DNA of 64,000 nt from Magnolia sinica (lineage: Eukaryota > Streptophyta > Magnoliopsida > Magnoliales > Magnoliaceae), in the NCBI RefSeq assembly GCF_029962835.1, contig NC_080575.1, positions 60,491,493 to 60,555,492 on the forward strand. The letters run 5' to 3'. Position 1 is the stretch's first letter; every line of letters begins with the position of its first letter. Both the position numbers and the translations under genes were made by a program. A model generated the notes under the pieces. The model was given only the letters and a program-made list of their open reading frames with translations. It made no database searches and was not told the DNA's origin. Below, piece after piece: positions 1 through 64,000 of the stretch.

Positions 1-960
1 TCTTCTAGAATTACAATCTTTCATTAGTTATAGGAGATTCATCCAACCTCTCATCATCTTGGTCATCTCAAATGACCACCTCATGCAAGATATTTGATCA
101 TTGGAGTTAAAGCATTGGCAACACATCAGCATCATGATTGGGAGAGCTGGTTGAAGCACAAGAAAACATCGATCGAGCAACACAAGAAGATACTACAAAA
201 GGAGCTCAATTCAACAAGCAAGTTGTCATTTGTAAGAAAACATATACTCCATATATATAGGATTGAGTGTAATAGTTTAAATTGACAAATTCAATTAAGT
301 TCTTGTGTAGGACCTTGATTCTTGTGTAGTACCTAAATCTAAATCCTTGTGTAGGCTACCGAACATAGGTGTGTACGTGTTAGTCTTTGAGGGAGCCTCC
401 CGGTGGAAGTAAACGTAGGTCTTTGGATTGAGTCCAAGGTTATTTGTTAGCCGATAGAAAATCAACTCAAATCTCTTATGGGAGCATCTGGCAGGAGTGT
501 GCGCTTGGTAGGTTATTGTGTAGGACCGAGGTTTGTAGCGAGCTTATAAAAAGCTACATAAGTTTTTGAGGGAATCGGTCATTACGTAGAATTGTAAAGG
601 TTATAGGTGAACCTGATTTTAAACCTCTGATAGTAAAATTAGGTACATACATGGGTTGAGTCCCACTTTCGTATATAATCATTTTAATGGTTTAAAGTAA
701 GCCTTTGTGCATCTACAGTTAGATTTGAATATCAAATTAAGGTGTAAAGATCATGAATGAAAGTGAATGGTTCATCGTCGGTCACTAATCAGTCCCTATG
801 TGTGATCACTGATTTATTTATTTTTTTAATTTTATTTATTTTATTTAAAGCAAGTGTTTGGTTATCTTAAGTTACAAGTTATTCCCCAAGTGTTTGATCT
901 CTTCTTTTCTTTTTAATATAGATACTAAGAATGACATTAAGGGTAGTCTTCTTCTGCCTC

Positions 961-2926
961 CACCCTAGTGGATGAATCTTCAAATAACATCAATTAAACT
1001 TAATGGTACGAGTTATTTACATCACAATGGGCTACCTACATCAATAGAAGTATTTCTTACCAGAATTATTTCATACAACACAACACTTTGGGATCCCCCA
1101 CCAAAGTTTCCAAATGGCCAGATTTCACTTCATTTTGGCGTAGATGTATCAATCGAATGGATTGGATGACATGTACACAACATGATGGCCCTCCATGTAG
1201 TAAAGGGTGAGAGGCCCTTCTCACATGCTCCCTGTGGTGTGGCCCACCTAAGTCATGGATTAACATCACGATCAAAGTGGATGTGACAAGTGTTGATAGT
1301 TTACCATGCAATTGAGTTGTTTGGGCATACCCACGTCATGTGTGCAATATCCAAGCCAACCATCAGATGCAACCTTGTGATTTTAGTTCCAGGGTCCAAA
1401 ACTCAGGCGAATCCGTCAATCAAGTGGGCCACAAATTGGGACACCGTTGGGAGGGGACACCCACTTTTGACCGCACAGACCCACCTAAGTTGCAAAAATG
1501 GCTTGATTTTTAGCATGAACCTTCATCCAGGCCAAATGAACCCGAGGAATAGCCTAGATTTCATATACACAGCATGGTGAGGCCCACCTGGTCGATGAGT
1601 GGCAGGCCTAATTTTTGGGCTCAGAACAAATACATCCTGGAGCCTGCCTGACAAACACACCAAATCAATAACTCCGCATCACCGGCACAAGAGGGGCATT
1701 TAGCTTGACACATGCAGCTGCAAGTTGCACACCCCAAATACAAAAGAAGAAAATGATGATGATGCTCAAGATTCCTAACAAATGCAAAGTTTACATATGA
1801 AATTCTTTTGTGAAACTGCTACAAATCAGATAACATAGCTCAACTCAACTCCCTCATGGATATCAAAGCTAGGATAACAAAGACACAGAGCTGCAGCAAA
1901 ACCATGCATGTTGTATAAGATCATGCTAGGTAACAGTTCTTTGGTGGCATCATCTTGAGATTTACTACACAGTTCATTAAGGGGGGAAAAGGCATGAGAC
2001 AGGGAGCAATGCTCAGCCCACGCACGTGCAGCCTACCAGAACGGCATCACGAGGGTCAAGTAATTCCACGACCTGGCCCAAGAATCAAGTGTTGCACATT
2101 AACCAGTTGAGCTTGGGCCACAGTTACAAAAAAAACTTATATCTAGAAAATTAATGATAATAATAATAATAATAATTTGTTGGAAGATTTCCAAATTGTT
2201 TCTAACATTGTGGCCCACCTAATGCGCGGAACAAGCTTGATTTTTGGTTGAGAACGTCTAGACGGTTGGACCCACTTATTGGACAGACTGGATATTGCAC
2301 CAGTCTGCCATGTTGGCATGGTATATAGATGCCAAGCCATGTACACATGCATGGGACAAGCAAACCTCTACGGTAGGTTCCTTTTAACGACGAGAATCAA
2401 AATGAGGATTGCCAAAAGGCGGAATTTTAGAATACCGAGACCAACACACCAGTTGGGCTCTTATAAGTCATCCAGGGCAATGGTTTGATGGGCCCCACCA
2501 AAAATCTCCCAATGGGGAGAGTCATAACCCTCCATTCAGTGCGTTGTAGACTGTTAAAAGATGCATCAAAGGGGCATTCAACAGGAAAAAAAACAAACGC
2601 ATACACAATGATCAGATAGATCGCTAGGGTATTAGGCACTGCAGGGACTATCAGATTGATGGTCTGCTCTGGCTCGCTGAAACATGGGTTCCACTTTCAT
2701 GGACCTAGTGCCCGAACCTACCATGCATATCCTATCGGAATTTAAACTTGATGAATCATTTCTTCATCAATCATCTAATAAACCAATTCAAGAAAACAAA
2801 AATGCCCCAAACAAAACAACAAGAACGAAAAAAAAAAAACTGCAGAATTATTCAGAGCCAAAAGATTCAAATATCTAAATCACACGCCAAAGTAAAATTG
2901 AAAGTTTCACTCAATATGAATGAAAA
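961..2926. other. Non-coding DNA, no gene recognised
   Basis: This stretch carries GGCCCACC-like motifs near 1236, 1420, 1577, 2207 and 2488 and a short (TAA)n tract near 2155. The short open frames on both strands have no recognisable domain and occur equally in the duplicate at 18900-20860. It lies downstream of the bL31-like gene, so part of it may be 3' UTR or its flank. I saw no polyadenylation signal that settles this. Confidence 0.5.
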
Positions 2927-3053
2927 TCATTTCTTTTCGGGTTCATCCTCTGTCTTTAGCCCATAACGGCGGTTGAACTTGGCAACCTGGCCAAGGCTCT
3001 GGGCAATCTGACGCCTCGCTCTAAAATGATAGACTTTACCCGTGTCATGTATT
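2927..3053 (-). pseudogene. bL31-like ribosomal protein gene, 3' part only (unit 1)
   Basis: This is the duplicate of the intact frame at 20862-21071 and keeps about the last 42 codons, including the segment GKVYHFRARRQIAQSLGQVA and the stop codon. The frame is cut at 3053/3054, where a sequence starting CACTACAAC begins. The start codon, the KGxHPQ motif and the upstream acceptor are missing, so this copy cannot make the protein. The retained codons match unit 2, which suggests the cut is recent. Confidence 0.85.
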
Positions 3054-3159
3054 CACTACAACAAAAATAAGTATAAACAGCATTTGCGCTACTCTTTCAT
3101 CGACGCTATGTAAGACCATCCGAAGGATATCTTACCATTAAAAAAAAAAAAACCCTAAT

Positions 3160-3185
3160 GGCCAGCGCGACTCTCTCCTATTTCC

Positions 3186-3223
<38 letters not shown>

Positions 3224-3560
3224 GGCTGCTTTGGGATCTCTCCAGCTGCAGCAACCTACTTTGGGATCTCACCGTAGTATCTAGATCTGCTACTCTCTTG
3301 TTTCCTAGGGTTTTGGATCTATTTTCTGCACTTTGCAAGGTTTTTTGACTGGTTATGGTGGGGATTTACTAGATCTAGAACTAGGGTTTGAATTTCAGAA
3401 AATTCAAGCGAGAATATGCTTTTTCTTTTTCCATTTTTCATCTGTGAATTTCTTGTGTATTTTTCAGGACTTTCTCCTCTCGTGAGCTGAGAGAGTTAAA
3501 AGACAGATTTGGATCTCATTCCACACTCTTCCATCTCCAATTTAAGGTATTGCCCTTTTC
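3160..3560 (+). other. Leader-like sequence with (CT)n tract, probably captured
   Basis: A pure (CT)n run at about 3190-3221 is followed by pyrimidine-rich sequence and ends in a donor-like AAG|GTATTG near 3547. CT-rich leaders of this kind are common in plant 5' UTRs. No coding frame follows that I can name. It may be the captured 5' end of a host gene inside the CACTA-like element. Confidence 0.3.
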
Positions 3561-3828
3561 CAACTCACTCACTCATTTCAAAACCCTAGATTTCTACTCC
3601 CTATTTCTCCAAATTTCTTCCAATATCCGGACTTCCCGACGAGATTCGACGATGTTACTTTGGATTTTGGTTTCGCTTTCCAGATTTCTGCAATTCTCTC
3701 CCCTTGATCTGATTTTTCAATAAACCTGCGTTTGCAACTGAATGGTTTTCGGTAGCAGTGGATCCAGCTCGGTTATCCATGCCATTTATCCGATGGGCCG
3801 CACTCTTGGATAGGGATGCCTAGAAAGC

Positions 3829-3960
3829 TCTTGGATTGGAAGATCCTGACCTTTTAACCGTTGTAATGTTTTCTGTTCGATGTGGACTGTTGCTGTACTC
3901 TCCGCTTCACAATCCATTCAAAGGCAATTTGTCAGAGGTTCAGGATCTTCCAATCTGGCT
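3829..3960. repeat. Short imperfect hairpin
   Basis: Arms reading GATTGGAAGATCCTGACC and GGTTCAGGATCTTCCAATC lie about 80 bases apart and are near-complementary. The loop has no recognisable content. It could be a tiny fold-back insertion within the CACTA-like body. Confidence 0.5.
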
Positions 3961-6360
3961 GATTCTTGTTTCTCAAGGTCTGCTTTCTGCATTTGGGGCC
4001 TTGTCCCTATCTTGACCCTTGAGTTCTCTTATAAAGAAGTGTGTAGGTCCTGCTGTATATTCTCTGCTATACACAGCCATGGGCTGTGTGTGGAGTTTGA
4101 GGATGTTTCATTTACATCTGCAAAACCAAGACAATAATTACCCTCTTAACTGTATTTTTCTCTATAAGAATCAACCAAAAATGAAGAAATGTCTCCAAAG
4201 CTTCCAAGTAAAAATATAAGTCTAATGCATATTTGCATTAACTCAATACAACTCCGGTATTATTTCACCACTCAAACTGAAAGCTTGTAGTAAAAATGAC
4301 ATGAAAAACGCTTATGACAACCAAATCACATCCCATGTTCATACAGCTAATGCATCAAAAATCCCCTGTTATACATGCAATTTTGCAATCCAAGAGCGCT
4401 GCAAATTGATGGTCACAATTCTTTCTCGATGATTTGTGGTGCAGATTCCTACCTCTTCTCATCTGTACTCATACAGCTTGTACAAGTGAAGACACGCACA
4501 AGGAAGACATACCTGCATTACATGCACCTTGGACGATAGATCTCTGCATTCTTCAATAAGTGCTCTTTCCCTAGCAACTACCCCAACAAGTTCTGAAATC
4601 ACATGATCCACTCCTACTGCCTGTGTTCATAGAAACTCAGTCGAAATAGATATCCAAGCCAACCCAAAATAGTTGGGACAAGGCTATGGTGATGGGTTCA
4701 AAATAGATCCCCAACTGCCCAAATAGAAAAAGGCACCCATTCCTTCTACCTATATATTCACAATTATTCTTTAGCCAAAATAGATACCCAAATCTCATAA
4801 TAGCTCGGACAAGGCTATTATGAAGATGGTGATGAGTCAAAATTGATAATCTGCTCAAACAGACAGTTGTAAGGTAGATTATGCATTCCTTTACACAAAC
4901 TTTTACTTACAAATTTCCACAACCTTGCTGCAGGTAGCTGAGGTTTCATCAGAATTAAGATATTCCACAAGATATTGCACTGCAACATACACACGTTTCC
5001 AATTTCCTGCAAGTTGCAAACAAATTACCATTCCAAGCTTTCTGCAAAATAGTTTTTTTTCTCCAAGGTATGTGCATTAAGTAGAACATAATACCAGTTA
5101 TAAACAAATTACTATTGCAAGCTTACCTGCATAATAGCTTTTCCAAGATTCCTTAGAAAGAAAGAGATGGAGAACATTTCACATGTATAGAGGAACTGAC
5201 TGTTGTCTAGAATCAACCAGACTAGCATGTGCAATCTTAGAACAAGGTCAAGGTTGGGTTAAAATTTAATTCTTGTTTTGACTTAGAATACAAGACAACT
5301 TTGCATGTTGTAGACTCTAGAAATCAGAGATTTTTTTTTTTTTTTTTATGTCACAACATAAAAATTGTATCAAGGGCTTAGATGAAGCTATGGCCCTTGA
5401 TAGAGTGGAATGACGGAACATGATTCATGTAGCCAACACCAATTAATCGAGAGGTTTAGATGATGCTGATGATGATGAAAGGATAGGAAGTGCCACAATA
5501 AGTGAAATATCATGTTTAACAAATTGAGTACAAGTGAGTATCTTTTCTTTCAATGCCATCCAGATGGAAGCCAGGGCTATAGGCAATGAATCAGAACTCC
5601 ATAATCAATATATTTGAGAAGTGCCATGATTGCAAGTGGAAAGAAGAAAATTAAATGATTTGTTGGAAAAGTCCTGTTAGATACCAAGGGCAAGACAGCA
5701 TCATGGTGGCCATCAAGACATCAGACAAACAGACTCCATATCTCATTAGAAATCAAGAAGCCACTCAAAGAATAACTAGAGATGGCCTCACAATCTATCG
5801 CAGACCAAATTGCTCATGCATCGAATCTATTTAGACAGTAACAAACCCTGGCCGCAAGGTGCACATGCCTTTAGACATCGAATCTATTTAGAAGCAATTT
5901 AGCCAGGTTTCCCCAAGATCATCAACCCCATTCTCCTGTATGTCCAGCTCAGTCAAATTCCTGTAACCCATATCAAATTTCAGGATCTTCAACAAACAGC
6001 GTAACTAGCAAAAATGTACTGTGGGACAATGTTAACCTTCCATTGTGGCCTTTGGTAATGACAAATTTTTAAGTGAAAAATAATCCACAATCTATGTAAA
6101 TCATGGTGGCCCTAGAAGCAAACCCTTGGTTGACATCCCATCTCCATTCTTCCCTATGGTGTGGCCCACCTGAGTTGGGGATTATGAGTATATTAATGTG
6201 TATTTTGTATTGGATTGCACTAGCCTACAAACAGTACCTTTCAAAATGTAGCATATCACAATATGGGAGCTTGTAGCCTATATCTTTCATTCAAATGCTT
6301 CTATCTCACTTTTGCTGTCACCTTTTCTAATTTGGGATCTACCTTAACTGTTGTTTGCAA

Positions 6361-7003
6361 ATTCAAAATGCAAGAGGTACTTCCACAACCAGCTGAAGCC
6401 GTCAAAGCTTTCCTGGACCGTGATGTAAAGTCAGCAGCAATGGTGGATACTCACAATCTCAAGGAGCTTTATCTGTTTTTGTCTCTTATGCATTCATGCA
6501 AATTTGATTAATTTACAGTTTATAGCTTAGTAGAATTGGCCATTCAAAGTGGACCTGAAATAAAGCAGGTATCTTTAAAGTAAGTTTTCTTATTTATTGT
6601 TTTTTAGTTGTTTGAGAATTAGTAACAACGTTTACTATGGTTGATATTTAGGTTGATACTCATTTTTAGGATTTGTATTATGCTCATGAGTTTCTTCTCT
6701 TTTGAGTCGTCTATTGAGAATTCATGTTCAAAATACACTGTAGTAGTGTCCAAGCATTTATTTTGAAAGAAATATTAAGAAGTGGCAGCAATTCTCTGTC
6801 AAAAGCAGAACTAATGGAAGCTGTGTCAAGGTATCTTCGTCAAAGGAATGTTTGTATTTCTTTTGTCTGAATATGCTTATTTCTGTTTTTAAATAATTAA
6901 TTTGTTCCTTTCTTGTTCCCATCCTCTTTTTTTTTTTTTTTTTGCAGGCTTGGGCTAAAGAGGACCTTCTCGAGGAACAAAATCAAGAGTTGGCCACCTA
7001 ACA
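6361..7003 (+). pseudogene. Captured multi-exon gene fragment, gene not identified
   Basis: Several exon-like segments lie in order. About 6380-6505 reads LPQPAEAVKAFLDRDVKSAA and onward. Segment 6519-6568, flanked by a tttacag acceptor and a gtatct donor, reads SLVELAIQSGPEIKQ. About 6774-6837 reads ILRSGSNSLSKAELMEAVSR. Segment 6948-7003, after a long poly-T tract and gcag, reads GLKRTFSRNKIKSWPPN. The helical SKAELMEAVSRYLRQR stretch and intact splice signals look like a real plant gene copied with its introns. I do not recognise the protein. It lacks a clear start and end, so it is a fragment. Confidence 0.55.
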
Positions 7004-8106
7004 GTATGTATTTGTTTTATGAAGCTTAAGTTGTATGACGAAATGTATATCATTGCACACCATGTATATTTGTATGTATTTTACATCTACCTGGCCATTA
7101 TAGCCATATCGGATGTGGGTTTTTCAACGGCATTATAGGCTCTGCCTACTTTGTAAAAACAACCCTGCCAGTTGGGAGATATATTCGCCCTTGATTTCGA
7201 TAAAGATAGTCAGTAAACATGTTTAGGTGGAAGGCCCAATGAAACAAGTCTATTCAATTTTTTATCAAAGGCATTTAATGTGTCAAGAATCATAGACAAA
7301 CAAGATATGTGCCCAAGTACAAAACAGAAATTGAAACATGCATGTGTTACACAGTTACACAAACGGAAGCCTCACACCATCAATTGAAGCTCATGCAACT
7401 CATTTTGCGTGAGTTTTGGAAACTGCACTTGAGTTTTAACAAGGGAACCATAACATTGAAAAAGTTTTTAGACTTCCAAAATTGTAACTTGAAAAACTTA
7501 GTTTAGGCTATACACTCTATTGACAGTCAAATGAGTTAAAATAGAATATGAGGGTCAGGACTTGATAAACTCTTGTTCATGAGAGTCCCCATGTCTTTAT
7601 CATATTGGAACAATTGAAGACAGTTGATTTCTAAATTCATTTAATTCTAGAACATGCTAGAAGTAGAGGTGGTTTAAACACAGATCACAAAGAGATTAGT
7701 GAGATCATGTAAAATAAAATCCGTGGAAAATACTATACAACCGAATCAGTTCTGTACTTCAATGATGATGATGATGATTATAATATTTTGGTAGAGAGCT
7801 GACCATGAATGTTCACTTCTGACTGTCTTCGAGCTTGCCAGACCAGTATTACTTTGCCTATGGGATAGATTGGACCATTTGAATGAGGAACCACTTTAGA
7901 ACAGGATGAAAATAGCAATTGCCCCATGTGAAATGTAAGTAATGTTTGACATGTGAAATATCTTATTTTTCCAACTATGTTTCTAAATTCTTTGAATATC
8001 TTTTGCTCTTATGCTTATCTTTCTCCTTCAGCAAATATTTTGATTCTCAGGTTTTGAGTAGAAGGACTTGAGCGTCGCAAAGTCAATAACAGAGGAAGCC
8101 CGGGTA

Positions 8107-8216
8107 AATGGATCTCAAGCCCTTTTTTAACTCCACCAATGCTTTCAGCTTCTTAACCAAAGTTCCGGACTCTGCAGATTTGGGCACTGTATGCAAACGA
8201 TTTGAAGACTTAAGGT
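8107..8216 (+). pseudogene. Exon-like segment, gene not identified
   Basis: The frame starting at ATGGATCTCAAGCCC reads through KVPDSADLGTVCKRFEDLR to near 8216. Its composition looks like coding sequence rather than random frame. I cannot assign it. It lies between the unidentified gene fragment at 6361-7003 and the TAF5 fragment, and may belong to another captured gene. Confidence 0.3.
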
Positions 8217-8452
8217 CACAGCTTTCTTTACTATTGTCTGTAGTTCATGCTGTTTCTTTCTCTTTTTAGTTCTTATATGGTTCCTTCTCCAGTGATAATT
8301 GGTGCATAATGTTTTCTGCGTTTATGGGGCTAGCAAGCCTCTTTACATTTATGTCTGTCTGTCTATATGTATGCATTAATATTGCCACGATGGTTCTGCT
8401 AAGGAGGTTGTGTAATGTGTGTTAAATGGTGTTGGTTTCAGTTAGTGTGCAG

Positions 8453-8606
8453 GGAGAAAATGAATCTGTTCCTAGCAAGCAATTGCTAGGTTAGGAGGAT
8501 GGGAAAATATCTTATACATTGTTTCAAGGTCATGCTGGGCCGCTTTATTCAACTACATTTAGTCCTCTTGGGGACTTTATTCTGTCTTCTTCTTCGGACT
8601 CAACAA
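8453..8606 (+). pseudogene. TAF5: TAF5 (TFIID subunit 5) exon fragment
   Basis: The segment sits between a tgtgcag acceptor and a gtatgt donor. It reads GENESVPSKQLLG, an in-frame TAG, then EDGKISYTLFQGHAGPLYST and TFSPLGDFILSSSSDST. TAF5 is a TFIID/SAGA-type scaffold subunit with a C-terminal WD40 propeller, and FQGHxGPVYSxxFSPxGDFILSSSxDxT is a propeller repeat of that family. Only part of the propeller is present and the frame holds a stop, so this is a dead fragment. Retained splice sites point to DNA-level capture rather than a processed copy. Confidence 0.8.
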
Positions 8607-8805
8607 GTATGTTTCTTCTCCTATCATCTTACTTTCTTTTCATGATAAGTGGACGAGCCTTTTTTGGGTCAGGTAAAAAAGACGGCTTGCATCTCGCACA
8701 CTTGTGCCATGAGACTGTGTGCATGAAATAGGATTTACAGGCAAGTGAGCTTACAAAACTCCATTTGGGCTTCGCTATTGGTAATTATGTATGCTAATCT
8801 TTCAG

Positions 8806-9455
8806 GATTGGATCAAAGAAATGGCAGCTTATGTTAAATCCATAGACAGTAATCATCTATTGGAGGTGGGGATTGAAGGATTCTATGGCGAATCGATGCC
8901 CGACAGGAAGCAATTTAATCCTGGTTACCAAATTGGAACGGATTTCATCTCGAATAACTAGATTCCAGGAATCGACTTTACGACGATTCATGCTTACCCA
9001 GATCAATGGTAATGTATATTCTACTTAATATGGATCCATGAGACTCACTTGTGAGCAACTACTTAATATGAATCCTTGAGACTCACTTGTGAGCAACCAC
9101 TAGTGAATGGGTCTATCTTAATTATACATTTATTGACCTTTTCCATCAAGATTGTTCAAACTCATACTAGCATTCTGCTCATGGTATCCTATTTTTCTTG
9201 TTTGATTGTTCACTCACAGGATACCGAATTCAAATGAGCAGGCCCAATCTGCTTTCCTTCAAAGCTGGATACAAGCCCACCTCCAAGATGCGAATACGGT
9301 CCTTGGAAAACCAATCCTCTTTACAGAATTTGGCAAGTCGTCTTGGATTCCAGGATATACGACAAGCGTAAGGGACAACTTCTTGGGGACTGTATATAAT
9401 ACCGTCTACGCCTCAGCAAGAAATGGTGGCCCATGTGGTGGTGGGCTCTTCTTGG
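8806..9455 (+). pseudogene. Endo-1,4-beta-mannanase (GH5) fragment, two exons
   Basis: Exon 8806-9008 follows ctttcag, ends before gtaatg, and reads [20 protein letters not shown], then [19 protein letters not shown] and IPGIDFTTIHAYPDQW. A second exon from 9220 reads SFLQSWIQAHLQD-like sequence (here AFLQSWIQAHLQDANTVLGK) and PILFTEFGKSSW up to GGPCGGGL. These match plant mannan endo-1,4-beta-mannosidase (GH5), which cleaves cell-wall mannan. The nucleophile glutamate in FTEFGKS is present, but the upstream NEP acid/base region is absent. Exon 1 has an in-frame TAG at 8959-8961, and similarity stops in the GGLFW region. It is a captured, non-functional fragment. Confidence 0.85.
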
Positions 9456-10959
9456 ATCCAAGGCAATTTTATTTTTTTTTTAAATTTATTATTATTATTA
9501 TTATTATTTTTTAATTTCTTCCTAATTGTTTACTCAGAAACATGTAAGCATGTAGTAACAAACCATGATTAGCAAGTTTTTCCATGGTAGTAACAAACCA
9601 TGATTAGCAAGAAAAAGAAGAAGAAGAGAATAATAAAAGAAAGAAATGTCAGACTTCAGTGAGCTATTTATACATCTAAACATGTAGTTATCTATGGATT
9701 TTCCACCAAACAACCTGGTTCATGTACTCGTCTCAAACATTTGATAATACCGGTGCATGCAAAAGCACATTTTCAAGGATTTACAATAAATATACTAGCT
9801 GAGCGTTAGAATTTCTAGAATTTTTATTTTTATTTCATACTGTGGAGGACAACCCACTCTTCTAGGCACCAGAGGAAACCATTAGGCTTGCTAACATGCC
9901 AACAGATCCCATCATCTTCTCCAACTCCTAATCTCAATCCAATTATATTTTGGAGCTTCTGCTCGAGTTCCTGTACCGAATTTTTTTTAATAAATCATGT
10001 TTAGAGCAAATAATGTAAAACCTCAATGTTGCCTAAACGTATACATCTTTATATCTATCTCGGTTACTTCCCATCCTTTCTATATGCATGTTTGGAACCC
10101 ATCTGGTGAGGTCCTTGGAGATCTTCAAGGCTAGAACATTGAAGGGAATTAAACAATTAGATAAGTGAAGAATGAGGTAATGACAGAATAGAACAGGGTG
10201 ATTATAAAACTACCCCCGCGGTTTGTATATCCTTGCACTTAAATTAGGACTTTCCACTTACCGCAATAGACACGAATGGGTTTTGTGTTGGCCTAAATGA
10301 TTTCTTATTCCATTTTTGTTTTTTCTGATATGCTTAAAAATGATTTAGGGAATTCAATACCCAACTGAATCTTTGCATGTCAAATCAATCATCTGGTCCT
10401 GCAGTTTGGGTCTGTGCCAGCTGAGTCAATGCTTAGGGAAAAAGTTGGTTTGACGAGTTTTGAATTACCGATCTGCCCACTATATACTCCCTGCAGCATT
10501 TTCACATCAAGCTCCACCACAATAGTATTTCACAAACATATCACATCACTGTAATATCGTCCATTTCTAATTGAACAACAATATAACTGAAAGTGGTGGC
10601 CACCAATATCTAGGCTGCATGTACTACATTGTAGCTATCTGTATGGGGCCTTGGTGGAATGAGCTTCTTGCGGTTCATATGCTGTAGCTCGAGTTTTGTC
10701 TTGTTATCAATTAATTGATTTATTTCTTACTTTTAGATTATTTCTTTAATATTAAAGATTGGTAAATTTTGGCGCTCTATTGTTTGACACTGGGTGCTTG
10801 TTATGTTTTAAATCACTTGTCAGTCAAACTGCTTCTAAAACTTTTCGGATGTCTGCTGTTGTGCAAACATTTCTTATATATGGTGATTACTGATATGAAT
10901 TACCAAACTAACTAGAAGATTCATGTATACCATTTTATTTATTTTTTATTTTTTTGCAG

Positions 10960-10997
10960 TTTGGCCTTGACCATACACTCACAACTGGTGTTATTAG
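10960..10997 (+). pseudogene. DEG/HtrA protease micro-exon fragment
   Basis: A 38-base segment after tttttttgcag reads FGLDHTLTTGVI and ends in AG before a GT donor. Plant DEG proteases of the DEG1/DEG8 type carry NPFGLDHTLTTGVISGLRRE, and the exon phase here would split the serine codon. Only this short piece is visible, so the call rests on 12 residues plus the splice context. Confidence 0.55.
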
Positions 10998-11091
10998 GTA
11001 GGAAGATCTGTAGTTTAATATTCACCTCTCAGTTTGCTAATAAGAAGGAATATTCTGATTTACTCCGTTGTTTATGGCCAGGCAAGTAGGA

Positions 11092-11392
11092 GTTTTTTTT
11101 TTTTTTTTGAAAGATAATTTCATGAAGAATTGGCTGAAGCCTAAAGAACTACAACTCAGACCATGAAATGGGAAACAAAAAACTTCCACCTAATACATCT
11201 GATGCTGTGGCCCATTGCATTACATTTAGTTTTGCCCTATTGAACACCTCTGATACCCTCCCACACTTATTCCTGAAGCAACCACTATTCCTTCCCCCCC
11301 AAATAAACCATAGACCGGCCAATAGGAAACAATGGTGATCGAATATTAAAAAGTTCGCGTGGGCCACAAAAGTTTTGGACGAATCTATATCT
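11092..11392 (-). mobile_element. L1-type LINE 3' fragment
   Basis: On the minus strand the sequence ends in a pyrimidine-rich ...ATTATCTTTC tail followed by an A tract (the T run at about 11093-11111). Upstream, frames read LLAGLWFIWGGRNSGCF, like the WxxWxxRNxxxF segment near the end of plant L1 ORF2. It is a 5'-truncated LINE piece within the CACTA-like body. Confidence 0.6.
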
Positions 11393-11522
11393 TAGAGTTA
11401 ATCATATTTATGTGAACACTAAGGACATTAAGGTAAATAATTATGGCTATTTTCCATTGTATGCACTTTTTAACTCTCAAGGTTCTGGAAACTGAACTTA
11501 CGTGAGTAATTCCCGATTACAG

Positions 11523-11655
11523 GAGACAATCTACACATACATCATGCCCGAGAACATTTTGAAGAAGTTTATTTGCATAGCAGATCTTCGGACTCAAATT
11601 GCAGGATATTTGTTTGGCATAAGCCCCCCAGATAACCCTCAAGTGAAGGAAATCC
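11523..11655 (+). pseudogene. PRP8: PRP8 splicing factor exon fragment
   Basis: After a ccgattacag acceptor the frame reads [20 protein letters not shown] then [20 protein letters not shown] and VKEIH. PRP8 is the central U5 snRNP protein, and its C-terminal Jab1/MPN region contains [28 protein letters not shown]...[10 protein letters not shown], which this nearly matches. Similarity stops after VKEI, where the canonical RCI is lost. Only one partial exon is present, so it is a captured remnant lying near the right CACTA-like end. Confidence 0.88.
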
Positions 11656-12047
11656 ACTATATTAGTTATCAATTAACATTAATATTTTGTAGCCAACTCA
11701 TCAAATTGAAGATGTGTATTGTAATAAATATTATATATTTTTTTATGTTGTCAAGTAATATAAATTTTGTTTAATATTCAGTTTTATTTGTATGACATTA
11801 ATTTTATGTTTCAAATATTTAAAAAATACAGGTTCCGATTGAATTATATATAATAAAAAAAATTACTGGCATGCTAGGGTCTTTCAAATCTATACAAAAT
11901 CTTTTACCGGCGCTTTATCGTGAAAAAAGTGTTCAGAAACCACTTCTACTAGCGCTCGGAGAAACTTTTACCGGCGCTTATTCGCGTCGCGAAAAAGTAC
12001 AATTGTTGGCGCTCAGACAAGCGCCGGTAAAACTCACCTAGTGCCAC

Positions 12048-12473
12048 AAATTTGGGGCATAGATTGGTCCTTCAAATCAGCCCGAAATTGGCAACGTCAT
12101 CTACCTGAATTTAATTTCATTTTTTTAAAGAACTATTGGGAGAAAGATATTAAATTGTTAAGTATATAAATTAAATATTTAGAAAATTAAATATATGAAT
12201 TTTGTAGTCAAATTCAGGTTACCTGATTTAAAAATTAATCAAACAGTCCGATACAACTTCTCACCAAAGAGTGGACCGTTACACCACCATAAACATGTTC
12301 CAATTTATAAATGAATGCATATTTGGAATGTTTAGAATATTCCGGATTTAATCCATATTTTTTTGGCAAAAAAATAAAATCAATTTGCACCGTTACGGCC
12401 CGTTACGCCCCCGTATCCGTATCGGTTTTAGAGGGCACCATTACGCCAACTGATACCAATATGGGATACCTTG
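12048..12473. mobile_element. Right part of hAT element (full version at 26790-28401)
   Basis: The sequence matches 27973-28401, ends in the terminal repeat GGGATACCTTG, and is followed by CTCATAAG, the target duplication seen at both ends of the unit 2 copy. The left part is absent because the CACTA-like right end lies at 12043. Subterminal CGTTACG-type motifs are visible near 12390-12450. Confidence 0.8.
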
Positions 12474-12481
12474 CTCATAAG

Positions 12482-13660
12482 GAAGTCCTATGCCCAAAAT
12501 CTCACTTTTCAAGCAGTTAATGTTCAGGCTTGACACCGCCTCATTGCACCACACTATCTTCCTCATGTTCTCCACCAACACATATGCTGCCTCATAGAAA
12601 AGGATGGTATCATTGGCAACTACAAGTGGGAAATCAAGGGTCCCGAGCTCGAAACTTCGAATCCACAGATACATGCCTCCTGGCCTTCAGTCAACATTTT
12701 GCTCTAAGCTTCAACCACCACAACAAATAAAAATGGATAATGGATCCCCCTACCATAATCCTCTCAAAGCACTAAAGAATCCTTACAGTCCAACACTGAA
12801 AACAAAAACCTATCTGACACACTCGAGCAACCAAGCCCTCCATTTCTGGCCATAGCCTAACCTCTCACGCATATAGTCCAAGAAACCCCAATCAACTTGA
12901 TCGTAGGCCGTCTCGATATCCAGCTTACACGCCACCTCCGCCGAGCCTTCCTTATGCTTAGAATCAATGCATTCATGAGCAGCAATGCATTCATGAGCAG
13001 TTAGGGCACTATTCACAATCCCCCCCCCCCAATGCACCTTGATTAACCAAGATGACTTTGGCAATTATTGCCCAAAATCTAGAAGCAAGGATTTTAGTGA
13101 AAATCTTATAGTGGCCCCCTATAAGGCTGATATGCCCGAAGTCCCTTCAAATTAACTGCGCCTTCGACCTTTGGCATAATAGCAATAAAAGAAGCTCCAA
13201 GTTCTTTCAACAGCCACACCTCTTGAAGAACTCAAAGACAGCTTACCAGATCTTTCTTCACCACACTTGGAAAAAAGCAGTCGGAAATCCACAGCTTCTT
13301 TCAATTCGTACTCGGCTACTAGATGTTCAAGAGCCCTCGCATCTATCAAGGATAGAAGATCAAACTGCAGATTGTCATTGTCCAATCTTAGCTTGATCAT
13401 CTTATCACTTTTCAGCAAGTTCTTGTAATTTTGTATGCAAAACGATGTCTCAAACTTGAGCCTTCTCCCTTGGAATATTTGCTTGCTTCTCTCAAGCCAA
13501 ATGACCCACACCGTGATTTGACACACCATCTTGTATAGAAACTTTTCCTACATTACTCCAGGCCATAGACGACCATCCAAAAACCAGCTCAGTTACCTTA
13601 TTTAGCATTACCCGGGCGATGCCAAACTTCTACAACACTAGAGTCCAAAACAAGGAGATT
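12482..13660 (-). mobile_element. L1-type LINE fragments (reverse transcriptase and ORF2 tail), unit 1
   Basis: Minus-strand frames read SFFIAIIPK-like sequence near 13170-13200, then CKLDIETAYDQVDWGFLDYM with LLECVR at about 12813-12930, then ANDTILFYEA and KSEILGIGLPYE at about 12485-12620. These correspond to the IPK, AYDxVDW and (F/Y)ADD regions of plant L1 reverse transcriptase, with the active-site motif decayed to VANDT. A WVIWLERSKQIFQG tail motif lies upstream at about 13450-13520, so fragments are out of normal order. In-frame stops and frameshifts are present, so it is inactive. Confidence 0.8.
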
Positions 13661-13689
13661 GTTTCAACCCATATATTGCCATCTTCAAC

Positions 13690-14045
13690 CTACAAACCTT
13701 ATCTAACTCCCTGAGCAACAAACCTAAGTGGTCTCTCAATATGTGTCTCTTCCATGAGATCTCCATGTACAAACACATTTTTAACATCAAGCTGAAAAAA
13801 TCGCAAACTATAATTAATGGCCACAGAGATTATAACACAGATGGCAATGTGTTTAGCAACAGGGAAAAAAGTATCTGTGTAGTCCAGGCCAAGAGTCGGA
13901 ATATAATGTTTAGCAACCAAACGAGCTTATCAACCTTTCCACAATACCATCAAGCTGAAATCCATAGCACGCTTGCATCCATCTCTACTGGGATAGGAAT
14001 AGGAGACTTCAATACAGGACTGAGAATTTTCCAACTCAATATATA
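13690..14045 (-). mobile_element. Ty1/copia reverse transcriptase remnant, unit 1
   Basis: The minus-strand frame shows GLDYTDTFFPVAKHIAICVI and FFQLDVKNVFVHGDLMEETH, the typical copia RT N-terminal motifs. It is a short broken fossil with no LTRs attached. It abuts L1 fragments on one side and a (TA)n tract on the other. Confidence 0.8.
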
Positions 14046-14117
14046 ACACACCACACAGGCATAAATATTACATACCGGACCCTACCCGACCACATTGCAT
14101 AGCAAACGGTCTCCAAG

Positions 14118-14118
<1 letters not shown>

Positions 14119-14151
<33 letters not shown>
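14119..14151. repeat. (TA)n microsatellite
   Basis: About 16 TA units. The duplicate in unit 2 (31398-31450) is much longer. Confidence 0.95.
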
Positions 14152-14155
<4 letters not shown>

Positions 14156-14537
14156 AAAATCCCAAAATAAACCATAAATGTTCATCGGAAATGAAAAATA
14201 ATTCATTAGCAGATATTAAGGGGCAAGAAAATACCTCTATCAAGCTCAAGAAGAGATCCAATCAATCAGAAAACTGAATCTTTAAGCTCCGTAGTTATAG
14301 AGATGAGAAAAGGGGAAAATCTGTTTTTTTTTTCTTCGTTTCAGCTCCAATGCTCTTGAAAATACGGCAAATGGAACTTCTTGCAGGATCGATTGATCGG
14401 CCAAAATCTCCTCTTCAATGGCTTTGCAGATCGAAAGAACCGGAAAATTGCATTTGGGGCCAGAGGTGTGAGCGCGTCGAGCTTTCGAAACCCTTAAAAT
14501 TTTGTGAGAGTGGATTACGTGCGGCACCGGCCTTACC

Positions 14538-15318
14538 TAACACGGTGCGGCCCTGAGCGTGGGCCCACCTTGATGTATGTCTAGTATATCTACGCCGTCT
14601 ATCCATTTTTCCAGATCATTGATCATGAGATAAAAAATGAAGCAGGTCCAAATCTTTGGTGGACCACGCTATAGGAAACAGCGGTGATTAACCATTAAAA
14701 ATATCTGTGGGCCATAAAAATTTTAGATCAATCTAATATTTGTTTTTTCCCTTCATCCAGGTCGGTGTGACCTAATCAAAAAGTGGGATGGAAAATAAAA
14801 ATTACGGTAGGCCCTGGAAACATTTAGGGCCTGTTTGGCCGAGCAGATCCCATGGTATTAGGAGGGATGGGATCGATTTTAAGGTAATGATAGTGGTGTT
14901 AGTGGATTGTCTTAAGATCCGTGGGATTGCTTATGTCTAGGTATGATTGGCACGCCGTGCATATCCCGGGATTTTACATTCCAATCCATCCAACCAAGGG
15001 ATGGGATCAATTTTAAGGTAATGATGGTGATGTCAGTGGATTGTCTTAAGATCCATGGGATTGCTCATATCCCGGGACAAGTTCACCAGATCTGTTTGGC
15101 TCGTCATGCCTATCCCAGGATATTGCCGATCCCATCCCTCCTAATACCGTGGGATCTGCCTGGCCAAACAGGCCCTAATGGTCCTTTTCAATCCCACTGT
15201 TTGCTGCAGTGTGATCCACCTGAGATTTAGATTTACTTCAGTTTTTATCGCATTCCCTCGAATGATATGGAAAGATGGACGGATAGCATAGATATACTGC
15301 ATATCCATCAAGGTTGCC
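14538..15318. mobile_element. Fold-back GGGCCCACC repeat with nested Tourist-like MITE
   Basis: The left arm runs from GTGGGCCCACCTTGATGTATG through a GTCTATCCATTTTTCC segment. The right arm, from about 15176, carries the complement around GTGTGATCCACCTGAGATTT and GATGGACGGATAGC. The arms would pair into a long hairpin. The element has no coding capacity and is interrupted at 14827-15175 by another MITE. Many relatives occur in the window. Confidence 0.7.
14827..15175. mobile_element. Tourist-like (PIF/Harbinger) MITE, unit 1
   Basis: Terminal repeats are GGGCCTGTTTGGCC and GGCCAAACAGGCCC. The left flank is TTA. The right flank here reads TAA, but the unit 2 copy (32129-32477) is flanked by TTA on both sides, giving the 3-bp target duplication of Tourist elements. 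The interior contains an imperfect direct repeat of about 125 bases around TTTTAAGGTAATGAT. Confidence 0.82.
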
Positions 15319-15404
15319 CCCCTCCCCCCCGATCACGGCCACACCGCCTTGGGTGAGGCTGGCGACGCACCTAATCCGTTCCCTAAATTTTTAAGATGTT
15401 TTTA

Positions 15405-16043
15405 AAAGTGCCTGTTTGGGAGCTTGGATTCGGAACCCCTGAATTTGGAACCGTGGATTTCAAACCCTTTGGATTTTGAAATCATCCTGTTATGTTTGGC
15501 ACCCTGAATTCAGGAATCCATGCATTCAGAAATCTGCATGGTATATTTATAGGGATTTGAATTTAATTGCTAAATCAATTTTAGTATCTTTAATTAGTGT
15601 AGTTATGTAATGTTTGACACAATGGTTGTAATAAGCCCATTGAAATATATACATTGTTCGAAAATGGTGAATTCGAAGTCTTGGATAGGCCACAAGCACA
15701 AGATCACATCGGAGTAACTAACCAATAATTTTTAACCGTTGATTTACATGGACAATGTTTGAACGGCACAGATTATCATATTAAAGTAATTATAGTGATG
15801 CAATTGATAATCTAATTGTTTTGGGATATCATCGCTGGGTCGTGTGCCCAATAGATTAATAGTCTAGTGACACATGGTACACATGCAACTCTTGAAAAGA
15901 TTTTACCCGTAATCCAAGCTTTCATCTTGGATTTCAAACCCTCTCTTTAAGGGGATTGAAACCCTTTGGATTTAAAAATTAAAACTCTCAGTTATTTTAT
16001 TGTGCTAAACATATCAGGGGATTTGAAATCCCCTTCAAACCCC
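15405..16043. mobile_element. MITE-like repeat, family D
   Basis: It starts at TGCCTGTTTGGGAGCTTGGA, and both ends are rich in GGATTTCAAACCC and its complement, suggesting inverted ends. Copies occur at about 32640-33240 and, in opposite orientation and truncated, at 59770-60176. No coding frame or clean target duplication was seen. Confidence 0.55.
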
Positions 16044-16367
16044 CCCCCCCCCCCCCCAAAAAAAAAAAGAAGCATAGTGAGCCCATGGGCTATGCGCAGA
16101 AGCATGGCGGAGCTGAAGAATGATGGTTATGTCATAGGGGAAGATGATTAGGATCAAATAAAATTTTAATCATTTAAACATAATTGCTTAACTTCAAGCA
16201 ATGTGTAAATTAAACTAAGTAAAGCAATTTAACATAAAGGCTTCCAAGCCATTAGTGGGTCCAATTACATAAACTAAAAATGATTTGACATTCATGCAAC
16301 TAATTTATAAATGATAATCACAAGCGCACAAAGCAAATCCAACCAGAAAACAATCTGCATTTATGTG

Positions 16368-16371
<4 letters not shown>

Positions 16372-16400
<29 letters not shown>
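16372..16400. repeat. (TA)n microsatellite
   Basis: About 14 TA units. The unit 2 duplicate at 33570-33650 is roughly three times longer. Confidence 0.95.
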
Positions 16401-16403
<3 letters not shown>

Positions 16404-17357
16404 TGAGACCCATAAATGAAATGAAATGATGTTATAGTGTGGTGGGATCCATAAATGTCAGGGGTAAATGTTAAATGTAAGGTGAGCTACACTTTCTTTA
16501 ACCACATTTTAATAGGCCCCACTATATGTATACTAATATATATTTTTTGTGACATTTGAGAAAAAGTTCTGAAAACTCTTAGAACCTCACTATATGATGG
16601 ACCACAAGAGGTAATAATTATTTATGTGGGCCCTTCCATGGTCTATATAGAGGGAATGATTATTTATTTGGGGATGGATTTTTCGAACATGTGAGAGAGG
16701 CATGGAACTTATTAGAAGCACTTGCCCGTCTCTTAAAATGGGGGCCTTTTGGGTCATATATGTACTAATATACAAGTGTGATATAAAATGCACAATTGAC
16801 TTGGATTGAAATTACATTTTTCCCCTTTAACTTGAACCGTAATAACTTGAGATTTCCATTTAAATTTTATTTCTCCATTTTATTTTTACACATTTTATAT
16901 ATTTAAGTGAGCATGGACACAAAACTATCATATGAGTTAGACATGGGCAACGCTTTAGTTGGTTTTTTTTTTTTATTATTTCTATTGGATGTAGGTTCTA
17001 CTTGGGCTAACTTGGAGGATTTTGGGCTAGGATTGGGCAGCATAAAGCTAACCCTTTAACAGCTCTAACTACTTTACACTAAGTGATAAGACTATGTTAG
17101 TGCAATGATTTTTACATCTTGTTTGTCAATCACATGAGTCCATATGTCAAGTAGTCGATTGAGCCCTTAGAAGCTGAAGAACAAAGAATTAAGAGAACAC
17201 GAGCATGAAGGAGCAAAGAACATGTAAATGAGATGCCTTGGTGACCCTAACCCTTGACCCAAAACAACCCCCGGAATCTCTAGATGATTCTTAGCCTTAT
17301 CGGTAAACTTTTTTAATCATCTCTTAGCCTTAAAAGCTTAATTGAAACATGATAAGT
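16401..17357. other. Non-coding DNA, nothing recognised
   Basis: This AT-rich stretch is duplicated at about 33651-34614. It holds only short open frames without domain similarity, and no structural RNA or element ends that I can define. Confidence 0.5.
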
Positions 17358-18640
17358 AAGGTTGTTAGAGATACAAAGCTGTTGTGAATTTATATGCCCA
17401 AAACAACAGACTTTCGAGTGGTGCTCGTTCTCATTGAGCATATGGAACCCTACAGGTAACTCATATGTCTCCAGGAAGTTATGATTTTTTATTTGAGTTT
17501 CTTAATGGCATCGAAGACCCATCGAAGGGTCCCCTCGATGCCATTGAAGACCACTCGATGGAATCGGGTAGCAGTGAGGAAACTATTTAGCAACAATTCA
17601 GCTGAAAATTCGATTTTCTTAATGTCATCAACAGAGTCATTTTCTACTTATTTTTTACTATTGAAACTCAAACTTTATATATAGGGCATTCGGTTTTTGG
17701 GCATTTGGATGAATTTTTTGTGCAACAGAAGCATAGGTGATTCCATGATCATATCCATCATCTAAAGCCTCTAAGTCCATGAGATCTAATTTATCTTTCT
17801 TGTAATTCATCACTTACAAGAGGATTTCAACTTCAATGTTGAAGATGAACTTGATCTCTACCTTATTCTAGATATTAAACTTGAACCTATAGTCAAATCC
17901 TTGTCTAAATCCTCTAGAACACCCATTTAGGTCAATCTTCTAGAATTACAATCTTTCATTAGTTATAGGAGATTCATCCAACCTCTCATCATCTTGGTCA
18001 TCTCAAATGACCACCTCATGCAAGATATTTGATCATTGGAGTTAAAGCATTGGCAACGCATCAGCATCATGATTGGGAGAGCTGGTTGAAGCACAAGAAA
18101 ACATCGATCGAGCAACACAAGAAGATACTACAAAAGGAGCTCAATTCAACAAGCAAGTTGTCATTTGTAAGAAAACATATACTCCTTCATACATATAGGA
18201 TTGAGTGTAATAGTTTAAATTGACAAATTCAATTAAGTTCTTGTGTAGGACCTTGATTCTTGTGTAGTACCTAAATCTAAGTCCTTGTGTAGGCTACCGG
18301 ACATGGGTGTGTACGTATTAGTCTTTGAGGGAGCCTCCCGGTGGGAGTAAACGTAGGTCTTTGGATTGAGTCCAAGGTTATTTGTTAGCCGATAGAAAAT
18401 CAACTCAAATCTCTTATGGGAGCATCTGGCAGGAGTGTGCGCTTGGTAGGTTATTGTGTAGGACCGAGGTTTGTAGCGAGCTTATAAAAAGCTACATAAG
18501 TTTTTGAGGGAACGGTCATTACGTAGAATTGTAAAGGTTAGAGGTGAACCTGATTTTAAACCTCTGATAGTAAAATTAGGTACATACATGGGTTGAGTCC
18601 CACTTTCGTATATAATCATTTTAATGGTTTAAAGTAAGCC
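17358..18640. mobile_element. LTR-like stretch, possibly Ty1/copia
   Basis: The stretch has a TATA-like CTTTATATATAGGGC near 17674. A later run, around GAGGGAGCCTCCCGGTGGGA, is followed by AAACGTAGGTC, wording that recalls copia LTR R/U5 regions. Copies occur in A1 (from the left edge) and A3. Exact ends, target duplication, primer site and internal region were not found, so family and limits are uncertain. Confidence 0.3.
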
Positions 18641-20990
18641 TTTGTGCATCTATAGTTAGATTTGAATATCAAATTAAGGTGTAAAGATCATGAATGAAAG
18701 TGAATGGTTCATCGTCGGTCACCAATCAGTCCCTATGTGTGATCACTGATTTATTTATTTTTTTAATTTTATTTTATTTTATTTAAAGCAAGTGTTTGGT
18801 TATCTTAAGTTACAAGTTATTCCCCAAGTGTTTGATCTCTTCTTTTCTTTTTAATATAGATACCAAGAATGACATTAAGGGTAGTCTTCTTCTGCCTCCA
18901 CCCTAGTGGATGAATCTTCAAATAACATCAATTAAACTTAATGGTACGAGTTATTTACATCACAATGGGCTACCTACATCAATAGAAGTATTTCTTACCA
19001 GAATTATTTCATACAACACAACACTTTGGGATCCCCCACCAAAGTTTCCAAATGGCCAAATTTCACTTCGTTTTGGCGTAGATGTATCAATCGAATGGAT
19101 TGGATGACATGTACACAACATGATGGCCCTCCATGTAGTAAAGGGTGAGAGGCCCTTCTCACATGCTCCCTGTGGTGTGGCCCACCTAAGTCATGGATTA
19201 ACATCATGGTCAAAGTGGATGTGACAAGTGTTGATAGTTTACCATGCAATTGAGTTGTTTGGGCATACCCACGTCATGTGTGCAATATCCAAGCCAACCA
19301 TCAGATGCAACCTTGTGATTTTAGTTCCAAGGTCCAAAACTCAGGCGAATCCGTCAATCAAGTGGGCCACAAATTGGGACACCGTTGGGAGGGGACACCC
19401 ACTTTTGACCGCACAGACCCACCTGAGTTGCAAAAATGGCTTGATTTTTAGCATGAACCTTCATCCAGGCCAAATGAACCCGAGGAATAGCCTAGATTTC
19501 ATATACACAGCATGGTGAGGCCCACCTAGTCGATGAGTGGCAAGCCTAATTTTTGGGCTCAGAACAAATACATCCTGGAGCCTGCCTGACAAACACACCA
19601 AATCAATAACTCCGCATCACCGGCACAAGAGGGGCATTTAGCTTGGCACATGCAGCTGCAAGTTGCACACCCCAAATACAAAAGAAGAAAATGATGATGA
19701 TGCTCAAGATTTCTAACAAATGCAAAGTTTACATATGAAATTCTTTTGTGAAACTGCTACAAATCAGATAACATAGCTCAACTCAACTCCCTCATGGATA
19801 TCAAAGCTAGGATATCAAAGACCCAGAGCTGCAGCAAAACCATGCATGTTGTATAAGATCACGCTAGGTAACAGTTCTTTGGTGGCATCATCTTGAGATT
19901 TACTACACAGTTCATTAAGGGGGGAAAAGGCATGAGACAGGGAGCAATGCTCAGCCCACGCACGTGCAGCCTACCAGAACGGCATCACGAGGGTCAAGTA
20001 ATTCCACGACCTGGCCCAAGAATCAGGTGTTGCACATTAACCAGTTGAGCTTGGGCCACAGTTACAAAACAAACTTATATCTGGAAAATTAATAATAATA
20101 ATAATAATTTGTTGGAAGAATTCCAAATTGTTTCTAACATTGTGGCCCACCTAATGCGCGGAACAAACTTGATTTTTGGTTGAGAACGTCTAGACGGTTA
20201 GACCCATTTATTGGACAGACTGGATATTGCACCAGTCTGCCATGTTGGCATGGTATATAGATGCCAAGCCATGTACACATGCATGGGACAAGCAAACCTC
20301 TGCCGTAGGTTCCTTTTAACGACGAGAATCAAAATGAGGACTGCCAAAATGCGGAATTTTAGAATACCGAGACCAACACACTAGTTAGGCTCTTATAAGT
20401 CATCCAGGGCAATGGTCTGATGGGCCCCACCAAAAATCTCCCAATGGGGAGAGTCATAACCCTCCATTCAGTGCGTTGTAGATTGTTAAAAGATGCATCA
20501 AAGGGGCATTCAACAGGAAAAAAAAAACAAACGCATACACAATGATCAGATAGATTGCTAGGGTATTAGGCACTGCAAGGAATATCAGATTGACAGTCTG
20601 CTCTGGCTCACTGAAACATGGGTTCCACTTTCATGGACCTAGTGCCCGAACCTACCATGCATATCCTATCGGAATTTAAACTTGATGAATCATTTCTTCA
20701 TCAATCATCTAATAAACCAATTCAAGAAGACAAAAATGCCCCAAACAAAACAACAAGAACGAAAAAAAAAAAAACTGCAGAATTATTCAGAGCCAAAAGA
20801 TTCAAATATCTAAATCACACGCCAAAGTAAAATTGAAAGTTTCACTCAATATGAATGAAAATCATTTCTTTTCGGGTTCATCCTCTGTCTTTAGCCCATA
20901 ACGGCGGTTGAACTTGGCAACCTGGCCAAGGCTCTGGGCAATCTGACGCCTCGCTCTAAAATGATAGACTTTACCCGTGTCATGTATTCT
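17936..20990. repeat. Tandem duplication, block A, copy 2
   Basis: Block A follows block B directly here, as at 35192, giving the order A1-X1-B1-A2-X2-B2-A3. The sequence matches 1-3053 almost base for base. After 20990 the bL31-like exon continues uninterrupted, unlike in copy 1. Confidence 0.93.
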
Positions 20991-21071
20991 AGTCATCATA
21001 ACCTGAATCAGTCTTCCACTCTGTGTCACATATGATATCCATTGCATCTGGGGGTGCAATCCTTTCCTCAT
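20862..21071 (-). CDS. Mitochondrial-type ribosomal protein bL31-like, 69 aa
   Basis: This complete small frame begins MRKGLHPQMQWISYVTQSGR and continues with GKVYHFRARRQIAQSLGQVA, KFNRRYGLK and an acidic-basic tail before TGA. The KGxHPQ start and the conserved spacing to KFNRRYG fit the bL31 family, a late-assembling protein of the large ribosomal subunit. The diverged central part, lacking zinc-binding CxxC, resembles plant mitochondrial members rather than the plastid one. The ATG was chosen because it opens the family's conserved start. Eight bases upstream a tgttcag acceptor suggests a 5' UTR intron extending into 21072 and beyond. No nearby coding partner is visible. This copy looks intact; its unit 1 duplicate is cut in half. 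Confidence 0.8.
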   Translation of the reverse strand: MRKGLHPQMQWISYVTQSGRLIQVMMTRIHDTGKVYHFRARRQIAQSLGQVAKFNRRYGLKTEDEPEKK

Positions 21072-21353
21072 CTTGAAATCTGAACAGCCACATTACAGAA
21101 ATTTAACAATGAAAATAAGAAAACTCAACAATTGCAAGATGCACGTAGTTCCACTCATCATGTAGAATGGGTTGAACAATGGCTATAAGCTCACACAAGA
21201 TACTTTAATGTCAGCTCTTTCAGCCAAAAATATAGAGGAGATTTGTACAAAAACAATTTAGGGTTTTCATTGCCGCATGTGCCAACTCTGAACAAGTCCA
21301 AGCACCCACTCGTTAGGTTGGCAGCACGTGTATGAACGAAAAATGAACACTTA

Positions 21354-21665
21354 GGGCCTGTTTGGTTTTCCAATTACAACAGTACATGGCTATAAATGGA
21401 TAATGATTATTCACTCTTGTAATTGTATGGTGACGTCACTTTCCTTGATGATTTTGCCACATTGTTTGTTTCACCTAGAATCACTGTAAAAATGGTAGTT
21501 TTATGATTTGAAAATGTAAAGATTGCAATTTACTTTACCTACTTCTACAAGTGTATTTCACTCTCGATTTACGAGCCCTAACTCCTCTTTAAACAAACAG
21601 CCAGAAATGATATGATGGCTCATTTACTTTGCATTTCATAGGAAATTGGAAAACCAAACAGGCCC
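21354..21665. mobile_element. Tourist-like (PIF/Harbinger) MITE
   Basis: Terminal repeats GGGCCTGTTTGGTTTTCCAA and TTGGAAAACCAAACAGGCCC bound 312 bases. Flanks are TTA and TTG, close to the TTA target duplication of this group. It lies in the presumed intron upstream of the bL31-like exon. It has no coding capacity. Confidence 0.82.
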
Positions 21666-21861
21666 TTGGGAGAAATGGACCAACAGTCCAAATTCAGCAT
21701 ACGTGTAGTCGACAGACCAGCCTAATCATTGGGCCAGGAAATATTTGCAGTGGGCTCTAGATGAGTGACCTAGATATTGCACATGGTACATTGGCATTTG
21801 TGCCATGAAGAAACCTTTCAACCATCTTGGCATAGTTTGCTTAAACGCTCTCTATTGGAAC

Positions 21862-22802
21862 CAGTGTTTTCAGTAGCGTACGCGTCGTAGCGTAGCGCTC
21901 CAAAAACGCTATGTAGCGTGTACAGTAGCATATATCCCCTGTAGCGCACGCTACAGGGGTCGTAGCGTACGCTACGGAAGCGTAGCGTGTATCACAGGTA
22001 GCGTGCGCTACTCTTTTTTTTTTTTTTTTTACACTACCGTAAATGGTGGTGAACTCAAACCACAGCGGTAACTTAAGTTTTTTTTTTTTTTAATTTAAAA
22101 AAAAACTATTCGAATAGTATTCGACAGCCGGCCCTAACCCGACACCCGACGCTGCTTCCTCTCCCCCTCTTCAATCTTGCAATCGAAAGGTCCTTCGAAG
22201 GGGCTTCTTTGGCCGATTGTTGGAGACTACAAGGAGCTCCATTTGGTGCAGTTTCATCAACAATGGAGAAGAAATGACAGAGAAATCGGATTTCCCCTAT
22301 TCTGGTTGCAATCGGCTATGGAGCTTGAACTTTCACATATTTCATTAATTCAATCTCATCTTGAGAGAAAAAATAGGTACGCATGTTCCTTTTTTTTTTT
22401 TTGAATTTCTTTCGATGTACAATGAAAATAACTTGGCATTTTGAGTTTTTCTTATTTTTTCCCTTTTAAAATGCCGGTTACTGTGCGTTTTTTTAATTTT
22501 TATAATTTTTTTCATTTCTTTTTCAATATCTCTGTAGATGTAGATGTTTTTTTGTGGTACGGCCCACGTGGGGCCCACTGAGGTGCGTGAAGGGGTGGAT
22601 TTGCATTGTTTTCTATGGTATGGCCCACGTGGGGCCCACTGAGGTGTGTGAAGGAGTGGATTTGCATTGTTTTTCTATGTTGTGGCCCACGTGGGGCCCA
22701 CTGAGATGCGTGAAGGGGTGGATTTGCATTATTTTCTATGGTGGGCCCATTGTGGTGTGTGTATGTGTGCATTGTTTTTTATTGTGTTATTTAATATTTA
22801 TC

Positions 22803-22833
<31 letters not shown>

Positions 22834-22941
22834 ATAAAAAAATATAAGTATTGTGTAGCTTACGCTACACGCTACACAATTTCGCCATACGCTATAGAGG
22901 GTTGAACGCTACGCAACACGCTACTGCTATTTAAAACACTG
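21862..22941. mobile_element. Non-autonomous hAT element with GTAGCG subterminal arrays
   Basis: The ends are CAGTGTTTT and AAAACACTG, flanked on both sides by the perfect 8-bp duplication ATTGGAAC (21854-21861 and 22942-22949). Within 150 bases of each end the motif GTAGCG/CGCTAC recurs many times, often as the palindrome GTAGCGTACGCTAC. The interior holds poly-T tracts and a 60-bp minisatellite but no transposase. The right 45 bases match, in reverse, the left end of the element at 28522-29855. Confidence 0.92.
22557..22750. repeat. Minisatellite, about 60-62 bp unit, three copies
   Basis: Units start GGTATGGCCCACGTGGGGCC and run through GTGAAGGGGTGGATTTGCAT. Three copies plus a partial lie inside the hAT element. 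Open frames here on both strands are a by-product of the unit length. Confidence 0.9.
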
Positions 22942-22949
22942 ATTGGAAC

Positions 22950-25900
22950 ATAAGAAATCTCCCTTCTAAAGATCAATGCAACATTTTTAGTCCAGTCATG
23001 CAATCAATGACTATGTAACAAGATTCATGGTTCTCTAAACAAGAAGAGAAACCCATCATCTAATCTGAACACCAGCTAGGCAAGTTAACCACCGTAACTC
23101 ATCAGTTCCAGCTAGTAGTAAATGGCTTTTGATAATTGCTAGCACTGAAAATATGTATGTGATCAGATGGGGTGATTTCTCAAAAATAGGAGGGAAAAAA
23201 CAGCATTTTCGACCAAATAGAACCCTAACTTGTTTTTATGGATATTCCAGGTGGCTCAACTCTACTTTGTGACATCAGAATAACATTATGAAATACTATA
23301 TGTGGTTGTATACACCTATATTTTGATAATTTATAAAATTGGGTGTTTTTTAGTGCAATTCTCAAGTTTTTCCGACTTGCTTCTAAAAGCTCAATTGCCT
23401 TGCGCTCCTTCAATGAGACCGGCACATTGTTGGTAGAGACAGGTGCAAAATTCAGTCATTTTAAATCTGAATTTCTATGCTTCAAGGAGCCTGTCCATTG
23501 ACAGGTCGACCACTCCACCTCGAACATATTAAGAATGCACCACCAAACCCCTGAGAGAATGATCAGTGAATTATGGGATAGCTAAAAGAATCCCCAATGG
23601 CAGACACTCCAAGAAGCTTCATATAGAGGACCGAACAGTAAATCCAAGTGATTTCCACAATCTGATTCTTTTATTGATTCCTGAAAACAGGATGAACATG
23701 CCTTCCCAAGAGAGAGTTGGGCAAAAGAAATGATCTGTTAATCACTATGATTCCTTTTCAAACAACTCCCCCCCCCCCCCCCCTTGGGGCACACACATGC
23801 ATAGGACAACCATCCATCAAAATTACAGAGCGAACCTATAGACATCCCAAAGAGAAGTTGGAATGGGCAATAATCGCACCATGCTTCCTCCTAGAATAGA
23901 ATTTCTAGGACCATTCCCTTCACCATATTCAGTTCCTTCATTGCAAAAGTCTCCACTTTCTGAATGGTTCTCCAAGCTCCTGCCGTTCTATAGGTGGGGC
24001 ACGGGCAAGGACTGCACTATTATCCCTAAGGCTATATTCGGCCCTTGTAACCTACTTCCAGAGGCTATCTTCACCTAATGCAAACCACCAAAACCATTTT
24101 CCCAATGACACGTGTTCACTGTCTTCAGCCTTCTTGTGCCCAACCCTCACATCTTCCGTTCACATACTTCTTTCCATTCTACCAAATGATACTTCCCCAT
24201 ACCAATTACCATCCACAAACAAGAGATGAGTTACTTGAAATTTTACTTAATGGTAATTATATATTAGAGATCTTGATCTATAATAGATAATTACTGCTAA
24301 CATGAACTTTGTATGTATCAGAGATCTTTATCTCTAATACATAATTACAGTTAACGAAAATGAGATGAACTCATTTTTATGCATCTACCAAACAGGGCCT
24401 AAGATGATAGTGGTGATGGTGATGGTGATGGTGAATGATTTTTTCCTTTTTTCTTTTTCTAGATTGACGGCAAGAATGAATGAAATGTTATTGAAAAGAA
24501 CAAACAAAAATACCATAGCATACACACAATTTATGAATAATTGCATCATTTGAAACAATTTAGCATTCCCAAAACAGCATTGGCCTAGGCACTCTGTGTG
24601 CAGGATTTTGCAATGTGATTCACTTATTTGAATGTGTTGACAGGAAATATCCATTCTTTGACCACCCCAAAGCATCTACAACTTATCACAGAATTGGCCC
24701 CTCACTACTAAGCCGCCAAATGCATTAGTTAGACTACCTTTGGCTTTTTGAGTACCAGAAAGAGAATTAACCTAGAGTCAAACAACATGTAAGACACCTT
24801 AGCTACATCCCACAAATGCCAACCTCAACTCAACACCCAAGATCACTAAATCGGCCTTATTATTCAATAATTGGTTGCCTACCTGACATGAATCCTCCTT
24901 GCAAGGTAAACCTAGCCAAGAACTAGCTGGTGCATTGCTATGATACTTGTGTCATTATGCATTAAACTATAAATATATTGTAACAATGTCTTGATACAAT
25001 GCGAATTCATAAATTTCATCATGCATATTATATATATATATTTATCTCTTTACTATGTTCAGAAATTTTCAATATCAGGTATGCTAACCCTCGAAGAGAG
25101 GGAAAAAAAAAACCAGAGAGAGAGAGAAGAAAAGAAATAAAATAAAAATAAAAAAGTAAGAAAGCAAGAAAGAAAGAAAGAAAATTTGATTTCATCTTTA
25201 TAATCGTATGAATACCGCCGTGGACCCAAACCTGTTTCTGTATCCAAATTATTCAAGTTGTCGAGATGCATCATATCCATATCGATCCATATTTGTACCA
25301 TTGTATCATCAAGTCCAATGACCATTGTTTTGATAAGCAAGAAATGTACAAACAACCACAAGAACTAGCACTTGTTATGGAGCAAAACAAGAAGAGAAGA
25401 AATAACAAGATGTGTTTGGATAGAGAGAAATCAAAACCATGGACGTAGAAAAGCAACAGGGAATCCTCACGAAATGGAAAGCTCATGAATTCCAACTCTA
25501 ATTTTGTCGTTTGGTTTGGAGTGCAGTTTTCTATGGAAATGTCAAAAAATTAACACTCAAACAACAGCAAGAGTTGACACTCGTAACCTTGAAAATCTAG
25601 AAAGTTTTTTGATGGTCATCGTGTCCACATTTTCAAGTAAAACCTTGGAAATGGAAAACAGTTTCCATACCTCATTGTTTTCTCAAACAGGGAAATAGTA
25701 GGTTTCAATGGAAAATGTTTCCATTTCCGAAGTATTCGACGTTCCTAACATCCCTAAAGGAAGAAGAAAATAGGGAAGGGGGGGTTGTTTGTCCATCTAT
25801 GGACCTAACAACCTGAAGAAACAAACAAAATTTGGGTGAGTTGAATAAACAAAAAGGTAAATTTTCCACGGGGCATGGGAGGCAATTTCAATGTCGTCCA

Positions 25901-26269
25901 GTTTTCTCATGAAAAACTGGGTTGTTTTAGAGTGCATATGAGCAAGCAGAGTTTTGCTAATTACATGAGAGCCTCAAGAAACCAATTTAAGCTCCTCTCA
26001 GTGGTCACCTAGTCATGTGATCTAACAATAGGAAAAAGACTGATGATATGTGAACTCAACCGGTTTTTCATCGTAGTTAATGAAAAGATGTACGAGAAAA
26101 AAGAGAGAAGAGAGTTGAGAAAGAGAATGGAAAAGGAGAAAGGGGGTTAGGGTTAGATGCCCTGCCCCCTTGCTTTTATTCACTTAAAAACCAAAAAATA
26201 AAAATACCCAAAATACCCATCACTTGTTAAAAATTGATTTATGCACCTTAGCACTCAAATATCCGCATC
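22950..26269. other. Presumed intron or upstream DNA of bL31-like gene
   Basis: No gene could be named. A purine-rich low-complexity tract lies at about 25095-25185, a poly-C run at about 23767, and (GATGGT)n-like repeats at about 24408-24435. On the minus strand about 23330-23425 reads VPVSLKERKAIELLEASRKN and LRIALKN, which looks exon-like, but I cannot assign it. The AACCCTAACCCCC motif on the minus strand near 26145-26155 resembles plant leader sequences and could mark a transcription start. Confidence 0.35.
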
Positions 26270-26789
26270 TCTCATACATATCATGCAAACATTAGGGCAA
26301 GCCAGAGACCACTTTTGCAGGTTACCATTGGTGAGGACCCGCTTCCTTCCAACCAGCCATACAAAAGCCACAACTCTAAGGGACACACCATATCTCCAGG
26401 AATAGTGAGTCTTGGCCTTCAATCCTGACTGTGTTTGCCGATTCAGACCATAGAAAGACCAGACAGAGAAGTAACCAAATTTGTGACTAAGCTAGACCAT
26501 CGCATCCCGATTCCCTTCAATGGGGTGATAGTCTGTTAAGAGATCAAGAAGCCACACAAAATCTTCCAATTCCTCGTCTCGAAGACCCCTCCTACACAAG
26601 GGAGCCCAAACCACCTAAGCCCCACATTTATAGTAGCACTGATCAACTATAATGTTTTTCCTTGGGGAAAGACTCGCATAGATGTTTGGCTAGTTTTCCA
26701 ATGCACAAGGGAAGGCTGAGATAAGTAGAGGGGAAATCATCCAGCATTACACCTAAAGACTGACACCAACCTCTTAACCTCCTCATAAG
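26270..26789 (-). mobile_element. L1-type LINE fragment, distal part, interrupted by hAT
   Basis: Minus-strand frames read DDFPSTYLSLPLCIGK near 26725, then SWRYGVSLRVVAFVWLVGRK and VLTNGNLQK near 26310-26420, the ORF2 region around the zf-RVT domain. Stops are present. The LINE breaks at 26782-26789 (CTCATAAG) and resumes at 28402 with the same octamer, where the frame continues from KSEILGIGLPYE. The hAT at 26790-28401 therefore landed in an older L1. Confidence 0.75.
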
Positions 26790-26975
26790 CAGGGTATCCC
26801 AAATCGGTTATGTATCGGCCGTAACGGTCGATACGTAACACTAACGGTGGGGCCCGTTACGTGATACGGGGGCGTAACAGGCAATGGGCCGATATTGTAA
26901 CCGTAACGGCCGTTACGGACTCGTAACGGCTGTTACGGGCCTTGAAAAAAAAAAGTTACCTTTTTCCTTTCTTTT

Positions 26976-27085
26976 CTTCTTCTTCTTCTTCTTCTTCTTC
27001 CTCTTCTCGGACAGCTGCGGCTGCAACCTTCGTTTTCTTCTTCTTCTTCTTCTTCTTCTTCTTCTTCTCTCTCTCTCTCTCTCAG
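26976..27085. repeat. (TTC)n and (TC)n tracts
   Basis: Two runs of TTC units are separated by a short non-repeat spacer and followed by (TC)n. The long low-complexity frames on both strands here are artefacts. Confidence 0.95.
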
Positions 27086-27204
27086 TTCTTTCCCTCTTTC
27101 CCTCTTTTTTCTTTTCGGTTTCCCTCTGTCCTCTATTATTTTTTTTTTGTTGCAGGTGTACCACACACCAGCTTAGTTGTTGTGTACGTGTCGCGCTAAG
27201 ACGA

Positions 27205-27725
27205 GCGCTAACACTCCTCGAGCTCCGAGTTGTACGAACGGTTCAAAGGAGATCAAAGTTATATGGGCTCCACAGTAATGTATTTATTATATCTACACCA
27301 TTCATCTATTTTTAAATATCATTTTAGAGCATTACCCAAAAAATGAATCGTATCCAAAGATCGTCTGGACCACACCAAAAATAGCAGCGGAGATGATGAT
27401 TTTCACCGTTAAACAATTCGTAGGCCCACCATAACATTTATTTTCCATCCAATCTGTTCATAAGGTCAAAAAGACCTTAATGAAGAGGAAAAACAAATTT
27501 CATATTGATCCAAAAGTTCTGTGATCCCAAAAAAGGTTTCAATGGTAGGCGTTCAATCCCCCACTACTTTTTGCAGTGTGGTCCACTTGATAATTAGATC
27601 TGTATTATTTTTCGTGTCAAGCCTTAAGACGATCTCGTCAAATGAATGGATGGTTTAGATATAACACATTCATCACGGGTGGGGCCCAAAAAACTTTGAC
27701 ACGTGTGCAACACTTCACCATCCGA
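27205..27725. mobile_element. Fold-back GGGCCCACC repeat inside hAT
   Basis: The left arm includes TATATCTACACCATTCATCT and the right arm AATGAATGGATGGTTTAGAT. The left edge around GAGCTCCGAGTTGTACGAAC matches, inverted, the edge of the repeat ending near 50665. It has no coding content. Confidence 0.7.
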
Positions 27726-28521
27726 GTCCCGCCTAATTCGAGCCCTTAAAAAATTGTACACGAGACATGTTAACTTAAAATTTACCAATTAAATTATGAA
27801 CTGCAATTGCTAACTCACAATGCCAAAATCAAATTATTTGAATAGTTTTGATTGTTATTTTGTGGACTTTTATTTTTTAAAATAGGGCTTTTGATTTTTT
27901 TCATGATTCACTATCCAATAAATGTCCACCAATACATAAGTGGTAAAATAGCAATAAATTGTATGAATTTGAGGCTAATTTGGGGCATAGATTGGTCCTT
28001 CAAGTCAGCCCGAAATTGGCAACGTCATCTACCTGAATTTAATTTCATTTTTTTAAAGAACTATTGGGAGAAAAATATTAAATTGTTAAGTATATAAATT
28101 AGATATTTAGAAAATTAAATATATGAATTTTGTAGTCAAATTCAGGTCACCTGATTCAAAAATTAATCAAACAGTCTGATACAACTTCTCACCAAAGAGT
28201 GGACCGTTACACCACCATAAACATGTTCCAATTTATAAATGAATGCATATTTGGAATGTTTAGAATATTCCGGATTTAATCCATATTTTTTTGGCAAAAA
28301 AATAAAATAAAATTGCGCCATTACGGCCCGTTACGCCCCCGTATCCATATCAGTTTTAGAGGGCACCGTTACGCCAACCGATACCGATACGGGATACCTT
28401 GCTCATAAGGAAGTCCTATGCCCAAAATCTCACTTTTCAAGCAGTTAATGTTCAGGCTTGACACCGCCTCATTGCACCACACTATCTTCCTCATGTTCTC
28501 CACCAACACATATGCTGCCTC

Positions 28522-29855
28522 CAGTGTTTTAAATAGCAGTAGCGTGTTGCGTAGCGTTCAACCCTCCGTAGCGTGTAGCGAAATAGCGTAGCGTGTAGCG
28601 TAAGCTACACAATACTTCTATTTTTTAATAAAAAAAGAAAAGAAAAATATGATAAATATTAATTAGTAAGAAAAAAGCAAAATATATAAAAGTCACATTC
28701 TTAAAAAAAAAACATGCATTACAGTGGACCCCACGCATGTGGGCCATGCCATACACACACCATAGTGGACCCGCCCATGTGGGCCATGCCATACACACAC
28801 AACAGTGGACCCCACGCATGTAGGCCATGCCATACACACACCACAATGGTCCCCACACATGTGGGCCATGCCATACACACACCATAGTGGACCCGCACAT
28901 GTGGGCCATGACATACACACACAACAGTGGACCCCATGCATGTGGGCCATGCCATACACACACCACAATGGTCCCCACGCATGTGGGCCATGCCATACAC
29001 ACACCACAGTGGACCCCACGCATGTGGGCCATGGCCGCGCATGTGGGTCATGGCATGAAACACCACAGAGGACCCCCACACGTGGGCCGTGGCATAGAAC
29101 ACTATAGTGGACCCCACGCATGTGTCCCACGTGATGGTTGGATGAGTCAAATCCATGCCATAGACACCACAGCCCCCATAAAAAGAAAAAAAATTGAAAA
29201 AAAAATGAAAAAATAACACAACATTTCAGTACAAATAAAAATAAAACTCATTAACAATGATTAAAGGGCTAAAACATGCCTTGAATAGAGATTTAATCAA
29301 CTAAAAATTGATTTTTGGGAGTTACGTGTCCACCCAGCTGCGAAAAGAGAGATACGCGATTTCTCACTTGTTTGGGCTTCAATGCTTCTGAAATTCCAGC
29401 AAGATGATGCTCGTGTAATTCCGATTGAACTCCAAAAATCGGATTTGAGAAAGGGCTCTTCGAAATCTTGGAATCAAAGCTTCAAAAATGAGGAACCTGC
29501 AGCTGCTGCGGCACCGCAATGGGGCTGTTCGAAAGCCCTAATACGATTGTTTTAAGTTTTTAAAAAAAGTCTTATAATATGAGTCTAACACCACCTACTC
29601 AAAAGGAAAGATGCCCAGTCACCACCATTTAAAAACAAGTTTTTAACTAAAATGACTATTATTTTAAAATTCTTACGGTAGTCTTGAGGTGTACGCTATA
29701 TACGCTACACGCTACTTATGTGTAGCGTACGCTACAGCCCTGGTAGGGCACGCTACTGCGTATTTATGCTATTCCGCATGCTACGTAGCGTTTTTTGTAC
29801 GCTACGCTACGTAGCGTACGCTACACGCTACGCTACCACGCTATTTAATACACTG
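28522..29855. mobile_element. Non-autonomous hAT element, inserted after the duplication
   Basis: Ends are CAGTGTTTTAAATAGC and GCTATTTAATACACTG. Flanking octamers GCTGCCTC and GCTGCCGC differ at one base. Unit 1 has the uninterrupted site TATGCTGCCTCATAGAAAA at about 12588-12606. GTAGCG/CGCTAC motifs crowd both ends, and the interior has a roughly 40-bp minisatellite but no transposase. It belongs to the same family as 21862-22941, in the opposite orientation. Confidence 0.95.
28722..29125. repeat. Minisatellite, about 40-bp unit, 9-10 copies
   Basis: Units read GTGGACCCCACGCATGTGGG then CCATGCCATACACACACCA with variants. The array produces open frames in several phases that are not genes. 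Confidence 0.93.
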
Positions 29856-30967
29856 GCTGCCGCATAGAAAAGAATGGTATCATTGGCAACTACAAGTGGG
29901 AAATCAAGGGTCCCGAGCTCCAAACTTCGAATCCACAAATACGTGCCTCCTGGCCTTCAGTCAACATTTTGCTCTAAGCTTCAACCACCACAACAAATAA
30001 AAATGGATAATGGATCCCCCTACCGTAATCCTCTCAAAGCACTAAAGAATCCTTACAGTCCAACACTGAAAACAAAAACCTATCTGACACACTCGAGCAA
30101 CCAAGCCCTCCATTTCTGACCATAGCCTAACCTCTCACGCATATAGTCCAAGAAACCCCAATCAACTTGATCGTAGGCCGTCTCGATATCCAGCTTACAC
30201 GCCACCTCCGCCGAGCCTTCCTTATGCTTAGAATCAATGCATTCATGAGCAGCAATGCATTCATGAGCAGTTAGGGCACTATTCACAATCCCCCCCCCCA
30301 ATGCACCTTGATTAACCAAGATGACTTTGGCAATTATTGCCCAAAATCTAGAAGCAAGGATTTTAGTGAAAATCTTATAGGGGCCCCCTATAAGGCTGAT
30401 ATGCCCGAAGTCCCTTCAAATTAACTGCGCCTTCGACCTTTGGCATAATAGCAATAAAAGAAGCTCCAAGTTCTTTCAACAGCCACACCTCTTGAAGAAC
30501 TCAAAGACAACTTACCAGATCTTTCTTCACCACGCTCCAAAAGACTTGGAAAAAATCAGTCGAAAATCCACAGCTTCTTTCATTTCGTACTCGGCTACTA
30601 GACGTTCAAGAGCCCTCGCATCTATCAAGGATAGAAGATCAAACTGCAGATTGTCATTGTCCAATCTTAGCTTGATCATCTTATCACTTTTCAGCAAGTT
30701 CTTGTAATTTTGTATGCAAAATGATGTCTTAAGCTTGAGCCTTCTCCCTTGGAATATTTGCTTGCTTCTCTCAAGCCAAATGACCCACACCGTGATTTGA
30801 CACACCATCTTGTATAGAAACTTTTCCTACATTACTCCAGGCCATAGATGACCATCCAAAAACCAGCTCAGTTACCTTATTTAGCATTACCCGGGCGATG
30901 CCAAACTTCTACAACACTAGAGTCCAAAACAAGGAGATTGTTTCAACCCATATATTGCCATCTTCAA

Positions 30968-31324
30968 CCTACAAACCTTATCTAACTCCCTGAGCAACAA
31001 ACCTAAGTGGTCTCTCAATATGTGTCTCTTCCATGAGATCTCCATGTACAAACACATTTTTAACATCAAGCTGAAAAAATCGCAAACTATAATTAATGGC
31101 CACAGAGATTATAACACAGATGGCAATGTATTTAGCAACAGGGAAAAAAGTCTCTGTGTAGTCCAAGCCAAGAGTCGGAATATAATGTTCAGCAACCAAA
31201 CGAGCTTATCAACCTTTCCACAATACCATCAAGCTGAAATCCATAGCACACTTGCATCCATCTCTACTGGGATAGGAATAGGAGACTTCAATACAGGACT
31301 GAGAATTTTCCAACTCAATATATA
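30968..31324 (-). mobile_element. Ty1/copia reverse transcriptase remnant, unit 2
   Basis: This is the duplicate of 13690-14045 with the same RT motifs (ETFFPVAKYIAICVI, FFQLDVKNVFVHGDL). It is broken and has no LTRs. Confidence 0.8.
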
Positions 31325-31396
31325 ACACACCACACAGGCATAAATATTACATACCGGACCCTACCCGACCACATTGCATAGCAAACGGTCTCCAAG

Positions 31397-31397
<1 letters not shown>

Positions 31398-31450
<53 letters not shown>
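31398..31450. repeat. (TA)n microsatellite, expanded
   Basis: About 27 TA units against about 16 in unit 1. Confidence 0.95.
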
Positions 31451-31454
<4 letters not shown>

Positions 31455-31837
31455 AAAATCCCAAAATAAACCATAAATGTTCATCGGAAATGAAAAATAA
31501 TTCATTAGCAGATATTAAGGGGCAAGAAAATACCTCTATCAAGCTCAAGAAGAGATCCGATCAATCAGAAAACTGAATATTTAAGCTTCGTAGTGATAGA
31601 GATGTGAAAAGGGGAAAATCTGTTTTTTTTTTTTTCTTCGTTTCAGCTCCAATGCTCTTGAAAATACGGCAAATGGAACTTCTTGCAGGATCAATTGATC
31701 GGCCAAAATCTCCTCTTCAATGGCTTTGCAGATTGAAAGAACCGGAAAATTGCATTTGGGGCCAGAGGTGTGAGCGCGTCGAGCTTTCGAAACCCTTAAA
31801 ATTTTGTGAGAGTGGATTACGTGCGGCACCGGCCTTA

Positions 31838-32612
31838 CCTAACACGGTGCGGCCCTGAGCGTGGGCCCACCTTGATGTATGTCTAGTATATCTACGCCGT
31901 CTATCCATTTTTCCAGATCATTGATCATGAGATAAAAAATGAAGCAGGTCCAAATCTTTGGTGGACCACGCTATAGGAAACAGCGGTGATTAACCATTAA
32001 AAATATCTGTGGGCCATAAAAATTTTAGATCAATCTAATATTTGTTTTTTCCCTTCATCCAGGTCGGTGTGACCTAATCAAAAAGTGGGATGGAAAATAA
32101 AAATTACGGTAGGCCCTGGAAACATTTAGGGCCTGTTTGGCCGGGCAGATCCCATGGTATTAGGAGGGATGGGATCAATTTTAAGGTAATGATAGTGGTG
32201 TTAGTGGATTGTCTTAAGATCCGTGGGATTGCTTATGTCTGGGTATGATTGGCACGCCGTGCATATCCCGGGATTTTACATTCCAATCCATCCAACCAAG
32301 GGATGGGATCAATTTTAAGGTAATGATGGTGATGTCAGTGGATTGTCTTAAGATCCATGGGATTGCTCATATCCCGGGACAAGTTCACCAGATCTGCTTG
32401 GCTCGTCATGCCTATCCCAGGATATTGCTGATCCCATCCCTCCTAATACCTTGGGATCTGCCTGGCCAAATAGGCCCTTAATGGTGGGCGTTCAATCCCA
32501 CTGTTTGCTGCAGTGTGATCCACCTGAGATTTAGATTTACTTCAGTTTTTATCGCATTCCCTCGAATGATATGGAAAGATGGACGGATAGCATGGATATA
32601 CTGCATATCCCC
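31838..32612. mobile_element. Fold-back GGGCCCACC repeat with nested MITE, unit 2
   Basis: This is the duplicate of 14538-15318. The right arm is shorter and ends near a poly-C run. Confidence 0.7.
32129..32477. mobile_element. Tourist-like MITE, unit 2
   Basis: GGGCCTGTTTGGCC and GGCCAAATAGGCCC bound the element, with TTA at 32126-32128 and 32478-32480. This is the copy that shows the target duplication cleanly. Confidence 0.88.
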
Positions 32613-32639
32613 CCCCCCGATCACGGCCACACCGCCTCA

Positions 32640-33245
32640 CCGAATTTGGAACCGTGGATTTCAAACCCTTTGGATTTTGAAATCATCCTGTTATGTTTGG
32701 CACCCTGAATTCAGGAATCCATGCATTCAGAAATCTGCATGGTATATTTATAGGGATTTGAATTTAATTGCTAAATCAATTTTAATATCTTTAATTAGTG
32801 TAGTTATGTAATGTTTGACACAATGGTTGTAATAAGCCCATTGAAATATATACTTTTTTCGAAAATGGTGAATTCGAAGTCTTGGATAGGCCACAAGCAC
32901 AAGATTACATCGAAGTGACTAACCAATAATTTTTAACCGTTGATTTACATGGACAATGTTTGAATGGCACAGATTATCATATTAAAGTAATTATAGTGAT
33001 GCAATTGATAATCTAATTGTTTTGGGATATCATCGGTGGGTCATGTGCCTAATAGATTAATAGTCTAGTGACACATGTTACACATGCAACTCTTGAAAAG
33101 ATTTTACCCGTAATCCAAGCTTTCATCTTGGATTTCAAACCCTCTCTTTAAGGGGATTAAAACCCTTTGGATTTAAAAATTAAAACTCTCAGTTATTTTA
33201 TTGTGCTAAACATATCAGGGGATTTGAAATCCCCTTCAATCCCCC
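32640..33245. mobile_element. MITE-like repeat, family D, unit 2
   Basis: This is the duplicate of 15405-16043, lacking its first part. GGATTTCAAACCC motifs remain at both ends. Confidence 0.55.
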
Positions 33246-33565
33246 CACCCGAAAAAAAAAAAAGAAGCATAGTGAGCCCATGGGCTATGCGCAAAAGCTT
33301 GGCGGAGCTGAAGAATGATGGTTATGTCATAGGGGAAGATGATTAGGATCAAATAAAATTTTAATCATTTAAACATAATTGCTTAACTTCAAGCAATGTG
33401 TAAATTAAACTAAGTAAAACAGTTTAACATAAAGGCTTCCAAGCCATTAGTGGGTCTAATTACATAAACTAAAAATGATTTGACATTCATGCAACTAATC
33501 TATAAATGATAATCGCAAGCGCACAAAGCAAATCCAGCCAGAGAACAATCTGCATTTATGTGGAA

Positions 33566-33569
<4 letters not shown>

Positions 33570-33650
<81 letters not shown>
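33570..33650. repeat. (TG)n(TA)n microsatellite, expanded
   Basis: A short TG run leads into nearly 40 TA units. Unit 1 has about 14 TA and no TG run. Confidence 0.95.
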
Positions 33651-33652
<2 letters not shown>

Positions 33653-35191
33653 TGAGACCCATAAATGAAATGAAATGATGTTATAGTGTGGTGGGATCCA
33701 TAAATGTCAGGAGTAAATGTTAAATGTATATTTAGTGGTGAGCTACACTTACTTTAACCACATTTTAATAGGCCCCACTGTATGTATACTAATATATATT
33801 TTTTGTGACATTTGAGAAACAGTTGTGAAAACTCTTAGAACCTCACTATATGATGGACCACAAGAGGTAATAATTATTTATGTGGGCCCTTCCATGGTCT
33901 ATATAGAGGGAATGATTATTTATTTGGGGATGGATTTTTCGAACATGTGAGAGAGGCATGGAACTTATTAGAAGCACTTGCCCGTCTCTTAAAATGGGGG
34001 CCTTTTGGGTCATATATGTACTAATATACAAGTGTGATATAAAATGCACAATTGACTTGGATTGAAATTACATTTTTCCCCTTTTAACTTGAGCCGTAAT
34101 AACTTGAGATTTCCATTTAAATTTTATTTCTCCATTTTATTTTTACACATTTTATATATTTAAGTGAGCATGGACACAAAACTATCATATGGGTTAGACA
34201 TGGGCAACGCTTTAGTTGGTTTTTTTTTTTTTAATTTCTATTGGATGTAGGTTCTACTTGGGCTAACTTGGAGGATTTTGGGCTAGGATTGGGCAGCATA
34301 AAGCTAGCCCTTTAACAGCTCTAACTACTTTACACTAAGTGATAAGACTATGTTAGTGCAATGATTTTTACATCTTGTTTGTCAATCACATGAGTCCATA
34401 TGTCAAGTAGTCGATTGAGCCCTTAGAAGCTGAAGAACAAAGAATTAAGAGAACACGAGCATGAAGGAGCAAAAAACATGTAAATGAGATGCCTTGGTGA
34501 CCCTAACCCTTGACCCAAAACAACCCCCGGAATCTCTAGATGATTCTTAGCCTTATCGGTAAACTTTTTTAATCATCTCCCAGCCTTAAAAGCTTAATTG
34601 AAACATGATAAGTAAGGTTGTTAGAGATACAAAGCTGTTGTGAATTTATATGCCCAAAACAACAGACTTTCGAGTGGTGCTCGTTCTCATTGAGCATATG
34701 GAACCCGACAGGTAACTCATATGTCTCCAGGAAGTTATGATTTTTTATTTTAGTTTCTTAATGGCATCGAAGACCCATCGAAGGGTCCCCTCGATGCCAT
34801 CGAAGACCACTCGATGGAATCGGGTAGCAGTGAGGAAACTATTTAGCAACAATTCAGCTGAAAATTCAATTTTCTTAATGTCATCAACAGAGTCATTTTC
34901 TACTTATTTTTTACTATTGAAACTCAAACTTTATATATAGGGCATTCGGTTTTTGGGCATTTGGATGGATTTTTTGTGCAACAGAAGCATAGGTGATTCC
35001 ATGATCATATCCATCATCTAAAGCCTCTAAGTCCATGAGATCTAATTTATCTTTCTTGTAATTCATCCCTTAAAAGAGGATTTCAACTTCAATGTTGAAG
35101 ATGAACTTGATCTCTACCTTATTCTAGATATTAAACTTGAACCTATAGTCAAATCCTTGTCTAAATCCTCTAAAACACCCATTTAGGTGAA
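33651..35191. other. Non-coding DNA and LTR-like start, unit 2
   Basis: This is the duplicate of 16401-17935. No gene is visible. The right part, from about 34615, is the start of the LTR-like stretch. Confidence 0.45.
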
Positions 35192-35752
35192 TCTTCTAGA
35201 ATTACAATCTTTCATTAGTTATAGGAGATTTATCCAACCTCTCATCATCTTGGTCATCTCAAATGACCACCTCATGCAAGATATTTGATCATTGGAGTTA
35301 AAGCATTGGCAACGCATCAGCATCATGATTGGGAGAGCTGGTTGAAGCACAAGAAAACATCGATCGAGCAACACAAGAAGATACTACAAAAGGAGCTCAA
35401 TTCAACAAGCAAGTTGTCATTTGTAAGAAAACATATACTCCTTTATATATATATAGGATTGAGTGTAATAGTTTAAATTGACAAATTCAATTAAGTTCTT
35501 GTGTAGGACCTTGATTCTTGTGTAGTACCTAAATCTAAGTCCTTGTGTAGGCTATCGGACACGGGTGTGTACGTGTTAGTCTTTGAGGGAGCCTCCCGGT
35601 GGGAGTAAACATAGGTCTTTAGATTGAGTCCAAGGTTATTTGTTAGCCGATAGAAAATCAACTCAAATCTCTTATGGGAGCATCTGGCAGGAGTGTGCGC
35701 TTAGTAGGTTATTGTGTAGGACCGAGGTCTGTGGCGAGCTTATAAAAAGCTT
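35192..35752. repeat. Tandem duplication, block A, copy 3 (truncated)
   Basis: It matches the first 560 bases of A1 and A2. Identity stops after GCGAGCTTATAAAAAGC, where A1 and A2 continue with TACATAAG but this copy changes to TTGCATGC. This is the right end of the duplicated array. Confidence 0.92.
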
Positions 35753-36640
35753 GCATGCAATGACATCGCACAACAAGGATTCCAAATTCTACTAAAATAC
35801 AATTGCTATGTGATTGAAAGATTCATATGAAAACCAAGAGGCTTATACACTGCCACCACCTCTCCAAGTCTATAAAAGTAACATCCGAATAAGAAGACGA
35901 GGCCCTCACCACAAGCAATTAATCTCTTTATAACTCAACGCTGCTCCTATCTTTTGGCCTCCATGGACCTTTATTAATTTAATTTCTTAACTTAGTCGTT
36001 CCACTTCTGTCTAGTTATGCTATAACAATTTCGGAGACATTAGATTAGTTTAGAATTGCTATTGTCTAGCACATCACTACAATACACATTAGAAGTAGGA
36101 TAAATATCCACATCCTAGTCATCGGATCCTTTAGATTATCAAGTTTATACTTGATACGTTGTCGATCTCATCTTATTGACTTCACACCATGACCGTCTCA
36201 TGATTGTCTGGTAGTTTCCATGGTCATTTTGCCAATACAAGCTATCGTAGGTATTTTATTTTTCTCTTTTCTTAGTTTTATTTTCTATTCACTGATTGTA
36301 CTATTTTAACAATAAAATTGGCAATTCAGCCTTATTTTTAATTTTGTCCAATTTTATTGCTTTACTAACAAACTTGATATGCTATTACCTTTGAAAGAGA
36401 AGTCCTTGGTTCCAAGGCAAAAAGATCCCGTTCTGATGCACTAACCCCCCCATTCTAAAATTGCCTAATCAATGTAACAATTTGGCTGAATAGTCAAGCC
36501 AATCTTTACAAGTCTAGTCCTAATATGGCTAGTTTGTCGCCTGAGGTCACAAGCCTTTAATTGATTTGAGTCGAATATGACTCCACTACGCCCGACACTA
36601 TATCTAATCATACATGTTTGACCAAATTTGGGTAATTCAT
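35753..36640. other. Unassigned non-coding DNA
   Basis: The stretch has a TATA-like CTATAAAAG near 35870 and a pyrimidine-rich middle, which loosely recalls a retroelement promoter. I could not define ends, primer site or coding parts. Confidence 0.3.
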
Positions 36641-36674
36641 AATATGTGTGGCCACACGTCTGAATTGAACAACA

Positions 36675-36835
36675 ATGGTTTCAATGGTGGGTTTCATTAT
36701 CACTACTGCTTTTTGTGGTGTGGTCTACTTAAGTCTTGGATTTGCCTCAGTTTTACTCATACCCTAAAATTATGGCAACATGGATGGGCGGTGTGGATAA
36801 AACCCATACATCACATTGGCCCCTTAGAGCTCATG
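36675..36835. mobile_element. Fold-back repeat, one arm
   Basis: This right-arm copy of the family runs from TTTCAATGGTGGGTTTCATT through TGTGGTGTGGTCTACTTAAG and GATGGGCGGTGTGGATAAAA. The left arm is missing. Confidence 0.65.
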
Positions 36836-36949
36836 CTCATTCCAAGCTTGGGATGGGCAAGGGTAGTAGTCAATTCGTGTCCCTGTCTCACATCTACTTC
36901 TATCAGGATTCCAGGACAGAATTCCAAAAATGAGGGAAGCATATTGGGT

Positions 36950-37870
36950 ATGCTAGGGCTTTACTGAATGAACATAATTAAGGCCCTAATGTGGCAAAAT
37001 TTGATTGGGCTAGCCACAACATGTGATGTACTCCACCCAACCTTTTTCAACCACGCCGTGCTTGGCCTATCATTGACAGTAGCACATAGCCCAATCAAAT
37101 CTCACTACAATAGGCTTTCCCATGTTCGGTGAGGCTGCTCCCAAAAATGAGGGAACTGGATTTGGTAAGGGGAGTGAATTCAGTGAGGCCTAGTATGGCC
37201 CTGACGTGGCTAGGTTTGATTGGGTCACTTGCTATTTTTAGAGACAGGGCCATACAAGGATGTTTGATACTAGTTCAGTAGAATACGTACTCAACCGACA
37301 TCACACCGGGTTAGCCCAATCAAACCTTACTGCATAAGGGCCTTACCATGTTTGGTGAGGCTAGTGCCTCACCAAATCTTCTCCCTTAAGTTTGGAAAAA
37401 CATTGGGTATGGTGAGGTCCAAACGTGGTGAGATTTGATTGAGTCACGTATTGCTGTAAAAAATGAGTTCACACAAAGCATATTTGCTTTGTGTAAAAAT
37501 GGGAACCAAATTTAATGAGGCCCTGGTGAGATTTAATTGGCAATGTACCGCTACGAGAGATTTAATTGGCCAGGCCATACAAAACATGTTTGTATAGATT
37601 TGTACCAATCAAATCTTGCCAGATCTGGACCTCCCTTAACTAGGGATTTTCCCAACCTCATTCAATCCAGTTTCCTTTCAAACGTGCTTTGCAGAACGAT
37701 GAGGCCCCGGCCTCACCGAAGCCCTGACATGGTGAGAAATGGGGTAATGCAAAGCATGTTTGAAAGTGATTCCATCAAGTTCTCGACTGATGTCACACAG
37801 AGTGACCCAAACAAATCTCGCCTCACAAAATCTGGTTCTCATCTTTGATACATGGTCGAATCAAATCCTG
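36950..37870. repeat. Cluster of interleaved inverted repeats around TTTGATTGGG
   Basis: The motif (G/A)TTTGATTGGG or its complement CCCAATCAAA recurs about ten times, each near GTGGC/GTGAGG and CCTCACC/CCTTAC-type words. Examples lie near 36997, 37090, 37216, 37318, 37435, 37530, 37608, 37806 and 37858. No open frame or terminal repeat is convincing. It may be an old fold-back element that duplicated internally. Confidence 0.55.
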
Positions 37871-38304
37871 CCATGTCGGGGTCACTATAGACATCTGTGG
37901 TAGCAGGGTAACCTCACAATGGATTACAAGAATGGCCTGAAACCCCACGCTGTGTGGGGCACTGTGAAGTCCAAGTTATATCCACCTCCTCCAGCGCTCT
38001 CTCCTATAAAATAGTACGGATGGAAATACCCACAGCTGAAACCTTCTTAAGCCGCCACAGAAGCTTTCGATAAGGTGATAGTTGTGTTTTTCCCTTCATC
38101 CGTTCTGTCTGGGATTGAATAACTTAACAGGGTAACTTTGGCTAACGTGGGAAACGATTGAAAGCACATGGAATCCATCCCCTTCCATCAGGTACGCCAA
38201 CCTTTATTCAGCCTTTTAAAATCAGGTTGATTCAACACTCACCCAATTTGAAATTATATCAAAACCTCTAAACCTCCCACCTGAATTATAAAATACTCTG
38301 GTTT

Positions 38305-38440
38305 TTGGATAATCTTTTCATTCTGATTTAGGATGTCACATGAATGGATTTGGTGGAATATAAACACAATTTTCTTGGATAATCCTTTTATCCTGATGAG
38401 GCATATTAGATGAATGGATTGGATGGAATATAAACACAAT
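38305..38440. repeat. Imperfect tandem duplication, about 70-bp unit
   Basis: Two units begin TTGGATAATC and end GGAATATAAACACAAT. The second is diverged. Confidence 0.85.
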
Positions 38441-38525
38441 GGTGGGCCCCAGGCAAAGCTAATGATGGGCATGCTATCTCAACTGTTTACTACGGTGTAG
38501 CCTACATTGAGTTTTGGATCATCAT

Positions 38526-38603
38526 GACTTCTCGCTTCTAGGGTGAACAACAGGTAGGGCACCTGACTTCTCGCTTCTAGGGTGAACAACAGGTAGGGCA
38601 CCT
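38526..38603. repeat. Perfect tandem duplication, 39-bp unit
   Basis: GACTTCTCGCTTCTAGGGTG and the following 19 bases occur twice in direct succession without a mismatch. Confidence 0.95.
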
Positions 38604-39136
38604 GATGGACAGGTTGGATCTTATGAAACTTCCACCCACGTGGTGGATGGCCAGACATCAGGAGGCATGCTAGCACAGTTCTTTCGTATGTTGATTGATC
38701 CTTAATGTGCCTTCCCTGCACCTAAGGCTTTCTGAATTCTCCAATCAGGCAATGGTCAGTCGACATAATGCAACTTACTGATAGCTTGGTCCCTAGCTAC
38801 GGACCCACCTGTCAAATTGAAACCCTGTGCAGACTAATTCTTACCAAGCAACTAGCTGTAGATGATGCGCTCATGTAAACTAGTTTGCACGTGGAGTCAC
38901 CACCTCAGAATGTATTAGGGTATCTAATGAGTACAGCAGGGTCACCAACCATGAAAATGGGGCACTATGCCAATCCATCAGGTGGACCATCCAAATTCAC
39001 ATGGGATGGGTGGATCATACTAATATTGGGAGACCCATTTTCATGGTCAGGTGACCTGCAGGATTGGTTGGGTGCCATACACGTGCCACACTAACCCCCC
39101 GTGTACCTCATTGTACAAACTTCCAAACTACACAAG
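38604..39136. other. Non-coding DNA, nothing recognised
   Basis: Short unrelated open frames only. GGTGGACCATCC and GGGTGGATCATAC motifs near 38980-39020 suggest fold-back repeat debris. Confidence 0.4.
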
Positions 39137-39144
39137 ATTATATT

Positions 39145-39735
39145 CAGAGGTGTACACAGTCGAATCGAGTCGAGCTTGGTGCAGCTTGACTCGGCTCGGC
39201 CACTAGCTGACCCCAGCTCGAACTTGGTTCGGCTCGGTCCTCAAGCCTGATTGGCCAGCTCAACTCGGCTCCGGCCAGTTCAAGCCAAGATCGATCCTCT
39301 GCATCATTTTCTCAAACACATGGAGTGCAACTTCAATTTCTCACGGAGTGTAAAATAACAGCATCGATTTACAGGTATTTCATCAAACACTCAGTAGGCA
39401 ACACAAAAATCAAGATAAAAGGGTGTTTGTTTCATATCCATACCTTCCTCGCCACCAGCCAACACTTCATTGAGTCATTTCATCAAACACTTGCTGAGCA
39501 ACATCAATATCAAGATAACCAAGTCACCAAACTGTTTGATCCGAGTTCGATTTGAGTTGGGGTTTGATCTGAGTCGAGTTGAGCTTGGACAGATTCGAAC
39601 TCGACTCGAAATTTTTTTGAGCTCAAAAAATCAGCTCGACTCGGCTCGAACTCAGTTTCGAACCAAGTCAAATCAAGCTTTTTCAAGTCAAGTCGAGTGA
39701 GCTAACCAAGCTAACTCGGTTCATGTACAGCTCTA
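39145..39735. mobile_element. hAT MITE built from CTCGG/GAGTCGA motifs
   Basis: The ends CAGAGGTGTACA and TGTACAGCTCTA are flanked by the perfect 8-bp duplication ATTATATT (39137-39144 and 39736-39743). The body near each end is reiterated CTCGGCTCGG, TCGAGTCGAG and related words. It has no coding content. Confidence 0.93.
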
Positions 39736-39743
39736 ATTATATT

Positions 39744-40824
39744 ATTGTATTTACCAAAATTAGTAATCCTAGTTTGAAAATCTCTCCTCTCTCTCACACC
39801 TTGCCTTTCACTGGGTTGAAATAGGACTTGGCGGATCAAGAAATGATTTTCTTTCTTAGTTATAAATGTATCATGAAATGTATAAATGATAATCATAGAT
39901 TTGTAATAATATAAAAGGATCGATAAAAATATTAAAAAGAAAATATCACACAAAAAAAAAATAATAAAAAAGAAATCCATCATCATCGTCATCATCATCA
40001 TCCAAGCCCCATATATCAATTAATTGGGATTGGGTACTTGAATCCTGATCTGCCATTCCACTCTATTATGGGCCATACCTTCAGTTAGGCATGACATGCA
40101 GCAACGGTTCTTGACCATCAAGATCATAGGTCTGATCTGAGATGGAACATAGCCACAGAACACATTGATCAGGTCTTCTTATTCTTCCATTGAACACGCA
40201 TTGATCATCCTTCTAGCTAGGCTGTGAATATTCAGAAAAAAATACAATATTACTCTTTAACCATCCAGTGGATATCTATTAATTAGATGGTTAGGATTAC
40301 TGGATCAGTGTTATTTTAGAGATAAGCTCCACCTACAATTTGCCCAAAAATTGGAGTGGTTTGGCATTCAATGGGCAGAAATTCCCTACTGATTGCTAGT
40401 ATAATCTGACTGTTGTGTAGTTTCTGAACCACAGCCCATCCACAAAAGGGGTCAGATTTGAACGTCTGGCTCACACACAAAGGGTAGAAGACTGACATGT
40501 TGAAATAGTTAAGCACTTTTCTGCACTGGTTTCTTTGAGTTATTCTTGCGACGAGTCTTTACAAACACTTTTGCCAAATCCTGAATTAAAAGAAGGTACA
40601 AGTTAGTGATTCTCTTAAGAGGAATTAACAAGATAAAATGGAGTAACATTTCTAAAGAAACAAAAACAAAACAAAACAGAATATCAAGATTCATCAAGCT
40701 CCGAGTGATGCCTTCTAAAAAAATCAGAGCTCGTTGGATGATAGAGCTGTCAGTGGGACGAGTTCAGGTAGGGTCATTAATAGATATAATTATCATTCCA
40801 TTGTGAGGGCAAATGGGTGGGTGG
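39744..40824. other. Non-coding DNA, nothing recognised
   Basis: The stretch holds an AT-rich section with (ATC)n near 39980-40003 and a small hairpin around TTAATTAGATGGTTAGGATT near 40275. No gene or element ends were defined. Confidence 0.4.
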
Positions 40825-40829
40825 CTCGA

Positions 40830-41260
40830 GTGGGCCCCACCGTAATGTTTATGTAAAATCTACCCTGTCCATCAGGTGTGTCGTCCCATGTTAGGTCAAG
40901 AGTCCAAAAATCAGCTCCATCTTTGATTCAAGTGGACTGCATCATTGGAAACAACACTAGCACTCAAAACTGTTTCCATTAGTGTGGCCCAACATGAATC
41001 ATGGATGGGTATGATTTTTGAGATTCATAGCTAAATATTTGTGTTGAATCTAATGATTGGAGTGGATTCCATATAATCCTCACGGTGGGCCCTGTAAAAA
41101 TTAAGGGTGGAAGTCTCTTTACCAACTGATTTCTTTGGTGTGGCCCACCAAATCACAGGTCAGCCAATTATTGTCTCTTAGCATAATATTGTACTAAATA
41201 TTTAATGGTTAGAGTGAATCTTACATAAACATTGTAGTGGGGCCCACCAAAATCAGGAGT
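40830..41260. mobile_element. Fold-back GGGCCCACC repeat, variant B
   Basis: Left edge GTGGGCCCCACCGTAATGTT and right edge ATTGTAGTGGGGCCCACC are inverted copies, with matching TTTATGTAAAATCTAC and GAATCTTACATAAAC arms. A central segment carries a second pair of GTGTGGCCCA motifs. Confidence 0.75.
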
Positions 41261-41929
41261 AGCGCCACATATTGATGTGGCCTTGGTATACCAAGAAGCA
41301 TCATATCAGACTCAAGTGTGGCTTTGAAGATACCAATGGTTACCTTGGCTCCCTCCCCTCCCCATTCAATACTCCTCTCTCTCCCACCCACCCCATTTAA
41401 TCTCCATCTCTCTCTATAAATATAGTTTTATAAGTGGAGAAAAAGCATTAGTGTATTTTTCCCCTTTTTGGAAGAACATTTGGTCATCTTTGATAGTGAG
41501 AGAATCTACTTGTATTTGGGTGAGTGGATCCCTAACATTGGGTGAGTGAATCCCCAAGCAATCTAGTGTATTGCCATCTTTTTTTCTGTTCTTTTTTTTC
41601 AATTGAAGTAATCCTCCTCTCTTTTTCGTCTCTCCATCATTTGCTTGAGCATTTTCTATTTTCTTGCCCGTTGGATTGGCATTATTTGGCATCCGAGCAA
41701 GTTTAGTTTTTTGGATCGGACTTGGTTTCTTATGGCAAAAGGAAGAGGAAACTAGGTTGAATGGACGACTTCAATTCAAATTGTCCACCTTTGTGAAGAA
41801 ATTAAAGAATTAAGGCATGTCAACAACAATCTACAATGCATAATGGAAGAGGTTTTGCGAAAACTTGCCGCACAAGCTGCCACAAGTATTCATTCCGATT
41901 TATGATGAAGATGCTCATGAAGTGTTTAA

Positions 41930-42150
41930 TAAAATGATCGAACAGAATGAAGGTAAAGTGAACGAAGACCATATGCAAATTTGATGATGATGAGCCGATT
42001 TATGATGAAAATGCCCGTGAATTTTTTAATGAAATGACCAAACCAAATGAAAGTGAAGTGAACAAAGGCCATATGAAATTTAACGACGAGCCGATTTATA
42101 ACAAAGATGCTCAGGAAGTGCTTGATGAAATGACTGGACTAAATGAAGGT
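41930..42150 (+). repeat. In-frame minisatellite in gypsy G1 interior
   Basis: Two to three imperfect units of about 105 bases encode DEPIYDEDAxEVxxEMT-like peptides. A related array on the opposite strand lies in the neighbouring gypsy element. Confidence 0.75.
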
Positions 42151-42930
42151 AGAAATCATGTTATTTGCAAAGTTTTAGCTGCTCCTCCAGCACTCGAAGA
42201 CTATCGACTTTGTGTATTATGTGAAGATAATTTACATGTCAACCTTAAGAAATACTCACTCATGGTTGCTAATGTAGTATTTTTGGGCTAGGTTGTCTCA
42301 TCCCAAGGCATCAAAGTAGATACAGAGAAGATTAAAGCAAGTGTGGAGTGGTCAACCTTAAAATCAATTATCAAAGTGCATTGCTTCCATAGCCTAACAA
42401 CATTCTACCGACAGTCCATGAGAATAAGAAAATGTATCTACACTCTATATATCTTGTTCGATGAAAAAACAAGCCCCAATACAAAATACTTGGATCAACG
42501 ATAAGGAGTTACGGGATCTTGACGGAAGAATGCGGAAACGACTTAACAAGCCGAACTCGAGGACAGGTTCTTTTTATGGGAAGGAGATTGATGTAGCCCT
42601 TAGTACACCAAGAAACAACATATCATACTCAAGTGTGGCTTTGAAGATACCAATAGTCATCTTGGGCCCTTTCCCCATTCAATGCTCCCCTCCCTCCTAC
42701 CCACCCATTTAATCTCCCTCCCTGTCTCTATAAATACAATTTTTGTATTTTATAAGTGGAGAAAAAAGCATTAGGATATTTCCCCCCTTTTTTGAAATCA
42801 TTTGATCACATCTGAGAGTGAGCAAATCTCTTGTATTTGGGTGAGTGGATCCCCAACCTTGGTTAAGTGAATCCTCAAGCCATTTATAACGTATTGTCAT
42901 CTCTCTCTATCATTTGCTTGAGCATTTTCT

Positions 42931-43611
42931 CAGGGCTAAAAGTCAGGTGGGTTCAACCCGACCGACCTGACATTGGGTTGGGCTTGGGCAGGATGTATCG
43001 GGTTTGGTCTCGAGCTTGGGCTATATAAACAACAACTCGATAAAGGTTGGGTCGGGTTGGGTTGAGGTCTCGGGTCGCCCAACCTAACCCGAACCCGATC
43101 GATATATAATTTATAAATGATAATTGAGTGTGGATCGTCTGTGTTAAAGGCATAGGAAATTCCAGTGCTGTCGGGTCTCATTGGTCCATACATTTTCCAA
43201 TGACTCAAGCTAACAAGATATGCCAGATTTCTCTCTCTTAAATAGATTGCGTACTACACAACACGACTTTGAAAGGAGTAGTCCTATATTTTAGCTTGTT
43301 TGTTTAGAAAAAAATGAAGTTCTTTACAGTAAATAACTACATATATAATTAATAAAATCTACATATATAATTAATAAAATCATAGGTACAAAAAATAAGA
43401 CGTGTATTGAAATATAATAGACTAATGTAATAACGAAAATATTAGCATGTATCCACCCGACCAACCTGACCGAGCTCGCTTGGGTTGAGAATTCCCAAGG
43501 TTCGGTTGGGTTGGGTTGGGTTAGGGTTAGGGTATATGAACCTTGGGTTGGGCTAGGGTTGGGATAGGGTTGAGCACCAACCTGACCCAACCCGCTTGAC
43601 TTTCAGCCCTA
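42931..43611. mobile_element. hAT MITE built from GGGTTGGG/CAACCCGA motifs
   Basis: Ends CAGGGCTAAAAGTCAGG and CTTGACTTTCAGCCCTA are near-perfect inverted repeats. The flanking octamers CATTTTCT and CGTTTTCT differ at one base. The paralogous left LTR reads GAGCATTTTCTATTTTCTTG with no insertion (near 41648). Subterminal parts are reiterated GGGTTGGG/CCAACCC, and a short AT-rich centre includes a 21-bp tandem pair near 43340-43382. Confidence 0.92.
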
Positions 43612-43648
43612 CGTTTTCTATTTTCTTGCCTTAGATTGGCATCATTAA

Positions 43649-45466
43649 TGATATGGAACCCAAAGAAATGCAATAAAGAGAAGGAAAGAAGAACTTTGTT
43701 TCTATAACTTGGACAGAGTGCATAGGCCAAATGAGAATAAGAGGAGATAGCTTGGGGACTTGGTCACCCACGGGATTGTTGAATCACTCATCCAACAAGA
43801 GAGGAATCACTCGACTCTCAATGGAGATGGCAAGGCACTCACAAATACAAATTAAAACAATTCTAGAATGCCCTCTCTCATGGAATGACTACTACATATA
43901 GAGGAAAACAAAAAGGAATAAACTCATTGCATTAAATGTATTTTGAATGTTGGCAATAAATGCACTTTGAATGTTGGAGAGATTTTCCCTTGTGACCATT
44001 GGTATCTTCAAAGCTACAATTGAGTATGATTTGGTGCTTCTTGGTGTACCAAGCGCTGCATAAATCTCATTCCCCCCCGCCCCCCCCCAAAAAAAAAAAA
44101 AAAACTCGTCTTCGATTTCTGCTTGATAATTCTTTCCCACATTCTTCTGTCGAGATCCTATAACTCATTATCGTTGATCCAAGTATCTTTGTATCAAGGC
44201 TTGTTCTTACACCTGATAAGATATTTAGTGTAGGTGCCTTGCCTTACACTCATGGACTGTTGGTAGAATGTTACTAAGCCATGGAAGCATCGCACTTAGG
44301 TAACCGATTTTGGGATTGGCCACTCTATACTTGCTTTAAGCTTTTCTTCATCTACTTTGATGCTTTGCGATGGGACAACATAGCCAAAAAGACTACATTA
44401 TCAACCATGAATGAGTATTTCTTAAAGTTGACACATAGCTTCTCTTCATGTAAAACACGTAATGGTCTTTGGGTGCTCAAAGAGCAGCCAAAACTCTACA
44501 AATAACAAAACTTTCACCTTCATTCGATCTAGTCATTTCATCAAGCATTTCATTAGCATCTTTATCATAAGTTTACTTGTCTTCCTTAAATTACATGTGA
44601 CCTTCATTCATTTCACCCTCATTTGGTTTAGTCATTTCATCAAACACTTCATGACCATCTTCGTCATAGATCGACTCATCATCATTAAACTCCATGTGAC
44701 CCTTGTTCACTTCACCTTCATTTGTTTTGGCAATTTCATCAAATACTTCATGGGTATCTTTATCATAAATCGGCTCATCATTATCAAATTCTATGCGTTT
44801 TTGTTCACTTCACCTTCATTTGGTTCAATCATTTCATCAAATACTTCATATGCATCTTCATCATAAATTGGAATATTTGTGGACGCTTATGTGGGAAGTT
44901 TTCACAAAACCTCCTCCATCATTAATAGTAAATTTTGTTGACATACCTCAATTTTTTAATTTCTTCATGAAAGTGGACATCTTGAATTGAAGTTGTCCAT
45001 TCAACCCGATTTTTTCTCTCTTGCTATAAGAAATCAAGCCCGATCCAAGAATTAAACTTGCTCTGATACCAAATGATATAGAACCCAAATAAATGCAATA
45101 AAGAGAAGGAAAGAATAACTTTGTTTCTTTAACTTCGATAAAGAGTACATAGGCCGAATGAGAATAAGAGGAGATAGCTTAAGGACTCACCAAGGGATTC
45201 AGGAATCATTCACCCAACAAGAGAAGAATCACTCAACTCTCAATGGAGATAACAAGGCTCTCACAAATACAATGCTTGTAAAAAAAACTTTAGATTGCCC
45301 TCTCATAGAATGACTACTAAATATATAGAGGAAAACAAAAAGGAATAAACTCATTGCATTAAATGTAATTTGAATGTTGGAGAGCTTCTCACTTGAGATT
45401 GTTGGTATCTTCAAAGCAACACTTGGGTACAATATGGTGCTTCTTGGTGTCTCAAGGGCTAAATCA
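43649..45466 (-). mobile_element. Short Ty3/gypsy element with LTRs (G2), inverted next to G1
   Basis: LTRs lie at about 43649-44063 and 45074-45466 and are homologous to those of G1 but inverted. A primer-site complement (CTCTGATACCA) borders the right LTR inside, and a G-rich purine tract on the minus strand borders the left one. The interior is little more than the acidic minisatellite at 44520-44880 and short flanks. Broken. Confidence 0.78.
44520..44880 (-). repeat. Minisatellite in gypsy G2 interior, about 105-bp unit
   Basis: Three to four units carry CATTTCATCAA-TACTTCAT and CTTCATCATAAAT-like words on the plus strand. On the minus strand they encode the same DEPIYDEDAxEVFDEM-type peptide as in G1. 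Confidence 0.78.
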
Positions 45467-45529
45467 CATAAAATTCGGTTTTTTCTCTAAGTACGTTGTA
45501 TATAGTTGGAGAGGTAGGCAAGGATTTGA

Positions 45530-45972
45530 CTTTTAGGGGTCGTCCATGATGTTTATGTAAGATCTACTCCGACCATTAGATGCGTAATCCCAATTTAGGC
45601 CCCGAGGCAAAAAAAAGTCAGGTTGACTAGTGATTCAGGTGGGACACACCAAAGAAAACAATTGGAAGAGAGACATCCACCCTTGACTTTTTCCGGTTCC
45701 ACTGTGATAGTTATATGAAATCCAATCCAACCATTAGATGCCAAACAAAATTTTAGGCTTCGGGCCTAAAATTCAGACCCATCCGTGATTCAAGTGCGCC
45801 ATAACAAGGAAAACAGTCTGGAGAGTGAATGTTGCGCTACACACTCTTTCCAATCATGTGGTTCACCTGAATTACATATGGGGGTATTTTTGGGCCCTTG
45901 GCTTACATGAGGTGACACAACTGGTGGTCAGGAAGGATTTTACATAAACATCATGGTGTGGCCCCCACAAGT
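45530..45972. mobile_element. Fold-back repeat, variant B
   Basis: The left arm GATGTTTATGTAAGATCTAC is mirrored by GATTTTACATAAACATCATG near 45940. The interior has the usual GTGGGACACACC and GTGGTTCACCTGAA words. Confidence 0.7.
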
Positions 45973-46039
45973 AGTCGACCCATTTGTTCTCACTCCCACC
46001 CAAGTGGCCGTTCAAAAACTGTAATGGACACACACATTA

Positions 46040-46142
46040 CTAAGCACACACGGATGTGTAATAGAGCCCGTGCACGAGCCACAAATGTGCCTACATGGCA
46101 CATACATAGAATATCTAAACAATCCACCGGGTTGGTCTGACC
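46040..46142. mobile_element. Mutator-like MITE, family C, left piece
   Basis: This is the left part of a repeat related to 55020-55413. It is interrupted at GTCTGACC by the 7.3 kb hAT and resumes at 53435. Confidence 0.7.
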
Positions 46143-46571
46143 CAGTGTTCGAAATATCGGCATTGCACAATGTATCGCACCCTTGGGATATAGATACGTA
46201 TCGGTTATCGCATGGGATATATCGTTTGTATCGCATAATTTATTGCACTTTTTGGGAAACATGGGGAAACATTGGGAAAATGGTTGAATTTTTTAATGAA
46301 ACTTTGGGGATTGTTAAAAAGGCCCTTAATACACACTTTTAAATCATAACATCTCAAAAAAAAAAGATGCACATAATAAATTTCCTTTGTATAGGGTCTT
46401 AAGCTATGCGATGTTTAACTGAACTAACGCAACTATATTTAAATTGAATGCATGATATAAATATATCATAGTCATGTATGAAAACATAGCCAATTCATTG
46501 AAAAGGAAAAGAAGAACTGAATAAGTAAATTTTGAGAAATATACATATCAATGATGGGGACTAGTTGTGGT

Positions 46572-49500
46572 CTAGACCCACATAGAGTTGCGCGGTGGCT
46601 CGTAATCATCATCTCCATCTCGACGGGGCCGGGCATAGTACTGCTGCTCTACAAATCGACAATATTGTGCCCAGGTGATAGTAGAGTGGTACCAGTTAAG
46701 ATACTCCCTGACATAACGCTGGTACTCATCCTCTCTGAACTGAATCAATACGCCTATCAATGGGTACTGCGTAATCGTCACAGTCTGTAACTGATATGGA
46801 TCTGAGAATGACATATATGAAGTTCCTTCGTATCCATATTGCTGCTCATATCCCTACCCATATGCAGAAGTGAACTCCTGACCATAGTTGAAAAATGATG
46901 TGCCGTAACTGCTGGAGTCACTCGTCACATATCCACTAGGTCCATATCCATGTCCATACTGTGGCACAGAACTCGAGCTACTCTCCTGTGTTTGTAATCC
47001 AGATTCATGTTGTGGCCTGTAACTCGAGCTCTCCTCCCTCGTCCGTGATCCAAATCTAGAACCACCTCGTCTGCCATGAACGCTTGTGTCCCTCATGCAT
47101 TTTGCCAGCAACTCCTCAAAATCTGAAAGTTTATGAGTCTGCTTTTCTGCAATAGCTTTTGAAGCGTGTATGTCTTATTGTAAACAAGACGGGGTCGTGG
47201 TTCTCCTGGACGAGAACCATGGTCAGGGTCCTGTGTGGAATGATCGAAATTCTCCTCCCCGGTAAAAGGGCTAAGAGGCCTCTTATCCTGACTCCCACCC
47301 GCGTTGCCACCACCACCACCATTATCATCCTTACTGTCATCAGAGTCATCGTCACCCTTATCGCCGCCATCATCATCACCAGACTCATTTCCCGCATCAC
47401 TCTCTGACTCAGTCTCAGTTTCAGACAATGTTTCCCCGCCACATGTCCCGCGTGATAGTGACTGCCCTCCGGACTCCTCGTCAATAGGTCGAATGCCTCA
47501 TCAGGAGACCTCTGCTGCTCCACATGTGCGTCAACATCAATCCCTTGTCTCTGCTTTTGCTACAATATGTGGCTCTGGTCACCCATCCGAGGTATCTAAG
47601 TCATCCAACCTAACCCACTGGTAAACTGGGTCATCCTCCGCATCCTCAGCATATCATGTTGTCCGACCGTCATCAGGTCCAGTGGGTCTTCCTGCGCTTT
47701 TCTTCTTCCTTCCAAGCGGAGCAACCTCTCGTAACTTCATATTGTAGTGACAATACACTAGCTTCTGAAGCCTCTCATACCCTATTCTATTACGTTTATT
47801 TGTATGTATGAGGAAGAATGTACTCCAATTTCTTTCATAGGGTGACGAGGACACCGTCTGTGCAAACACACGGACAGCCAGTCGTTGTAAAACCTCGCAG
47901 TCAGTCCTGTACATGGACCACCATTCGCCTGCATATCATAAGATTCTTTCATTATCCTAGATTTTCCAAAATAATATAAAAGTTAAGTTTACTACAGTGA
48001 CTCACATGCCATCATGGCGTTCCTTGACTTCACTGCAGGGTGACACCCAAACATTCCAACCACGTCGCGGAATTTAACAATTTGTTGATGTCATATAGCA
48101 ACCAGAATAAGTATTTAATGATTGAGATGAAGATAAGGAGAATGTAAGTGCGGAACATATTTACCTCACCACCAAAGGTGCCTTTTCCCGGACAGTCGGG
48201 GAATAAGTGATCGTACACCTCATGTACAACCCTCTTTAATGAATTATCTTCGAAGAGGTTCTGGCTGTAATGGTATTTGGGATTCAGGAAATACGCTGAA
48301 AACCAACATATACACATCAGTACAACCCTCATTTATTATTGCATATGGAAAAAAATCCATATAAGTACTTACCAGCCTGATGTAGTGGGTGAGAAAGCGT
48401 CCTTTCCCAACGGTCATCTATTATTGCATGCACCCACTTATATGCATTGGGAGCTTTAACCATGATGGCCTCTTTCATCAGCTGTATAGATGGATACAAC
48501 GACCCCATTAACGGATTTATCTCATTGTCCACCATCCTCAACACCACATAAATGGGCTCTAGAATACCCACAACACCACGCACTTTATCCCAAAAAGAAT
48601 TTCCCAGCACCAGCTCCTCGATTCTATAGGTTACTTTCGTCAACCTCTTTTTCCATTCTACGTAATCATGAGGTGAAAAGCTCTCGTAACCCCTGTTTGT
48701 GTTTGAGAAGGCTACTTAAGGCGATATAATTTGTGGCGAACCGCATCGCTCCGGGGCTCACTATATCCCCACCACACCTCTCACGCATTGCGGCTAATAA
48801 CCATGTGTGGTTGTATACAAAGTTTGTGATGAGCCATGCATCAGTAATTACAGTCTTCACTGACGGCCTATCCCCGATCCCCTCCAGCATGAGATCGATG
48901 CAATGGGCTGCGCAGGGGATCCAATACATATGATACTTGTTCTGAATATCCTTCCCCGCCTTAACAAATGCACTCCCATTATCCGTAACAAACTGCACAA
49001 TATTTTTCCTCCTAACATCTTGCATGACGTTGTGCATTAGTTGGTAAATGTAGTTAGAATCCTTGATCTTACTACACGCATCTATACTCTTTAGGAACAC
49101 CGCCAGTCCCCTGGAATAGACCATAAAATTTATAATCGACATCTTCATTAGTCCGGTCCAACCGTCACACATGACAGTGCAGCCATACATCTCCCATGAC
49201 TGTCGATACGAATCAACGTATGTCTTCATTTCTGCATGTTCATCATCCAAGTATTTTTCCATAATCTGTGCGAGTGTGGGTGGTTGCACACCCTCACCCC
49301 CACGCTGCACTTCACTTAATATATTTTTGAAGTGCGGGCTTGCTGCGGCATTTGCGGGGATTTGATCGTATATAAAAATTTTGCTATAAATTTTCTAACT
49401 TTTTTCCTCACATCCCCTCCACTAAACATCTCCTTTATTTTCTTTTGTGTCCCTCCTGCCTCTTTGTACATCCTCGGATCTGAAGGTAGATTCGACACCC

Positions 49501-50038
49501 ACATGTTACTACTCCTGCCCATGCCCCATATTCCTTCCCGCCTACTACCCTCCCTTGATCCACCCCTAACACTCTCCCTTGCTCCACTCCCCCCACCACG
49601 CTCATGGATAGACCCCTCACATCTATGCCTACTTGTGTCCCACCTCCTATCCTAATCCCTCTCCCATTGATCCCATGTGGACTCTTGAATTGCGCGTCTG
49701 TATTCGGGATCATCATCATTATCATCATCCTCACCTGCATATGGTGGCCGCCCCAACTCCTCCCTAATCTCCCTCTCCCGTGCATGTCGTTCATCTTTTG
49801 TCTTCACATTTTTTTTCTTCAATATGGTCGTCATCTGTTCTCGCACATCCTGTGGGCACTTCAGGCAATCCACAACATTGCGATACTCTCCTGCTAAATG
49901 CTCCTTTAAGCGGGTTACCCTACCACTCCTTGATACATGGCCACATAAATTACAAATACTCCCGAATTGATTATCGGGAATGGGCCGACCGTTCCTCTAC
50001 CCTATATCAGGTTGCCTACCTCCTCTTCCTCCCGACAT
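46572..50038 (-). pseudogene. hAT transposase gene, decayed, several exons
   Basis: The ATG at 50038 opens MSGGRGGRQPDIG, followed by a BED-type zinc finger (SICNLCGHVSRSGRVTRLKE). A DUF659/RNase H-like core at about 48670-49310 shows CTVMCDGWTG, VTDNGSAFVKAGK and WIPCAAHCIDLML. Next comes IIDDRWERTLSHPLHQA with a gtaagt donor near 48372 and exon AYFLNPKYHYSQNLF after a ttttcag acceptor. The hATC dimerisation region (ERNWSTFFLIHTNKRNRIGY) is at about 47760-47840. An acidic tail near 47290-47430 and a Tyr/Ser-rich C-terminus follow, ending near 46572. A stop at codon 14, a frameshift near 49365 and breaks in the tail make it non-functional. Confidence 0.88.
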
Positions 50039-50077
50039 ATTTTATCTGTAAAATAATATTTTATTAGTACTTGTTAG

Positions 50078-50665
50078 GGCCCACCTTGGGGCATGTGCTG
50101 TATATCCATGATACTCATCTATTTTGTCAGATTATTTTAAGGAATGGTCCATAAAACACCATCCACATGTACAGTTGTTCATGCATGCAACAATACCACA
50201 TGTAAAGATGCCAGATACCCTAAGCGTACTAAGTAAATTTTGTGGGATCACCTTCATTTATGCATTTATCCAACCCGTTCATCCATTTCACCATATAATT
50301 TTAAGTCTTTAGCCAAAAAATGAAGCTTATTAAAAAATCAAGTGGACCACACCAAGGCAAACGGTGCGAATTGAATGTCTACCATGAAACCCTTATTAGG
50401 GTCACAGAATCTCCGCTGCCATCTATGGTGGGTCCAACTGAACTTTAACGGTGGCCTCACAAATTGTTTAACGGTGAAAATCATATTCTTCGCTGCCATC
50501 TGTGGTGTGGTCCAGCTGATCTTTGGACATGATTCATTTGTTGGATAATGCTCTAATATGATCTCTAAAAATAGATGAACGGTGTAGATATAATAAATAC
50601 ATCACTTTGGGGCCCATGTAACTTTGATCTCCTTTGAACCGTTCGTACAACTAGAGCTCGAGGAG
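50078..50665. mobile_element. Fold-back repeat 1 inside the large hAT
   Basis: The left side starts GGGCCCACCTTGGGGCATGT. The right arm reads AAAAATAGATGAACGGTGTA and ends GAACCGTTCGTACAACTAGA. The right edge matches, inverted, the left edge of the repeat at 27205. Confidence 0.7.
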
Positions 50666-50685
50666 CGTCAGTGCTCGTCTTTGCA

Positions 50686-51176
50686 CGGAAGTTCCTACGT
50701 TGGAAACCTGGGTGGGGCCCAACGTGATGTTTTTGAGAAATCCACCCCATACATCCATTTTTTGAGCTCATCTTAGGACTTGAGACCAAAAGTGAGAAGG
50801 ATCCAAGACTCAAGTGGGCCGCACTAGAGTAAAAGGTGGGTAGGAAAATTCCTACTATTGAAAACTTTCTGGGGTAGAAAGTGATGTTTACATGACATCC
50901 ATACCGTTAGTAACGTCATTCCTACTTGGATGAACTGAAAACATAAATATTAGCCTGATTCAAAACTTGTGGCCCACGAATATTTCAACTTTGTACATTC
51001 AATACTCACATTTTAGGTCAACTTGAGTATTGGATACGGCTCATTTTAGGCCTACTATGTTAAAAATATCTCAAAAAACGGATAGCCAGGGCAGATTTCT
51101 CAAAAACATCATGTTGGGCCCCACCCATGTTTCCAACGCAGGAACTTCCTGCGAAAGGCTTTCGTAGGAAAGGGGC
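50686..51176. mobile_element. Fold-back repeat 2 inside the large hAT
   Basis: Arms GGAAGTTCCTACGTTGGAAA and TTTCCAACGCAGGAACTTCC are inverted, followed inward by GGGTGGGGCCCAACGTGATG and its complement CATCATGTTGGGCCCCACCC. The arms are close to identical, so this copy is fairly young. Confidence 0.85.
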
Positions 51177-51205
51177 GTTGTGCGGTGGCTCGTAATCATC
51201 ATCTC
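51177..51205. other. Stray copy of a transposase exon piece
   Basis: This 29-base stretch around TGCGGTGGCTCGTAATCATC is the same, with one mismatch, as 46587-46615 in the last transposase exon, on the same strand. It sits exactly between two fold-back repeats, like filler DNA copied during break repair. Confidence 0.75.
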
Positions 51206-51722
51206 TTTTGCTCATATCATTTTAAGGCTTGAACACAAAGCTGTCAGTATCTGTACATCCAAGCTGTCAATCCCTTTTGCTCATATCATTTTAAGGCTTG
51301 AACACAAAAATGAGGTAGATCCAACGATCAAGTGGACCACACCAAATACCAAATAATAAGTTTGGTTGCATTTAATAACCATGTGTGTGGTCCATTTTAG
51401 CGTTGAATCTGCCTCATTTTGTTTTCATGCTTAAAATAATCTGAGAAAAAGGGATGGATGGCTTAAATGAAGGGAACAAACAAAAATCAGCTTGATCCAA
51501 AACTTTAATGGCCCCCAAAATGTTTTTAATGGTCAACGCTCATTCAACACTGTTTCCTTTAATGTGGTCCACTTGAGATTTGGATATACCTCATTTTTAG
51601 TTTCACACTGTAAAATGATCTATAAAAAATAGATGGAAGGCATGGATGAAACACACACATCGTGGTGGGGCCCATAGAGCACTAACCACCAGCGAAAGGC
51701 TGGTGTTGCGTGGAGTAGCCAA
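51206..51722. mobile_element. Fold-back repeat 3 inside the large hAT, with a tandem duplication
   Basis: CTTTTGCTCATATCATTTTA and following bases occur twice, 68 bases apart, near 51205 and 51273. The right arm reads ATGGAAGGCATGGATGAAAC then CGTGGTGGGGCCCATAGAG. The left arm is truncated. Confidence 0.65.
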
Positions 51723-51775
51723 TCCGTTTCCGCTATAAATCCTGGCGCGAATTAATCGCTACTGAAGCGACATCA

Positions 51776-52240
51776 CCAAGTTATGTGGGTCCCACCATGA
51801 TGTATTTTTTCTATCCACACCATCCATCCATTTGAATAGATCATTTTAGGGCATGAGCCAAAAAATGAGTCAGGTCCAAAGCTCGAGTGGACCCCACCAC
51901 AGAAAATAGTGGAGAGAGTGACATTTACCATTAAAAATTTCTTAAGGGCCACAAGAGATGGATGGTCAAGATGATATTTGTGTTTTCCATTATTCCATAT
52001 CTTCCTAGACTTGTGAACAGATTAGATCACAAATAAACATTACGATGGGCCCTCAAGAATGCTACGAGTTTCAATGGTGGGCGTCACTCTCTCCGCTTTT
52101 TTCTGTGGCGGGGTCCACTAAAGATTTAGATCTACATTGTTTGTGTCATACCCTAAAAAATTATTTCCAAATTAATGGACGGTGTGGATATGACACACAT
52201 TACTGTGGGACCCACAGAACACGGACACCACTTTATGCGA
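51776..52240. mobile_element. Fold-back repeat 4 inside the large hAT
   Basis: The left arm is GTGGGTCCCACCATGATGTA then ATCCACACCATCCATCCATT. The right arm is AATTAATGGACGGTGTGGAT then TACTGTGGGACCCAC. The arms run most of the length, with CCACAGAAAATAGTGGAGAG paired with its complement in the centre. Confidence 0.85.
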
Positions 52241-52249
52241 TTGTACAGT

Positions 52250-52745
52250 GAGTAACTCACTTCACTTAGTGTACTGTGTAAACTCATGTGAGGTCCACCA
52301 CGATTTATGTATTTTATCTGCTCCGTCCATCCATTTTACCAGATAATTTCAGGGCTTTAGCCCAAAAATAAACCATATACAATGTTTAAATGGGCCACAC
52401 CTTACAAAACAGTTGAATTGAACCTCCACCGTTAAAACACCCTTTTCGGCCATAGAAGTCTTGGATGATTGGATCAATCTTAAATTCGTATTTTCCCTTC
52501 ATCCATGTCTATATGATCTTATTAATGGTTTGGATGACTGATAAACATCACTATAGGGCCCAAAAAGGTTTCAATGGTGGAAATCAGTATCACTATCACC
52601 ACTATTTCCTGTGGTATGATCCACTGCCCGTCTCTAAGTTTTGGGATCAACCCCTTAATTTAGATGGGAAAACAGATGGACGGCGTGGATAGACCACATG
52701 CATTAAAGGTGGGCCCAACTAAGTTTACTGAGTACGATAAGAGCG
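52250..52745. mobile_element. Fold-back repeat 5 inside the large hAT
   Basis: The left arm includes GAGGTCCACCACGATTTATG and CTGCTCCGTCCATCCATTTT. The right arm includes AACAGATGGACGGCGTGGAT and GGTGGGCCCAACTAAGTTTA. GTGTACTGTGTAAACTCA and TAAGTTTACTGAGTACGAT form the outer ends. Confidence 0.8.
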
Positions 52746-53046
52746 TGCTCAATAAACCAGCTCTTGCGCGATCCCCATTTCACCCCTCCCGCTCCATGTC
52801 CTCCATTTTCCCTTTCCGTCACAAGCGCTTTCCCTCTCCTTCATGCAGCGAGGGTTCCGGAGGAGGATTTTTCGTTCCGTTTCCTCAAATCCGGCCTGAT
52901 TTCTCACCGAATCTCCGAGAAATCCGCACAGGCACACTCCAATCAGCGAAGAAAGAGAGAAATTGAAAAAAATTGTGAGAAAAATTCGAAGAAAGAGGGA
53001 TACAGATACTTACCTGTCAAATGGCCCACCTCCGATCACCGCTATT

Positions 53047-53098
<52 letters not shown>

Positions 53099-53265
53099 CT
53101 AATTCAAATTTTTTTGATTCTCCACAACCTACGGCATCGGCTTTTTATTGTTGTGGGTTGTTGGCTACAGTGGGACTCGTAAGTCCCCTGCAAACGCACC
53201 CGTGAGTGTCCGTGACTCTGTTTGTCAATTTCTAACAATAATGGAGGCAGATATACCACGATATC
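52746..53265. other. hAT 5' flank of transposase with (CT)n tract
   Basis: A (CT)n run of about 24 units lies at 53047-53094 in otherwise non-repetitive, C/T-rich sequence. It could hold the promoter and leader of the minus-strand transposase or a captured leader. No coding frame is recognisable. Confidence 0.4.
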
Positions 53266-53442
53266 GCACGGTGTGGGTTGTATCGGTGATATCGACGATA
53301 ATATCGTGTGATATCTGAATTTTTAGATTTTCGGTATCTTCCGGGGGTTATCGGAGGAGTTTCGTCTCGCTGGGGCCCGATACCGATAATATCGGCGGAT
53401 ATATCGGCCGATAATATCGATATTTCGATCACTGGTCTGACC

Positions 53443-53715
53443 TTCTACATGTTTTCCCAAAAATAAAGTACTGCCCAATCAGTATGTTGGCCCCAATATT
53501 ACAAACAGGTGGATGGGTTAGAAAACTTCAGCCAAGGTTTTTGAAGCCATACATTTATGTTGCAAAATGTGGCCCACCTGACCGGCGCATCGACCTGATT
53601 CCTGGACTAGGAAATAAATAGTGGTGCCAATCTGATAGATGGATTGTATCTAGGAACCATCATGCCATGCTGACGCGTGTGGCGTGTACGTGAGCTTTAT
53701 TGCACACCCGTATAA
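53443..53715. mobile_element. Mutator-like MITE, family C, right piece
   Basis: It continues the repeat broken at 46142 and matches 55125-55395 (GTGGCCCACCTGAC, GCTTTATTGCAC). It ends near GCACACCCGTATAATATC. Confidence 0.7.
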
Positions 53716-54060
53716 TATCTATTAGTTAGATTAATTTATATGCTACGATATATCATATTAAAATTTAAATCAACCGAGAAACTGACAGGTACCCGATTAG
53801 GTAACCAACACGACCCAATTTTAAAATGGGTCCGAAAATTGGATCCAGACCCATTTAAATCAGATCAGGCTCCCCAGGTACCTGCAGATTCAAGTACCCA
53901 TAGCTAGCCCCATGGATGACTAGCTTTAGCTCATGTCACATCTGTTAGTTGTGTGACTAATTTTCTTCTAGTAGTTTTAAATATCCAAGTTCTTAAACTT
54001 GGTTGAGAGGCTGTTTGTTGGAAAACAGAGATACAGTGAAATGTTTAATTGACAAAACAT
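53716..54060. other. Non-coding DNA, nothing recognised
   Basis: AT-rich spacer between two elements. No open frame, repeat or RNA signal stands out. Confidence 0.4.
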
Positions 54061-54063
54061 TTA

Positions 54064-54933
54064 GGGCAGCGTTTGGATTGTAAGTTACTTTAGACAAGCT
54101 ACTTACACCTCCAGTAGCTTATCTTGGTTTCTACTTGTCAAGTAAATACACTTATTTCGTAAACAACAAAACTTGTCAGCTATCTTGACAAACAATGCTT
54201 TTCTACTTGTCAACTGACATGTAGAAAAGCATGTTTTATTTCCAACATCAAATAAGTATTTATCCCTCTTGAGTTTGTTTGGCCCACCCTCATATGCACT
54301 GCCCATCTTATGGGGCCAACCTTTGATGTGGACTGTTCATTGTGTGGGCCACACCTTTTATTGGGCCGTCCATCATGCAGGGCCCACCTTGGACATGGGC
54401 TATTCATCATTCAGGGCTGACCTTGGATGCGCACCGTCCATTATATAGGGCCCACTTTTTTGGTCATCCATCATGTGGGGTTCACCTTCAATATCCACCG
54501 CCATCATGTGGGCCCCACCTCTGATGTGGGCCACTCATTGACAGGGTCAACCTTTGATGTGGACTATCCACCATGTGGAGCCCACCTTGATGTGGGTCAT
54601 CCATCCTGTGAAGCCCAACTTTGATGTAGACTGTCCATCGTGTGGACCCCACCTTCGATGCGGACAGTCCATCATGTGGGGCCTCTTTTGATACGGACTA
54701 TGAGAGGGAGCCTCCTTTATGGACCGTGACTGAGAGAGAAAAGTAGAAAAGTAACAGGTCAAAAAGCTATATAATAAAATAAAATTAAAAAAAAAAACTT
54801 GTTGAAACAAGTAGCTTTTGGCATTAAGTTACTTCTATAATGATGCTTACCAAACTAACTAAAGTGAAAAAAATAACTTAATGACTTAAAATAAGTTAAA
54901 AAGTAACTTATTTGGTGGTATCCAAACAGGCTC
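54064..54933. mobile_element. Tourist-like element with internal minisatellite
   Basis: Left end GGGCAGCGTTTGGAT and right end ATCCAAACAGGCTC are imperfect inverted repeats followed inward by AAGTTACTT and AAGTAACTT. TTA flanks both sides (54061-54063 and 54934-54936). No transposase. Confidence 0.8.
54290..54690. repeat. Minisatellite, about 31-bp unit
   Basis: Roughly twelve diverged units of the form CCATCATGTGGGGCCCACCT then TTGATGTGGACTGT. They lie inside the Tourist-like element. Confidence 0.85.
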
Positions 54934-55019
54934 TTAGTGCAGAGCCATATGCTGCCTTGTTCAGCCCCATTTTCACCCAAAAACAACCATTTTCTTGGCT
55001 TCCTGCCACATTAAAGATA

Positions 55020-55413
55020 GAGATTTGCTAAGAGCACACCTGTGTGCAATAAAGTTCAAATGCACACCACACGTGCTAGAATGACGCATAGGTGCGTGAT
55101 CCAATCCATCCATCAGGTTGCTCTGACCCTGCACATGGTTTCCCAAAAATACATCTGGTCTACTCAGAATGTGGCCCCTAGTATTGGAAAGAGGTGATGG
55201 GCTAGAAAATTTCAGCCAAGTTTTTCAGAGCTGTACATTTGTTTTGCAAAGGGTGGCCCACCTGACTGGTGGATTGACCTGATTCTTGGCATAGGGCATC
55301 AACGTAAAGGTGCCTTTCTAATGGATGGATGGATCTCAGACCTATCATGCGATGCTGATGCATATGGTGTGTACATGAGCTTTATTGCATATTTGTTTGC
55401 TTAAGCAAAGCTC
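55020..55413. mobile_element. Mutator-like MITE, family C, uninterrupted copy
   Basis: Ends GAGATTTGCT and AGCAAAGCTC continue inward to GTGCAATAAAG and CTTTATTGCA. Flanks TTAAAGATA and TTAAAGAAG share seven of nine bases, compatible with a 9-bp target duplication. No coding frame. Confidence 0.65.
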
Positions 55414-55422
55414 TTAAAGAAG

Positions 55423-56150
55423 TAAAGGTTGAAACCATTACATATATCATAGCATTGAATGCACCATAAACTCAGAATGGTATGTAAAGTTCATAGACGA
55501 CAGTTCAGAAATAAATATCATAGCATTCAAAACTTAGGAGAAGATTTTAGTTCTACTCATCAATCGAAAAATAAGTTCAAATCCGATTTAGCAAATCCAA
55601 TAAGATCTTTTCAAAAAACTTTCACATCTTTTTTTTCTTCTTGTTTTTTTCTTTTTTTCTTTTTTTCTTTTTACATTCCTAATTCTAAACCTAATTGGCA
55701 AATCCACGATGAAAACCCTCCCTTATCAGCACAATTCCAGAAAATATCTGCAAATCAAAAGAACAATGATGCGCATAAGTCCAAAGAACGTGGGGAAACT
55801 TTCCCAATCGTCACTCTCATCTGAGCATATTATGTTTCTTTGCTTTTTTGGTTCTCAAACAGCACTGATCATTGTTTATGAATTTCTTGAACCAAATGCC
55901 TCATGTAGGCTACTTTTAACTGACCAAACTTGTTTACTATTTACTTCCACCAAAGCTCCCACATTTTGAAATATTACTCAGCTCCCTACATCAATGAAAA
56001 TTGTCGGGACCATTTACATCCTATTCCAATTATGAACCTGTTTTTAAAGGATAATAAGTCAAATTTTAATGAAAGACAGCTTGCCAACAACAACAAAAAA
56101 ATATATATACAAAGAGAAATACAACTAAAAAAGAAACTCAAAATTATATC
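55423..56150. other. Non-coding DNA left of gypsy G3
   Basis: T-rich tracts near 55627-55675 and a short AT run near 56098 are the only features. No LTR matching that of G3 was recognised here. Confidence 0.35.
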
Positions 56151-56154
56151 CCAA

Positions 56155-59100
56155 CCATAGATACTTTTGCTCCTCCTCAGTGAGCCACGTACTATCTGAA
56201 GCTGGGTGTGACTTCCACTTAACCAAGTACTTTTGAAACCCGCAGTCCGACGTTGATACTATCTGATGGTCCAAAATATACTTTATCTCCTCTCTGGGTT
56301 TAGCTTGACTTTCTTGCCCTCAAAACCAAGATGTACACACATTCGAACGACCAAATATGGTGACATCTCTGTCATAGAGCCAAGGCCTACCCAGAATGAT
56401 ATGGCCAACATCCATGGGAATAACATCACACCAAAGTGTGTCTTTATATGATCCAAACTGAATAGGAATAAGACAACGGTGTGAGACTGGAATGGAAGTT
56501 TCATCAACCCAAGACACTCTATAGGGCTGAAGATGGGCTTCAAGCTTTAAGCCCAAATGGCTTACAGTGCTAGTTAATGCCATGTTGGTACAACTACCAC
56601 TATCCATGATCATTTTACAGATCTTTTCACCACATTTTGTATTAGTATAGAAGATCGTGTTATGGCATCAATCGTCAGTATTCTTGGCTTGTGCAAAGGC
56701 GCAACGCACAACTGCGAGGGTCGCAGACTCTTGCGCTCCCTCTTCCTCATCATTAGGGGTTTCTGCTGGCTTATATTCTTCTCCTTCACCGTCACTCTCT
56801 GGGGGCACTACTTATACTTGCCTATCAATAAGGAACATCTTGGTGCCTTCTTTCGTGCCACACTGGTGGGCAAAGTGACCAAATCCCTGACATCTAAAAC
56901 ACCTAGTTGCTTCACTTTTGCACGAACTAGACCCAACAACCTCTTTACCTTTATCATCCTTGAGCCTAGATTGAGAACTACTGAAAGGTTTGTTTTGGTA
57001 TCCAGTGCTAGGCTTAGCCCCAAAAAGGTTGGTCTTAGCGCTAGAATCGCGAAACTCAAACCGCCTTCCCACAGATGTTTTGAGGTATCGCTCAACCTCC
57101 AACACTACGTAATACAACTGTTCAAGAGTGTCTATGTCCTTGGCGAGCAACTCTCTCCTAATGTCGGAACGGAGGCCCGTATTAAATCGAGCAAGAGTGA
57201 GTACGGGGTCCTCATCAACTTCACATCGGGTCAAGTACTCTTCGAATTTTTCAATATATTCGGCAACACCGATGGAACCTTGTCGAAGAGACTGTCATTC
57301 CTCAACCAACCTCAAGTGATAAGAGAAAGGGAGGTACTTTTCTTTATGAGCCTCTTTCATTTCTCCCCAATAGACTATTGGGAGTTCCCTCGACCTTTCT
57401 TTCTTTCGCTCTACAGTAGCCCAAAACCTCTTTGCTTGGCCCACAAGCTTTATCTTGGCGAATCAGACCCAACAAGCATCCGACATATCATACCACTCAA
57501 AATAATGGTCCATATCCGCCAACCAATCTAGAAAAGCCTTAAGGTCCAAGTGGCCATCAAACGTAGGGGCCTCTACTCTAACTCCCCGAGGAGTTGCGCG
57601 TCTGGGTCATAATGATCACGATGCTCCTCGCGGTGTAGGTGCACGGGTACGTGCCCATGATTGGTCACCTCCATTTGTTGGTCTATCCTCCTGACCACTT
57701 GCCCGAGCTTGGGCATCTTCCCCAATGGTGGGGTTTGCTCGGGCGGAGGTATCTAATTGGGTAACGCATACATTAAGCTATTCAAAGTGTTGGTCAATAC
57801 GTTGTTCCAAGCGCTTACCCAAAGACTCAAACTGCCGGATTATATTGTTCATTGATTCTTGCAATTGCTCCATATTTAGTGTAGGGTGCAAGCCAAAACC
57901 ACGACCAGTACGTGTGGGCATACAACTACTCACTCAACTCAAAGACCCTCTAACACAACTATATGCACCTAAATGGGACTAAATGATCCTATTGGACGCT
58001 ATATGAGGGAAGCTACACAATGCTACTAAAATTCCAGCAACCTATTTGCCCAAAGAGTCTGTCAACAGAAAATTCAACCAAGAAATTTGGGGATTTTCTG
58101 ACAGCAGAAAATTCAGCAGCCCCTAATGTGAATGATGGGTCCTAAACAGCCCTATATGATGAGATTTAATGCAAATTAAACGTGAGTAGACTAAACCCTA
58201 AACATGCAGTACAATCCCCTATGAAAAACCTAGGCTCTAATACCAAATTTGATGCAGGACATGGAAATTAAATATGATATGCAAGATTTCAGACTTTAGA
58301 TCATACTAATTTAGAAACATTCACAAAACTACCACATCCCACATAAAGTCAAGCATTCAACAAGGGGGATCTACAAGGGATCAAGCCTACACATGTTAGG
58401 GCTGGATCAATTAAAATTATAGACCAAACAATGATAAAAGGAGAATAGATTCATCCGCACATGCAAAGGATTACTTCCCCAATCCAAAGGATTCATACGT
58501 TTCAATTTGGGAAACCCTAGTGTTGCAAAAGTAGAATAGAACTTCGGGATTTGGGATGATCTAGGGTTAGGGTTATAGAAATAAGGTGAGAGAGGAGTGA
58601 ATGAGGAGGGAAAGAACCTGTAACCAATCCGCACGCGTGGGCAGCAAGCGGGCTTGACGCACGTGTTTGGAGTGTGGCCCGCACGTGTGTGGGGCCCACA
58701 AACCCAAAAAGGGCCAACAAGGGGTGGTCGGCCAAGGATGGGCCACCCACACACCAATTTTCAGATCGAACAAATGACTGGTTTGAGCACGGTATTGTGC
58801 CGAAGTTTCAGCCCTCCTGCAGGGCCTGATTCTGGAAATTTGTTGTAGAGAAGGATTGTGATGCAGGACATGGAAAATTAAATATGATATGCAACATCTT
58901 TTTTTCCATCTTCCCCCACCATCCGTACTTCGAATTTGTCCTTTTGTTGCATCAGATTGACTGCAAAATAACGATGGATTTGAAGGTTAGATGATTGTAG
59001 GAGAAGATGAATATGGATGGTAGGAGGTGGGGGCGAATCGGGATGGGTGTGGCTTTCCACCATGATAGTTAGCCCTTCGAAGAAGGGAGGGTTTCACACC

Positions 59101-59538
59101 CAATTAGGCTCCCACAACTCAGAGATTTAGAGAAGCAGAAAACGCGGAAATTTTATTTCAATCTTCAATGAAAACATCCTACAAGAGGTTGCCTATTTAT
59201 AAGAAAAACCTATATTCCAAAAGCCACGCCATGTGCGAGACGAAGTAATAAAAAATAACAACTAATCAAAGCAATCTAAACTGTCAATGATATTCCTAAT
59301 AACAATAATAAGCAAAACCCAAAGTATTAGATTATTTAGAGTAGTGGGCCACGATTATGAGACCCAATGGTGGGATCCCCATGACGATCGAGTCCACTCC
59401 AAGGAACCAAGACACAGTCTTTTAACTAGGAGGCCCTCCCTGGACATTGTCATCAATCCAGATCGATGGTGGGGCCCTCTTCCTCCTTGCGTACGTGCGT
59501 AGGAGGGGGGCGTGTGTGTGCGCGAGATGTCCACATCA
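56155..59538 (-). mobile_element. Ty3/gypsy chromovirus fossil (G3)
   Basis: Parts on the minus strand in order: an LTR block at about 58250-59538; a primer site for initiator methionine tRNA next to it (complement near 58236-58247); gag with a CFRCQGFGHFAHQC zinc knuckle (about 56830-57980); an aspartic protease with MIMDSGSCTNMAL (about 56320-56613); and a chromodomain with KYLVKWKSHPAS (about 56160-56285). RT, RNase H and integrase were not seen. The LTR block is rearranged, with its inner end present twice (58250 and about 58859). The element is broken in several places. Confidence 0.82.
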
Positions 59539-59769
59539 AGACTCCTCACCGGGGGTGATTAATGCAGGGGCACACTCAGGGTGGGCGGCCCGTGTGAGGC
59601 GGGTGGCTAGTGTGAGGCGGTACCCATGCGATTTGGGGCCCATGAGAGGGGTTCGGCCGAGGTCCTAACCCATGAGATGTGAGGCCTAAGCTATGAGATA
59701 AAGGGATTGATTCGCCATGCTTAGTTCGAGCTTTTAGAGCAAGTGGTTAATTGTCCTGCATCAAAAAGC
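59539..59769. other. Spacer between two gypsy fossils
   Basis: GC-rich sequence with GTGTGAGGCGG repeats near 59595-59625. The end TAATTGTCCTGCATCA resembles an LTR tail. No gene. Confidence 0.35.
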
Positions 59770-60176
59770 CTAAGGGGTCATTTGACACCTTGGATTTGGA
59801 GGTAAATGGGTGTATTTCAAATCCAAGTAGCTACTTCTTGCATTTAGCAGCCTTGGATTTGGCGGTAAATGGAACCAGAGGGTGTGATTTGAAATCTCAG
59901 CAAAATGCTATGATTTTGGTGTAATCCAAATTAAATGCCTTTTTTAGCTCCTTTTTAAAGGTAGAAGAGTCGCATGTATAATAAAGGTGTCACTAAGCTA
60001 CTAATCTACTATACATGTGGCACTCTGATGATACCTCAAAACAATCCAATTTTCTGATGCAACACCAAAATCACATCAATAGAATGATCCGAACCATCCA
60101 AACATTGGAAATCTAAATGGATGGTTAGAAAACGTCGGTGAGTAGCTTATTGGTGATCCTTACATTTGTGGCCCAC
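59770..60176. mobile_element. MITE-like repeat, family D, truncated
   Basis: It begins AAGGGGTCATTTGACACCTT and, in reverse orientation, resembles 15720-15930. It stops where the LTR of G4 starts at 60177. Confidence 0.5.
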
Positions 60177-61394
60177 TGATGGGGACATCTCACGCATACA
60201 TGCACGCACATCGCCTCACCTACGCACGTACGCACGGAGTAGGAGGGCCCCACCATCGATCTGTCTCGATGACGACGTCCAGGAAGGGCCTCCTACCTAG
60301 AAGACGAAGTTTGATTCAAAAGATTGGGCCCGATAATCAAGAAAAGTCCATCGTGGGATCTCATGATCGTGGCCCACTCGTCAAATTGATTTCATATTTT
60401 AGGTTTTGCTTATTGTTATTATTTAGAACATTGTGAACGCTTTAGATTTCTCTGTTTGGTTTTTATTTTAGTTTACTTCATCGCCAAGTAATAGGTTGTG
60501 CACATGGTGCGAGTTTTGGGGTATAGGATTTTCCCTATAAATAGGCACCCCTTGTATTTCTTTTGATTCATTGAAGTTAATAAAAAAATTCCTACTTTAT
60601 TTTTCTGCTCTCTTCGTGAGTTGTGGAAGAATTCAAAAGTGGGTGCGAAGCCCTCCCTTTTCGAAGGGCTAACTACCGTGGTGCGAAGCCACATCGATCC
60701 CGATTCACCCCCATCCTCCATCATCTTTTCTTCCATCTTCCCCCACCATCCGTACTTCGAATTCGTCCTTTTGTTGGATCAGATTTCTTCATTACAGTAG
60801 GTTTCCAGATTTTGGCCCGCAGGCGAGCTGAAACTTCGGCGGAGCACCACGCACAAACCGTACATCGGATCGAGCTGAGATTTTGGAGTTTTGGAGACCA
60901 TCCCTGGCCGACCAGGGCCAAGGTGGCCTTTTTCTGAATAGTGGGCCCCACACACGTGCGGCCGGGATCACACGCACGTCCGTCTGGCCATTGTTGCTGT
61001 CCACACGCGGGATCGTCTTTTGGCTCAGGTTTTTATCCTCTTTTATCCTCTCATAGCCGTTTTTCATGAATCCTAACCTAGATTACGTTTTCCCTAAGTT
61101 ATTTGCCAATTTTCTTACCCTAGGGTTCCCCGACTTAGAATTTCTAAATCCCTTGGATTAGGGACTGATTACTATGTATGCGTAGATGATTATTTCTTAT
61201 CTTTGAGTATTGTTTGGTTCATATTTTTTATTGATTCAGCCCTATCATGTGTAGGCCTGGACCCGCATAGATTCCCCTTAATTAAATGTTTAGACTTTTA
61301 TGTGGGATATGGAATTTGTGTAATTGTTTCTGAACTAACGTGATCTTAAGCCTGAAATCTCGCATATCATATTTAATTTTCACGTCCTGCATCA
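60177..61394 (+). repeat. 5' LTR of G4
   Basis: The LTR is 1218 bases with TG...CA ends. A promoter-like CCCTATAAATAGGCACC lies near 60533, and a GTTAATAAAAAAATTC segment about 40 bases further on. Confidence 0.88.
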
Positions 61395-61885
61395 AATTTG
61401 GTATCAGAGCCTAGGGTTCTTGTAGGGGAATTCACCATATATTTAGGGTTTAGTTTGTTTGAGTCATTAATGCATCCAGTCCATCATATATAGCTGCTAG
61501 AAAACTGTAGTCCCTGATATAGATAGCTGAATTTTCGTAACGGTGTGTAGTCTCCTTCATATAGAGTTTCGTAGGGTCATTTAGATTTTAGATGCATATA
61601 GTCGGCATAGAAAGTCCTTAGGTTGAGTTAGCCAGTGTATGCCCACACGTACGGGTCATGGTTTTGGCTTGCACCCTACACTAAACATGGAGCAACTGCT
61701 AGAGTAAATGAACAAGTTATCCCAGCAAATCGAGTATTTGGGTAAGTGCTATGAACAATATATAGACTAACGCTTTGATCAATTTGATGCGCGCATTACC
61801 TAACTAAAGGCCTCTGCCAGGACAAATCCCAACATTGGGGTAGATGTTCAATCTCAGGCAGGTGGCCAGGAGGATAGACCAATGA

Positions 61886-63241
61886 ATGGAGGTGACCAAG
61901 GAATCAGTCATGGGCATGCACCCGTGCACCCACCCCAACAGGGGGCATCAAGACCACTATTTTGAGTGGCACAATACGTACGGTCTTGTGGCTAGAGAGA
62001 GTACCCCAGAGGCTAGTATAGAGTTACCCACTGAGGCCATTCTGGTAGTAGATGAGTTTCGTGATGTCTTTCCTGATGATCTATCGGATGAGTCTCCTCC
62101 TAGGAGGGATATAGAGCACACCAGAACATGGAACACCGTGATACCTACAGCCGAGTTTGCGTTTAATAGTTCTGTCGATAGGTCCACAGGTCTCAGTCCT
62201 TATGAAGTCGTTACTGGTTATAAACCTGAGAAACCTATTGATCTTTTCCCTATGTCACTGTCCCATAGGCCGTCAAAGCCTGCAGAGTCTTTTGTGCATC
62301 ACATTCATTCATGGCATCAAGAAATCAAGCAGAAGATCACTACTAGTAATGAACATTACAAATTTTCTACAGACCAGCATAAATGTTTCAAAGAATTTAA
62401 TGTAAGGGACTCTGTGATGGTCCGCATCAGGCCCGAGCGGTATCCTCCGGGGGACGTTCATAAGTTACACGCGCGTAGTGCTGGACCCGTCAAAATTATA
62501 AAACGAAACGGTCTCAATGCGTATGTGGCAAATCTTCCACCCTCCATGGGAATTAGTTCCACATTCAATGTGGAGGATCTAGTTGCATCTCAAGGGGTCA
62601 TTGATGCATTGTCTAGCCTTTCGCCTAACCATCCTGATTCATCAGACCTTTCCATTGATCCATGGCCCCCTCTCGACCCATTTTCCCAGCCTCTACCTCT
62701 CATACCTATCCGTCCTGACCCATCTTCCCAGTTACTACGTCCCATATCTACCCCTCCCGACCCATTTTTCCAACCTCTACCTCCCATACCTATCCGTTCC
62801 GACCCACTTACCCGTCCCGACCCATTTTCTCAGCCTCTACCTTCCATGCCTATTCTTCCTGACATTTCTTCTCAGTCACTCCCTGCTATACCTAACCTTC
62901 ACACACCCAGAGAGGAAATAGAGGATATCCTGGACCACCAGATAGTTTTAACATCGGACGACAAGATTCAGAAGTACCTGGTCAAGTGGAAGTCACGCCC
63001 AGCTTCAAACAGCACGTGGCTCACTGCGGAGGAGCTTCAGAGACTTGATCTTGACGTCCTGGAGTGGTTCAGGAGTTTTATTTCGCTAGTGGCGAAATCT
63101 TCGCAGCCGAGGAGAATTGATGGGGACATCTCGCGCATACGTGCACGCACGCCGCCTCACCTACGCACGTACGCACGGAGTAGGAGGGCCCCACCATCGA
63201 TCTGTCTCGATGACGACGTCCAGGGAGAGCCTCCTACCTAG
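61886..63241 (+). pseudogene. gypsy G4 interior open frame (pol remnants and chromodomain)
   Basis: The frame of 451 codons holds EFRDVFPDDLSDE (start of RT), an integrase C-terminal region (PTAEFAFNSSVDRSTGLSPY), then a proline-rich stretch of 16-18-residue repeats (DPFSQPLPLIPIRPD and variants, about residues 255-340). A chromodomain follows (KIQKYLVKWKSRPASNSTWL). The last 40 residues are read from the 3' LTR. In chromoviruses the chromodomain steers integration. This remnant lacks most of pol and is a fossil, though it stays open. Confidence 0.8.
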
Positions 63242-64000
63242 AAGACGAAGTTTGGTTCAAAAGATTAGGCCCGATAATTAAGAAAAGCCCATCATGAGAT
63301 CTCACGATCGTGGCCCACTCGTCAGATTGATTTCATATTTTAGGTTTTGCTTATTGTTATTATTTAGAACATTGTGAACACTTTAGATTTCTCTGTTTGG
63401 TTTTTATTTTAGTTTACTTCATCGCCAAGTAATAGGTTGCACACATGGTGCGAGTTTTGGGGTATAAGATTTTCCCTATAAATAGGCACCCCTTGTAGTT
63501 CTTTTGATTCATTGAAGTTAATAAAAAAATTCCTGCTTTATTTTTATGCTCTCTTCGTGGGTTGTGGAAGAATTCAAGAGTGGGTGCGAAGCCCTCCCTT
63601 TTCGAAGGGCTAACTACCATGGTGCGAAGCCACATCGATCCCGATTCACCCCCATCCTCTATCTTTTTTTCCATCTTCCCCCACCATCCGTACTTCGAAT
63701 TCTTCCTTTTGTTGCATCAGATTTCTTCATTACAGCAGGTTTCCAGATTTCAGCCCGCAGGCGAGCTGAAACTTCGGCGAAACACCACGCACAAACTGTA
63801 TATCGGATCGAGCTGAGATTTTGGGGTTTTGGAGACCATCTCTAGCCGACCAGGGCCAAGGTGGCCTTTTTCTGAATAGTGGGCCCCACACACGTGCGGT
63901 CGGGATCACACGCACGTCCTTCTGGCCATTGTTGTTGTCCACACACGGGATCGTCTTTTGGCTCAGGTTTTTATCCTCTTTTATCCTCTCATAGCCGTTT
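63118..64000 (+). repeat. 3' LTR of G4, incomplete at window edge
   Basis: It matches 60177-61070 of the 5' LTR and is cut by the end of the window. Confidence 0.9.

Follow-up and report, generated by a model that had tools for sequence, protein, structure and literature searches.

We found that the window, a stretch of 64,000 nt of Magnolia sinica DNA (GCF_029962835.1, NC_080575.1 60,491,493-60,555,492, forward strand; w denotes a window position), very probably contains at w3054-12048 a gene-capturing CACTA element of Pack-CACTA type that is non-autonomous and truncated, with a cargo assembled from host genes, an insertion in a gene for the mitochondrial ribosomal protein bL31m and a deletion on its 3' side. 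The mosaic is a real case of gene capture at the DNA level, and its parts, together with the host DNA concerned, are the following.

2930..3053, minus strand: C-terminal portion of a gene copy for the mitochondrial ribosomal protein bL31m, interrupted by the insertion
3054..3190, plus strand: CACTA 5' terminus (CACTACAACAAAAATA...) and subterminal part, ATT just before; start point common to relatives
3191..4001, plus strand: leader module with a CT repeat, common to CACTA elements with other termini
4033..6057, plus strand: mosaic with no named coding matches (tiles w4033-4209, 4212-4473, 4472-4892, 4923-5371, 5383-5876, 5891-6057)
6181..6439, plus strand: ribosomal protein eL24 exon piece and flanking DNA (PDB alignment w6324-6437, E 3e-9)
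6648..6763, plus strand: 116-bp repeat, present in 10 or more places at 97%
6764..6852, plus strand: exon-like piece without a name (KEILRSGSNSLSKAELMEAVSRYL), read in L027 and L044 too
6853..7102, plus strand: coiled-coil-like gene, exon 6948-7003 with intron sequence on either side (donor C6:28.44 Mb, L028)
7097..7749, plus strand: piece matching C3:97.91 Mb (L029), 90%
7750..7927, plus strand: piece from C12:57.26 Mb (L043), 97%
8139..8310, plus strand: NUP155 exon and intron (donor C7:83.87 Mb, L042, 97%)
8309..8643, plus strand: TAF5 WD40 exon and intron parts (donor C10:73.03 Mb, L040, 94%; PDB E 9e-5)
8643..9452, plus strand: endo-beta-mannanase, two exons and the intervening intron (donor C14:0.68 Mb, L041, 91%)
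9609..11322, plus strand: DEG1 protease, exon 10960-10997 with intron sequence on either side (donor C2:10.05 Mb, L026)
11378..12048, plus strand: family 3' region, ending before the terminal inverted repeat and holding the PRP8 fragment 11487-11663
20990..27976, no strand: host DNA of the next tandem unit, missing from the element-bearing unit (unit comparison)

The assignment to CACTA elements, already made in the preliminary description, is borne out by the 5' end. The position equivalent to 3054 reads CACTAC in seven of the eight relatives compared (CATTAC in L004), and their flanks are all different, except those of L005 and L006, which are common to both. Two relatives carry both CACTA ends together with a 3-bp target duplication, namely the copies on C1 (L002/L021; 88739081-88746328, TAG/TAG) and C18 (L032; AAG/AAG); Helitrons have neither such ends nor such duplications. 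The flanks of the C4 copy (GTT/CTT) do not match, which we count against our best explanation. In the window copy the right-hand duplication is gone because the right side is deleted, and the empty site of the next tandem unit fits the ATT on the left. As in Pack-CACTA elements, no transposase gene was found (the Pfam search covered all six frames), the host gene fragments have donors elsewhere in the genome, and the family is repeated, with termini in common and variable cargo. The leader is joined at 3191 by L035 and L036 after a different 5' end.

Of the two boundaries proposed earlier, 3054 is correct, but the 3' one, at 12043, does not hold. Relatives extend about 120 bp past the equivalent point and end in TTGTTGTAGTG, and L033, L034 and L037 have CTAGCGCC where the window reads TAGTG; this motif was rejected as the element end and, judged against these relatives, is a chance change within the subterminal region. 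By a simple count of candidate subterminal repeats, GGCGC/GCGCC occurs four times in 11700-12048 and not at all in 3054-3300. Of the CACTA...TAGTG terminal inverted repeats, the window copy has the 5' end, the 3' repeat being deleted, and on alignment with its family it is a truncated derivative by descent, not an intact element.

The insertion lies in a coding exon of bL31m, within one unit of a tandem segmental duplication whose unit is about 17.9 kb. When the units are compared, w1-3054 corresponds to w17936-20989 at 98% identity and w12049-18493 to w27977-35751 at 96-97%, while the next unit keeps the empty insertion site, with the uninterrupted upstream bL31m coding sequence inside 20990..27976. 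We rejected a bL31m intron at the left flank, where the reading continues into the flank. The element thus breaks off at about 12048 through a deletion and not at a CACTA terminus; as the unit comparison indicates, this deletion is what removed its 3' terminus together with about 7 kb of host DNA. Transposition by the usual route is no longer expected of the window copy.

When the three plus frames were searched against PDB, they yielded the PRP8, mannanase, TAF5, eL24 and NUP155 matches, whereas the three minus frames of the element gave nothing below E 0.1 in Pfam or PDB, in line with the earlier view that all pieces lie on the plus strand. Pfam scores under the curated cut-off were left uncounted: in the window Ribosomal_L24e and WD40, both backed by PDB matches, and elsewhere Papo_T_antigen (L021), kinases and Synaptobrevin (L035), TRAF (L036), DUF3915 (L031, L034) and BipA_C (L031, minus strand). 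A nested LTR retrotransposon lies on the minus strand of L031 and was also left out of the counts.

The genes named at the outset (TAF5, mannanase, DEG and PRP8) were all confirmed by PDB or donor matches, but that list had missed eL24, NUP155 and many tiles. NUP155 was matched in PDB at w8135-8221 (E 2e-4) and mannanase in two exons (E 1.5e-29 and 2e-20). DEG was identified through its donor, where the next exon is Protease Do-like 1, chloroplastic (PDB E 6.5e-37). Intron-bearing donor genes were found for five pieces, the coiled-coil-like gene (C6), NUP155 (C7), TAF5 (C10), mannanase (C14) and DEG1 (C2), in agreement with the proposed DNA-level capture with introns, and each of these donors (L028, L042, L040, L041 and L026) shows additional exon-like frames of its gene beyond the part that was captured. 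Donor places are dispersed over C2, C6, C7, C10, C12 and C14, each with surroundings of its own, so the suggested search for donor loci did not find them as neighbours. The coiled-coil-like piece differs from its C6 donor by K 0.029; neither that gene nor the C12 gene has a PDB match, and a downstream exon at the C12 donor is presumably kinase-like. Splice sites are intact in several pieces, as had been noted: AG precedes each mannanase exon (8806-9008 and 9220-9463), the intron between them is GT-AG, and AG and GT flank both the DEG exon 10960-10997 and the exon 6948-7003. The two mannanase exons join in frame, with one stop.

Each tile of 4033..6057 matches other loci (40 of 2116 candidates scored). 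The eL24 piece is also part of a repeat that occurs at 22 or more other places, and L030 was accordingly rejected as a plain eL24 gene; L027 (C9:22.13 Mb) was rejected as the donor of w6648-7102, a same-strand CACTA 3' end lying downstream of the match. No origin was found for w6440-6647, w8063-8138 and w11323-11377.

PRP8 requires a different reading from the one first given, a capture by the window element. The match itself is clear (w11487-11663, E 1e-20). Among the 48 PRP8 matches listed, 40 carry one or more stops; family 3' regions account for at least 18 of the matches, and 15 of these 18 contain a stop. We therefore rejected a recent private capture by the window copy, as PRP8 recurs in 18 or more of the family's 3' regions, and from this recurrence PRP8 is to be read as an old part of the family.

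The recommended search for other copies did find relatives with the same 5' start. Five long relatives, representing four insertions, have the left part in common and then depart into other DNA, the two C8 copies at 6734, those on C4 and C7 at 8824 and that on C1 at 9272. The two C8 copies are probably one insertion that was duplicated later, since their flanks are identical. In the stretches compared, the C1 and C4 copies run to a CACTA 3' end, and their 3' terminal region is about 65-75% identical to the commoner type; the C8 copies have partial 3'-region matches only, and the C7 copy may end in a PRP8-bearing 3' region that lies 9.4 kb past its breakpoint. For the DNA newly present in the C1, C4 and C8a copies, the plus frames gave no named host gene above the Pfam cut-off.

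Considering these results, we propose that the cargo was built stepwise on the 3' side. An element without its 3' end would be joined to downstream DNA and to a 3' end from a different member of the family, and the left part would therefore stay while the right part is replaced. Before the last jump, the element had gathered pieces of at least seven host genes and many tiles of unplaced origin. The assembled element, its transposase presumably supplied from elsewhere as none was found inside it, then entered the bL31m coding exon in one tandem unit, the deletion seen in the unit comparison following the insertion. A fusion model for Pack-TYPE elements has already been published, according to the accessible text of PMC8903248 and PMC13317346.

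Faulty gap repair after excision, with template switching that is sometimes broken off, could also gain and lose cargo, and would produce insertions and internal deletions while leaving both ends in place. We regard it as a serious possibility, if on the unlikely side. The four junctions with both donors identified are abrupt (alignment overlap 0-6 bases), a result that we also count for our own proposal; little or no common sequence at junctions is what such repair would leave. L044 (C18:19.9 Mb) has the pieces in the same order without w6853-8182 and w8414-8715; it looks like an internal deletion and not like growth, which we count against stepwise growth. The tree of the 3.68 kb common left part is nearly a star, which fits repeated independent rearrangements, and branch order therefore does not separate growth from pruning. 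The Rubin and Levy mechanism for CACTA capture is reportedly abortive gap repair. It is referred to in the accessible part of PMC8978399. However, the C1 and C4 copies also differ in their 3' terminal region, and repair inside one element is not expected to replace it. Growth by 3' joining remains our preferred explanation.

All 12 captured pieces of known coding strand, over six elements, are in sense orientation, and so are 10 of 10 when the count is limited to pieces judged inside an element. Among titles and abstract beginnings of the open-licence literature, we found no paper on orientation bias in CACTA captures. Tentatively, and we consider it rather doubtful, a CACTA lineage with a common, possibly transcribed leader may take gene pieces only in sense and only on its 3' side, with capture tied to transcription and a PRP8 exon turned into a standard part of the 3' region. 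If so, every new piece would lengthen a chain of exons lying 3' of the leader, and the window copy, having lost its 3' end and flanking host DNA, would represent a naturally occurring intermediate of the cycle.

The sense orientation, the splice sites kept by several pieces and the precedent of soybean Tgm-Express1 (PMC1947982, accessible text) would also suit a functional chimeric gene, or a regulatory RNA, arising when transcription reads through the exons. This is very improbable, as the mannanase reading has an in-frame stop, the element has no long open reading frame (the longest one between stops on the plus strand has 102 codons) and the window copy is truncated; nothing we found supports a protein-level role for the captured pieces. 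A plain segmental duplication of a donor region rich in genes, which the preliminary description had named as the finding that would speak against capture, is ruled out with next to no doubt: a tandem duplication (unit about 17.9 kb) does surround the element, yet capture stands because the flanks and not the cargo are duplicated, the next unit has an empty site and the donors are scattered.

Gene-capturing CACTA elements are already known, and the following comparisons draw on the accessible portions of the papers cited. Tgm-Express1, a soybean CACTA element in intron 2 of F3H with five fragments in 5.7 kb and demonstrated chimeric splicing, likewise combines several unrelated host gene fragments with introns kept (PMC1947982); the window element has pieces of at least seven genes, has lost its 3' end, sits in an exon and is known here from DNA alone. 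Pack-CACTA and Pack-TYPE elements of Arabidopsis, rice and maize, for which growth by fusion of neighbouring insertions was proposed, are also non-autonomous, with CACTA ends and gene fragments from several loci (PMC8903248), whereas the window relatives share a left part, have several differing right parts and carry the PRP8 piece in the 3' regions of at least 18 elements. In the Tpn1 family of Ipomoea nil, host genic DNA replaces internal CACTA sequences with the termini kept (PMC5105172), a likeness by description, not by sequence comparison, and in a different plant. On wheat chromosome 3B, 140 capture events involve 145 genes, about one per event in contrast to the many pieces in one element here, and captured DNA is common to two CACTA families (PMC4290129), as is the leader w3191-4001 here. 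Some maize Helitrons similarly gained several fragments over sequential transpositions (PMC3288121).

Altogether, the window copy shows mosaic assembly unusually clearly. How plant DNA transposons acquire several unrelated genes is still debated, and this locus supplies donors, base-exact junctions, an adjoining empty site and relatives that are alike on the left and different on the right. For annotation, the TAF5, NUP155, mannanase and PRP8 matches at this locus are transposon debris. The one-sided orientation of the captured genes is testable genome-wide.

The stretch at 3054-12048 is a repeated element with ends in common with its relatives and a variable cargo. In a search of 3054-12043 against the whole genome (1.84 Gb, 127 contigs; the window itself was located at C3:60491493-60555492), we found at least five long relatives at 94-95% besides the query among the best 40 of 3524 candidates scored. 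The other copies with the same ends that the preliminary description had proposed to look for are thus present.

Long relatives of the window element (C, chromosome-scale contig; L, fetched stretch of a locus)
C1:88739081, relative matching window 3054-9272
C4:114307257, relative matching window 3054-8824
C7:28367174, relative matching window 3054-8824
C8:2483027-2486736 (L006) and C8:2648259-2651979 (L005), two relatives matching window 3054-6734

Both C8 copies, which have their flank in common and lie ~165 kb apart, probably derive from a single insertion later duplicated with its surroundings, and the five long relatives therefore represent four insertions. Other loci among the matches listed align with no more than roughly the first 948 bases of the query, or roughly its last 660. 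In the C4 copy, the 5' end and its flank are tandemly duplicated with a spacing of ~376 bp (L003:7240-7740).

The 5' start reads CACTAC in seven of the eight relatives compared and CATTAC in the remaining one (C7). The 3' side of four loci (L032, L033, L037 and L038) extends to TTGTTGTAGTG, and the fetched stretch of L034 stops before the terminus. L032, a C18 relative delimited by both ends, is flanked by AAG on either side and the C1 element by TAG, while the C4 flanks, GTT and CTT, do not match. The window copy tracks its relatives until ~12048-12051 and departs ~120 bases short of the terminus. Position 12043, first taken as the element end, has to be abandoned: the TAGTG found there is a chance change, and the same four loci extend further.

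The mosaic of captured gene pieces is real, well explained and of a known kind. Plus-strand PDB searches identified eL24, PRP8, mannanase, TAF5 and NUP155, and own-genome searches yielded donor places for cargo pieces. Donor genes could be assigned for five gene pieces in all: DEG (C2), a coiled-coil-like gene (C6), TAF5 (C10), mannanase (C14) and NUP155 (C7). Each of these donors carries more exon-like frames of the same gene outside the captured piece, recognised by eye except for DEG, which was named by search. The eL24 piece is known from a repeat at no fewer than 22 other places; a 178-base piece has its source on C12 and a 653-base piece a match on C3, both in genes without a name. Divergence from the donors is K 0.029-0.084, and the alignments overlap by 6, 0, 2 and 1 bases at the four junctions where the source on either side is known. 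At least six further matches tile 4033-6057 (best 40 of 2116 candidates scored).

The PRP8 piece is part of the family's 3' region and reads as decayed coding sequence; it is present in 7 of 12 stretches from 3' regions. Six of these seven stretches carry an in-frame stop, the window being the sole exception. A genome search with the 52 residues of the piece gave 48 rows (49/49 candidates scored), 40 with at least one stop; 18 rows are established family 3' regions (15 from the own-genome search plus the window copy, C4 and L032), and 15 of the 18 have a stop.

How the cargo grew can be approached from the relatives, which depart from the shared sequence within cargo that is older (the two C8 copies at 6734, C4 and C7 at 8824, C1 at 9272) and continue into other DNA. 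The 3' regions of the C1 and C4 copies are ~65-75% like the commoner type, and the window copy has lost its own 3' end. Passages of PMC8903248 describe the fusion of nearby inserted elements, and passages of PMC13317346 include terminal deletions in the fusion model; the departure points and differing 3' regions fit such a process. We lean slightly towards stepwise fusion on the 3' side as the route of cargo growth. However, the tree of relatives is nearly a star, and a locus at C18:19.9 Mb (L044) carries pieces whose order is unchanged, with gaps at two points, so that internal deletion occurs too; both count against a simple growth story. Repair-based rearrangement as the source of the cargo changes is a somewhat doubtful alternative.

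On the minus strand of L027 (C9:22.13 Mb), a stretch of ~1.4 kb contains the 3' ends of two CACTA types in succession (positions 8582 and 9945), which may be a fusion arrangement. A leader module (window 3191-4001; L035:408-1211; L036:316-1121) is common to CACTA elements differing in their 5' termini, as if internal parts had been swapped between families.

In window 1-35751, a segment of ~17.9 kb that includes a bL31m gene is duplicated in tandem: 1-3054 equals 17936-20989 at 98%, and 12049-18493 equals 27977-35751 at 96-97%. Beyond the left edge of the window, 3.5 kb (L039) match 14463-17943 at 96.8% and belong to an additional unit; a partial third unit lies at 35192-35751. The element-free unit reads CATGTATTCTAGTC versus CATGTATT-CACTAC in the element-bearing one, and 6987 bases (20990-27976) occupy the place of 3054-12048. 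On its left side the element abuts the end of a bL31m gene (E 3.6e-4 against a bL31m chain); near 20975, in the element-free unit, the reading goes on upstream unbroken in the part of the gene checked. In the simplest order, tandem duplication would have been followed by insertion into an exon of one bL31m copy, and then by a single deletion removing the element's 3' end and ~7 kb of host DNA. Since K is 0.032 between the DEG piece and its donor and 0.015-0.018 between the units, DEG capture would predate duplication and insertion if rates were alike and gene conversion absent. The right half of the window has long repeats of its own (60177-61062 and 63118-64000; 40803-45993), at 95% for the direct copy and about 71-80% for inverted copies.

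Frame lengths, the mannanase reading and the 3' end gave no support for a protein product of the window element: the longest plus-strand stop-to-stop frame has 102 codons, a stop lies within the mannanase reading, and the 3' end is missing. A spliced chimeric RNA is possible by analogy with soybean Tgm-Express1, for which passages of PMC1947982 demonstrate one.

The shared plus-strand orientation claimed at the outset was borne out for the pieces with an established coding strand. All seven such pieces in the window are sense, as judged by frame scans (eL24, NUP155, TAF5, mannanase, PRP8) or donors (DEG, the C6 gene), and Pfam and PDB searches of the element's minus strand returned nothing below E 0.1. 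Six other elements, picked by similarity to the window element, were searched with Pfam on both strands (L034, L036 and L038 for 5 kb each); five carried a host gene above the cut-off, sense every time.

Host gene pieces in other elements
CNOT1, L031:2976-3134, sense (Pfam)
MORF, L032, sense (Pfam)
metallophosphatase, L034:7398-7700, sense (Pfam)
ribonucleotide reductase, L035:2498-3419, sense (Pfam)
legumain, L038:5069-8258, sense (Pfam)

No host gene exceeded the Pfam cut-off on either strand of the 5 kb of L036 or on the minus strands of the six; a retrotransposon on the L031 minus strand was left out of the count. The L034 piece sits in a part in common with L033, and the L038 piece has family sequence on either side. 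Since the stretches of L031 and L035 covered do not reach a 3' end, their pieces may lie outside the element. The pooled count is 12/12 sense (~0.0005 two-sided if independent), or 10/10 (~0.002) without these two. What makes the element interesting is how clear the case is, together with this orientation result.
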